A DNA stretch of 37,559 nt, from positions 1 to 37,559 of IMG/VR virus record IMGVR_UViG_3300005253_003520. The stretch is one strand, 5' to 3'. Numbering within the stretch: position 1 is the first letter of the stretch; each line of letters starts with the position of its first letter. Shown here piece by piece: positions 1-37,559 of the stretch. Position numbers and translations under genes: made by a program. Source of the stretch: a virus. Under the pieces are notes generated by a model. The model saw nothing but the letters and a program-made list of their open reading frames with translations, had not been told where the DNA came from and made no database searches.

Positions 1-234
1 ATGAGCATTCACCCCGACGACGAAGATTTGCGCCTATTGCGGATCGATGATGTCCTGACGCTGACGACATTCAGCCGGGCAACCCTCTATCGACGGATCA
101 AGGACGGGAAGTTCCCGCCGCCGATTGAGGACGAGGGCACCCGCCTATGGTGCAACAGCGAGCTTCGGGAATGGAAGCGATCCAAGCTGCGCGCCCGCCA
201 TCAAATTCAACGAAACAATGACGACATCCTCTAA
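1..234 (+). CDS. AlpA/MerR-like helix-turn-helix protein
   Basis: 77-aa protein. Residues about 12-60 read as a compact winged HTH of the AlpA/excisionase type: a leading IDDVLTL segment, then SRATLYRRIKDGKFPPP, a recognition helix followed by the wing typical of AlpA proteins. Such proteins activate or repress phage promoters or help excision. It lies 2 bp upstream of the small terminase gene, so it probably belongs to the packaging operon of replicon A. The C-terminus ends in QRNNDDIL, a tail shared in variant form with three other A proteins. The window begins at its ATG, so its promoter is not visible. The fold call is good; the exact role is unknown. Confidence 0.75.
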   Translation: MSIHPDDEDLRLLRIDDVLTLTTFSRATLYRRIKDGKFPPPIEDEGTRLWCNSELREWKRSKLRARHQIQRNNDDIL

Positions 235-236
235 CC

Positions 237-860
237 ATGGCAACGCAACTAACTTTCAAGGGCGATGGCGTGGAGTCTCCTACGGGGGGTGTCACCGTTC
301 CATGGCTTATGAAGGCGTTCCGCATGGGGCGCGCAACGGTCGAACGCAAGCTGGCCGGCGTGGAGCCCATCGGCTACGGCAAGCACCGCACGCCGCTCTA
401 TGACCTCCCCGAGGCCGCGTCATACCTCGTCAAGCCAAAGGGCGACCTCCTCAAGCTTCTGAAAGAGATGAAGCCCGAGGACATGCCCGAGCGCCTTCGC
501 GAAGCCTATTGGGGCGCCAAGCTCAAGCAACAGCGTTGGGAGGAGAAGGCCGGCCATCTCTGGACGACGAGTTCCGTCATGGACGTGTTTTCGAACGTCC
601 TGACCGAAATCCGTATCCGGTTGCAGTTGGTCCCCGATGCGGTCGAGCGCGACGCCGGCCTCGACATGAAACAGATCATCGCCGTGCGCGCGACGATCGA
701 CGGCATTCAAGACGAAATCCACAAGGCTATCCAGGCCATCGCGGAAGGCGGCGAAACGCTGTCTCAGCTTGGGCGCGACCGGCTTGAGGTCGGCGAAGAG
801 GAGTTGGCCGAGGATGAGGCTGCGCCCCGCCCCGCCCGCAATCACGATGACATTCTATGA
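237..860 (+). CDS. Small terminase subunit, Nu1/DUF1441-like
   Basis: 207 aa. The N-terminus (about 15-65) contains a winged-HTH-like segment (TVPWLMKAFRMGRATVERKLAG) as in Nu1-type small terminases that bind the packaging site. A helical central and C-terminal part (about 80-190) resembles DUF1441 and would oligomerise and contact the large subunit. Position supports this: it overlaps the GpA-type large terminase by 4 bp (ATGA), implying translational coupling. The C-terminus ends ARNHDDIL, nearly the tail of the preceding protein. Family assignment is by motif and context, not by a database search. It would recruit the GpA motor to concatemeric DNA of replicon A. Confidence 0.72.
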   Translation: MATQLTFKGDGVESPTGGVTVPWLMKAFRMGRATVERKLAGVEPIGYGKHRTPLYDLPEAASYLVKPKGDLLKLLKEMKPEDMPERLREAYWGAKLKQQRWEEKAGHLWTTSSVMDVFSNVLTEIRIRLQLVPDAVERDAGLDMKQIIAVRATIDGIQDEIHKAIQAIAEGGETLSQLGRDRLEVGEEELAEDEAAPRPARNHDDIL

Positions 861-2170
861 AGCCCTTCTCGTCGCTTGAGCAAATCCTACTGGCAACCGC
901 AGAGGCCATCCGCCCGCCCGAGCGCCTGACCGTATCGGAAGCGGCCGAGAAGTATCGAAAGCTCAATAATCCCGGCCAGTATATCGGCCCGTGGCGCAAT
1001 TCCATGGCGCCATACCTGACCGAAATCATGGACGAGACTGGATCGCTCGATTTCACGGGTGTCGTCTTCGCCGGGCCGGCTCGCTGCGGCAAGTCCGACA
1101 TCTTCTTCAACAAGCTCGGCCATTCGGCGATCTGCGATCCCGGTGACGCGATGCTTGTCCACATGACGCAATCCACGTCCCGCGATTGGTCGCAGGGGGA
1201 TTTGCGGAAGTTCTTCCGTCACACAACGGCGGTCGGGTCGCGGGTCCTTCCCGGCAAGCAAAACATGAACGTCCATGACATTCGGTTTTTGACGATGCGG
1301 CTCCTCGTCAAGTGGCCGACGATCACCGAACTGTCAGGCAAGACGCTCCGCGATCTCTGGTTCATGGACTACGATCGGATGCCCCAGGACATCGAAGGGG
1401 AAGGACCCCCGTTCGATCTTGGGCGGAAGCGCACACAAACGGTCGGTCGCTACGGAATGACGGTGGCCGAGTCCTCGCCCGGCTTTGAAATTCTGAATAC
1501 GCGCTGGTCGCCTGAGACGCCCCATGAGGCGCCGCCGACGCAAGGTATTCTCGCGCTCTATAACCGTGGCGATCGTCGGCGTTGGTATATTCGCTGTGTC
1601 GACTGCGGCAACGCCTTTGAGCCCCATTTCGATCACCTGAATTATCCCGACAGCGCCGACCACGTTGAGGCTGCCGAGATGACGACCCTCGATTGTCCGA
1701 TGTGCGGCTTCTCCCATACCCATGAGCCCGCGCCAGGGCAGCCGGGGAAGCACGGTCTCAATCTCGGCGGCAAGTGGATCAAGGAAGGGCAATTATGGAT
1801 GCCTGACGGCACGATCGAGGGCGTCGCCAGGAAGTCCGACATTGCATCGTTTTGGCTGCCCGGCGTTTCCGCCGCGTTCGTCGATTGGAAAACCCTCGTC
1901 CTAAAATGGCTCAAGGCCAACGAGGAGTACGATAAGTCCGACCTCGACGCCGTTGAGGCTGGCGCGGAAGGTCGACCCGCCGTCGTTACGCCAGACCCGC
2001 GCGCCGATCGCTTCGCAGATGAGGGCGTAGCGGTTCACGCCGACGCGGTAGCTCTTGAAGGTGTGGCCGTCGATCTCGACAGGTTTCCGGCTCGTCGGAG
2101 TCATTATGGGATCATCCTTCCATGGCGGCGGCGCGGGCAGTCGTTGCGGTTGCAAACATGCGTCTTTTGA
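857..2170 (+). CDS. Terminase large subunit, GpA family, broken C-terminus
   Basis: The first ~360 residues are a GpA-type packaging ATPase. They include a Walker A variant GPARCGKS at about residues 73-80, a downstream LWFMDYDRMP segment in the Walker B region, and a CxxC...CxxC cluster (CVDC near 247, CPMC near 281) typical of this family. Full-length members are about 600-700 aa with a C-terminal nuclease. After ANEEYDKS (about nt 1938) family similarity stops. The last ~75 residues are simply the antisense reading of a leftward gene, so the nuclease domain is absent. The product as drawn cannot be a working terminase. The cause is a chimeric assembly join or a real rearrangement. The start is fixed by the 4-bp overlap with the small subunit. 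Confidence 0.8.
   Translation: MKPFSSLEQILLATAEAIRPPERLTVSEAAEKYRKLNNPGQYIGPWRNSMAPYLTEIMDETGSLDFTGVVFAGPARCGKSDIFFNKLGHSAICDPGDAMLVHMTQSTSRDWSQGDLRKFFRHTTAVGSRVLPGKQNMNVHDIRFLTMRLLVKWPTITELSGKTLRDLWFMDYDRMPQDIEGEGPPFDLGRKRTQTVGRYGMTVAESSPGFEILNTRWSPETPHEAPPTQGILALYNRGDRRRWYIRCVDCGNAFEPHFDHLNYPDSADHVEAAEMTTLDCPMCGFSHTHEPAPGQPGKHGLNLGGKWIKEGQLWMPDGTIEGVARKSDIASFWLPGVSAAFVDWKTLVLKWLKANEEYDKSDLDAVEAGAEGRPAVVTPDPRADRFADEGVAVHADAVALEGVAVDLDRFPARRSHYGIILPWRRRGQSLRLQTCVF
1938..2104 (-). pseudogene. Truncated leftward gene of unknown function
   Basis: A leftward reading frame starts with ATG at 2104, overlapping the stop of the upstream 327-aa gene by one base (TAATG). It reads MTPTSRKPVEIDGHTFKSYR and continues for about 55 residues (…NRYALICEAIGARVWRNDG…) before running into the large-terminase sequence near 1938. 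The visible part looks like the N-terminus of a small phage protein, but its 3' end is missing. I do not recognise the family. The exact breakpoint is uncertain by a few bases because both sides share a short tccgacc-like stretch. Confidence 0.5.
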
Positions 2171-3087
2171 TGCGTGCCGCAAGTGTCGCAGGCGTTGAGG
2201 ATGGCCCGAAAGGTCGCCGTCTTGAACTTGGGCTCGCGCATCCGCATCCGCTCAAGCCATTCCTCTGTCTCCTCGTCGGGGAGCTTGGGCGCACTCACCC
2301 GATTTGGCGCCTTAATCTCCTTCGCCATCGCGGCAAATGTTTCCCCCTTCTGACGAACCGTCGCGGCGATTTCGGAATCGGTAGGAAACGACGACCCTGG
2401 CGACAGGATCACGGGGAACTCGTTGGACTTGACGATCCCTCCCGAGTGCAATGGTATCCCCAGGTCGGCGAGGGTCTTCACCATCTTCGCAACGAGCGCC
2501 CTCCCGGTGATCGTCACTTCATGCGTCGATTTGAGCCGGATGCGGTCCATCACGACTACGGGCAGGCGGCGAACTTCCACCCGGCGACCCGCGCGCTTGG
2601 CCCGCTCGATCCCGAGGCGCATCCCTTCCGAGATGCCCAGGTCCTCATAGACAACCGTCGCATCGGCCTTCTCACCCCAGGCAAGACCCGCGTCGATCCC
2701 CGCCGACTGCTCGTCGGGATTGTCGTCGTCGAGCACGTCCGGTTGGGTGTAGAGGAGATGGCTGGCGTAAGGTGCCTCCTCGCGTTCAAGGCAATCGCGC
2801 ATCGCGGCGCGGGCGTAGCGGGTGTTGAGTTCGACGTTGCCCGCATAGGGGCTTTCGATGATGACGAGTCTCATGACCTTGCCGATTGGCAGGTTATAGT
2901 CACCGGCATCGTGCGTCACGACGTAATCTGACGGAATATTGCTGAATGTTTTATGGTCGATCTTCTCGCCGCAGCGCTGGCAATAGTGCTGTCGCCCGTC
3001 GCTAAAGACGTATGACCGGTGAGACTTCACACCTGGGCGATGGTAGAGCCCCATGCAGGGGTGCTTATTCTCGCCAACGTCATTCAT
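2104..3087 (-). CDS. DUF7768-like phage protein with C-terminal extension
   Basis: 327 aa. Residues about 70-175 (VIIESPYAGNVELNTRYARA… through …LGISEGMRLGIERAK) match the pattern of DUF7768. This phage-associated domain resembles nucleoside 2-deoxyribosyltransferase or DUF4406 folds (SPYxG near the start, an acidic centre, GISxGMxxGI near the end). A nucleotide-related role is inference. The N-terminal part has a CxxC pair (YCQRCGEK), and the tail has further Cys residues (CDTCGTHQKTHVCNRNDC), so small zinc sites are possible at both ends. AGGAG lies 9 bases before the start. It overlaps the preceding gene by 8 bp and the truncated gene downstream by 1 bp, forming one leftward operon. Confidence 0.65.
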   Translation of the reverse strand: MNDVGENKHPCMGLYHRPGVKSHRSYVFSDGRQHYCQRCGEKIDHKTFSNIPSDYVVTHDAGDYNLPIGKVMRLVIIESPYAGNVELNTRYARAAMRDCLEREEAPYASHLLYTQPDVLDDDNPDEQSAGIDAGLAWGEKADATVVYEDLGISEGMRLGIERAKRAGRRVEVRRLPVVVMDRIRLKSTHEVTITGRALVAKMVKTLADLGIPLHSGGIVKSNEFPVILSPGSSFPTDSEIAATVRQKGETFAAMAKEIKAPNRVSAPKLPDEETEEWLERMRMREPKFKTATFRAILNACDTCGTHQKTHVCNRNDCPRRRHGRMIP

Positions 3088-3307
3088 GATGGGGAACTCC
3101 TAGTATCTGCTTGAATCGGGCCTTGGCCTCGGGGGTGAGGACCGGATCGAGGTCGACCGCCTCAAGGCACCGCTTGGCCGTCATGTCGATCGCCGCGTTG
3201 ACCGCCGTGGCCGTCATGCCGTTGTCGGCGAGACAGGCCAGTTCCATCCGCTGCGCTTGCGAGACGAACAGATCGCGGTCGATCGTGGTCGTCGGCTTAT
3301 ATCCCAT
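3080..3307 (-). CDS. Small hypothetical phage protein
   Basis: 75 aa, mainly helical, no recognised domain. It is kept because its ATG lies inside the end of the upstream HTH-like gene (overlap 11 bp) and its stop overlaps the start of the DUF7768-like gene by 8 bp, the tight packing expected of a translated operon. It contains one Cys pair spaced far apart (ACLADN, RCLEAV) and no membrane segment. Function unknown. Confidence 0.6.
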   Translation of the reverse strand: MGYKPTTTIDRDLFVSQAQRMELACLADNGMTATAVNAAIDMTAKRCLEAVDLDPVLTPEAKARFKQILGVPHHE

Positions 3308-3500
3308 CGACCACCCGATAGACCGGACGCTTGTTGACGAGGATGCGTTCGACCTTCCCGGCCGCGATGAGTTCGATCATCGCCCGCGTGATCGTTGCCA
3401 GCGTGCTTTGGTCGCGGCGCTCGATGAGCGGTATGATTTCCTGAATGGAGCGAGGCCCGTCCGCCAGCGCTGCCAGCACTTCTTTTTCAGCTTCGGTCAA
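3297..3500 (-). CDS. Small winged-helix-like protein, TTG start
   Basis: 67 aa if it begins at the TTG at 3500: MTEAEKEVLAALADGPRSIQ and on. AGGAG lies 6-7 bases upstream on the leftward strand. A longer reading from the ATG at 3557 would start upstream of the -10 box described below, so the TTG start is preferred. The pattern LAALADGPRSIQEIIPLIERR…TITRAMIELIAAGKVERI…RPVYRVV is a classic winged helix (helix, turn, recognition helix, beta wing). It is likely a transcriptional regulator of the leftward early operon. First gene of the operon 3500 to about 1938. Confidence 0.62.
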   Translation of the reverse strand: MTEAEKEVLAALADGPRSIQEIIPLIERRDQSTLATITRAMIELIAAGKVERILVNKRPVYRVVDGI

Positions 3501-3525
3501 ATGAGTTCTCCTGGTTCTCGCGGGC

Positions 3526-3553
3526 ACACTAGATCGCTCTGCGGGTCTAGTCA
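3526..3553 (-). promoter_or_regulatory. Leftward promoter
   Basis: Reading leftward, TTGACT (3553-3548) is followed after 16 bases by TAGTGT (3531-3526). The likely transcript starts near 3519, 19 bases before the TTG start at 3500, leaving room for its AGGAG. The -35 box is part of the GTCAA-N7-TTGAC operator. Confidence 0.6.
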
Positions 3554-3566
3554 ACATTAAGTTGAC
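3550..3566. promoter_or_regulatory. 17-bp dyad operator, copy 1
   Basis: GTCAACATTAAGTTGAC: perfect half-sites GTCAA and TTGAC separated by 7 bp, extended to 7-bp arms AGTCAAC/GTTGACT at 3549-3567. It overlaps the -35 box of the leftward operon. One of six copies in replicon A, and probably bound by the CI-like or Cro-like protein of A (inference). Confidence 0.65.
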
Positions 3567-3596
3567 TGTCGCTTCACACTCCTCGCTTGGCACTTG

Positions 3597-3638
3597 GCGA
3601 ATCCGTTTGAGCGAATCCGTTTGGGCAAATCCGTTTGG
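3597..3638. repeat. Three tandem 14-bp repeats
   Basis: GCGAATCCGTTTGA, GCGAATCCGTTTGG and GCAAATCCGTTTGG follow each other without gaps. They lie just upstream of the leftward promoter region, in non-coding DNA between divergent genes. They could be a protein-binding array; no known match. Confidence 0.75.
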
Positions 3639-3981
3639 GCGGCTCCCGCGTACCTGGCGCATCGGATGGGGTCGGTATCTCCGATGTTATCTCGCCGTGG
3701 GATGCAGACTGACGACGCAACCCCTATTCCCCAGGCGTCGGAGAATGACTCGGCACGGCTCAGTATATGCAAAATTTGCACGAACTGCATCTTAACCAAA
3801 TATCAGATAATCAACCGACATACAGTTAAACGAGACACCATGCCGTCTCATGAGGTCTCATCGAAACAAGGGATGCCGCGCCTCGGCCGGTTCATTGTCG
3901 CGGCATGGTTCCGTTGACGGCTGGATCGGCGGGCCTGTAAAACGCGAGGATCGCAACACTGACAGAGAAGATCGCCCCCCA
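3639..3981. other. Divergent intergenic region
   Basis: No convincing gene. It holds a perfect 13-bp palindrome TGCAAAATTTGCA at 3768-3780 and, at 3833-3862, three close copies of a GTCTCA/TGAGAC motif (cgagacaccatgccgtctca, then tgaggtctcatcg). The same motif recurs in the repeat-rich region 26409-26687 and at 27003-27016. The rightward promoter of the gene at 3982 should lie here, but I cannot fix it. Confidence 0.5.
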
Positions 3982-4236
3982 ATGAACGAGATACAGATCA
4001 TCAACGATGTCGTCTTCTGGACGATCGGCTTCCTCAATATCCTGACCTACTTCCTGGCCGGGGATCGGTCGTCGGCGACGTGGTATGTCGGGACCGTCAC
4101 GCAATCATCGTGGATCGGCTGGCAGCTAATCACGGGCAACACCACCTTCCTCTGGATTTCCATTGCCCTTCTCTCAGTCAACGTGATCAACCTCATCAAG
4201 TGGCGCCGAGCCGGCCGCCTGCTTTCCCCCGTCTGA
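3982..4236 (+). CDS. Small membrane protein
   Basis: 84 aa. Three hydrophobic stretches are visible: about 8-26 (VVFWTIGFLNILTYFLAG), about 34-50 (TWYVGTVTQSSWIGWQLI) and about 55-73 (TFLWISIALLSVNVINLI), followed by a basic C-terminus (KWRRAGRL). The topology fits a small inner-membrane protein. Holin-like function cannot be excluded but there is no endolysin beside it. The start at 3982 is chosen because the upstream extension is very Arg-rich and unlike a protein; the ribosome site (AGAGAAG) is weak. A good terminator follows at 4286. Confidence 0.6.
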   Translation: MNEIQIINDVVFWTIGFLNILTYFLAGDRSSATWYVGTVTQSSWIGWQLITGNTTFLWISIALLSVNVINLIKWRRAGRLLSPV

Positions 4237-4285
4237 TCTCGCATTCTCATCGCTAAATGGATCGGGGATTCCCGGTTGGCGTCGT

Positions 4286-4318
4286 GGCCTCGGAATTGTT
4301 CCGGGGCCTTTCGCTTTT
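4286..4318 (+). terminator. Rho-independent terminator
   Basis: Stem GGCCTCGGAA / TTCCGGGGCC (10 pairs, one G-T) with a 3-nt loop TTG, then TTTCGCTTTT. It lies 50 bp after the stop of the membrane protein gene. Confidence 0.75.
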
Positions 4319-4669
4319 CAGGGCGGCGGTTGCGGCCGGCCAGGGCGCGGATTTTGCGCGGGCTCGAAATTTTGGAACGGGCTGACTTTTTGAAGTAGCG
4401 GCGCGCCGCCCGAAAAATCCGAGGACTCACCCCTCGATCGCGGCGTACTGCATTGCGGAGCCGCGTTAACCTTAACAAAACGCCAAGGCGACCCCTCCCC
4501 GGACCCTGGCCGAATGGTCTTGTCTGACGCCATAGGCTGCCCAGGGACGCGCGTTCGCGGGGTGTGGGGCTAGGTAGGTGGCGGGAAAGCGCGCGGCGCG
4601 TCCCTATGGGCACGCAAGGCCGCGTTAAGGTCGGTTGCCTATGGTCGCGGCGTTCCAAGGGAGTCCCGT
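4319..4669. other. Intergenic, no gene seen
   Basis: About 350 bp of GC-rich DNA. Leftward open frames here are Arg/Pro-rich and look non-coding. Two TTAACC/TTAAGG-like motifs occur (around 4465 and 4624). Near its right end lies AAGGGAG, the ribosome site of the next gene. No promoter is called with confidence. Confidence 0.5.
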
Positions 4670-4939
4670 ATGCGCGCCATCATTCTTGCCCTGGCGATCT
4701 TCGCCGCGTCGCCGGCTTATGCTGTGACGGCTGATCAGTGCGCCACCATGCGCGAGAGCGTCACCGAGCTACTGACGTTCGCAAAAGCCGTCGCACTGGC
4801 GCACGCGGCGACAATTCGACGGGGAAACGTTCTAGGTATTGAGATTCGCCAGTTCGGCCGCGCCCTGGCAACCCTAGACACAAAAAAGCACGCGGCTCTT
4901 GTCCGCGTGCTCAATGATGTTTGTCCGAAGGGGCGTTAG
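4670..4939 (+). CDS. Small exported protein
   Basis: 89 aa with a clear Sec signal peptide: Arg at position 2, hydrophobic core IILALAIFAASPAYA, and a likely signal peptidase I cut after AYA (about residue 18). The mature ~70-aa part has two Cys (QCATM near the start, NDVCPKG at the end) that could form a disulphide in the periplasm. AAGGGAG lies 6 bases upstream. It is the only rightward gene in a block of leftward operons and ends by overlapping the last leftward gene tail-to-tail. Function unknown; a host-surface modifying or exclusion role is only a guess. Confidence 0.65.
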   Translation: MRAIILALAIFAASPAYAVTADQCATMRESVTELLTFAKAVALAHAATIRRGNVLGIEIRQFGRALATLDTKKHAALVRVLNDVCPKGR

Positions 4940-5061
4940 AGGATCGCGGACCCTACCGCGATGATTGCCAAGCTGATTCCGATAGGGACGAATGACTCGG
5001 ACGCCATCGCCTCAGCTATGGCAGCAATTGCCATGACGACGACGAGTCCGCCCCTAAACAT
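4936..5061 (-). CDS. Tiny membrane protein
   Basis: 41 aa reading MFRGGLVVVMAIAAIAEAMA then SESFVPIGISLAIIAVGSAIL. Two hydrophobic helices are separated by a short polar SES turn, a hairpin membrane protein. The ATG lies inside the end of the upstream 165-aa gene (8-bp overlap), consistent with coupling in the 7320-to-4936 operon. It is too short for usual gene callers. Its stop overlaps the stop of the exported-protein gene by 3 bp. Confidence 0.5.
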   Translation of the reverse strand: MFRGGLVVVMAIAAIAEAMASESFVPIGISLAIIAVGSAIL

Positions 5062-5551
5062 TGCACGCCTTTAGCTTACCCTCGGCAGCGAGTTCCGCGC
5101 GCCATACCGCAAACCGCGCGGCCCGGTCTGCGGCGGTTCCGTTCTTCGCGACCTGTTGCGCCTCGCGCTTAGGGCAGAAAGCCGTTCCATCCCTTGCCAT
5201 TATCAGGCCGCGCGCAATGACTGCCAAAAGAGCGTCAAAACCTTCTGCAACAGCCGTGGATTTGTGGAAATGAACCGGGTTGACGTTGCCGAAGCGGTCC
5301 GAAAGACAGGCGTCGGAATCAAGCGCCATGTGCCATGCGACGACGTGAATGTCCGGTTGGACTGACCGCCCGTCAAAATCGATCGTGACAGACAGGCCGC
5401 GCGCCCCTCGAATAGAAACAAACACTTCCCTCGGCGAGATAGAGCTAGAGCCTTCCGGTTCAATTGTGACTTGCGCGCCGAACGATTCCGCCGAGGCGGC
5501 TAGGCGAGACGCCATAACGGCGCGGTCGGATTTCCGTTTCTCAGTTAACAT
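5054..5551 (-). CDS. Hypothetical phage protein
   Basis: 165 aa starting MLTEKRKSDRAVMASRLAAS. AAAGGAG is placed about 9 bases before the ATG, which decides the start over longer frames. The middle (about 45-115) alternates strand-like hydrophobic segments (REVFVSIRGARGLSVTIDF, PDIHVVAWHMAL), and the C-terminus is helical and charged. No recognised domain. Fifth gene of the leftward operon 7320-4936, in the position of phage accessory genes that often modulate the host. Confidence 0.6.
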   Translation of the reverse strand: MLTEKRKSDRAVMASRLAASAESFGAQVTIEPEGSSSISPREVFVSIRGARGLSVTIDFDGRSVQPDIHVVAWHMALDSDACLSDRFGNVNPVHFHKSTAVAEGFDALLAVIARGLIMARDGTAFCPKREAQQVAKNGTAADRAARFAVWRAELAAEGKLKACNV

Positions 5552-5577
5552 TGTCAAGACTCCTTTCGGTTGACTAT

Positions 5578-6171
5578 TTAGGCAAAGATGGACTCGTGAC
5601 GGGAACGCCGGGCCGACTCTTCGCGGGCTTTCAAGTGACGTTCCCGCTGCCACTGGCGATAGGTGAAAACGTCCAAGATCGGCGCGCAACCGCCCGCCCC
5701 GTTTGCAACGGATTCGTCTGCGGACTCTTCTGCGGCCTGCCATATGGCCTCATGATAGGCTTCCGATTTGCTCTTGCGGATTCCCAGGTCGGCAACGGTA
5801 TCAATGACGAACGTTTCGCAGATAAACCGGGGGTCGTATTCGTCACGGTAAGCCCCGTAGTCGCCCCGCGTGCCGCCCGACTCCAGTTCGAGTCCATCGG
5901 GATCGCCGTCATATTCCCAGGCTTCATTCGGGACTCCGACGAATTCGTTTTTCAGCCAAACGCCGTAAGCGGATGGCGTGAAGCTGCAAATATGCGTCGC
6001 CTCACGATGGCGAATAAGCTTGATTTCAAAGCTCGCTTCAATCCAGCTATAGGCATCGCCAGTGTCGACGGTTCCCGCGTCGATTGCCGCGCAATTCGCG
6101 TCCTCGTCAAACCGTCCGAAGCATCCCCGCATCATGGGGCTTGCGATAATCAAGAACTTTTCTTTTGCCAT
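5578..6171 (-). CDS. Hypothetical phage protein
   Basis: 197 aa beginning MAKEKFLIIASPMMRGCFGR, with GAGGAG 7-8 bases upstream. It has an acidic centre (EYDGDPDGLELESGGTRGD) and a basic Arg-rich C-terminus (KAREESARRSRHE). No recognised catalytic motif. Located between two other unknowns of the same operon. A DNA-mimic-like acidic segment is possible but unproven. Confidence 0.6.
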   Translation of the reverse strand: MAKEKFLIIASPMMRGCFGRFDEDANCAAIDAGTVDTGDAYSWIEASFEIKLIRHREATHICSFTPSAYGVWLKNEFVGVPNEAWEYDGDPDGLELESGGTRGDYGAYRDEYDPRFICETFVIDTVADLGIRKSKSEAYHEAIWQAAEESADESVANGAGGCAPILDVFTYRQWQRERHLKAREESARRSRHESIFA

Positions 6172-6195
6172 TGTCTGACTCCTCGAAAGTTAGTT

Positions 6196-7041
6196 TCAGC
6201 CCCGACCTTCGTTAAACGCGACCATAAGAGCGGACGGGATCGAGTCCGCCAGTTCGTCGCGTTCGTTCCGAAGATCGTGAATGTTGGAAAGGCAAGCGCG
6301 CACCTTGTCATGAATGAAGCCGCAAGCCTTGCGCCATTCGTCGCCGTCAAGCGGGACGCCAAAGCGAGTCAGGCTCTTGCGGATACCCTTGCGCGCCGTG
6401 AGAGCGTCGCGGATTTCGTTCCGCTGCTCGGTTATCTGCAAATCCAGATCGGCCGCGCGGCTTCCCGCCTGCCATGCGGTTTGCCAGTCGCGTTCATCTT
6501 CGGCCGCGTGTTGCGCCATCGAGTCCGCCATCATGGCAGCGTCGCGCGCCGCTTCGCTCTTGCGCGGGTTATCGTTCCAATCCCAATAGGCGCGCCATCC
6601 GTTGGACGCGGGAATGTGTCGCGTCGCCGGCTCTTCGAAGATCGTTGTCAGGTCAAGAGTCGGTCCCGCGTCGGTTCCGCCAAACTGATAGCCGCCGACG
6701 AAACGCGACGCGCCCTTGCGGCCCGGAAGCTGATAAACGACGCCACGGCAACGCCCCGTGTCATCCTTGGAGGTTTCGCCGTCTGGCGTGGTGAGCCATC
6801 CGGTATGACCTAGCGTCGCGATCTCATCAGCGTGTCCGACGAGCCGCAGGCCGGCAGCGTCGCTATTCAGAATGTTTGCGTCGCCGTTGTCATGCCATGT
6901 GACAGCCGGCCAGATTTCCGAACCGGGATAGCGTGCCGTGCCGTTCGCAACGTCTTCCCGTGCCAGTTCAATTGCCCGATGCGCGCGAAGCTTGAAAGCG
7001 CGATGGTAGGCGAATGCGGTTTTCAAGTTTTCCATTGTCAT
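6196..7041 (-). CDS. Hypothetical phage protein
   Basis: 281 aa. The start ATG at 7041 overlaps the stop of the 43-aa gene (ATGA), and a second in-frame ATG lies 6 bases later; the ribosome site AAAAAGGG could serve either. N-terminal and C-terminal thirds are helical (about 1-35; about 190-275 with RNEIRDALTARKGIRKSLTR). The centre is rich in Trp and Gly (TGWLTTPDGE, NGWRAYWDWNDN). No recognised domain. The largest gene of this operon. Confidence 0.62.
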   Translation of the reverse strand: MTMENLKTAFAYHRAFKLRAHRAIELAREDVANGTARYPGSEIWPAVTWHDNGDANILNSDAAGLRLVGHADEIATLGHTGWLTTPDGETSKDDTGRCRGVVYQLPGRKGASRFVGGYQFGGTDAGPTLDLTTIFEEPATRHIPASNGWRAYWDWNDNPRKSEAARDAAMMADSMAQHAAEDERDWQTAWQAGSRAADLDLQITEQRNEIRDALTARKGIRKSLTRFGVPLDGDEWRKACGFIHDKVRACLSNIHDLRNERDELADSIPSALMVAFNEGRG

Positions 7042-7169
7042 CGTCCCTTTTTGGTTGACGGTTTAGACGGGATATAGACGAGCTTGCCGCCATTCCAGAC
7101 GCGCGAGGCGTCACGTTCTTCGCGGATCAGGATCGCAAGGGCGAGGCGGTTTCCTTTGATGTTATTCAT
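7038..7169 (-). CDS. Small basic protein
   Basis: 43 aa: MNNIKGNRLALAILIREERD…, ending SKPSTKKGR. Net positive charge, no membrane segment. AGG lies about 5 bases before the start. It ends in an ATGA overlap with the 281-aa gene and starts 11 bp after the 46-aa gene, so it fits the operon. The N-terminal stretch resembles short phage adaptors but is too short to classify. Confidence 0.5.
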   Translation of the reverse strand: MNNIKGNRLALAILIREERDASRVWNGGKLVYIPSKPSTKKGR

Positions 7170-7179
7170 TGTCCTGCCC

Positions 7180-7320
7180 TCAGATTGAAAGATATGCGGC
7201 GACGGCGAAAACGAACCCGCCGACTGATAGGACGCAACCCAAAAGCCGGATAAGCTCTAGGAAGATCGAGTCCCCGGTTGCGGTGCGGCGCGGTGCGATT
7301 GGCAAATCAAGATCAGACAT
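7180..7320 (-). CDS. Small single-pass membrane protein
   Basis: 46 aa. A polar N-terminus (MSDLDLPIAPRRTATGDSI) is followed by one hydrophobic helix (FLELIRLLGCVLSVGGFVFAV). AAGGAG lies 8 bases before the ATG. It is the first gene of the leftward operon 7320-4936 and lies 26 bases behind operator copy 2. Its leader is almost identical to that of the gene at 25506 on the other side of the inserted element. Confidence 0.6.
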   Translation of the reverse strand: MSDLDLPIAPRRTATGDSIFLELIRLLGCVLSVGGFVFAVAAYLSI

Positions 7321-7346
7321 GACGTGACTCCTTGTTCGTGTCTAAA

Positions 7347-7363
7347 ATCAACCTAACCTTGAC
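7347..7363. promoter_or_regulatory. 17-bp dyad operator, copy 2
   Basis: Leftward strand GTCAAGGTTAGGTTGAT, one mismatch from GTCAA-N7-TTGAC. It sits between a possible -35 (TTAACG, 7373-7368) and a TTTTAG/TTTAGA -10 region, just before the shared leader TTTAGACAC…AAGGAGTCAC. Confidence 0.6.
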
Positions 7364-7377
7364 TCGTTAAGCGCGAG

Positions 7378-8052
7378 TTAACGCGCGTGCCAAAGATAGA
7401 GGCTTCCGTCTTTTTCGACGTGATTAAACTCGCCGCTTAGCCGCAGATCGCGCCCATAGGCTTCAAAGTCGAAATACCTGGCGAGTTCGTCGGGAACGTC
7501 GGACAACGTACCGCAGTCGGCAATGAAGCTTTCCGCATATGCGGTCCAACTTTCGTGCTCCCCGGCATAATCGTCTTGAAGCGCGCTTTCCGCTTCGGAC
7601 TCGTCGGTTATGTCCGCGATCTTTCCAACGTCTTCTAAGTATTCCAGCGCAACGGCTATCGGGATTCCAACAGTCTCGGCAGCGTTGACGATCATGACTC
7701 GCTTCGCGACCTCATCAAGGCCGGCATATTCGCCAAGATCGCCGAGTCCTTCGTGATCGTGGATCGCCCATTCTTCGGCCGACCTGAAAGCCGCGCCGTC
7801 CTTCGTCATGTAGTCGACGCACTCAGGGCATTCGTATTCCACGGGTCCGCCTCCATAGGGCAGCGTGACAGTCGCGGTTTTGTCGCAGTCCTCGCACTTG
7901 AACTTTTGCCTAAAGACATTCGGAAAGCGGGACGCGGCGAGCATTTCGTTGATCTCGCGATACATGGCCGATTGATCTTCCGAAGCATCGATCCATCGGC
8001 CATGAAGGACACCGTTATTGTAGCTGGCGAGACATGCGGCATAGATACGCAT
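7378..8052 (-). CDS. ardA: ArdA antirestriction protein with zinc-ribbon insert
   Basis: 224 aa. N-terminal IYAACLASYNNGVLHGRWID and the later blocks EEWAIHDHEG, LGEYAGLDEV, and YAESFIADCG…LPDELARYFDFEAYGRDL-like region are the ArdA signature. ArdA is a DNA-mimicking protein that inhibits type I restriction enzymes. Typical ArdA is about 165-185 aa. Here residues about 45-90 hold an insert with CEDC (53-56) and CPEC (75-78), a four-Cys zinc ribbon, placed between the first strand-helix unit and the WAIHD block. AAGGA lies about 12 bases upstream of the ATG. It would protect incoming phage A DNA. No operator copy is obvious in front of it. Confidence 0.85.
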   Translation of the reverse strand: MRIYAACLASYNNGVLHGRWIDASEDQSAMYREINEMLAASRFPNVFRQKFKCEDCDKTATVTLPYGGGPVEYECPECVDYMTKDGAAFRSAEEWAIHDHEGLGDLGEYAGLDEVAKRVMIVNAAETVGIPIAVALEYLEDVGKIADITDESEAESALQDDYAGEHESWTAYAESFIADCGTLSDVPDELARYFDFEAYGRDLRLSGEFNHVEKDGSLYLWHAR

Positions 8053-8089
8053 AAGGGCGTTTCCTTGTCATAGGTCGGAAAGGTTGACG

Positions 8090-8290
8090 TTAAGCCGTGG
8101 CACCTAGCACAAGTGCCTTATGGCGCGCGTTAAAAAGCCATTCGGGAACTGGAAAGCCTTCCCGTTTCCGTTGGTCGATTTGCCGTTGATATCCGTTGTA
8201 AAGGTCGACGAGCGGATTCGTCATTCTCTGCCCGGTATAAGTGACGTACCCGTAAGGCATAGTGTCGTCTAAGTTCATATCGGCGCGCAT
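8090..8290 (-). CDS. Small hypothetical protein
   Basis: 66 aa from MRADMNLDDTMPYGYVTYTG. AAGGAAACGGCA before the ATG matches the ribosome region of the ardA gene (AAGGAAACGCCC), and the upstream GTCAACC(C/T)TTCCGA block is also shared. The longer frame back to 8398 would run into the tRNA and is rejected. Contains GYQRQIDQRKREGFPVPEWL. Function unknown; last gene of replicon A before the tRNA. Confidence 0.55.
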   Translation of the reverse strand: MRADMNLDDTMPYGYVTYTGQRMTNPLVDLYNGYQRQIDQRKREGFPVPEWLFNARHKALVLGATA

Positions 8291-8351
8291 TGCCGTTTCC
8301 TTGTCATGGTTCGGAAGGGTTGACGGGGCGAATAGAGTCGTCCCGTCGCTA

Positions 8352-8380
8352 TTGACGCATGGCGCTAAATCGGAGAGATA
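8352..8380 (+). promoter_or_regulatory. Promoter of the tRNA-Thr gene
   Basis: TTGACG (8352-8357), 17-bp spacer, GAGATA (8375-8380). The transcript would start about 5-10 bases before the first tRNA base at 8391. Confidence 0.55.
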
Positions 8381-8390
8381 ACGCCGCGTG

Positions 8391-8467
<77 letters not shown>

Positions 8468-8821
8468 CAAATCCCTGCACAGCAAGGCTTCCGAGCCCCA
8501 AGCACTCCCGTTTCCCCCACGGTTCAAACCTGAACAGGTGCGGAACGTCCCCCAAAAGCTGGGGGAAAACTGGGGGAATCCGTTCGCGGACTGTTCTCCC
8601 GTCGATCCGCCGCCGGACCCCGGAAACGCGAAAGCCGCTCCGATTGGTCCTCGGAACGGCTCGCAGAATGAAAAGCGCTGTGGCGGTGCTTTCAACTCAA
8701 AATACTACAGCACCGCGCGCGCTCTGACAATTCCCAGCCCGGAAAAACCCGACCGAATGGCGCACGTAGTGCGTTGCGGCGAACGGCTCTTTGCGGTCGG
8801 TTACCACGTCGGAGGTGCCCT
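8468..8821. promoter_or_regulatory. Left end of element B: integrase arm-type sites
   Basis: Non-coding. TCCCCCA at 8513-8519 and 8548-8554 and TGGGGGA at 8560-8566 and 8571-8577 match the two TGGGGGA copies beside attR (25153-25170), so they are likely integrase arm-binding sites. A 22-codon frame at 8757-8825 ends in an ATGA overlap with the next gene but has no ribosome site. The rest shows nothing clear. Confidence 0.55.
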
Positions 8822-9415
8822 ATGACCGGCACCGTCGAAGTTATGGCGGCACGCGCCAAGCTCTATCGTAGGGCTATGCCGTCGCGGGCGTCGATCGATT
8901 ACGTACGCGACAACGGCCTCGATAGTTGGACAATTGCCGCGCACGCGGGTTGCTTCACCGTCCTGAAGATCAACGTCCTGCCGGGGAACCGGTGGGACTT
9001 CGTCGAGGACGACAGCGAAGTGGCTGTCCCGGTGGCGATCGTCGAAGCCTTCGGCCGCGACGGCGAGACCGTCCTGGACCTCGTAGCGTGGCCGCTGGAC
9101 CATCCCTACCGGGTGCTGACGATGTTCGGCCGGGCCGACATGCTCGGCCTCGTCAACGTCTATTCGGCCGCGTCCTACACCTTCGGAACGCCGCTCCAGA
9201 TGCACCGGACGCCGCTCGGATGGTGGCGTGCAGGATGCCGTGGCGCGGTCGTTCTCGATCCCGTCTCGGCCGCCCGACATCTCCTCGACGCGCCGGGCCG
9301 GATCGCTGGGCAAGACCGGGAGCACTCGCAGGAACTCGCCGATCTCGTCGGCGGGCTCTTCGATCGCTCGCGCTTTGTCGCTTCTGCAGCTTCTCATCTC
9401 AAGGTGGCGGCATGA
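8822..9415 (+). CDS. Hypothetical protein preceding VirE helicase
   Basis: 197 aa with GGAGG 6 bases before the ATG at 8822. Distinct blocks: WTIAAHAGCFTVLKIN, VLDLVAWPLDHPYRVLTMFG, then FGTPLQMHRTPLGWWRAGCRG and VVLDPVSAARHLLDAPG. It overlaps the helicase gene by 4 bp (ATGA). Its place before a VirE-type helicase, where satellites and prophages often have a primase or Toprim-like partner, suggests a replication role. I see no DxD or Toprim Glu/Asp motif that proves it, so function stays open. Confidence 0.6.
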   Translation: MTGTVEVMAARAKLYRRAMPSRASIDYVRDNGLDSWTIAAHAGCFTVLKINVLPGNRWDFVEDDSEVAVPVAIVEAFGRDGETVLDLVAWPLDHPYRVLTMFGRADMLGLVNVYSAASYTFGTPLQMHRTPLGWWRAGCRGAVVLDPVSAARHLLDAPGRIAGQDREHSQELADLVGGLFDRSRFVASAASHLKVAA

Positions 9416-10662
9416 GCGCCCTGGCCGAAGACTATCGTCCGATCGACAGCTTCCCGCGCGATCGCGAGGACGCCAGCGACCCGGATTGGACGAGGCGGCT
9501 GATTTGCACAGCGAACGGATTCCCGAAGCCGCTTCTGGCAAACGTCCTGACGGCGCTGCGATCGGCGCCCGAATGGGCGGGTGTCCTTGCTCACGACGAG
9601 TTCGGTATGTCGACCATGATGCGCGTCGTGGCACCGTGGGACCGCGCGCACGGTTTCAAACCTCGTCCCTGGACTTCGCGAGACGATCTCTTGACGACCG
9701 AATGGATGCAGCATCACGGCATCCCGATATCCGTGGAGATCGTTCAACAGGCTATTGAGGCTGCGGCGGCCGAGAATGCCTTCCATTCCGTCCGCGATTA
9801 TCTGGACGGGCTCCGGTGGGATCGAACATCCCGCGTCGAAACATGGCTGACGCGTTATCTCGGAGTAGAGACGACAGACTACACCCGCGCAGTGGGAAAG
9901 AAGTTTCTCATCTCGGCTGTCGCTAGGGCTTTCCGGCCTGGGATCAAAGTCGACACGATGCTGATCTTCGAGGGAGGGCAGGGCGCCGGCAAGTCACGCG
10001 CCGTGGCGACCCTCGGCGGAGCATTCTATTCCGACGAAATCGGCGATCTCGGCTCGAAGGACGCCGCCATGCTGGCGGGCGCCGCTTGGATAATCGAAAT
10101 GTCCGAACTCGACGCGATGTCGAAATCGGAGGCAACGCGGACGAAAGCGTTTCTCTCGCGAACGGCGGACATGTACCGGCCACCCTACGGGAAGCGGGTT
10201 ATCAACGCTCCTCGTCATTGCGTCTTCGTCGGCACGACCAACGGCGACGGCTACCTGAAGGACGAAACCGGCGGTCGGCGCTTCTGGCCCGTGACGGTCG
10301 GCAAGATCGACATCGCCGCATTGGAGGCCGATCGCGATCAGCTTTGGGCTGAAGCCTTGTGCATCTATCGCGCCGGGCATTCCTGGTGGCTGGACAAGCA
10401 AGAGCTGATCGACGCCGCGCAAGCCGAACAGTCGGCTCGGTATGCCGGCGATCCCTGGGATGACGACGTTCGCCAGTTCATCGCCACCCGCACGGATGTT
10501 TCCGCCCGCGAGGTCATGGCCGAATGCCTCTTCATCGATATCGCGAAGAGATCTCGGCAGGACGAGATGCGGGTTTCGAAGATCCTCAAGACGCTGGGCT
10601 TCGAGCGATATCAGCGGCGAGAGAACGGAAAGCAGACGTGGAGGTATCGTCGCCGAGAATAG
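9412..10662 (+). CDS. VirE-family (virulence-associated E) helicase/ATPase
   Basis: 416 aa. Residues about 120-345 form the VirE P-loop domain: Walker A GGQGAGKS near 188-195, Walker B-like WIIEMSELD near 226-234, and sensor region VFVGTTNGDGYLKDETGGRRF near 271-292, all hallmarks of this SF3-like replicative ATPase of phages and satellites. The C-terminus (about 355-415) looks like a winged helix (SAREVMAECLFIDIAKRSRQ…RVSKILKTLGF) that could bind the adjacent iterons. It lies directly upstream of the iteron array at 10672 and should unwind element B's origin. Translationally coupled to the gene before it. Confidence 0.88.
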   Translation: MSALAEDYRPIDSFPRDREDASDPDWTRRLICTANGFPKPLLANVLTALRSAPEWAGVLAHDEFGMSTMMRVVAPWDRAHGFKPRPWTSRDDLLTTEWMQHHGIPISVEIVQQAIEAAAAENAFHSVRDYLDGLRWDRTSRVETWLTRYLGVETTDYTRAVGKKFLISAVARAFRPGIKVDTMLIFEGGQGAGKSRAVATLGGAFYSDEIGDLGSKDAAMLAGAAWIIEMSELDAMSKSEATRTKAFLSRTADMYRPPYGKRVINAPRHCVFVGTTNGDGYLKDETGGRRFWPVTVGKIDIAALEADRDQLWAEALCIYRAGHSWWLDKQELIDAAQAEQSARYAGDPWDDDVRQFIATRTDVSAREVMAECLFIDIAKRSRQDEMRVSKILKTLGFERYQRRENGKQTWRYRRRE

Positions 10663-10671
10663 CTTTCCGCC

Positions 10672-10903
10672 TGTCACCAACCACTATCGCCTGTCACCGA
10701 CCGGAGGTTGGTGACAACTCGACGTGTCACCGACCTAGGTTGGTGACACTTGCGTTTTGCAACTAATAAAACGGCAGCAATTTCAACGCTGTCACCATGT
10801 CACCAACCTAACCAACCTATCTGAGAATTAGTAGAGAATGGCTCAAAAGGGGGTGTTTACGCTCTGGGGAAAGTTTGGTGACGAGGTTGGTGACATGGTG
10901 ACA
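10672..10903. repeat. Iteron array, likely replication origin of element B
   Basis: At least seven copies of TGTCACC(A/G)ACC or its reverse complement: 10672-10682, 10692-10702, 10706-10716 (inverted), 10725-10735, 10738-10748 (inverted), 10798-10808, 10885-10895 (inverted). Further partial copies lie at 10790, 10873 and 10896. Two pairs form near-perfect palindromes. An A/T-richer stretch (10750-10790) lies in the middle, as expected for an unwinding element. It follows the helicase gene by 9 bp. Confidence 0.8.
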
Positions 10904-10976
10904 GCCGAAGGCGTCGCTTCACTTGCCACAACTTGCTTAATCCCCATGCGTCACGGTCGGCAGCATAATGCCGGCT

Positions 10977-12182
10977 ATGTTCGGATTTCTGCGCAAGAGC
11001 GTTCCTGTCGAGAAGAAGGAGGGCATCAGCTCGCCTTCCGATTGGCTTCTCAGCCTGTTCGGCGCGATGCCAGCCGCCGCCGGCGTATCCGTCACGCCTC
11101 AGACCGCCATGCGCTGCACTCCGGTTCGGGCCGCAGTCCAGACCATCGCGGAGTCGATCGGCCAGCTTCCCTTCCATGTTTATCGTCGCGGGCCGGATCG
11201 GTCGAAGGAGCGAGACAGCGAGCATCCGGTCGCCAAGCTTCTGAACGGCGAGGCGAACGAATGGACCGCCTCTTCCGACTTTCAGGAACAACTAACCCGT
11301 GACGCGCTCCTATGGGGCAATGGCTACGGCTTCATCAATCGGATTGAAGGCCGCCCGCAGGAGCTTCTTCGGCTTCAGCCGGACACCGTGTCGGTCGACG
11401 CCGACGAGACCACCGGCGAGCCGCGATACAAGATCACGTCCGGTTTCGACGTCGGTCGCCAGATCGCTCGGCGCGACATTCTCCATATCAAGGCGCCGTC
11501 GCTGAACGGCATCGTCGGAGACAGTCCGGTCGTCCAGGCGAAGGAGGCCATCGCTTCGATTCTGGCGATGGAGGAACACTGCGCTCGCCTCTTCGGCAAT
11601 GGCGCTCGCCCATCCGGCGTGATCGAGATGCCGAACAATCTCTCGGAAGAGGGTCTGAAGCGAATGCGCACCGGATGGGAAGCCGTCCACGGCGGCGCCC
11701 ATAAATCCGGCAAGACGGCGCTCCTCTGGGATGGCGCCAAATTCGTCCCGCTCACCTTCTCTTCGGTCGACGCGCAGTTCTTGGAGCTTCGCCGCTTCGC
11801 TATCGACGAGATCGCCCGCGTCTTTCGCGTGCCGCCGCACATGCTTTTCGAGATGGGCCGCGCGACCTGGGGCAATGCCGAGGAGATGGGCGCCACCTTC
11901 GTCACCTACACGCTGCAACGTTGGTTGCGGGCATGGCAGGGCGAGGTTCGCCTGAAGCTCTTCGCCGAGGACGAGCGCGACACATTCTTCGCCGAGTTCC
12001 TGGTCGACGATCTCCTCAGGGCGGACATCAGCGCTCGCGCTGTCGCCTATTCCTCGCTGATCTCCTCTCGCGTTCTGAATCCGAACGAGGTCCGGGCGAT
12101 GGAAAACCGGCCGCCATACGAAGGCGGCGAGGCCTTCGCCAATCCGAATATCACCACGACTGTTGCGGAGCCCGCGCAATGA
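10977..12182 (+). CDS. Phage portal protein, HK97 family
   Basis: 401 aa from MFGFLRKSVPVEKK, a typical portal N-terminus; an ATG 9 bases earlier is also possible, and neither has a strong ribosome site. Family blocks visible: TPVRAAVQTIAESIGQLPFHVYRR, LLWGNGYGFINR, the LRLQPDTVSV region, ARRDILHIKAPSLNGIVGDS, and near the end ARVFRVPPHMLFEM and RAMENRPPYEGGE. It forms the dodecameric ring at the capsid vertex through which DNA enters. First gene of the head operon of element B, downstream of the origin. It overlaps the protease by 4 bp (ATGA). Confidence 0.92.
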   Translation: MFGFLRKSVPVEKKEGISSPSDWLLSLFGAMPAAAGVSVTPQTAMRCTPVRAAVQTIAESIGQLPFHVYRRGPDRSKERDSEHPVAKLLNGEANEWTASSDFQEQLTRDALLWGNGYGFINRIEGRPQELLRLQPDTVSVDADETTGEPRYKITSGFDVGRQIARRDILHIKAPSLNGIVGDSPVVQAKEAIASILAMEEHCARLFGNGARPSGVIEMPNNLSEEGLKRMRTGWEAVHGGAHKSGKTALLWDGAKFVPLTFSSVDAQFLELRRFAIDEIARVFRVPPHMLFEMGRATWGNAEEMGATFVTYTLQRWLRAWQGEVRLKLFAEDERDTFFAEFLVDDLLRADISARAVAYSSLISSRVLNPNEVRAMENRPPYEGGEAFANPNITTTVAEPAQ

Positions 12183-12712
12183 AGGAAGACAAGCTTCAGC
12201 ACCCGGCTCTGATCGAGGTCAAGGCCAGTCTGTCGGCGGCCGATGACGGCGCCGTCGAAGGGCTTGCCTGGCCGTTCGGCACACCCGACCGCGTCGGAGA
12301 CATGATCGAGAAAGGCGCCTTCTCAGGATCGGCCGTCCCGATCCCCATGCTCTTCGGTCACAACCCGAACGATCCTGTCGGCGTCTGGGAAGCCGTCGAG
12401 GAAACGAGCGAAGGCCTCCGGGTGAAGGGCCGGCTTCTGGTCGCTGAGGTCGGCCGTGCCCGCGAAGTTCAGGCCATGGTGAAGAGCGGCGCCGTGCGCG
12501 GTCTGTCGATCGGCTTCATCACGAAAAAGGCCAGCGCCCGGCGCGGCGGCGGCCGGACCATCACGTCTCTTGAACTTGCCGAAATTTCACTCGTCACCAT
12601 CCCCATGCACCCGAAGGCGGGTCTCAGGGGAACAAAGGCCGGAGCGGACGCCATCGCGCTCGCCGAGGCCATCAACCGGGCCGCCAGCGCCCTCCGTTCC
12701 TCAAGGGGTTAG
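12179..12712 (+). CDS. Prohead (capsid maturation) protease, HK97 family
   Basis: 177 aa. The serine protease pattern of the HK97 prohead family is present: MLFGHNPNDPVG (catalytic His), VKSGAVRGLSIGF (catalytic Ser) and LELAEISLVTIPMHPKA (conserved Glu region). It would cut the delta-like N-terminal part of the capsid protein during assembly. The start is set by the ATGA overlap with the portal gene. It ends 4 bp before the capsid ATG. Confidence 0.92.
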   Translation: MKEDKLQHPALIEVKASLSAADDGAVEGLAWPFGTPDRVGDMIEKGAFSGSAVPIPMLFGHNPNDPVGVWEAVEETSEGLRVKGRLLVAEVGRAREVQAMVKSGAVRGLSIGFITKKASARRGGGRTITSLELAEISLVTIPMHPKAGLRGTKAGADAIALAEAINRAASALRSSRG

Positions 12713-12716
12713 AACC

Positions 12717-13889
12717 ATGGAACAACTGAAGCAGTCCGCGCTGATGCCCGGCGCGATCGAACTTAAGGGCGATGAAGACGGTGACGATCCGACCGCGATC
12801 GTCACGAAGGCTCTCGACGAGCTGAAGGGCTCGGTAGACGAGCGCATAAAGGCGATCGAAGAGAAATCCGGCGACGCCAGCAAGATCACCGACCGCCTGG
12901 ACAAGCTCGAATTCCGCCTCAATCGTCCCGGCACCGGCGGCGACAGGAAGGACGGGCCGAACGTCGAACAGAAGGCTTTCGTCGGCTTCATCCGACGCGG
13001 CGCCGATGGCATCCCGGACGAAGACCGCAAGGCGCTTCGCGTCGCCGATTCCCAGGCCGGCGGCTATCTCGCACCGGAAGCCTTTGAGACTGAAATCCTG
13101 AAGGAACTCGTTGAAATCTCGCCGATTCGATCGGCGGCGACGGTTCGCCAGACCTCTTCGGCATCCGTGGTCCAGCCGAAGCGCACCGGGCGCATTACGG
13201 CGAAGTGGGTCGGCGAGACGGAAGCCCGCCCCGGCACCGAACCCGCCTATGGCCAGATCGAGACGCCGGTCCATGAAATGGCTTGCTGGATCGATGTCAG
13301 CAATCAGCTTCTCGAAGACGCGGCCGTCAATATCGAGGCGGAACTGACCGGCGAGTTTGCCGAGGAGTTCGGGCGTCTTGAGGGCGAAGCCTTCGTTCTC
13401 GGAGACGGCGTCAAGAAGCCGGTTGGCCTGATGGTCGACGCATCGGTTCCCGTCGTGCCGAATGGCAACGCCACAGCCATTCAGGGGGATGCTCTCATCT
13501 CGCTGATGTACGATCTGCCGGCGATGTACCGCAATCGCGGTACTTGGCTGATGACCGGCACCACGATCGCCGCCATCCGCAAGCTGAAGGACGGGCAGGG
13601 CAACTATCTCTGGCAGCCCGCCTATCAGGTCGGCCAGCCGGAAACGCTCCTCGGTCGCCCGGTGGTCGAAGCCGTCGACATGGACGACATCGCGGCGGAC
13701 ACCTTCCCGATCGCCTACGGCGACATTGCCGCGACGTATCGGATCTATGACCGCGTCGGCCTTTCGGTCCTTCGCGATCCCTTCACCCAGGCAACGAACG
13801 GCATCACCCGATTCCACTCTCGCCGTCGCGTCGGCGCGGCCGTGGTCCGAGCGGAAGCCGTCCGCAAGCTGAAGATGGCCGTGAGCTAA
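12717..13889 (+). CDS. Major capsid protein, HK97 fold
   Basis: 390 aa. Residues about 1-70 are charged and helical (IVTKALDELKGSVDERIKAI…KITDRLDKLEFRL), the scaffold-like delta region. From about 115 the HK97 core begins: SQAGGYLAPEAFETEILKEL, IRSAATVRQTSS, AKWVGETEARP, then RNRGTWLMTGTTIAAIRKLK and a C-terminal RRRVGAAVVRAEAVRKLKM. The protease next door implies cleavage near 105-115. AAGGGG lies about 8 bases upstream of ATG 12717. It forms element B's own capsid shell. Confidence 0.94.
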   Translation: MEQLKQSALMPGAIELKGDEDGDDPTAIVTKALDELKGSVDERIKAIEEKSGDASKITDRLDKLEFRLNRPGTGGDRKDGPNVEQKAFVGFIRRGADGIPDEDRKALRVADSQAGGYLAPEAFETEILKELVEISPIRSAATVRQTSSASVVQPKRTGRITAKWVGETEARPGTEPAYGQIETPVHEMACWIDVSNQLLEDAAVNIEAELTGEFAEEFGRLEGEAFVLGDGVKKPVGLMVDASVPVVPNGNATAIQGDALISLMYDLPAMYRNRGTWLMTGTTIAAIRKLKDGQGNYLWQPAYQVGQPETLLGRPVVEAVDMDDIAADTFPIAYGDIAATYRIYDRVGLSVLRDPFTQATNGITRFHSRRRVGAAVVRAEAVRKLKMAVS

Positions 13890-13901
13890 GGAGAAACGAC
13901 A

Positions 13902-14297
13902 ATGCGCGATTTTTCGAGGGACATTAAGGCTGAACAGGCCTTGGCACCCGCTATCCGCGTGGGTAGCGCCACCGGCGGCGGCGTTGACCGCCTTGGCTTC
14001 GAGGCTCTGACATTCGCCATTCATGCCGGCGACTGGACCGATGGGACGCATACCGTGTCCGCCGATCATTCCGATGACGGCACGACATGGGAATCCATCC
14101 CCGCCGATCAGATCATCGGGGCCTTTCCCGTGGTGTCAGCGGTCGGCGCCGAGAACACGATCACCATGGTCGGCTATATCGGCGATCGTCGGTATGTCCG
14201 CGCCAAGAGCACGGTAACGGGCTCGCCAGTCACCGGCGCCGCGATCGGAATCAGCGTCCTTCTTGGCCGTGCCCATAGCCGCCCGGTTGCGGCCTAA
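13902..14297 (+). CDS. Probable small virion protein (head decoration-like)
   Basis: 131 aa with GGAGAAACGACA before its ATG, 12 bp after the capsid gene. Strand-rich with an Ig-like or jelly-roll look: LTFAIHAGDWTDGTHTVSAD, DDGTTWESIPAD, ENTITMVGYIGDRRYVRAKS. Location between capsid and connector genes and the all-beta character suggest a capsid decoration protein. No family signature is certain. Confidence 0.6.
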   Translation: MRDFSRDIKAEQALAPAIRVGSATGGGVDRLGFEALTFAIHAGDWTDGTHTVSADHSDDGTTWESIPADQIIGAFPVVSAVGAENTITMVGYIGDRRYVRAKSTVTGSPVTGAAIGISVLLGRAHSRPVAA

Positions 14298-14300
14298 GCC

Positions 14301-14648
14301 ATGCCAGCGCGCGCGCCTCGCATCTGTGGTTGCGGACATCGGATCGCATCAGGGCAGCAATGTCCATGCGAGCGAAGCCGGACTGCCGAACGCAAGGCGC
14401 GCGCCGACGCGAACCGTCCGACCGCACGCCAGCGCGGCTATGACAGCAAGTGGGATCGCGAGCGTGTCGCCTTCCTGAAACTTCACCCTGTCTGCGCTCA
14501 CAAGGGATGCACACAGGCGGCAACCGTCGTCGACCACAAGGTGCCGCACCGTGGCGACCGCAAGCTGTTCTGGTCGCGGTCAAACTGGCAACCGCTATGC
14601 ACCGCGCATCACTCGGGCGCCAAGCAGAGCGAGGAGAAGCGACGATGA
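14301..14648 (+). CDS. HNH endonuclease
   Basis: 115 aa. Basic N-terminus with Cys-rich CGCGHRIASGQQCPCE, then the HNH core: VCAHKGCTQAATVVDHKVPH (the DH of the first motif), NWQPLCTAHHSGAKQ (N and HH). Small HNH proteins of this kind occur beside terminases in HK97-type phages and in cf-PICIs and act with terminase in genome cutting (known for the family). It starts 3 bp after the preceding stop. Confidence 0.88.
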   Translation: MPARAPRICGCGHRIASGQQCPCERSRTAERKARADANRPTARQRGYDSKWDRERVAFLKLHPVCAHKGCTQAATVVDHKVPHRGDRKLFWSRSNWQPLCTAHHSGAKQSEEKRR

Positions 14649-14655
14649 CTAGCTG

Positions 14656-14814
14656 TCAGGCGAGAGCTGAAGCGATCCGTTTCAGCTTTGTGATGGCGTC
14701 TTCAAGGTCGCGTTTGGCTTTGGAAAGGTTCTCGCTCTTGATCGAGCGTTCGCAGTCGTCGAGTTCATTTCGGAGAACCCGGCGGATGGCTTCCGAGGCT
14801 TCTTCCTTCTCCAT
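14656..14814 (-). CDS. Small helical protein, antisense within head operon
   Basis: 52 aa: MEKEEASEAIRRVLRNELDD…, ending ITKLKRIASALA. Strongly helical, likely coiled coil, acidic N-half and basic C-half. GGGAG lies about 7 bases before the ATG. It is leftward inside an otherwise rightward operon, in the gap between the HNH and connector genes, which makes it an accessory insertion (moron-like). Could be a small regulator or antitoxin; unknown. Confidence 0.5.
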   Translation of the reverse strand: MEKEEASEAIRRVLRNELDDCERSIKSENLSKAKRDLEDAITKLKRIASALA

Positions 14815-14947
14815 CGTCGACTCCCAACGTCAGCATGATCACTCAAAGGCGTATCGCAACCCGGGGTGGTCAGCAACTTTGAATAGAGTGCTGGGACCGG
14901 CGCCCAATCAATCGCGCAATATCGAGCCGAATTGAGGTTTCAGCCAA

Positions 14948-15244
14948 ATGATCGTCGACCTCGCCGACCTCAAAGCGCAACTCCGCGTCGATCATGACGA
15001 TGACAATGTGCTGATCGAACAGAAGATCGCGGCTGCGCAGGCGCATGTCGAAAACGCGATCGGTTTTCCGATCGAGGAGACCTACGCCGCGCCGTTGGTT
15101 GTCCCGGAGCCGCTGAAAGAGGCCGTCCGGCTCTATGCCGCGCACCTCTATGAAAATCGGGAGGCCTCGATCGTCGGCGTTACGATTATCCCCGTCCCCG
15201 GCTTTCAGGACATCATCAATTCCTATCGCGACTGGACGTTCTGA
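14948..15244 (+). CDS. Head-tail connector, gp6-like
   Basis: 98 aa. MIVDLADLKAQLRVDHDDDN, then a helical segment (IEQKIAAAQAHVENAIG) and LKEAVRLYAAHLYENREA are the usual gp6-like (HK97 gp6) connector layout. The ring docks under the portal. GAGG lies about 10 bases upstream. It overlaps the next gene by one base (TGATG). Its presence shows element B builds a head ready to accept a tail. Confidence 0.85.
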   Translation: MIVDLADLKAQLRVDHDDDNVLIEQKIAAAQAHVENAIGFPIEETYAAPLVVPEPLKEAVRLYAAHLYENREASIVGVTIIPVPGFQDIINSYRDWTF

Positions 15245-15564
15245 TGCGTGCCGGGAAACTCGACAGGGTGATCGTTATCGAGGGCGATGCCGAGGAGATC
15301 GGCCGCAATGCCTTCAACGAACCGATCTATGGGCCGCCGTTTGAACTTATCACCCGAGCCTCGGTCGAACAGCAATCAGGCCGTGAGTTTCTGACAAACC
15401 AATCCGTTAGTGCGGAGCGACAAGTCGTCTTCCGCACCCGCTACGTCGAGGGGATCACCGTCCTACATCGCGTGATCTATGACGGCGTAACGCATGACAT
15501 CGTCGATGTGCGCGAGATCGGTAGAAGCAAGGGCCTGGAACTCCATACGAAGGCCTCTGTCTGA
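15244..15564 (+). CDS. Head closure / head-tail adaptor protein
   Basis: 106 aa. MRAGKLDRVIVIEG, GPPFELITRASVEQQSGREF, RQVVFRTRYVEGI and VTHDIVDVREIGR are the beta-barrel pattern of phage head-tail adaptors of the SPP1 gp16 / lambda gpFII type (stopper). It closes the filled head and gives the tail-docking surface. Overlaps its neighbours by single bases on both sides (TGATG), a tightly coupled set. Confidence 0.85.
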   Translation: MRAGKLDRVIVIEGDAEEIGRNAFNEPIYGPPFELITRASVEQQSGREFLTNQSVSAERQVVFRTRYVEGITVLHRVIYDGVTHDIVDVREIGRSKGLELHTKASV

Positions 15565-15944
15565 TGCGTGGAACGAAGCCCCATCTCGTCGTGAGCAATG
15601 ACGCCATGACCGAAAAGCAGCCGGCGCCGTCCTGGATGTCGAAGGACGCCAAGGCGGAATGGAGGCGCATCATGCCGCTTCTGATCGAGCGCAAGATATT
15701 GACGGACGCCGACATGGGCAGCGTCGAGAACTATTGCGTCACGATCGGCCGAACCCGGCAGATTGAACGCCAGATTCAATTCGCGGGCGATGCGATCGAT
15801 CCCTCGCTTTTCAGAATGCAAGACAAGGCGATGCAGACCGCTCGCCAGCTTGCCGCAGAACTCGGGCTGACGCCGGTTTCCCGGTCCAGGCCAGCCATCA
15901 GAGAAGAGAACGATGACGACGATATCGCCGGCCTGGATATCTGA
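15564..15944 (+). CDS. terS: Terminase small subunit, P27 family
   Basis: 126 aa. MRGTKPHLVVSNDAMTEKQP is the typical P27 N-terminus, followed by PSWMSKDAKAEWRRIMPLLI, LTDADMGSVENYCVTIGRTRQ and AELGLTPVSRSR, all family blocks. It binds the packaging site and hands DNA to the large subunit, so it should decide that element B DNA, not helper DNA, enters the element's capsids. The end overlaps terL by 32 bp. Unusually it stands after the head genes rather than before the portal. Confidence 0.92.
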   Translation: MRGTKPHLVVSNDAMTEKQPAPSWMSKDAKAEWRRIMPLLIERKILTDADMGSVENYCVTIGRTRQIERQIQFAGDAIDPSLFRMQDKAMQTARQLAAELGLTPVSRSRPAIREENDDDDIAGLDI

Positions 15945-17511
15945 CGGATCGGAGATCCCCGACCCGCTCGGCTACGGCCAGCGCGCCGTCGACTTCCTTC
16001 GTATCCTGAAGCACCCGAAAAGCCGCTCGCCGGGCAGGGCATTCGAGCTGCCCGAATGGCAAGAGAGGATCGTCCGGCGCATTTATGGGCCATGCCATCC
16101 GGACGGTCGCCGGATCGTTCGCAGCGTCGTCGCGCTCCTCCCGAGAGGAAACCGCAAGACCTCGCTCGGCGCCACTCTCGCGCTTCTCCATACGATCGGG
16201 CCGGAACGCCTGAACGGCGGGCAGATCATCTGCGCCGCGGCTGATCGAAAGCAGGCGCGCATCGCCTATGAGGAGTCGGTCGGCATCGTCCGGGAAGACA
16301 AGCGCATCGCGAAGGCCATGCGGTTCCTGGACTACAAGAACCGTCTCGCGCATCCGAAGAGCGGCGCCATCCTCGAAGCTATCTCGGCCGATGCCGGCAC
16401 TCAGCACGGGCGAACGCCGACCTTCGCCCTGGTCGACGAGTTGCACGCCTGGAAAAAGCGCGAGCTATGGGACGTGATCCGCACTGGCCTGGTGAAGGTG
16501 CAGGGCTCGCTGATGGTCGTCATCACCACCGCCGGGCGCGGCCAGGAGAACATCGCTCACGATATCGTCGATTATGCTCGCAAGGTTGAACGTGGCGAGA
16601 TCGACGACCCGGCGACCCTGCCCATCCTCTTCGAGGCTTCGAAGGATGCCGACTGGCGCGACGAACAAGTCTGGCACCAGGTCAATCCGGGGCTCGCGCT
16701 CGGCTTCCCGGATATCGAGGGTCTTCGCCAGCTCGCACGCGAGGCTGAGAATCGCCCCGGCGACCGTGAGGCCTTCCGGCAACTTCATCTGAACGTCTGG
16801 CTGGATCACTCGGCCGACCCGTTCGTCGATATGGACGTATACGATCAGGGTGACGATGCGATCGACCTGGAGGCGTTGTGCGGCGAGCCGTGCTGGCTGG
16901 GCGTCGATCTCTCGTCAACGACCGATCTGACGGCCGTCGTGGCCGCGTGGAAGCAAGGCGAAGAGTATATCGTCTGGCCGTGGTTCTTCTGTCCCGGCGA
17001 TAATCTGAGGCGGCGATCCGAGATCGACGGCGTTCCCTATCCGCAATGGGCCGACGAAGGGTTTATCGAACCGACGCACGGCAACGTCGTCGATTATCGC
17101 CGCGTCGAGGCGGTGATCCGCGAACTTTGCGACCGCTTCGATGTCCAGGAAATTGCCTTCGATCCGGCGCTCGCGCGCAACATGCTGAACAACCTCCTCG
17201 ACGATGGGTATCCAGCGGTCGAGTTTCGGCAGGGATGGGTGACGATGGCGCCGGCGGTGAAGGAGCTGGAGCGGGCGATCGTCGGCGGAAACTTCCGACA
17301 CGGCGCGCATCCGGTCCTGCGCTGGAATTTCCAGAACATCGCCGTCGAGACCGACAAGGCGGGCAACCGCTTCTTTCACAAGGGCAAGAGCACCGATCGC
17401 ATAGACGGCGCCGTGGCGGCCGTCATGGCCGTCGCGCGAGCCTCAGCCGGCGATAGCGGCCGGTCGATTTACGAAACCGACAAGTGGTCCGAAGACCTTG
17501 CCTATTTCTGA
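15913..17511 (+). CDS. terL: Terminase large subunit (Terminase_1 family)
   Basis: 532 aa. ATPase: Walker A-like LLPRGNRKTS near 75-84 and Walker B ALVDELHAW near 172-180, followed by a coupling segment VVITTAGRG. C-terminal RNase H-like nuclease: WLGVDLSSTTDLTA near 329 (first Asp), EIAFDPALARNML (second acidic site) and TDRIDGAVAAVMA near 495-507 (third Asp). Length is normal for the family and all key residues are present. It is a different lineage from the GpA terminase of replicon A. Last gene of the packaging block. Confidence 0.94.
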   Translation: MTTISPAWISDGSEIPDPLGYGQRAVDFLRILKHPKSRSPGRAFELPEWQERIVRRIYGPCHPDGRRIVRSVVALLPRGNRKTSLGATLALLHTIGPERLNGGQIICAAADRKQARIAYEESVGIVREDKRIAKAMRFLDYKNRLAHPKSGAILEAISADAGTQHGRTPTFALVDELHAWKKRELWDVIRTGLVKVQGSLMVVITTAGRGQENIAHDIVDYARKVERGEIDDPATLPILFEASKDADWRDEQVWHQVNPGLALGFPDIEGLRQLAREAENRPGDREAFRQLHLNVWLDHSADPFVDMDVYDQGDDAIDLEALCGEPCWLGVDLSSTTDLTAVVAAWKQGEEYIVWPWFFCPGDNLRRRSEIDGVPYPQWADEGFIEPTHGNVVDYRRVEAVIRELCDRFDVQEIAFDPALARNMLNNLLDDGYPAVEFRQGWVTMAPAVKELERAIVGGNFRHGAHPVLRWNFQNIAVETDKAGNRFFHKGKSTDRIDGAVAAVMAVARASAGDSGRSIYETDKWSEDLAYF

Positions 17512-17520
17512 GGAGTGAAC

Positions 17521-17859
17521 ATGAACACCATCTCGATCATCGGGTTACATCGCGTCCCGCACCCCAAACCGAACAAGGGTGGCAACACCATCGTCGCGCA
17601 CTTCGATTGCGAGGCGAACGGCTTCAGGCTTCTGGGCTGTGCTTTGGTGAAGACGCTGAAGGGCGGATTGTCGGCCTGGACGCCACGGGTGGACGGAATG
17701 ACGGATGCCAGGCGTGCCGTCGTGTTCGCCGATGACAGCCTACAGCACGAAATGAAGATGCTGGCACGGGATGCCTATCGGGCGCTCGGCGGAACGGATC
17801 TGGAGTGCATTGGGGCCTCGGCACCGATCGGGTCTTATCGTGGCGCGGGGGACAAATGA
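17521..17859 (+). CDS. Hypothetical protein after terminase
   Basis: 112 aa from MNTISIIGLHRVPHPKPNKG, with AGGAG 5 bases before the ATG at 17521. A beta-rich centre (GNTIVAHFDCEANGFRLLGC, LVKTLKGGLSAWTP) and a helical C-terminus (LQHEMKMLARDAYRALGG). I have a general impression of similar proteins in rhizobial prophages but cannot name a family. It lies where a tail operon would begin in a complete phage. Confidence 0.6.
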   Translation: MNTISIIGLHRVPHPKPNKGGNTIVAHFDCEANGFRLLGCALVKTLKGGLSAWTPRVDGMTDARRAVVFADDSLQHEMKMLARDAYRALGGTDLECIGASAPIGSYRGAGDK

Positions 17860-17950
17860 AAGGCCCAGTGACCGTTTCAGGTGTCCTCGTGCGGTTTGCA
17901 TTGATCCTGGCTATCTGCATTAATCAGTGAGCGATACTTTAGGGGGTAGA

Positions 17951-18313
17951 ATGTCACTCGACGGCCAAGAGAGAATGATTATCGAAACTCGAGTGGCTAG
18001 CGAAAGCCCGAGCACCGGGGTCGCCTACCTTCTCTGGTTTTTTCTCTGGTTTATATCGGCCCATCGGTTCTATCTCGGCCGGCCGGGAACTGCGATTCTG
18101 CAAATCATCAGCTACTTCATCCTGGTTGGATTCATATGGCTGATTGTCGACGCTTTTCTGATTCCTGGGATGATCCAAAAGAAGCGCGACGAGATTCGTC
18201 AAAAGCTGACGATAGAAGCGCTCGCAGCGTATCGAGGGCCGCAAGAGATTCGTCGCCAAGTCGGTCGAGATGATAGACGCTCGGAACCGGAGTTCGACCG
18301 CATCCCAGATTGA
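17951..18313 (+). CDS. TM2-domain membrane protein
   Basis: 120 aa from ATG 17951, with GGGGG about 5 bases upstream. Residues about 23-75 match the TM2 domain: first helix AYLLWFFLWFISAHRFYLGR (with the conserved HRFYLG turn), a GTAILQI link, and second helix FILVGFIWLIVDAFLIPGMI. The C-terminal 45 residues are charged and cytoplasmic. TM2 proteins are widespread and of unclear biochemical function. Here it may act at the envelope, for example in exclusion. It is the last rightward gene before the leftward cargo block. Confidence 0.8.
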   Translation: MSLDGQERMIIETRVASESPSTGVAYLLWFFLWFISAHRFYLGRPGTAILQIISYFILVGFIWLIVDAFLIPGMIQKKRDEIRQKLTIEALAAYRGPQEIRRQVGRDDRRSEPEFDRIPD

Positions 18314-18333
18314 ACCAATCTGCTTGTCACCGC

Positions 18334-19362
18334 CTACTTTGGCTTGCGTGGAAGTCCCTTTGCTTCTTTCGCCAGAGCTGCGATGTGCACGTCGGCTTCA
18401 CGTTGTCGCTCAAATTTACGGTGCTGAGCGAATTTCTTATATTGCAGCTCCGCGTGGCGTTTGGCATCTGATGCCTTGATACGCCCCCCGCTTTTAAGGA
18501 CCGTACGGCCAAGCGATTTTAGCTGTTGATCAAGCAGATTCCGAGCATCTTGCATGACCACCAACCTGCCCACGTCGAGCTGATCTTCGAAGATGTCCAG
18601 CAAGATCGTGGTTAGCCGGTTCAGCTCTTTTATTTCTGCCTCCGCTAGATAATTCTTCGATGTCGCTACATCATTTTTCCGGATGTTGTCATGCGGCCAG
18701 GATTGTAGCCCCATGTTCGCAGCATCGGAATTCGCTCGGGAGACAACGATTTCGGCAGGGGTATGAGACGTTACCGCGTAAACGAGCTTAGCTTGGGTTT
18801 GCTGGTAGAATTCCCGAGCCGCCTCAGTCGTCCCATCATAATCCTGGCACATGGCGCAAATCGCGCGCAACTCCCGATAGACGTTCGCTTCATCGGATCG
18901 GATATCGCGAATGATCTCGCGTAGCTCTGCCACGCGGTCGGCATTCTCAGGCTGCTTTAGGCGAGGCGCGTCTACGACAAACCCCTTTTTGGCGAATTGA
19001 ACCAAGATGCCGGTAGCCCATCGGCGGAAGACCGTCGCTTGCGCGGAGGACACCCGATAGCCGACCGATATCACCATATCGAGATTGTAGAGGGTCGCGG
19101 GCCGCCCTGTGGTTGTTTGCACTTTTTGCAAAGAAGTCGATTCGTCGAGTTCGCCCTCTTCGAAAACGTTGCCGATGTGCCTGGACACGGTGGACACGTC
19201 ACGACCGAACAATTGCCCGATCTGCGCTTGCGTCATCCAGAGGGTGTCCCCTTCATAACGAATGTCCAACCGCAGGCCCTTGTCGGTGCCATAAACTAGG
19301 AACCGGCCTCCCGTTTCCTCATCTTCAACGAGATGAACGGGGCCGCCTTCGTTGTCGCTCAT
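18334..19362 (-). CDS. RhuM family protein
   Basis: 342 aa. The N-terminal half holds the RhuM signature: GKDVSTVSRHIGNVFEEGEL-like segment (here FGRDVSTVSRHIGN), preceded by LWMTQAQIGQLFG, then YNLDMVISVGYRVSSAQATVFRRWAT. C-terminal part is helical (EFYQQTQAKLVYAVTSHTPA, ELNRLTTILLDIFEDQLDVG). RhuM proteins were named in a Salmonella pathogenicity island and are common in mobile elements; biochemical function is not established, though a DNA- or toxin-related role is suspected. First of three leftward cargo genes in element B; it starts 11 bp after the preceding stop. Confidence 0.85.
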   Translation of the reverse strand: MSDNEGGPVHLVEDEETGGRFLVYGTDKGLRLDIRYEGDTLWMTQAQIGQLFGRDVSTVSRHIGNVFEEGELDESTSLQKVQTTTGRPATLYNLDMVISVGYRVSSAQATVFRRWATGILVQFAKKGFVVDAPRLKQPENADRVAELREIIRDIRSDEANVYRELRAICAMCQDYDGTTEAAREFYQQTQAKLVYAVTSHTPAEIVVSRANSDAANMGLQSWPHDNIRKNDVATSKNYLAEAEIKELNRLTTILLDIFEDQLDVGRLVVMQDARNLLDQQLKSLGRTVLKSGGRIKASDAKRHAELQYKKFAQHRKFERQREADVHIAALAKEAKGLPRKPK

Positions 19363-19373
19363 TTAGCCGTGCC

Positions 19374-19898
19374 TCATAGGTGCGCAGACAAGCCGGAGTT
19401 GGGCCCGTTGCTTACCCCGAATGCTTCGTTGAACGCGACGAAATCGGAATTGCGAAGCGCGTTCAGAAGAGGCTCTACGGCAACCTGGGTGCCAATCTTC
19501 GCGGCCGATTCTGGACGTTCCTCTCGGACGGCCTTTGCTCGGTAAATCGTAAGGTGAGTTTTGCCTTCATCCATTGCTCGTCGACATAAGCCTCGCAGGT
19601 AGAAGCGGTTGAATTCGCCTTCGGCGAGCATCGCGGCGCTTTGCGGAGCGTTCACCGTCCGTGAACGAGTAATCCCGTTGCGAGTATAGTTCTCAGAATC
19701 GTTAAAAAGCTGGCGTCTCAACAATTCCGCCGCCAACCAATCGTCATCATGCTGGTCCGCAGCCGTTCGAAGGAGATCCTGCCATTGAGCTTTGCCGTCT
19801 TGGGTTAAGCGTGGACTATCATAATGCCCACCGTATTCGATTTCGTCGGTCATCCGACCCCGGGTGACGTCGTCGAGGTTGTGATAGTCCAATCCCAT
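19374..19898 (-). CDS. Hypothetical cargo protein
   Basis: 174 aa from MGLDYHNLDDVTRGRMTDEI, with GGAGAGCGAATC before the ATG; the longer frame to 20006 lacks a ribosome site. Recognisable blocks: SPRLTQDGKAQWQDLLRTAA, DDDWLAAELLRRQLF, AAMLAEGEFNRFYLRGLCRR, LTIYRAKAVREERPESAAKI and a Gly/Asn/Pro-rich end. Similar proteins appear in proteobacterial mobile elements but I know no assigned role. Close pairing with the RhuM-family gene (11 bp) suggests joint function. Confidence 0.6.
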   Translation of the reverse strand: MGLDYHNLDDVTRGRMTDEIEYGGHYDSPRLTQDGKAQWQDLLRTAADQHDDDWLAAELLRRQLFNDSENYTRNGITRSRTVNAPQSAAMLAEGEFNRFYLRGLCRRAMDEGKTHLTIYRAKAVREERPESAAKIGTQVAVEPLLNALRNSDFVAFNEAFGVSNGPNSGLSAHL

Positions 19899-20077
19899 GA
19901 TTCGCTCTCCGCACTCTGAATAGGTGGACCGCACCAATGGTACGTGTCGCGGCTGCTTTATCAATCGCTTCTTCGTCACGCCGTGAAGACCGGGCGCCGC
20001 GAACACCCCCGTTGGTCTAGCACACGGCGTGACCGGCGGGAGGGGAAACGGCGTATGTTCGGGGACGCAAGCACCGG
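19899..20077. other. Cargo-block intergenic region
   Basis: 180 bp between two leftward genes; it should hold the promoter of the 174-aa and RhuM genes. A short GC-rich inverted segment occurs near 19985-20050. No clear -35/-10 pair was identified. Confidence 0.4.
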
Positions 20078-21133
20078 CTATGCTGGTTCCACATACCGCT
20101 GCGCTGTGGCTCTGATTCGGTCGGTGTACTCGTAGATGTGGTCGAGGGTCTCGATTCGGACCTTGTCCTCCTTCTCGCCGTCGAAAAGGCCCAGGTACTG
20201 GGTTGCTCGATTGAACCAGAGCCGGGCGAGGGGCTTCCGGTTGTTGTTGTCGATCAGGATGCCGCAGTAGGTCTTCTGATCGCGCATGTGCACCCGCGAC
20301 GGCGGGATGACCTCACGGGCGATGGCCCTGATGATCATGAAGGCTTCCTTCTCCTCGTCAGTGGTTACGACCTCGTCTTCGTCGACCGGGACGTCTTCAG
20401 GCTCTGCGTCTACGGTATTAGAGCTCTCCAGCGCCGATGTGATCCGGTTCTGAACCATGTCCCTGATCATCTCGCGAAAGGCGCTTCTGACCAGTGGAGT
20501 GAACTGAGCTTTGACGGTGGCTGTGAAATGCCCGTCCCGAAGGTCCGCGCTTACCAGGCGAACGAAGTCCTCGGTAGGGTCATCGATAAGGTTGGCGATC
20601 GTGCGTTTCAGCGCCGACGTGTACTTCAGCCGATTGGCGGACTGGAGCACGCCATCGACATCGAAGCCCTCCTTGGCGAACTTACTCAGTTCCGGGAGGA
20701 GGTTGGCATTGAGTTCCGACAGGTCGAAGGTAAGGAAGGGCCGGTCGTCAAGTCTGTTCGGTGCTTCCAAATCCGTGTGGAACTGGAAGGTGCGCCCGTT
20801 GGTAAGGATCGCGAACTTCGCGTCAGTGACTGAAAAATATCGGTAGAGCTGCGCAAGGTGCTGCTTTTCGAGAATGCAAGTGATCGGTTTGCATTCGATG
20901 AGGATGCGGATCGACCCGTCAATCTGGATCGCATAGTCGACGCGCTCGCCCTTCTTGCCAACGGCGTCGGCGGTGAATTCGGGGATCACCTCTGCGGGGT
21001 TGAAGACGTCATAGCCCAGCGCCGATAGGAATGGCAGCACAACGGCCGTTTTGACGGCTTCCTCGGTTGCCATCGAACTGGAATGATTGCGCAGTCGATC
21101 GGACAGGCTGCGAAGCTTTTCGTCGAAACTCAT
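20078..21133 (-). CDS. HsdR N-terminal-like PD-(D/E)XK nuclease
   Basis: 351 aa from MSFDEKLRSLSDRLRNHSSS, with AGGGGGGAT upstream. Residues about 20-130 carry the type I restriction R-subunit N-terminal nuclease pattern: TEEAVKTAVVLPFLSALGYD, then D66 (RVDYAI), E80 and K82 (LIECK), HLAQLYRYFSVTDAKFAILT. There is no helicase domain and no HsdM or HsdS nearby, so it is a stand-alone nuclease-like protein. An acidic linker (about 250-275) leads to a C-terminal strand-rich domain (VHMRDQKTYCGILIDNNNRK…). Such proteins are frequent prophage and defence-island cargo; anti-phage activity is a reasonable inference, not shown. Confidence 0.8.
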   Translation of the reverse strand: MSFDEKLRSLSDRLRNHSSSMATEEAVKTAVVLPFLSALGYDVFNPAEVIPEFTADAVGKKGERVDYAIQIDGSIRILIECKPITCILEKQHLAQLYRYFSVTDAKFAILTNGRTFQFHTDLEAPNRLDDRPFLTFDLSELNANLLPELSKFAKEGFDVDGVLQSANRLKYTSALKRTIANLIDDPTEDFVRLVSADLRDGHFTATVKAQFTPLVRSAFREMIRDMVQNRITSALESSNTVDAEPEDVPVDEDEVVTTDEEKEAFMIIRAIAREVIPPSRVHMRDQKTYCGILIDNNNRKPLARLWFNRATQYLGLFDGEKEDKVRIETLDHIYEYTDRIRATAQRYVEPA

Positions 21134-21196
21134 GAAATCCCCCCTATGTCGTCGGGGGAAGAAAATCACAGATGCGCGCTGTACGCGAGAGGGGCA

Positions 21197-21418
21197 CTAT
21201 CGCAACCGTACCCCAGCCCCGCCGCCGTTCTCGGCGATGAACTCGACGCCCGCTGTTTCGAGGGCAGAGCGTATCGCACTAATCGCTTCGGCCGAAACCG
21301 ATCTCCGGGACCGCTCGAAGTCGACCACGGTCGAGAGACCGAGTCCAGCAGCCGCTGCCAAGGCGGGCTGCTTCATGTCGAGGATTGCACGACCGGCGCG
21401 GCATTGTGACGGCGTCAT
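21197..21418 (-). CDS. XRE-family HTH regulator
   Basis: 73 aa: MTPSQCRAGRAILDMKQPAL, then AAAAGLGLSTVVDFERSRRS and AIRSALETAGVEFIAENGGG. The HTH (about 15-45) and the GVEFI-ENGGG-GVRLR tail are typical of a common alphaproteobacterial XRE group. It is transcribed away from the gene at 21501. Two near-identical palindromes in the shared control region make autoregulation and regulation of the rightward gene likely. Confidence 0.85.
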   Translation of the reverse strand: MTPSQCRAGRAILDMKQPALAAAAGLGLSTVVDFERSRRSVSAEAISAIRSALETAGVEFIAENGGGAGVRLR

Positions 21419-21423
21419 GGGAC

Positions 21424-21482
21424 CAACATTTTATGTTGACAAGGCAATCTGCCTCATCTTAGATTTACAACATTAAATGTTG
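21424..21482. promoter_or_regulatory. Divergent control region with two palindromes
   Basis: CAACATTTTATGTTG (21424-21438) and CAACATTAAATGTTG (21468-21482), both CAACAT-N3-ATGTTG. A rightward promoter TTGACA (21436-21441), 17-bp spacer, TTAGAT (21459-21464) lies between them, so one site overlaps -35 and the other the start point. The left copy also covers the start region of the XRE gene. Confidence 0.75.
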
Positions 21483-21500
21483 ATTGATGGAGATGCAACT

Positions 21501-21761
21501 ATGACACCGCTTATCGAACCCTACGTCGTTTCCGACACCTTCGCGAGCGGTCTCGCCAGTGTTGAGGAGATCGAACCCGGCATCTATCGAATGACACTCT
21601 ACGCGAACCAGACGAGCGCCCTTGACGGGAGCAAGGAGCGAGTGGTTGTCGAGAAGACCGTCGTCTCCCGCGCCACCTTGGACGCCATCGCTGCTGCGGC
21701 CGCTATGGTTTCGGACGACGGGCCGACGCAGATTCGCCCGATGTCGAACACAGTCAACTAA
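21501..21761 (+). CDS. Small hypothetical protein under XRE control
   Basis: 86 aa from MTPLIEPYVVSDTFASGLAS, with GGAG 8 bases before ATG 21501. It begins with a two-beta-sheet-like pattern (VEEIEPGIYRMTLYANQTS, ERVVVEKTVVSRATLDAIAA) seen in small proteobacterial prophage proteins of unknown role. It is expressed from the TTGACA/TTAGAT promoter that carries the two palindromes, so its level is probably set by the XRE protein. Confidence 0.6.
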   Translation: MTPLIEPYVVSDTFASGLASVEEIEPGIYRMTLYANQTSALDGSKERVVVEKTVVSRATLDAIAAAAAMVSDDGPTQIRPMSNTVN

Positions 21762-21806
21762 CCGCTTCGGCGCGCTGTCGCCGGTCTAGAATAGGAAGCA
21801 TAAGCG

Positions 21807-22265
21807 ATGAACCACACAATGAACCGTCGCGCGTTCCTGCGCACAAGCACCACCGCAATGGCGGCGAGCGTCCTTCCGGCTGCCGCCGCTGTGGCTAGTG
21901 AGAACCCCGCCGCCGGGAACCCTGCACCTTCGGCAGGCGTCGGACAGGCAAGCCAGCCGTCAACCATTGCCGAGATCATCGAGGCGCATCGCGTCGCGCT
22001 GGCCGAGTTCGATCGGGTCGGCGATCTGCTGGAAGCGCACAGGGATGATGTGAGCGCCGACCTGCGCCGCGCGGACGAACAGTCGGTGGCGACGGAGGAT
22101 GCCGCTTGGCAGGCCGTTCTCTCGCATCCCGTCTCATCGCTGGAGGATGGCAGATTGAAGATGGACTATCTTTCGGCCCGGCGCTTCATCGATCGTCTGG
22201 ACGGTATGTCTTCGGAGGGGGAGGTCAAATCCCTGATCCTCTCCTTCAACCGAGCCGCCGCATAG
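21807..22265 (+). CDS. Small protein with twin-arginine (Tat) leader
   Basis: 152 aa. The leader MNRRAFLRTSTTAMAASVLP (from the internal ATG, after an initial MNHT) has the Tat motif RRAFLR, a hydrophobic stretch and an Ala-rich cleavage region (AAAAVAS). The mature part is helical (IAEIIEAHRVALAEFDRVGD, LRRADEQSVATEDAAWQAVL). Similar leader-plus-helix proteins occur in rhizobial prophages; the leader may be a mimic rather than for export. The gene ends 26 bp before a strong terminator. Role unknown. Confidence 0.65.
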   Translation: MNHTMNRRAFLRTSTTAMAASVLPAAAAVASENPAAGNPAPSAGVGQASQPSTIAEIIEAHRVALAEFDRVGDLLEAHRDDVSADLRRADEQSVATEDAAWQAVLSHPVSSLEDGRLKMDYLSARRFIDRLDGMSSEGEVKSLILSFNRAAA

Positions 22266-22291
22266 CTTCCAGGCCATATCAACGAGAGACA

Positions 22292-22317
22292 GGGCCGGCC
22301 TTTGGGCCGGCCCTTTT
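22292..22317 (+). terminator. Rho-independent terminator
   Basis: Perfect 9-bp stem GGGCCGGCC / GGCCGGCCC with a TTTG loop, followed by TTTT. It closes the 21501-22265 unit. Confidence 0.9.
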
Positions 22318-22382
22318 CATGCACTCACTTTCATCGCGGCGCGGCATCATCGCGGGCGAGACTTGAGAAAGCGGCCCCGCTG

Positions 22383-22428
22383 TTGACTTTAGGTTTCAAT
22401 GAAACTACCAATGGGCTCACTGAAACCT
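22383..22428. promoter_or_regulatory. Promoter with GTTTCA operators
   Basis: TTGACT (22383-22388), 17-bp spacer, TACCAA (22406-22411). The spacer is a perfect palindrome GTTTCAATGAAAC (22393-22405). A further half-site TGAAACCT (22421-22428) mirrors AGGTTTCA (22391-22398). It drives the rightward regulator operon that ends with the integrase. Confidence 0.7.
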
Positions 22429-22439
22429 GAGGCATGGCG

Positions 22440-22967
22440 ATGAACAAGCTCGTGACGAACGCTCTGGCCTACCTGGAGGAGCATTGGCACGTTGGGATGA
22501 CAGGGACTGCCGATGCGGCCCACATCCTGAATATCAACCCGAACACAATGAAGACGCGCCTCGCTCGGGGGCAGGCTCTTGTGCTTCGTGATCCGAACGG
22601 AGGGCAGCGTCAGGCGCTGGTCTTTACGGGATTCCACATGGTCTACAACCTTCTGCAGGATCGCTTGCTCCGCTATGGCTTTCCCGTCGAGCACGACGAG
22701 CGGAGTATGGGGGAACTGCCGTACACCTACGCGGAGTGGGCGCTGAAGAATGTTGTGGTCGGCCATAAGGTCGATGCGGTGGTCCGCTTTCGCCGCGAAC
22801 CTGAAGGCGGCACTCAAGCCATGCCTTTTGAGGATGGCGCCGTAGAAGACTGGACCGGCGATGCTGCGCTAATCATCCCCATCGGGACGATGATCGTCCG
22901 CATGGCGATGCTACTTCATATGCGCAGCGGGGAGGTCGACATCGCCCGCGAGTTGGCTGGCCGCTAG
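22440..22967 (+). CDS. Putative regulator, first gene of the excision operon
   Basis: 175 aa. GAGG 7 bases before ATG 22440 favours this start over the ATG at 22434. Residues about 18-45 (GMTGTADAAHILNINPNTMKTRLARG) are an HTH of the excisionase/MerR kind, followed by ALVFTGFHMVYNLLQDRLLR and a C-terminal hydrophobic helix (LIIPIGTMIVRMAMLLHMRS). It is the first gene behind the GTTTCA-operator promoter and probably represses its own operon. Genes of this shape form a cascade with the next four. Confidence 0.65.
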   Translation: MNKLVTNALAYLEEHWHVGMTGTADAAHILNINPNTMKTRLARGQALVLRDPNGGQRQALVFTGFHMVYNLLQDRLLRYGFPVEHDERSMGELPYTYAEWALKNVVVGHKVDAVVRFRREPEGGTQAMPFEDGAVEDWTGDAALIIPIGTMIVRMAMLLHMRSGEVDIARELAGR

Positions 22968-22972
22968 TCGCG

Positions 22973-23203
22973 ATGTCTGGCCGCCCTAACACCCTCGTCG
23001 GCGTCAAACAGATCGCCTTCGTCCTCGGCGTATCTGTCGACGCCACCCATCGCGCGATGTGCACTGGGCTCAAAATTGAGCCGAGTGTTTTCGAGGACAG
23101 CTACAAAGATGACACGGGGGCGGGCAGCTTTTTTCGTGCACTCACTTTCAAGGTCATCTGGCAGGGTCGTCGAAACGAAGAGATCGCAATAATCCTTGCC
23201 TAA
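22973..23203 (+). CDS. Small HTH-like protein
   Basis: 76 aa: MSGRPNTLVGVKQIAFVLGV then SVDATHRAMCTGLKIEP, an AlpA/excisionase-like HTH without a clear wing, followed by FFRALTFKVIWQGRRNEEIA. It starts 5 bp after the previous stop. Its stop lies on the left edge of the first ATGCGATCGCAT operator. Likely a regulatory or excision factor. Confidence 0.55.
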   Translation: MSGRPNTLVGVKQIAFVLGVSVDATHRAMCTGLKIEPSVFEDSYKDDTGAGSFFRALTFKVIWQGRRNEEIAIILA

Positions 23204-23238
23204 TGCGATCGCATCAGGTAAAGCTGATGCAGTCGCAT
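23203..23238. promoter_or_regulatory. Paired palindromic operators
   Basis: ATGCGATCGCAT (23203-23214, perfect 12-bp palindrome) and ATGCAGTCGCAT (23227-23238), centres 24 bp apart. They lie just before the MerR-like gene at 23256 and are a probable autoregulatory site. Confidence 0.65.
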
Positions 23239-23255
23239 TGGGTCGGAGCATAGAA

Positions 23256-23789
23256 ATGGACGAACCCCTTTACCGAATATCGCAGGTGGCTGATGCCGCC
23301 GAAGTTCCAGTGAATACAATCCGCGCTTGGTTTCAGCGTGGCTACCTTCGGCTCTTGGACACTGACAAACGCGCGGAGGGGGCGGGCCTTCCCCATTATA
23401 TTTCAATGCGGGGCGCTCTCTATATCGGGACAGTCGCAGCACTCGTTGCCCATGGGGTCCCTCCTAAGGTTGCGGGCCACGAGGCGCTTCATTGGCTCCA
23501 CACGGGCGCCGGTTGCCATCCTGGAATGAAGCCGGGGTCACAGCGCGACCCTGGCGCTCTTTTCTGTGACGGACTTACCGTTCTTTGCATTTACGCCGAC
23601 AGCCCCTCCCGCGTGAAGAACATCCCATTTTCAGGGGGCAACGCGTTCGATCTTTTCCTCGGTCACAACGGGCGCACGGTCGGCGTTACCGCCGTCTTGC
23701 TCAACTATGTAGATCGGAAAATCCGTCTTGCTTTGGCTCCGACGACGAATGATCGCGCGGACCGCTCCGTGGGAGAGGGCGACAAGTAG
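23256..23789 (+). CDS. MerR-like HTH regulator
   Basis: 177 aa from MDEPLYRISQVADAAEVPVN, with GGAG 8 bases upstream. Residues about 5-50 are a MerR-type winged HTH (SQVADAAEVPVNTIRAWFQR, GYLRLLDTDKRAEG), with a long C-terminal part containing YISMRGALYIGTVAALVAHG and a His/Cys-bearing segment (ALHWLHTGAGCHPGM). The C-terminal domain is not a known effector domain to me. In the excision operon of element B, behind its own palindromes. Confidence 0.7.
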   Translation: MDEPLYRISQVADAAEVPVNTIRAWFQRGYLRLLDTDKRAEGAGLPHYISMRGALYIGTVAALVAHGVPPKVAGHEALHWLHTGAGCHPGMKPGSQRDPGALFCDGLTVLCIYADSPSRVKNIPFSGGNAFDLFLGHNGRTVGVTAVLLNYVDRKIRLALAPTTNDRADRSVGEGDK

Positions 23790-23790
23790 A

Positions 23791-23985
23791 ATGGCTAATC
23801 GCTCCCCGGATCAAGAGATCCTTGTCACCAAGCAGATCGCCTATGAGCTGGGGGTCTCCCCCGACACGGTTCGGCGGATGTTCCGCAATGGCAACCTCGG
23901 TCCCGACGCCCGCAAGTGGAACGGTCGCAACTCGCCGATCCGGATGCCGCGCAAGGCGATAAATCGACTGAAAGGTGAGGAGTAG
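23791..23985 (+). CDS. AlpA-like HTH protein
   Basis: 64 aa: MANRSPDQEILVTKQIAYEL, then GVSPDTVRRMFRNGNLGPDA, an HTH with wing, and a basic end (RMPRKAINRLKGEE). The size and pattern fit AlpA or excisionase proteins. It begins 1 bp after the previous stop and lies two genes before the integrase. A strong candidate for the excision or activation factor of element B. Confidence 0.7.
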   Translation: MANRSPDQEILVTKQIAYELGVSPDTVRRMFRNGNLGPDARKWNGRNSPIRMPRKAINRLKGEE

Positions 23986-23990
23986 GCCGC

Positions 23991-24362
23991 GTGACGAGTT
24001 TCCCCTGCTTCAGGATGGCGCGCGATCTGGCCGGGGAAGTTTTCCCGGTGAGCGAGGCCGTGATCCTGGAGCTGGCGAAAAAGCATGGCGTCGGCCGGAA
24101 GATGGGGCGTAGCATCGTTTTTTCGCCCGATGACTGTCACAGGCTTTATGAGGTTTTGCCGTGCCCCTCCGCGTCGTCAGCCGACCAAAATCACCGCTCC
24201 TCTACATCCGGGGGACGATCGCCGGCGTTCGCGTCGAGGAAAGCGCGGGCACTTCTAGCCGCAAGCTCGCCGAAGAATACCGCGCGAAACGCGAGGCCGA
24301 AATCTACAAAGAAGGCCTCTATGGTCGTGGCGTTTCCCGAACCTTCGCGGAGGCAGTCGTGA
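23991..24362 (+). CDS. Small pre-integrase protein, GTG start
   Basis: 123 aa if read to 24362. The first 60 residues (FPVSEAVILELAKKHGVGRK, MGRSIVFSPDDCHRLYEVLP) form an HTH-like unit often found just before integrases in rhizobial prophages. After LPCPSASS the frame runs 200 bp inside the integrase gene and is Ser/Arg-rich, so the C-terminal half may be disordered. GGAG lies 10 bases before the GTG. Its frame-overlap with int implies coupled translation. Likely excisionase or integration helper. Confidence 0.6.
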   Translation: MTSFPCFRMARDLAGEVFPVSEAVILELAKKHGVGRKMGRSIVFSPDDCHRLYEVLPCPSASSADQNHRSSTSGGRSPAFASRKARALLAASSPKNTARNARPKSTKKASMVVAFPEPSRRQS

Positions 24363-25201
24363 GTTATCTGGAGACCCGAGGCTCGGCACCGCGCTTCATG
24401 GGCAAGGTGCTCGACCATTTCGACACGACGCCGCTGGCAAAAATCACGCTCGATGCGATCGACGAAGGCGCCCGGAAAATTTATCCGAAAGCGTCCGCCG
24501 CGACCCGCGATCGTCAATTCTACACGCCGACGATCGCCGTCCTGAAGCACGCCGCGAAACGCGGCTGGTGCGCGCCGATCATCGTTGAGCGGCCGAAGAA
24601 GTCGAAGGGTGCGGTCGTCCGGTGGCTGACGCCGGAGGAGGCCGAGCGACTGATCTCGGCGTGCGCCCCGCACCTTCGACCGATCGTCGTCTTCCTCCTC
24701 TACACGGGCGCCCGGGTCGGCGAGGCGCTGTGGCTCGAATGGCGATCGATCTCCCTCGACCGTGCGCACGTCTCTTTCGACGAGACGAAGTCCGACTATC
24801 CGCGTGGCGGCTGGTTGCACACCCGTCTAGTGGCTGAGCTGGCGAATTTGCCGCACCGCGAGGGCGAAGTATTCCGGCGGCCGGATGGCGAACCCTATCA
24901 GCCGTTGAAGGGTGGCGACGATACATCGGCCGGCACCCGGATAGGCACAGCGTTCAAAAGTGCCTGCAAACGGGCAGGCATCACATCTTTCCGCGTTCAC
25001 GATTGCCGCCACACCTGGGCAACCTGGCACTACCAGCAGAACAGAGATCTGACGGCGCTGATGCGCCTCGGAGGATGGCGTTCGGAGAAAATGGTTCTTC
25101 GCTACGCGCATCAAAACGTCGGCGAGTTCGCCGCGTCCATCGAGCGCCTTCCTGGGGGAATCCTGGGGGAGTGCTCTGAGAACAAGGAAAAATCCGCATG
25201 A
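24161..25201 (+). CDS. int: Tyrosine integrase of element B
   Basis: 346 aa from GTG at 24161 (gaggtttt upstream). N-terminal arm-binding and core-binding regions (about 1-150: SRKLAEEYRAKREAEIYKEG, TFAEAVVSYLETRG). Catalytic domain: Arg near 184 in LLYTGARVGEALWLEW, HDCRH with His280 and Arg283, LGGWRSEKMVLRYAH with Tyr315. Full set of residues, so active. It recombines the tRNA-Thr site: its gene ends 28 bp before attR and its last codons contain two of the putative arm sites. Adjacent to HTH genes of the excision operon. Confidence 0.95.
   Translation: MPLRVVSRPKSPLLYIRGTIAGVRVEESAGTSSRKLAEEYRAKREAEIYKEGLYGRGVSRTFAEAVVSYLETRGSAPRFMGKVLDHFDTTPLAKITLDAIDEGARKIYPKASAATRDRQFYTPTIAVLKHAAKRGWCAPIIVERPKKSKGAVVRWLTPEEAERLISACAPHLRPIVVFLLYTGARVGEALWLEWRSISLDRAHVSFDETKSDYPRGGWLHTRLVAELANLPHREGEVFRRPDGEPYQPLKGGDDTSAGTRIGTAFKSACKRAGITSFRVHDCRHTWATWHYQQNRDLTALMRLGGWRSEKMVLRYAHQNVGEFAASIERLPGGILGECSENKEKSA
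25153..25170 (+). promoter_or_regulatory. Right-hand integrase arm sites
   Basis: Direct repeats TGGGGGA at 25153-25159 and 25164-25170 (11-bp period, inside the end of int). They match left-end copies at 8560 and 8571, also 11 bp apart. Confidence 0.55.
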
Positions 25202-25228
25202 CTATCAATAACTTGCGGGTGGTCAATT

Positions 25229-25280
25229 CTCCCTTGGTAAGGGAGAGGTCGAGAGTTCGATTCTCTCTGGCAGCACCATC
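25229..25280. repeat. attR (3' half of tRNA-Thr)
   Basis: Partial tRNA copy from the anticodon stem to CCA, 32 bp identical to attL, then differing at 25261 and 25268. The T at 25268 would pair with A8397, so this is the original 3' end of the replicon A tRNA. The stop codon of the next leftward gene overlaps its end (25279-25281). Confidence 0.9.
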
Positions 25281-25506
25281 AAGTCGCCAGTGTCAGAAAG
25301 ACGCCAAGCGCCGCAACCGCGACGACGACAATCGAACCTAGCCGGATCGTCTGCCGATTAAGAGCGTCGTTCATTTCCGACTTAGTGACCAATTCCCGCA
25401 TGATATAGTCCCGTGCCGCGTTGGCGTGCGCGTCGGCATGTTCGCGCGGAATGCCCGCGTCTTCAAGAGCGTGACTGAAAGCAAGAGTATCAAAAACGAT
25501 TGCCAT
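25279..25506 (-). CDS. Small coiled-coil membrane protein, DUF1640-like
   Basis: 75 aa: MAIVFDTLAFSHALEDAGIP… with helix (EHADAHANAARDYIMRELVT), a short coiled coil and a C-terminal transmembrane helix (LGSIVVVAVAALGVFLTLA). The pattern resembles DUF1640-type proteins; the family call is tentative. AAGGAG about 8 bases upstream. Its leader (TTTAGACACAACAAAGGAGTCACC) and operator nearly duplicate those in front of the gene at 7320, which binds the two flanks of the element to one replicon. Confidence 0.65.
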   Translation of the reverse strand: MAIVFDTLAFSHALEDAGIPREHADAHANAARDYIMRELVTKSEMNDALNRQTIRLGSIVVVAVAALGVFLTLAT

Positions 25507-25532
25507 GCGGTGACTCCTTTGTTGTGTCTAAA

Positions 25533-25549
25533 GTCAGCTTACGGTTGAC
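25533..25549. promoter_or_regulatory. 17-bp dyad operator, copy 3
   Basis: GTCAGCTTACGGTTGAC, one mismatch from GTCAA-N7-TTGAC. Lies just upstream of the leader of the 75-aa gene in the same arrangement as copy 2. Confidence 0.6.
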
Positions 25550-25568
25550 TCATTACCAAAGCGTTAAA

Positions 25569-25754
25569 CTAACTTTCGCGGACAGCGACCAAGGGCGGAA
25601 GCTCTTTCGACGCATAGCCGTAAAAGCGGGCGCGCGTGCCGTTCGCCTGCCAATCGGAATAATGCGCCCATTCGAGCGAACCACATTCCATCCGGCGAAA
25701 CACTCGCCTGTCAATGCCCGGACGTTGTTCCGGTTCAATCATGATAGCGCTCAT
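25569..25754 (-). CDS. Small hypothetical protein
   Basis: 61 aa, MSAIMIEPEQRPGIDRRVFR… and HYSDWQANGTRARFYGYASK. The start at 25754 is inside an ATGA overlap with the stop of the previous gene, with AAGGGA 11 bases upstream. A short beta-rich protein; function unknown. Last gene of a leftward unit 26205-25569. Confidence 0.55.
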   Translation of the reverse strand: MSAIMIEPEQRPGIDRRVFRRMECGSLEWAHYSDWQANGTRARFYGYASKELPPLVAVRES

Positions 25755-25915
25755 TTCGTGGAATCCCTTGCTGCCATGTCTGCGGCCTTTGCCATGCGCG
25801 CCAACTCTTCGCGGGCGATCCGCTTCCCCTCGTCTGTACCGTCGACGAGAGCGGCGAGGAGCATGGGCAGGACACCTTGCCATGTGAGCCCGAGGCTAAT
25901 GCTTTCCGTTGTCAT
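25751..25915 (-). CDS. Small hypothetical protein
   Basis: 54 aa: MTTESISLGLTWQGVLPMLL… with one hydrophobic stretch (LTWQGVLPMLLAALVDG), then a charged helix (EGKRIAREELARMAKAADMA). AAAGGAACGCGACACG precedes the start. The ribosome site and first five codons are part of a 41-bp sequence that is repeated 138 bp upstream. The stop overlaps the next ATG (ATGA). Confidence 0.55.
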   Translation of the reverse strand: MTTESISLGLTWQGVLPMLLAALVDGTDEGKRIAREELARMAKAADMAARDSTK

Positions 25916-26079
25916 CGTGTCGCGTTCCTTTGTGCTGCGGCGTTGAACTCCGCGCGTACCTCTTTCATGTCGGCGCAAAAATGTTGCCAGAACTGATCGC
26001 CGCTCTTGCCCATGGGTGACGACGATGTATCGTTGATGGCTTTCCGTTGTCATCGTGTCGCGTTCCTTTGTGCTGCGGC
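25901..26079. repeat. 41-bp direct repeat duplicating a gene start
   Basis: Positions 25901-25941 and 26039-26079 are identical over 41 bp. On the leftward strand each copy holds the end …AAAQRNATR stop, the ribosome site AAAGGAA and the start MTTES. Looks like a tandem gene duplication or gene conversion. Confidence 0.85.
25912..26013 (-). CDS. Tiny protein, start uncertain
   Basis: 33 aa: MGKSGDQFWQHFCADMKEVR… ending FNAAAQRNATR, with stop TGA in an ATGA overlap with the gene at 25915. Codon use is good and the open frame extends upstream without an ATG (…KAINDTSSSP), so its true beginning may have been overwritten by the 41-bp repeat. The C-terminal AAAQRNATR equals that of the neighbouring 51-aa protein. 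An alternative frame from 26053 (MTTESHQRY…) would fuse to the 54-aa gene. Confidence 0.4.
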   Translation of the reverse strand: MGKSGDQFWQHFCADMKEVRAEFNAAAQRNATR

Positions 26080-26205
26080 CTCCAATTCGCAGGCATAGCC
26101 GGACGCCATCGCATAGGCAGCGCAGTCGTCTAGCGTCAGCCCGCTGTCCACGACGAAGGCCGCACCGTGGCAATACATGACAAGAGCGAAGGTGAGTTGC
26201 AGCAT
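26050..26205 (-). CDS. Small protein with hydrophobic N-terminus
   Basis: 51 aa: MLQLTFALVMYCHGAAFVVD, then SGLTLDDCAAYAMASGYACE and the common end LEAAAQRNATR. The N-terminal ~18 residues could be a signal or membrane segment, and three Cys follow. AGGGA lies about 9 bases upstream. First gene after the strong leftward promoter at 26239-26268. Confidence 0.5.
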   Translation of the reverse strand: MLQLTFALVMYCHGAAFVVDSGLTLDDCAAYAMASGYACELEAAAQRNATR

Positions 26206-26238
26206 CCCAGGGAATCCCTATGCGTTTGCGTGTCCCCG

Positions 26239-26280
26239 TATCTAGAGCGTCATGGGGGCGCATGTCAAGCTTAGGTTGAC
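26239..26280 (-). promoter_or_regulatory. Strong leftward promoter with dyad operator, copy 4
   Basis: Leftward TTGACA (26268-26263), 18-bp spacer, TAGATA (26244-26239). The -35 box lies in the perfect operator GTCAAGCTTAGGTTGAC (26264-26280). It drives the gene at 26205. Confidence 0.75.
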
Positions 26281-26346
26281 ATGGCACGCCTACCATAATG
26301 CGAAACTTAGTTTCCAAGCCCTTACCGCGAAAACGGATTGTCCAGG

Positions 26347-26394
26347 CGTCGTCTCGTCAGGTCGTCAGGGCGTCAGGGCGTCGGATCGTCAGGG
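26347..26394. repeat. 8-bp tandem array CGTCAGGG
   Basis: Six units in exact 8-bp register: CGTCGTCT, CGTCAGGT, CGTCAGGG, CGTCAGGG, CGTCGGAT, CGTCAGGG. Non-coding, at the left of the 700-bp intergenic region. Possibly a binding array or part of an origin. Confidence 0.7.
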
Positions 26395-26406
26395 CGTGGC
26401 GTGACA

Positions 26407-26687
26407 CAGCATGAGACAGCATGGCAGCGCATGAGTGACCATGAGCATGGGTGAGACAGCATGAGACAGGTTGAGACTAGGGGGGCTGGTGCAGGGTATC
26501 AGTGCGGCGCTGTGGCGGGCATAGATGAGCGTTGCAGGGCTATCGTGCGTCGCCTCGTCCTCGCTTCGGGTCCTTCCTTTTTACGGTGGTTTACCGGGGG
26601 AAGCGCCGAGCGTGGTTTGTGACAGTTTTTGAATTAAATTTGAGAATTTTGCAGGGGATGCCCACAATCTGAGACAACATGAGACAG
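26407..26687. repeat. ATGAGACAG repeats
   Basis: ATGAGACAG at 26411-26419, 26461-26469 and 26679-26687, TGAGACAG at 26452-26459, plus GAGAC variants at 26471 and 26670. Related GTCTCAT copies stand at 3833-3862 and 27003-27016. No gene lies in this interval; open frames are short and not protein-like. Confidence 0.65.
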
Positions 26688-26721
26688 CTAGGTGTGTCAA
26701 ACAACCATAAAGTGGTTAAAA

Positions 26722-26955
26722 GTAGCCATAACCGGTTTTGGCTACCGAAGTCGAGCCGGCTAATCTCAACGATTTCAATCGCTTATTGGTTTTGGCAGTT
26801 TTGGCTACTGGCTCCAAGGCACATAATTCTTCCCAACCCTCTTTATCTATCGATATTTTCCTTTCGGCCGTAGCCAAAACCTAAAACCCCTCGAAGCTAT
26901 ACGGGACAAGGGTTTGAGGTCGAAAACGGCTGTAGCCAAAACTTCGCCAAAACCT
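26722..26955. repeat. GTAGCCAAAAC repeats in A/T-rich DNA
   Basis: GTAGCCATAACC facing TTTTGGCTAC (26722-26745), GTTTTGGC and GTTTTGGCTAC (26789-26808), GTAGCCAAAAC (26870-26880 and 26932-26942). Both orientations are present. The surrounding 26600-26970 is clearly A/T-richer than the rest of the window. A candidate replication or partition site of replicon A. Confidence 0.65.
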
Positions 26956-26965
26956 CGAAACGGCC

Positions 26966-26995
26966 AAAAATAAAAAAGGCCCGCCGAAGCGAGCC
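26966..26995 (-). terminator. Leftward terminator of the replication gene
   Basis: Leftward GGCTCGC-TTCG-GCGGGCC hairpin (26995-26978) followed by TTTTTTATTTTT. It stands 25 bp after the stop of the prim-pol gene. Confidence 0.9.
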
Positions 26996-27020
26996 TTTCG
27001 TGATTTCGTCTCATGCCGTC

Positions 27021-29600
27021 TCAGTCGGGCTTTTTCAGCAATTCCCAAATGCGTTCGTTAACGCCGTAACGCTTCGTCGGCCGACCGCCTTTTGTCCCGC
27101 GACGGTCCTCCTCGATCGGATAACACCATCCGCGTGAGACGAGATAGGAGACCGCCTCTTCGACATCTTCGGCGCGCGTGCGAGAGTTGATGCCCTGAAT
27201 GCCCGACTCCCGCCGAAGCTCACGCAAGCTGAAATCTTCCAATTTTTCCGTGATGATGTGTTCGGCGATGCGACGCGCGTCTTGCGACTCCTTCGACTCC
27301 ATCGCGTGTTGCCAGACGCGGATTTGCATCGGCTTGATGTAGCTGTCGCGCAGGAAGATCGCCCGCTTCACGTAATCCAGGCTGATCTCACTCGGGAGAT
27401 CGAGGTCAATGCCGAAGGCCCATTCAAGAAGCATGAGGATCGTCGCCAAGCGCCCAACGAGACCGTCCGACTTGCCGAAGACGGATTGCAGCCGCGAAGT
27501 CGCCTGTAGCTCGTCACGGTTCTTCTGGTTCGCCCATTTGATGTAGTGGCGACGCGCAGCGGCCGAGAGGGGGATCGTCGTGGGTTCCGGCCCTTGCTCG
27601 CCGTCCTCCATCCGAATGTCCTCAAAGAGCCGCCGCAGCAGTCCCTCAAAGTCCGGGGGTGGCGCACTCTCGTTGAGATCGCGGATCGTGGTTTCGGGCC
27701 AGAACGGCATGAAGCGCGGAACGAAGCCGTCGTCGGCCTGTTGATGCCCGGTCACGGATAGGAGGCGATCCGGCTGAATGCCGCCGATGATCGGCATGGC
27801 GAACCTGGGCACATAGAGCGTCTTGCCGTTGTCCTTCACGCGGTCGACCTTGAGCGTGCCGCCGTCGTAGCCTTCAAGGTAGTAGCCGCGATCCGAGGAG
27901 TTCGAATAGCGGCTCATATCGTCGAAGCGCTGCGCGAGTTCCTGGGCGAAGAGTGCGACGCCGCGCGGCTGACGCTCTTGCAAACGCATCATGGCTTCAA
28001 TCGTGGCGTTGTTCGACACGATCTTGGGCTCGGGTGGCATCGGGGGAGCTTCGGCGTTGGCGGGACGCGCTGGCGGCTCCTCGCCGTCGATCCTCGCCCG
28101 CTTGACCTTCGCCTTCCAATCCTTGAGGACGCCTTCGGCGATTTCCGCGTCTTCCTGCCATCGCTCATAGGCGATCCGCCAGACGCCCATGTGCGACGCC
28201 TCGATCTTGTTCAACGCCTTCTCGATCAACGCCAATGCCGGCGTCTTCTTCGTCGATGGAAGGCCGATGATCATCGCCCATAGGATGAGCGGTTGCGAGA
28301 AGCCGGGGAGAAGTTCGACCTTGATGCTGTTGCCGATCGCCGCTGACGCCCCGGCAAGAACCGCCGCCGCAACGTAGTCGTCCGCGCAGTGCGCGTTCGT
28401 GGCCCCTGCGCGGATCATGCGCGCGATGCTCTTGCCGTAAATGTAGTCAACGTCGAGCGACGGCGCGGGCTCGCGCGTGAAACTGAGAATAGATAGATCG
28501 GGATCGCCCTTGCGTGCCTTCGGCGCCTCGACAGACGCTCCGTCGCGATCGGTATCGGCCCGATCCATGTCCTCAAAATCTGCCAGGATTTCCGAGAAGC
28601 GCATTGGCTCGGGGCCGGTCGAATCCTCGACCGCGGAATCGGGGAGATCATCGAAATCGTCGTCGATCCCTCGCATCGACAGTTCATGCTCATAATCATG
28701 CACTGCGGCGATGACCGTCCGCATGGTGATGAGCCTGCCGCGCGTCTCCCGGTTCTTGATGGACTTGTATTGCTGCTTGACGACCTTCGGCCCGGCCGTC
28801 CCGAACTCGTCCTCGCGCTTGTATTTGGCAGGGTTGCGTTTCGAGAACTCGACGAAGATCGGGAGGCCGGCGTCGCCAAGCTCATGCTTGATCGCCATGC
28901 CCGCTTCGATCCACTTCTCGCGGTCGTCGGCGTGCCAGTCTGGCAGGCGTGAAACGTACTCGCGGACATCCTCTTCGCTGAGGCCGACCGCATCGTCAGA
29001 AAATTGGTCGTCCTCCTCCCGAAAGACGAACGGGCGGATAACTTCCGCGTCGATCATGGGAACGTTGTGGGGGTCGATCGGCCGAATCCAGCGGTAGCGA
29101 TTGCCGGTGTCGGGATGGATCGAGGGGGCCATTGCCACCTGTTTCCCGGTCCCGAAAAGGTCGATCGACCACGCCGGCCCGAGCTTCCCGTTCTTGCGGC
29201 GAACCTGCCGATCCGACTGCGCGATGTTGACCGATGGAAAGTGTGATTCGCAGTTAAAGATGAGATGGACACTGGCCCCGGCCGAGCCGGATTTTTGCAT
29301 CGGAAGCTTGTGGACAATCTTGCCGAATCGCCTCTCAAGCTCTGCCCATACCTCACCCTCACCCGGCTCATCGTGAACGTCGACATCAAAGCTGTGCGTG
29401 TAGCCGTTGCCACCGATCTTCGACCACTTGCCGAGGCGCAGACCAATGTTATAGGCCGCGTCCTTGAAACGCTTCTTGAGCGCGACAAGGCCCTGTCTCG
29501 GCATAGTCGACCATTCGTCGTCAAAGGGTCTCTTCGTCTTCGGCCGAAGGGGTAGCATGGACGCCCCGGCGACGATGAGCCTCGTATTCTCTTCAAGCAT
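27021..29600 (-). CDS. Primase-polymerase / DUF3987-type replication protein
   Basis: 859 aa. Residues about 1-190 are an archaeo-eukaryotic-type prim-pol: DVD at 72-74, SVH at 110-112 and SIDLFG with Asp147, the three catalytic motifs. Residues about 205-285 look like a primase C-terminal (PriCT-like) helical domain (VREYVSRLPDWHADDREKWI…). From about 385 a DUF3987-like helicase/ATPase region, with P-loop GLPSTKKTP at 446-454. The C-terminus (about 790-855) is winged-helix-like (RESGIQGINSRTRAEDVEEA). It should prime and unwind DNA for replicon A. It lies between a repeat-rich non-coding region and the Cro-like gene, 8 bp downstream of the latter. Confidence 0.85.
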   Translation of the reverse strand: MLEENTRLIVAGASMLPLRPKTKRPFDDEWSTMPRQGLVALKKRFKDAAYNIGLRLGKWSKIGGNGYTHSFDVDVHDEPGEGEVWAELERRFGKIVHKLPMQKSGSAGASVHLIFNCESHFPSVNIAQSDRQVRRKNGKLGPAWSIDLFGTGKQVAMAPSIHPDTGNRYRWIRPIDPHNVPMIDAEVIRPFVFREEDDQFSDDAVGLSEEDVREYVSRLPDWHADDREKWIEAGMAIKHELGDAGLPIFVEFSKRNPAKYKREDEFGTAGPKVVKQQYKSIKNRETRGRLITMRTVIAAVHDYEHELSMRGIDDDFDDLPDSAVEDSTGPEPMRFSEILADFEDMDRADTDRDGASVEAPKARKGDPDLSILSFTREPAPSLDVDYIYGKSIARMIRAGATNAHCADDYVAAAVLAGASAAIGNSIKVELLPGFSQPLILWAMIIGLPSTKKTPALALIEKALNKIEASHMGVWRIAYERWQEDAEIAEGVLKDWKAKVKRARIDGEEPPARPANAEAPPMPPEPKIVSNNATIEAMMRLQERQPRGVALFAQELAQRFDDMSRYSNSSDRGYYLEGYDGGTLKVDRVKDNGKTLYVPRFAMPIIGGIQPDRLLSVTGHQQADDGFVPRFMPFWPETTIRDLNESAPPPDFEGLLRRLFEDIRMEDGEQGPEPTTIPLSAAARRHYIKWANQKNRDELQATSRLQSVFGKSDGLVGRLATILMLLEWAFGIDLDLPSEISLDYVKRAIFLRDSYIKPMQIRVWQHAMESKESQDARRIAEHIITEKLEDFSLRELRRESGIQGINSRTRAEDVEEAVSYLVSRGWCYPIEEDRRGTKGGRPTKRYGVNERIWELLKKPD

Positions 29601-29608
29601 GAAGGTAC

Positions 29609-29881
29609 TCAGCGTGCGAGGAAGGGCAGAAGCATCTCGGCTGTTAACGTCGATCCATCCAAGTCAATAAGCTCTTTGACGCGGCGTCCCGGCACAATGT
29701 CATCGACGAACCATTTATAGACGGCTTTGTTCGTGATGCCGATATCTTCACCGATCTTGACGCAATCGAGGACCTGCGAATTTTTTTCTGAATGATGATT
29801 GGGAAGGTGGCTGAAAAATAGCTTGTAAAGCTTACTGTCCCTAGCGTTTCCGTACATCAAGATATTGTCGTCGCGCGCCAT
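29609..29881 (-). CDS. Cro-like small repressor
   Basis: 90 aa from MARDDNILMYGNARDSKLYK; a longer frame to 29965 begins within the operator and is unlikely. Residues about 45-85 (CVKIGEDIGITNKAVYKWFV, DDIVPGRRVKELIDLDGSTL) resemble Cro/YdaS-type HTH proteins (…KAVYKWF…VPxRRV…). It precedes the prim-pol gene by 8 bp. Its own promoter region holds operator copy 5, so it is both a probable ligand and target of the dyad. Confidence 0.7.
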   Translation of the reverse strand: MARDDNILMYGNARDSKLYKLFFSHLPNHHSEKNSQVLDCVKIGEDIGITNKAVYKWFVDDIVPGRRVKELIDLDGSTLTAEMLLPFLAR

Positions 29882-29941
29882 TGAAATCCCGCTTCCATCG
29901 ATCCTTTGATGATCGAGGCTTACCCGTTTGGCGAATAAATT

Positions 29942-29958
29942 GTCAACGCTCGGTTGAC
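29942..29958. promoter_or_regulatory. 17-bp dyad operator, copy 5
   Basis: GTCAACGCTCGGTTGAC, perfect half-sites. Its left half is part of a leftward TTGACA (29946-29941), the likely -35 of the Cro-like/prim-pol unit. It also faces the rightward gene at 30029. Confidence 0.65.
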
Positions 29959-30028
29959 GTGACACGGCAAATCGTTTTTAAGCGGGTTTGTCGATTTGAC
30001 TGACATTTATCCAACCAGGAGAACACGC

Positions 30029-30508
30029 ATGTCCAACCTTGAAGCCGAGATCGTCAAGCTGCGCGAGGCGGTCGAAGAGAACACTTCCTTCCTCAAAAGC
30101 ATGACCGCCAAGGCATCGTCTTCGAAGCCGGCTGGCGAGGACAAGGACACGGCCGACAAGGGCAATGCCGACGAGAAGCCGGCGACGCGCGGACGCGGCA
30201 AGGGTACGACGGCCAAGAAGGACAAGGCCCCGACCGTCGCCGAGATGAAGACCATCGGCGAAGCCTTCCTCGACGTGAAGGATGAGGACGAATACGCCGA
30301 GCGCCGCAAGGTCCTCAGCGCCATCGCCGATCACTTCGAAGCCGAGCGTTTCACCGCCATCGACAGCGCCAACCGCCTCGTTGCCCGCGATCTCATCACC
30401 CTTGCGACGGCCGGCGATCTCGACATCGACGACATCGCTGGTGCGATCGAGTCCTTGGGCGATGGTGACTCCGACGCGAAGTCGAGCCGTCGCAACGACG
30501 ACATCTGA
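30029..30508 (+). CDS. Charged hypothetical protein with RNDDI tail
   Basis: 159 aa from MSNLEAEIVKLREAVEENTS, with AGGAG 7 bases upstream. N-terminal short coiled coil (about 2-25), a Lys/Ala/Asp-rich flexible linker (about 27-75: KASSSKPAGEDKDTADKGNA), then a helical domain (about 78-145, EMKTIGEAFLDVKDEDEYAE…). It ends SRRNDDI, a tail seen in three other A proteins. First rightward gene of the recombination operon; perhaps a DNA-binding accessory factor. Unknown. Confidence 0.6.
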   Translation: MSNLEAEIVKLREAVEENTSFLKSMTAKASSSKPAGEDKDTADKGNADEKPATRGRGKGTTAKKDKAPTVAEMKTIGEAFLDVKDEDEYAERRKVLSAIADHFEAERFTAIDSANRLVARDLITLATAGDLDIDDIAGAIESLGDGDSDAKSSRRNDDI

Positions 30509-30515
30509 TCCGAAT

Positions 30516-30680
30516 CGCGGCGGGGCTCCTCCCTCTAGTCACCCCGCCGCGACAACTGAGAGACGGGACCACCCCTCCCCGGCCCCGTCTCTCGCCTCCC
30601 GTGAGCCTTTTGGCGAAGCGGGGCGTCCCTTTCACCCGATTTGTTTTGCCGCAATCCCGGTTGTCGAAACGCCCCGCTTC
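30516..30680. other. Three consecutive long hairpins
   Basis: Stem 1 CGCGGCGGGG (30516-30525) / CCCCGCCGCG (30542-30551), loop 16 nt. Stem 2 GAGAGACGGG (30558-30567) / CCCGTCTCTC (30584-30593), loop 16 nt. Stem 3 GAAGCGGGGCGT (30615-30626) / ACGCCCCGCTTC (30669-30680), loop 42 nt. All perfect, none followed by a T-run. Non-coding region before the DUF2800 gene. Confidence 0.8.
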
Positions 30681-30708
30681 ACCCAAACGCTCATTCTGTA
30701 GGGGTTCA

Positions 30709-31911
30709 ATGTCTGTCCGCAAGATCGCTGATACCGGACATGCTGAGGTCGGCCCGTCCAAGCTCGCCAGGGCGCTTCGTTGCCCCGGCAGCGTGGCGTT
30801 CCTTGCCGACATTGAAGACGACGCCGGCATTCCCGCCGCAGAGGGAACGATCCTTCATAGCTTCTGCGAAGACGCCCTCACGCAAAACATACTCGCCGAA
30901 GACTTCATAGGTGAGTGCCGCGAGCATGACGGCCACCGGTATACGCTCAACGAAGTCGATGCGGAGCTAATGCAAGACGGCCTCGATCGCCTCGACATGA
31001 TCCCCGGAAAACTCTTCGTCGAAAAGCGACTGGACCTCGATCGCTTCATGCCTGGGCAGTACGGGACGATGGACGTGGGGATCATGTCGCTGCGGTCCCG
31101 CGTCGCCCATGTGTGGGATTGGAAGTGGGGATATGTCCCGGTCGATCCTGTCCGTAATGAACAAGCGATGGCCTACGCCCTAGGGTTTTGGGACAACTTC
31201 ATTCGGGGCAACCCCGATTATGAGCATATCGACCAATTCCGCATTCACATCTGTCAGCCGCGCACGGTTCGCGGTGGCGGTGAATGGGATGTCAGTCTTG
31301 AGGACTTGCTGGCCTTTGGCCGGGAGATCAAGCCGAAGGTCGCGATGTGTTTCGAGCCGGATGCCCCGCGCGTCCCCGGCGAGGTTCAATGCAAATATTG
31401 CGACGGGGCGCGAAGCCTCACTTGCCCGGAATATAAGGCGTTCAACCTCCAAGCGCTGATCGACGATTTCGATGAGATGGATGAGCGGTGGGAAATGGGC
31501 CTGGGGCCGCGTCTGCCCGAACTGACGCCCGATCGACGGTCCTTCCTGATCGAGAACCGCCCGATGTTCGAAAAGTTCTTTGACCGGATCGAGAACGAGG
31601 CGCTCGACGACTTCATTAAGGGGCGCCCGGTGCCCCGCTTCAAGGCCGTCGAGGGTCGTCGTCCGCCGCGTAAATGGAACCCGGCCGATGAGGATGCGGT
31701 TCGGAATCGGCTTGAGAAGGCACTAGGCGAGGACGCCTACACTCGAAAGCTACTTTCCCCAACCCAAGCGGAAAAAGAACTTCCGCCAAGGCTCTTCGGA
31801 AATATCGAAGAGTACGTCGCCCCTTCCGAGCGCAAGTCGATCCTCGTCAGCGAGGACGACGCTCGGGAACCCATCCAAATCATCGACGACGAGTTCGACG
31901 ATTTGGATTAA
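30709..31911 (+). CDS. DUF2800-like phage nuclease (RecB/Cas4-type)
   Basis: 400 aa from MSVRKIADTGHAEVGPSKLA, with AGGGG 6 bases upstream. The start PSKLARALRCPGSVAFLADI and AAEGTILHSFCEDAL are DUF2800 hallmarks. GTMDVGIMS (Asp near 124) and VWDWKWG (Asp, Lys near 138-140) are the PD-(D/E)XK active-site residues. A late Cys group CKYCDGARSLTC plus the early Cys suggests a Cas4-like metal or Fe-S site. Probably a 5'-3' exonuclease working with the DUF2815 protein in recombination. The DUF2815 gene starts 25 bp downstream. Confidence 0.82.
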   Translation: MSVRKIADTGHAEVGPSKLARALRCPGSVAFLADIEDDAGIPAAEGTILHSFCEDALTQNILAEDFIGECREHDGHRYTLNEVDAELMQDGLDRLDMIPGKLFVEKRLDLDRFMPGQYGTMDVGIMSLRSRVAHVWDWKWGYVPVDPVRNEQAMAYALGFWDNFIRGNPDYEHIDQFRIHICQPRTVRGGGEWDVSLEDLLAFGREIKPKVAMCFEPDAPRVPGEVQCKYCDGARSLTCPEYKAFNLQALIDDFDEMDERWEMGLGPRLPELTPDRRSFLIENRPMFEKFFDRIENEALDDFIKGRPVPRFKAVEGRRPPRKWNPADEDAVRNRLEKALGEDAYTRKLLSPTQAEKELPPRLFGNIEEYVAPSERKSILVSEDDAREPIQIIDDEFDDLD

Positions 31912-31936
31912 CCGTCAACCAAAAGGTGTCATAACA

Positions 31937-32905
31937 ATGGCTGAAAAAGACCCGACTAAGGTCAAACTCAACGATGTGAGGCTGTCCTTCCCTAACCTCT
32001 TCGCCCCTCGCGGATTCGGCAAGAGCAACCGGGGAAAGCCCGCATATTCGGCGTCATTCTTCGTCCCCAAGGACGGGAAGCGCGGCGAGATGATGTACGA
32101 CGACATCCTCGACGCGATCGACGCTGCAAAGGAAAAGGAATGGGGTTCCGATTCGAAGAAGTGGCCGAAGGTCAAGAAGGTCAACATCGCCGTCAAGGAT
32201 GGCGACAAGCCTGCCGACGAGGACGACGACCCGAAGCCCGAGGAAGAGGGTATGTACGTCGTCGCTGCGCGCAATTACAAGCAGCCCCGCGTCCTCGACC
32301 GCGACAAGACCGAACTTCACGAGTCCGATGGCCTCCCTTACGGCGGCTGCTATGTCGATGGCATCGTGCGTTTTTGGGCGCAGACCTACGAAGGCATTCC
32401 CCGGATCAATTGCTCGTTGGAAGGGGTCAGGTATCGCCGTAAGGGCGAGCCCTTCGGTGCGGCGCCGCTCGATCCCGATGAGTTCGATAATCTCCCCGAG
32501 GAGGAAGAAGAGGACGAAGGGGGTTCCCGGCGTTCCAGCCGTCGCCGTGATGCGGAAGAAGGCGACGACGATCGCGGCTCTCGCCGCAGCCGCCGTGATG
32601 CGGAAGAAGGCGACGACGATCGCGGCTCTCGCCGCAGCCGCCGTGACCGGGACGACGAAGACGAGGATCGCGGCTCCCGCCGCAGCCTGTCTCTTATACA
32701 CATCTCCGAGCCCACGAGACCTCGGGGTTCCCGCCGCAGCCGTCGCGATGAGGACGACGAAGACGAGGATCGGGGTTCCCGCCGCAGCCGTCGCGATGAG
32801 GACGACGATTCCGATGACCGGCCGGCCCGCCGCAGCCGCCGTGACGCGGATGAAGACGAGGATCGCGGCTCCCGCCGCAGCCGCCGCAACAACGACGACA
32901 TCTAG
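31937..32905 (+). CDS. DUF2815 ssDNA-binding protein with repetitive tail; contains adapter sequence
   Basis: 322 aa as written. Residues about 1-185 are a DUF2815 OB-type ssDNA-binding domain (KLNDVRLSFPNLFAPRGFGK, AYSASFFVPKDGKRGEMMYD, GGCYVDGIVRFWAQTYEGIP). DUF2815 is regularly paired with DUF2800 nucleases. From about 190 a low-complexity tail alternates acidic runs with RGSRRSRRD units and ends RRNNDDI. The stretch LSLIHISEPTRP near residue 251-262 is translation of a Nextera adapter (32687-32720), not protein. The repeat count and total length are therefore unreliable. AAAGG lies about 10 bases before the ATG. Confidence 0.8.
   Translation: MAEKDPTKVKLNDVRLSFPNLFAPRGFGKSNRGKPAYSASFFVPKDGKRGEMMYDDILDAIDAAKEKEWGSDSKKWPKVKKVNIAVKDGDKPADEDDDPKPEEEGMYVVAARNYKQPRVLDRDKTELHESDGLPYGGCYVDGIVRFWAQTYEGIPRINCSLEGVRYRRKGEPFGAAPLDPDEFDNLPEEEEEDEGGSRRSSRRRDAEEGDDDRGSRRSRRDAEEGDDDRGSRRSRRDRDDEDEDRGSRRSLSLIHISEPTRPRGSRRSRRDEDDEDEDRGSRRSRRDEDDDSDDRPARRSRRDADEDEDRGSRRSRRNNDDI
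32687..32720 (+). other. Nextera transposase adapter (sequencing artefact)
   Basis: CTGTCTCTTATACACATCT (19-bp Tn5 mosaic end) followed directly by CCGAGCCCACGAGAC, together the exact Nextera read-2 adapter. It is flanked by near-identical copies of the RGSRRS repeat, so reads were joined across it by the assembler. Confidence 0.98.
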
Positions 32906-32946
32906 CGGGAGATGGCCGGGGCGTTCGCGTCCCGGCCGCATCATTT

Positions 32947-34902
32947 ATGCAAAAGCGAACGTTCGTCTTCGACATCGAGATATATTGGAACTACTTTTGC
33001 ATCATCTTCAAGGAGATCGGTGGCAAGAAGGCTGTCTTCTCTTGGGAGATGGACGACAGAGGCGCGATCGATACTAAGAGCCTTCGCAGATTTGTCCTGC
33101 GGCATCGGATCATCGGCTTCTACTCTGCCAACTTCGATATGCCAGTGCTGTTCGGAGCGTTGGCAGGATTCAATTGCGAGCGTCTAAAAGAGATCGCAAA
33201 CGCGATCATCGAAGAAGGATCGAAGCCTTGGGATGTTGAAAAGGCATACGGTTTCAGGATCGATCGAAACGTCGATCATATCGATCTTTTCAATATCCCA
33301 AAGGGTCAATACGGACTCAAGATATACAACGGGCGTCTGCATGGTAAGCGGATGCAGGACTTGCCGTATGAGCCTGATCGCATCCTCACCCAAGACGAAA
33401 TGGATGAGGTATACGACTATTGCTTGAACGATCTCGACGCTACCGAGCTTTTGTTCGAAGAATGCTCGAAACAGATCGCCCTTCGCGAGAAGATGGGCGA
33501 CGAGTACGGGATCGACCTTCGGTCAAAGTCTGACGCGCAAGTCGCCGAGGCGGTGATCAAGAGCGAGGTCGCCTCAGTCCTCGGGTACGAAGTGAAGCGG
33601 CCCGAGATCGCGCCAGGGACAACCTACCGCTACAACGTCCCCGCCTACATCAAGTTCAAGCACCCCGAGCTTCGGGACATTCTCGACATCATTCGCGAAA
33701 CTAAGTTTCGAGTTTCGCCGTCTGGCAATATCAAGATGCCAGACACCCTTGCCGACGCCGAAATCAAGATCGGCAAGGGTGTCTATCGGATGGGGATTGG
33801 CGGGCTTCATAGCTCCGAAAAGTCGACCGTCCATAAGGCTGAGAACGGGTATTTCCTCGTCGATCGGGACGTGACCTCCTACTACCCGGCCATCATCATC
33901 AATCAGAACCTCTTTCCGAAGCAGATGGGGTTCGCCTTCCAAAAGGTCTATCAGCGGATCGTCGACCGGCGTCTGGCCGCGAAGAAAGAGGGCGCCGAAG
34001 CCTACGATGAGATTGACGACCTCAAGGCCAAGCTGGAAAAGACGAACCGCGATCCAGACGCCGGCCCGTCCCTCATTGAAGAGCGGATTGAGGAGCTTAA
34101 AAACTCAGCCTCCATCTTCACGACCGTCGCCGACAGCCTCAAGATCACCATCAACGGGTCCTTCGGCAAGTTCGGCAATCGGTGGTCGGCCCTCTACTCG
34201 CCGCAGCTTCTAATCCAAACGACGATCACCGGGCAATTGTCGTTGCTCTTGCTCATCGAATGGCTTGATGAGGATGGGATCGAGGTCGTGTCGGCGAACA
34301 CTGACGGCATCGTGATCCGCTGCCATGAGGACGACCGCGATCTCTACCTCGACATCATCAAAGAATGGGAAGAGGCGACACAGTTCGTCACCGAAGAGAC
34401 GGGCTATGACGCCCTCCTAAGCCGGGACGTTAATAACTACATTGCGGTTAAGAAAGACGGCAAGGGGTATAAGACGAAGGGTGCGTTTGCAATCCCCGAT
34501 GAGGGCAAGGTCAGCGTCGATAAGAACCCGACGAATGAGATCGCCGTGCAAGCCGCGATCGATCATATCCTTCACGGAACCCCGATATGGGCGACTGTTG
34601 TCGCATCGAACGATATTCGCCGCTTCATCACCGTGCGGACGGTCAAGGGTGGCGCCGTCGATCAGGATGGCGAATATCTCGGCAAGGCGATCCGCTGGTA
34701 TTACTCGACCGATGTTCATGACTCGATCCGCTATAAGAACGCGACGGCCAAGGGCAATCACAATGCCGTCCCGAGGACCGAGGGTGCCCGCGCTTGTATG
34801 GAGCTTCCTGACGAGCTTCCCGACGACATCGACCATTCATGGTACGCCCGCGAGGCCCGCTCGATCCTGACGCAAGTCGGCTATCAGCGGAAGCTCATCT
34901 AA
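32947..34902 (+). CDS. DNA polymerase, family B-like
   Basis: 651 aa. 3'-5' exonuclease motifs: ExoI FDIEIYW (Asp9, Glu11), ExoII YSANFDMPVLFG, ExoIII YDYCLNDLDATELL. Polymerase motifs: A DRDVTSYYPAII near 306-316, B KITINGSFGKFGN near 399-411, C SANTDGIVI near 449 (usual YGDTDS replaced by ANTDG, catalytic Asp kept). It is shorter than cellular family B enzymes, as in many phages. Likely the replicative polymerase of replicon A. Its stop overlaps the start of the VRR-NUC gene by one base. Confidence 0.92.
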   Translation: MQKRTFVFDIEIYWNYFCIIFKEIGGKKAVFSWEMDDRGAIDTKSLRRFVLRHRIIGFYSANFDMPVLFGALAGFNCERLKEIANAIIEEGSKPWDVEKAYGFRIDRNVDHIDLFNIPKGQYGLKIYNGRLHGKRMQDLPYEPDRILTQDEMDEVYDYCLNDLDATELLFEECSKQIALREKMGDEYGIDLRSKSDAQVAEAVIKSEVASVLGYEVKRPEIAPGTTYRYNVPAYIKFKHPELRDILDIIRETKFRVSPSGNIKMPDTLADAEIKIGKGVYRMGIGGLHSSEKSTVHKAENGYFLVDRDVTSYYPAIIINQNLFPKQMGFAFQKVYQRIVDRRLAAKKEGAEAYDEIDDLKAKLEKTNRDPDAGPSLIEERIEELKNSASIFTTVADSLKITINGSFGKFGNRWSALYSPQLLIQTTITGQLSLLLLIEWLDEDGIEVVSANTDGIVIRCHEDDRDLYLDIIKEWEEATQFVTEETGYDALLSRDVNNYIAVKKDGKGYKTKGAFAIPDEGKVSVDKNPTNEIAVQAAIDHILHGTPIWATVVASNDIRRFITVRTVKGGAVDQDGEYLGKAIRWYYSTDVHDSIRYKNATAKGNHNAVPRTEGARACMELPDELPDDIDHSWYAREARSILTQVGYQRKLI

Positions 34903-35213
34903 TGGGGCGGCAAGGAGGCCCCTTAGAGTCATACATCGAACGCCGCGTGGTGAAGTTCGGTGAAAGGCTCGGATACGTCGTCCGCAAGGTCCAGTGGGTG
35001 GCGCGAAAAGGGGCGCCCGATCGGGTCTTCATGGGGTCCGGCTTCACCCTATGGATCGAGTTCAAGCAGTTGGGCGTAAAGCCCGAGCCGCATCAAGCCA
35101 AAGAGCATATGCGGATGCGCTCGGCCGGCCAACTCGTCTTCGTCATCGACAACATAGCGGACGGTGAGGCGCTTCTACGGCGGTACGCGCGAGACCACGC
35201 CGACGTTCTATGA
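34902..35213 (+). CDS. VRR-NUC domain nuclease
   Basis: 103 aa from MGRQGGPLESYIERRVVKFG. The whole protein is a VRR-NUC fold: GAPDRVFMGSGFTLWIEFKQ gives catalytic Asp40, Glu53 and Lys55, and PHQ (Gln65) follows. These stand-alone phage enzymes are Holliday-junction or flap-type nucleases. Overlaps the polymerase by 1 bp and the helicase by 4 bp (ATGA), one coupled replication cluster. Confidence 0.92.
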   Translation: MGRQGGPLESYIERRVVKFGERLGYVVRKVQWVARKGAPDRVFMGSGFTLWIEFKQLGVKPEPHQAKEHMRMRSAGQLVFVIDNIADGEALLRRYARDHADVL

Positions 35214-36730
35214 GCAAGGCCCGTCGCCCCAGGAAGGCGCTGAGACGCTATCAGCGCATATTCAAGAATAAGATCGTCAGGCTCAACAATCTGATCCTGG
35301 CGCTTCCCATGGGCTCGGGAAAGACGGGAACATGCCTTACGGCCATGCTCGACCTTCTCGACGACGGGGAGGTCAAGAAGGTTCTCATCGTCGCGCCTCT
35401 GTTGGTAGCCGTTGGAACATGGCCCGACGAGATCGACGATTGGGAGCACACCGCCGATCTGACATGGACGCTCCTGCGCGCTGACGATGACGATCCCGAC
35501 ATAAAGGCGAAACGCGAGATGTTTTATCGGGACGCTCGCGATCTGTGGGGCTTTCCGCCGAAGGATGCAGCGAAGTTCGCCAATCGGATGCGGAACCGCG
35601 CGAAGGAATGGAAGCTCCGCAAGCTCGCCGAGACAGGGACGGAAGTCCACATCATCAACCGCGAGGCCCTGCCCTGGTTGTGGAAGCACTTCGGGGAGGG
35701 CGAGCGTTGGCCCTATGACATGCTCGTCGTCGATGAGGCGTCCATGTTCAAGAACGCCAAGATTAGGACTCCGCTCAAGGAACTGACGCGATTCGGCGTT
35801 GCCGCCAAGGCGAGGAAGTTCGCAAAGCGCGTTGTCCTTTTGACCGGAACCCCGGCCCCCAAGGGTCTCGAAAATCTCTTTGGACTGTCCTACATCGCGG
35901 ACGGCGGGGATCGCCTGGGCAATTCCAAGCATTTGTTCATGCGTACCTATTTTGACAAGAAGACCGTCAAAATGGGGACTCTCAAAATCCCCAAATACAT
36001 TGAAAAGCCCTGGGCCGAAGCGAAGATAATGGATCGCCTCGGGGACATTATGTTCTCCATGCGGGAAGAGGATTGCGTCGATCTTCCACCAATGATCCCG
36101 ATCCCAATGAAAGTTAGTTTACCGCCGCGTATCCTCGATCAATACAAGCGATTTGAGCGAACCCTATACAGCGAAGAATACGACGTTGAGGCCGTCAACA
36201 AGGGCGTGCTTCAAAACAAGCTCCTCCAATTCGCCAACGGGAGCATGTATAATGAGGACCGGGAAGAGGTCTGGATTCACGACGAGAAGCTTGAGGCACT
36301 TGAGCAAATCGTCGAGGACGCCAACGGGATGCCCGTCCTCTGCGCGTACACCTTCGCGTTTGATATTCGTCGCATTCGAAAGCTGTTCCCCAAAGCCGTC
36401 GTCTTCGGCAGGGGCAACGTCGTCGAACAGAAACGCGCCTGGAATAGGGGCGAGATCGACTTTATGGCGGCTCACCCGGCGTCGATCGGGCACGGGCAAA
36501 ACATTCAGTACGGCGGTCACATTTCGGTTTGGTATGGGCTGACCCCCGATCTGGAATTGTATCAGCAATTCAACAAGCGGCTTCATCGGAGCGGCCAGAC
36601 GCACACCGTTTTCAATCACCATCTGATCGCCACGGGGACCTATGACGAAAAGATGCTACCGCTCTTGACGCGGCGCGATGCGACGCAAGATCGGATCATC
36701 GAAGCCGTCCGCGTCAATCTGGCAGCGTGA
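35210..36730 (+). CDS. SNF2-like DNA helicase/translocase
   Basis: 506 aa. Motif I LPMGSGKTG (Lys38), motif II VVDEAS near 172-177, motif III LTGTP near 210-214, late motifs MAAHPASIGHGQNIQ and QFNKRLHRSGQ near 450-461. These are the superfamily 2, SNF2-type set found in many phages next to a VRR-NUC nuclease and polymerase. It probably remodels forks or recombination intermediates. Last gene of the replication cluster; about 60 bp follow before the repressor promoter. Confidence 0.9.
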   Translation: MSKARRPRKALRRYQRIFKNKIVRLNNLILALPMGSGKTGTCLTAMLDLLDDGEVKKVLIVAPLLVAVGTWPDEIDDWEHTADLTWTLLRADDDDPDIKAKREMFYRDARDLWGFPPKDAAKFANRMRNRAKEWKLRKLAETGTEVHIINREALPWLWKHFGEGERWPYDMLVVDEASMFKNAKIRTPLKELTRFGVAAKARKFAKRVVLLTGTPAPKGLENLFGLSYIADGGDRLGNSKHLFMRTYFDKKTVKMGTLKIPKYIEKPWAEAKIMDRLGDIMFSMREEDCVDLPPMIPIPMKVSLPPRILDQYKRFERTLYSEEYDVEAVNKGVLQNKLLQFANGSMYNEDREEVWIHDEKLEALEQIVEDANGMPVLCAYTFAFDIRRIRKLFPKAVVFGRGNVVEQKRAWNRGEIDFMAAHPASIGHGQNIQYGGHISVWYGLTPDLELYQQFNKRLHRSGQTHTVFNHHLIATGTYDEKMLPLLTRRDATQDRIIEAVRVNLAA

Positions 36731-36793
36731 TTTCCCCCTGTACCTTCTGTTAAGCATGGATTACGTGAAACTTGCGTCAAATGGGAGGAGCCC

Positions 36794-36840
36794 TTGACGA
36801 CGGGGAAACCTGTGGATAACTAAGTCAAGTAATGGTTGAA
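36794..36840 (+). promoter_or_regulatory. Promoter of the CI-like gene with dyad operator, copy 6
   Basis: TTGACG (36794-36799), 17-bp spacer, TAACTA (36817-36822). It is followed at once by GTCAAGTAATGGTTGAA (36824-36840), one mismatch from the dyad, placed over the transcription start. Suggests autoregulation. Confidence 0.6.
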
Positions 36841-36860
36841 TTGACCAACAAGGGATTGAC

Positions 36861-37559
36861 ATGCGCGTTAAGAAAGACCGTCCGATTATCGCCGCCGAGT
36901 TCGCCAAGCGATTCGGAATGGCCTGCGACAACAATGATCTCTGCCCGCCGCACAACTACGGCCGGCTACAGTGGATCGCGGATCAGTTGGGTTCCCGCTA
37001 CGGCGTCAGCCTCTCGAAAGAGAGCGTTCGGCGGTGGGCGTCGGGCGAGGGATCGCCGCGTCCCGACAAGGGCAAGCTCCTGGCCGAACTCCTAAAGGTC
37101 GATGAGTCTTGGTTGTTGCTCGGCGTCCAGCCCGAGGGCGACCGGAAGACAGTGGGGGCTACGCAAAATGCAGCCGTCAACCTACTGTCTGGAATACTAC
37201 TGGCCCGTGACATTACGGTTGCCTTGCCGGATGAGGACGACCCGCTCAAGGATTGCGTGAATCTCTATGCGGTTATCGGGGGTCGTCAACTGCGGCTACA
37301 TGCAACCTTCGGCCAGCCATCGGCAGGCGGTGCGAAGTTTCTGATCCCGGTGCAGTTCGAGAACGTCACCGTCATCGGCGTCGTGCCGACCGGGGATGAC
37401 GGGACCTTCAATCTCTATCACCTGTTGCCGTCTGCAATCTCGAAATACGGGAACAAGCGGGGCGGCTACATCGAAATGAGCGGCGAGGTCAGTGAGTATT
37501 CTGTCGCCGTAAAAGACGTGAAGTGCCCCCGGATCAGAAGCGTCAAGGCGATGCTCTGA
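36861..37559 (+). CDS. CI-like transcriptional repressor
   Basis: 232 aa from MRVKKDRPIIAAEFAKRFGM, with AAGGGA 6 bases upstream. Residues about 34-85 form the HTH: GRLQWIADQLGSRYGVSLSK, ESVRRWASGEGSPRPDKGKL, LLAELLKVDESWLLLG, a pattern common in phage CI-type proteins. The C-terminal ~140 residues are beta-rich (LYAVIGGRQLRLHATFG, FLIPVQFENVTVIGVVP) but no Ser-Lys peptidase pair of the S24/LexA type is evident, so RecA-triggered cleavage is doubtful. Together with the Cro-like protein it is the best candidate to bind the six GTCAA-N7-TTGAC sites. The window ends at its stop. Confidence 0.78.
   Translation: MRVKKDRPIIAAEFAKRFGMACDNNDLCPPHNYGRLQWIADQLGSRYGVSLSKESVRRWASGEGSPRPDKGKLLAELLKVDESWLLLGVQPEGDRKTVGATQNAAVNLLSGILLARDITVALPDEDDPLKDCVNLYAVIGGRQLRLHATFGQPSAGGAKFLIPVQFENVTVIGVVPTGDDGTFNLYHLLPSAISKYGNKRGGYIEMSGEVSEYSVAVKDVKCPRIRSVKAML

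Follow-up and report, generated by a model that had tools for sequence, protein, structure and literature searches.

A predicted zinc-ribbon insert at a recurrent and apparently exchangeable site within domain 1 of a prophage ArdA anti-restriction protein

The DNA analyzed here, referred to as the window, is an IMG/VR virus record (IMGVR_UViG_3300005253_003520) of 37,559 bases that harbors an ardA gene (Table 1). The minus strand of the gene interval is a single open frame of 224 codons, and the plus-strand frame is broken by stops. The encoded protein matches the ArdA family PF07275 with an E-value of 1.8e-35 and 123.3 bits against a Pfam cut-off of 27, and within PHROGs it matches phrog_2059, an anti-restriction protein (E 7e-31). 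An identical protein in our collection (L001) has a net charge of −27, the strong negative charge that is typical of ArdA; many ArdA proteins carry −22 to −29 according to the accessible text of PMC3906837, in which a usual length of 166–177 residues is also given. At 224 residues the window protein lies outside this typical range because of the insert described below, and length was taken as a descriptive rather than a defining feature. The AlphaFold2 model, built from 75 sequences, has a mean pLDDT of 96.0 and a pTM of 0.86, with no residue below 70, and in it the ArdA fold is predicted to be kept (2w82_B: Z 10.0, 159 residues aligned, rmsd 3.2; Foldseek against the ArdA structure 2w82: E 2.7e-6). 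From sequence and model, the best explanation is that the gene encodes a prophage anti-restriction protein that belongs to the ArdA family of DNA mimics and is predicted to inhibit type I restriction enzymes. A known defence component was rejected as the identity of the protein, PADLOC having assigned it no family.

Table 1. Location of ardA, its insert and the features upstream of it within the window
Feature	Position	Strand	Basis
ardA gene, 224-aa ArdA with zinc-ribbon-type insert (predicted)	7378..8052	−	Translation, PF07275, phrog_2059
Insert, residues 47–90, flanked by PNV and SAEEWAIHD, within ArdA domain 1	7783..7914	−	Alignment, AlphaFold2 model, ribbon matches
First CxxC, CEDC, residues 53–56	7885..7896	−	Translation and sequence
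Second CxxC, CPEC, residues 75–78	7819..7830	−	Translation and sequence
32-nt leader ahead of ardA, with AAGGA Shine-Dalgarno-like stretch	8058..8089	−	Repeat search
Small ORF upstream of ardA, about 66 aa, sharing the leader	8090..8290	−	Putative start at 8290

A 91% copy of the leader is located at 8294–8325, ahead of the small upstream gene. Just these two copies occur in the window, and none was found in 100 shuffles. The small upstream ORF is likely part of the same early operon as ardA; a longer version of this frame (8090–8398) gave no Pfam match. Further along the window, a 52-nt direct repeat (96%) is found at two tRNA-Thr(GGT) genes, 8391–8465 and 25201–25278, delimiting the region 8416–25280. 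Between the repeats lie genes for a tyrosine integrase, a VapE-type helicase, a portal, a major head protein, head-tail adaptor and closure proteins, TerS and TerL, and no tail gene was found there among the ORFs scanned. This region looks like a capsid-encoding satellite, presumably cf-PICI-like, integrated beside the prophage that bears ardA. The latter has its own GpA-type terminase (857–2170), and also encodes a DUF7768 / nucleoside 2-deoxyribosyltransferase-like protein (2104–3087, minus strand) that has several cysteines toward the C-terminus. A tRNA-Gly called by ARAGORN at 13168–13256 on the minus strand is on the opposite strand within the major head gene and is probably a false call.

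The original prediction was that the ArdA at this locus carries a four-cysteine module inserted after the first ArdA unit. Such a module is present: alignment with relatives reveals 44 residues, containing both CxxC motifs, that are missing from ArdA proteins with nothing at this site (hereafter the slot). Its placement has to be corrected, as the alignment and the AlphaFold2 model both position it inside domain 1. In ORF18 of Tn916 the EEYAIHD segment, the counterpart of AEEWAIHD in the window protein, starts at about residue 43, and domain 1 comprises residues 1–61 in the available portion of PMC3906837; the insert therefore falls within domain 1, in the interval that separates the helix of this domain from its last strand.

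The two CxxC motifs of the insert are spaced 18 residues apart. Block means of pLDDT across the insert range from 87 to 97, and around cysteines 53, 56, 75 and 78 the model has strands at 46–53, 59–63, 81–84 and 89–91. Among the closest structural matches of residues 42–94 were MCM N-domains, with an rmsd of 2.0–2.5 over about 45 residues and a Z of about 5, a value that is middling by the warning of the VIA tool itself, and the zinc ribbon of aRF1 (4af1; Z 5.8, rmsd 2.0). The insert was also close to FmdB-family phage ribbons (39–40 columns, rmsd 1.5–1.8) and matched the RbpA zinc ribbon with a Z of 4.4 and an rmsd of 2.9; anti-TRAP and other families missing from the VIA lists are not thereby excluded. 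Because the Z values are middling over about 45 residues, we refer to a predicted zinc-ribbon fold and do not regard it as proof, zinc binding itself being presumed. At that level the zinc-ribbon nature originally proposed is borne out, and the predicted structure sets the cysteines outside ordinary ArdA loops, a result that concerns their placement and not metal geometry. Pfam zinc-ribbon models matched below their cut-offs (zinc_ribbon_6, 17.3 versus 27; Zn_ribbon_8, 14.3 versus 34.4), and these sub-threshold matches span residues 26–83 and 51–78. The CxxCxGxG motif of DnaJ and anti-TRAP is not found in the insert, which has CEDCDKTA and CPECVDYM instead. The zinc domain of ClpX has similar cysteine spacing and was rejected as a relative, the insert alone giving a non-significant E of 0.27 against 2ds7.

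ArdA proteins were gathered from genome, virus and phage collections, in which 347 loci had a tblastn match; 309 of these were readable and 38 were not, resulting in 190 distinct proteins. Other ArdA proteins with cysteine insertions, one of the things to be looked for according to the original prediction, were found in number. The slot holds a CxxCxG knuckle resembling those of DnaJ and anti-TRAP in 41 proteins, a ribbon in 13, a short Cys-free loop in 14 and an unrelated 51-residue segment in one (L104), and is empty in 121. Ribbons and knuckles were separated by a simple text rule, and L336 and L341 were recoded by eye from short loop to none. In all slot-bearing proteins the insert is at the same place, framed by PN[V/I]...S[A/S]EE. 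PN is found in 69/69 of them, and PN[V/I] precedes the slot in 13/13 ribbons, 41/41 knuckles, 14/14 short loops and none of the 121 slot-less proteins. That the same socket recurs in 69 of the 190 distinct proteins rules out an oddity unique to this contig; the fraction is not a prevalence, because every query of the eight viral scans was slot-bearing (seven used at least one in-slot peptide and the eighth the frame peptide SAEEWAI).

Chance cysteines can be ruled out as well. In an earlier set of 135 proteins, 51 of the 52 slots of at least 30 residues contained two CxxC motifs, compared with a composition-based expectation of 2.9e-5 per slot. All knuckle-type slots scored (40/40) have CxxCxG, with the fuller CxxCxGxG motif occurring twice in 21 of the 40. 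Among 75 aligned ArdA members, 20 match the anti-TRAP Pfam model and 18 match DnaJ_CXXCXGXG, at E-values of up to 0.1. The model of one knuckle-type protein (L002; pLDDT 96.3) has the ArdA fold with a Z of 10.0 along with weak DnaJ zinc-finger matches. Spacing within the slot varies: in three related knuckle-type proteins (L119, L127 and L132) the two CxxC motifs are separated by 62 residues, compared with 16 in L121, whose identity to L127 outside the slot is 83%. The slot segment of another ArdA (L108; 4989–5711, plus strand) contains ten cysteines and could possibly hold two or more metal sites.

Slot content was followed on a tree of 115 representatives of the 190 proteins, from which the slot itself was excluded. 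On this tree there are 27 changes among the five slot states and 17 for cysteines versus no cysteines, counts to be read with the tree's unsettled bootstraps. Forcing the 12 ribbons into one clade cost 422 log-likelihood units (p-AU 2.7e-23), and forcing the 61 socket-bearers into one clade cost 395 (p-AU 8.1e-7). The AU tests thus reject a single origin both for the ribbon and for the socket, with the qualification that swapping of whole N-terminal parts would look alike, as about 165 columns do not suffice to tell a swapped slot from a swapped N-terminal domain.

Near siblings with different slots were found in several cases. Outside the slot, identity is 81% between L002 (knuckle) and L069 (short loop), 80% between L075 (ribbon) and L104 (the unrelated 51 residues), 87% between L098 and L108, and 94% between L051 and L137, the slots differing in each pair. 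L075 and L104 have residues 1–47 in common and also SAEEWAMHDSEDLPS past the slot, with unrelated slots between; their DNA alignment likewise breaks off at the slot and resumes beyond it. In ArdA pairs that are 50–80% identical, mean slot identity is 0.33–0.44, in each bin lower than that of the four other segments, and in pairs above 80% the contrast shrinks, most of all in the medians. Since slot content changes 27 times on the slot-free tree and near siblings differ, we regard ArdA as having an exchangeable socket, and these sequence patterns suggest that related phages exchange this part of the protein. Part of the pattern could have another cause, namely tolerance in a free loop or replacement of the N-terminal domain as a whole.

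The same data bear on whether the slot matters at all. A zinc module might merely pin a loop on an ordinary ArdA, within a slot that is free of function and tolerant of insertion, and fast slot change could then be that of a neutral ornament. The 121 of 190 proteins that do without an insert would fit this, as would near siblings that differ in or lack the module, such as L002 and L069, and the slot being the most divergent segment in pairs of 50–80% identity. However, an unconstrained loop would be expected to lose its cysteines, and the paired CxxC motifs are kept in nearly every long slot; moreover, different kinds of module recur behind the invariant PN[V/I]...S[A/S] frame. We consider a mere ornament unlikely, while granting it a substantial minority of the probability.

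ArdA proteins with four cysteines in the slot (Cys4) are not confined to the window. Over 10,672 bases around ardA, the window is identical to part of a contig from an Aurantimonas coralicida MAG. Contigs assigned to Aurantimonas, Bradyrhizobium and a Myxococcales MAG contain Cys4 ArdA, as do a Hyphomicrobiales genome (L236, a ribbon) and many uncultured virus contigs. In surveys less biased by the query, ArdA exceeded the cut-off in 36 of 397 Hyphomicrobiales genomes and in 10 of 385 genomes class-wide. Among the 24 stronger loci of these surveys, counted with the window's own genome excluded and with weaker, partial matches left unclassified, 20 have no slot, one is a ribbon (L236) and three were unread. 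When the window protein was used as query, Cys4 was present at 6 of the 26 viral loci; among the 40 genomic loci there were 3 cases, and these include the window protein itself. Excluding that protein, the comparison of 6/26 with 2/39 gives a Fisher p of 0.051, so enrichment in viruses is not established and the excess over genomes is suggestive only.

A possible working of the socket can be built on what is known of ArdA architecture. In the accessible text of PMC3906837, dimerization and contact with the methylase core are assigned to domain 3, and domains 1 and 2 project beyond that core and appear to carry the HsdR-binding surface, the latter role being a model from one ArdA. With the insert in domain 1 and domains 1 and 2 projecting beyond the core, the slot would decorate the arm thought to meet HsdR. 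In type I restriction enzymes, the ArdA body would bind, as a DNA mimic, both the methylase core and HsdR. A structural zinc ribbon would replace the short turn between the domain 1 helix and the AEEWAIHD strand, and across phage ArdA proteins this turn serves as a socket whose filling is often exchanged or lost, leaving nothing, a short Cys-free loop, a knuckle, a ribbon or another segment. The zinc module would then be a protein-recognition knob on the arm, its extra contacts being with a target that varies, in the simplest case the host HsdR, and its exchange would re-tune which type I systems are blocked. The reading of the slot as a protein-recognition tip, by which the choice of type I enzymes is tuned, falls a little short of an even chance; the sequence, the position, the predicted fold, the recurrence and the exchange of the insert come from the data, and zinc binding, HsdR contact and the change of range are what we infer.

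The charge of the slot bears on what such a tip might touch. Cys4 slots are negative in 46 of 54 cases, zero in three and positive in five, with a mean of −2.7 and with less acidity per residue than the body; the window slot has a charge of −2. Because these slots are mostly acidic, protein contact fits better than DNA binding. In the original prediction the insert may add recognition of DNA, nucleoprotein or defence proteins and could widen the range of systems blocked; of these targets, direct contact with DNA looks less likely than contact with protein. Zinc ribbons are frequently nucleic-acid binders, and a module that binds nucleic acid could hold ArdA on incoming DNA. ArdC-N has been proposed to recruit ArdA to injected DNA in fusion proteins, in the available part of PMC5512222. 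Given the acidic slots, such tethering is the least probable of the readings weighed here, and nucleic-acid binding as the main role is disfavoured. For a protein-recognition tip, anti-TRAP offers a precedent for such modules in inhibitors, as this inhibitor with CxxCxGxG motifs requires zinc to function (PMC2896485, in the portion available).

The target of the tip could also lie elsewhere. The module might recognize a silencer (H-NS-like) or another DNA-handling defence complex, making ArdA a two-armed protein. A review describes ArdA as acting on H-NS and cites, by title, inhibition of H-NS repression by the ArdA N-domain (accessible text of PMC12707154), and the insert does sit in the N-terminal domain. 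However, the cited work concerns ArdA generally and not insert-bearing forms, and the target is hypothetical, so we rate a second target of this kind as improbable. The high turnover of slot content would likewise be expected if the slot varied to escape host sensors of DNA-mimic inhibitors, in the way that Ocr is sensed by PARIS (PMC12839542, as far as the available text goes). Sensing of ArdA by such systems is hypothetical, however, and immune evasion seems very improbable as the cause.

The insert of the window protein is one option among several that turn up at this recurrent and exchangeable position, which goes beyond what had originally been claimed for it. A wider form of the protein-recognition reading can be put forward tentatively, as a minority possibility in our estimation. 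ArdA would be modular, with a constant DNA-mimic body and a cassette socket in domain 1, the tip setting which restriction complexes or defence proteins are recognized and phages trading tips by recombination; as part of the same claim, the tips would include ribbons, knuckles, doubled or nested zinc modules and other small folds.

ArdA, a textbook DNA mimic, is considered to act broadly through shape and charge. If a recurrent, exchangeable and mostly zinc-type tip is real, part of the reach of ArdA would be set by specific recognition, and the ArdA type of a phage would help in telling which defences it is prepared to meet. The exchangeable socket is what makes a bench test worthwhile, and the pairs L075/L104 and L002/L069, natural siblings with similar bodies and different tips, make tip recognition directly testable.

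The ArdA family is already known, and the zinc-type insert at an exchangeable socket would be a new variation as far as the literature searched; among the matches listed there, subscription papers being mostly outside, no description of a zinc insert in ArdA was found. Tn916 ArdA (ORF18, PDB 2w82) has the fold, the acidic character and the EEW/YAIHD core in common with the window protein. However, its 165-residue PDB chain has no insert, and a short turn stands in place of the 44 extra residues, four cysteines among them, of the window protein. The ribbons of MCM helicase, aRF1, RbpA and the FmdB family resemble window residues 42–94 in predicted fold, yet they belong to different host proteins and have no significant sequence relationship to the insert. 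Anti-TRAP and the DnaJ central domain have Pfam models that are matched by knuckle-type ArdA, while the window insert is without CxxCxGxG. The ArdA of the T7-like Pseudomonas phage vB_PsyP_3MF5 (QLI47555.1, L203; 1828–2442, plus strand) shares the socket, the ArdA body and the four cysteines with the window protein, its slot being classed as a knuckle rather than a ribbon, and it is annotated merely as an ArdA-like antirestriction protein. Its gene lies upstream of the one for RNA polymerase, within the early region, which is the general position of ocr in T7.

Follow-up and report, generated by a model that had tools for sequence, protein, structure and literature searches.

Read-through into the Nextera transposon adapter is known from public contigs, and the 34-mer concerned, CTGTCTCTTATACACATCTCCGAGCCCACGAGAC, is given letter for letter in a published list of trimming adapters (PMC6460022); in all, the string appears in 49 papers. 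IMG/VR contigs carry it in at least 120 stretches; among the matches listed, 121 of 126 (three of the 126 being pieces of the DNA analysed here) are no more than 60 bases away from a sequence end, and these end-located copies are mostly followed by a standard 8-base index and ATCTCGTATGCCGTC. When 175 more bases were required downstream of the adapter, six IMG/VR stretches with the i7-side adapter were retained, together with three that have the i5 arm, and in these internal cases non-adapter DNA resumes at differing points within the index or P7 or, in L062 and L142, directly after the adapter. A phage collection holds the 34-mer in 41 records, many times at record ends; index sequence follows in seven of the eight internal cases read there, the eighth (L135) being an imperfect match. 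Internal Nextera adapters are also present in phage genomes deposited as ‘complete’ (L129–L134: MK327937, MK327945, MK327946, MK373781, MH973725 and MZ092003), where index, P7 and a poly-A or poly-G tail accompany them and where some lie inside annotated genes.

The window, by which we mean the whole 37,559-nucleotide stretch of viral DNA analysed here, carries the same 34-mer exactly, on the plus strand at positions 32687–32720. Whereas most other remnants end the contig, this copy is internal and has genomic sequence after it without index or P7, and its internal position is its only unusual point. The first 19 bases (32687–32705) are the synthetic Tn5 mosaic end of the Nextera kit, CTGTCTCTTATACACATCT, present in the window as one copy with 0 mismatches; the following bases (32706–32720, plus strand) are the remainder of the i7-side transposon adapter, CCGAGCCCACGAGAC, behind which index and P7 stand in most other carriers. 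No mosaic end appeared in 100 dinucleotide shuffles of the window, even at 3 mismatches, and the chance expectation for the 34-mer in the window is ~2e-16 from base composition. Neither an i7 index nor ATCTCGTATGCCG follows position 32720; the genome is back after one extra C (32721, plus strand), which is absent from a second assembly of the locus and may represent the first base of the index, or else an error. Index and ATCTCGTATGCCG are the usual companion of this adapter and not a defining part of it, L062 and L142 likewise being without them. The first-pass annotation had reported a verbatim Nextera adapter at 32687–32720, in frame inside a gene, and its identity and placement are borne out; the extent needs one correction, in that the non-genomic stretch comprises the 34-mer and the extra C, i.e. 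35 bp at 32687–32721.

The interrupted gene (31937–32905, plus strand) encodes an ordinary member of the Enc34-type, Gp2.5-like single-stranded DNA-binding proteins (PF10991, formerly DUF2815, a label that the family still carries in several phage records), with an Enc34_ssDNA-bd match at E 8e-34 and 117 bits against a gathering cut-off of 26, and with an additional assignment to PHROG 112. Its distinguishing feature is a long tail (32543–32887, plus strand) built from a natural 48-bp tandem array of 16-amino-acid units such as RGSRRSRRDEDDEDED, in which RGSRRSRR is mixed with runs of D and E; the array is broken by the adapter in the window and intact in the second assembly (L144). The relatives L124 and L125 (3550–3786 in each) also possess a related tail of mixed charge, although a less regular one. 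In the window, the adapter is translated in frame as SLSLIHISEPTRP, giving the context ...RGSRRSLSLIHISEPTRPRGSRRS... within a 322-residue open reading frame. A literature search for the artefact peptide LIHISEPT gave no match.

The second assembly was found by searching genome contigs with the N-terminal 191 residues of the protein, which returned one locus, 100% identical to the query, on contig DRFF01000106.1 (C106) of the metagenome-assembled genome (MAG) HyVt-316, named Aurantimonas coralicida. A 6,579-bp alignment of the window to this contig shows differences solely within 32687–32721. Over the full length, window positions 1–13237 correspond to the end of a further MAG contig, C139, and 13193–37559 to the start of C106, and all 37,559 bases are identical between the window and the two contigs except at 32687–32721. 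The end of C139 and the start of C106 overlap by 45 bp (13193–13237) inside the open reading frame of the major head protein (12570–13889), which is unbroken. At the adapter, the MAG has 29 bp, CGTCGCGACAAGGACGACGAAGACGAGGA, where the window has 35 bp; this shorter version reads RRDKDDEDED, one of the regular array units, and yields a protein of 320 residues. The net gain of 6 bp explains why the reading frame is kept, although 34 is not divisible by three. RGSRRS anchors occur in equal count and order in both assemblies, with the spacing differing (54 versus 48) only at the adapter.

HyVt-316 provides its own view of the library. The mosaic end occurs in it in 26 copies, and in 26 of 26 cases its 19 bases coincide exactly with the start or the end of a contig, which fits an untrimmed Nextera library; such reads were used for HyVt-316 too, and its locus was nevertheless resolved without the adapter. 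The HyVt MAGs were assembled from public reads with MEGAHIT (PMC6946796), and a de Bruijn assembler given untrimmed Nextera reads would be expected to fork just past the mosaic end, where the adapter arms differ. Since the contigs stop at the mosaic end, the library index is not visible in them. The full identity of the window and the MAG suggests a shared sample or even a shared set of reads. Short reads probably underlie both assemblies, and errors such as a collapsed array may therefore be common to the two.

Taken together, we assign a probability of about 0.98 to the reading that the 34-mer is library adapter and not phage DNA; its most likely route is read-through followed by a false join back to genuine sequence. 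On this account, a Tn5-cut fragment would have ended just after ...CCGCCGCAGC, the read would have continued into the i7-side adapter, and the adapter would have been left untrimmed, after which the assembly would have gone from the adapter tail back into genuine sequence at TCGGGGTTCCCG..., 29 bp further on. The identity of the adapter, its absence from the second assembly and the exact 29-bp replacement are shown directly, whereas read-through as the source and the assembler or a gap closer as the maker of the join are inferred; the join was possibly aided by the repeats of the array, and also by the ACGAG of the adapter, which resembles a genomic ACGAG at the same place, the two lying almost in register in the true sequence. 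One feature sits awkwardly with this sequence of events: it is unusual for the genome to resume directly past the adapter without a visible index, as it also does in L062 and L142.

The best-surviving rival concerns how the join arose. An adapter-ended strand could have misprimed, or switched template, onto another repeat copy during library amplification, leaving a physical chimera that the assembler reproduced faithfully. The join falls one base past the full 34-nt transposon oligonucleotide, which is what such an event might leave, and the near-register of the two ACGAG motifs would serve it equally. L062 (IMGVR_UViG_2767802081_000001, 4953–4986) also lends it some weight: there too an internal 34-mer lies in a phage gene, that for the scaffolding protein of a Streptomyces-phage-like contig, with the genome directly after it, and the adapter joins two points of that one gene in the same orientation, ~80 codons being absent relative to the scaffold genes of related phages as judged by eye. 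However, a lone chimeric read would need to prevail against normal coverage, and in other internal cases the join falls now in the adapter, now in the index or P7, without a favoured switching point. We therefore regard a chimera as rather unlikely, if still a serious candidate for the origin of the join.

Comparison with L062 also bears on the surrounding array. Whereas the window keeps its frame and has 29 bp replaced, L062 is frame-shifted and has lost its ~80 codons, showing that a similar join can accompany the loss of a longer stretch. No comparable tandem array stands beside the adapter in L062, which makes it doubtful that a repeat is required for such joins. The earlier proposal that untrimmed reads had been assembled across a repeat thus holds for the Nextera artefact and less well for the repeat. 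Loss of repeat units hidden by the adapter was considered and rejected on the equal unit number in the second assembly, with the proviso that both assemblies may be short-read.

Biological origins fare far worse than either route to the join. A real insertion, with the phage or its host carrying a Tn5-derived or engineered mosaic end, has nothing in its favour beyond the transposon-end character of the sequence. The 15 bases after the mosaic end are kit sequence, the second assembly lacks the 34-mer altogether, and 29 bp were replaced with no 9-bp target site duplication; the window has a single end, and no transposase was seen among the genes scanned. A search of the window for the wild Tn5 outside end matched solely the mosaic end itself, at 3 mismatches, and the inside end gave no match in the window. 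Such an insertion is accordingly extremely improbable, and we give slightly less credence still to the phage population truly having the 34 bases in its DNA, for instance as an insert from an engineered construct. Least credible of all is strain variation, in which a different repeat unit would resemble the adapter by chance: the kept frame and the position within a variable tandem array would suit it, but the 34-mer is identical to the kit oligonucleotide and the second assembly differs nowhere else in 37.5 kb.

The window contains further features of note. Two different large terminase genes lie within its 37.6 kb, at 857–2170 and 15913–17511 (PHROG 15 and PHROG 9), together with genes for a small terminase (237–860), a portal (10968–12182) and an integrase (24161–25201); possibly, two prophages lie side by side. 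A 52-bp sequence occurs twice (8416–8467 and 25229–25280, 96% identity), with related short matches on other MAG contigs. Two 41-bp stretches (25901–25941 and 26039–26079) also align to C106 out of order, a sign that local repeats may lie near the integrase.

The damage is limited to 35 bases: about ten residues are false, and the gene is 6 bp (2 amino acids) too long. The first-pass annotation had held gene length, the number of RGSRRS units and possibly contig order here to be untrustworthy. Length is indeed off, at 322 versus 320 residues, by no more than those 6 bp; the unit number is the same in the second assembly, both assemblies again being probably short-read, and the doubt about contig order finds no support in the MAG, which has the same order. 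Distant relatives keep the gene order as well: DUF2800 exonuclease, single-stranded DNA-binding protein, DNA polymerase and nuclease follow one another in the viral contig L124, with protein identities to the window of 42, 62, 50 and 44%, respectively. At the DNA level, a search of the phage collection with positions 30500–35300 found no near relative, the best matches covering 10% of it, at 68% identity and within the polymerase gene.

The 34-mer is thus an ordinary sequencing artefact, with no biological feature or meaning. That the tail in this record carries LSLIHISEPTRP in place of RRDKDDEDED matters only as data hygiene, insofar as homology searches with LSLIHISEPTRP would connect unrelated proteins; the neighbouring sequence and the gene order are usable, as is the single-stranded DNA-binding protein outside those residues. 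Phage single-stranded DNA-binding proteins usually have simple acidic tails, and the mixed-charge repeat tail of this one may deserve attention.
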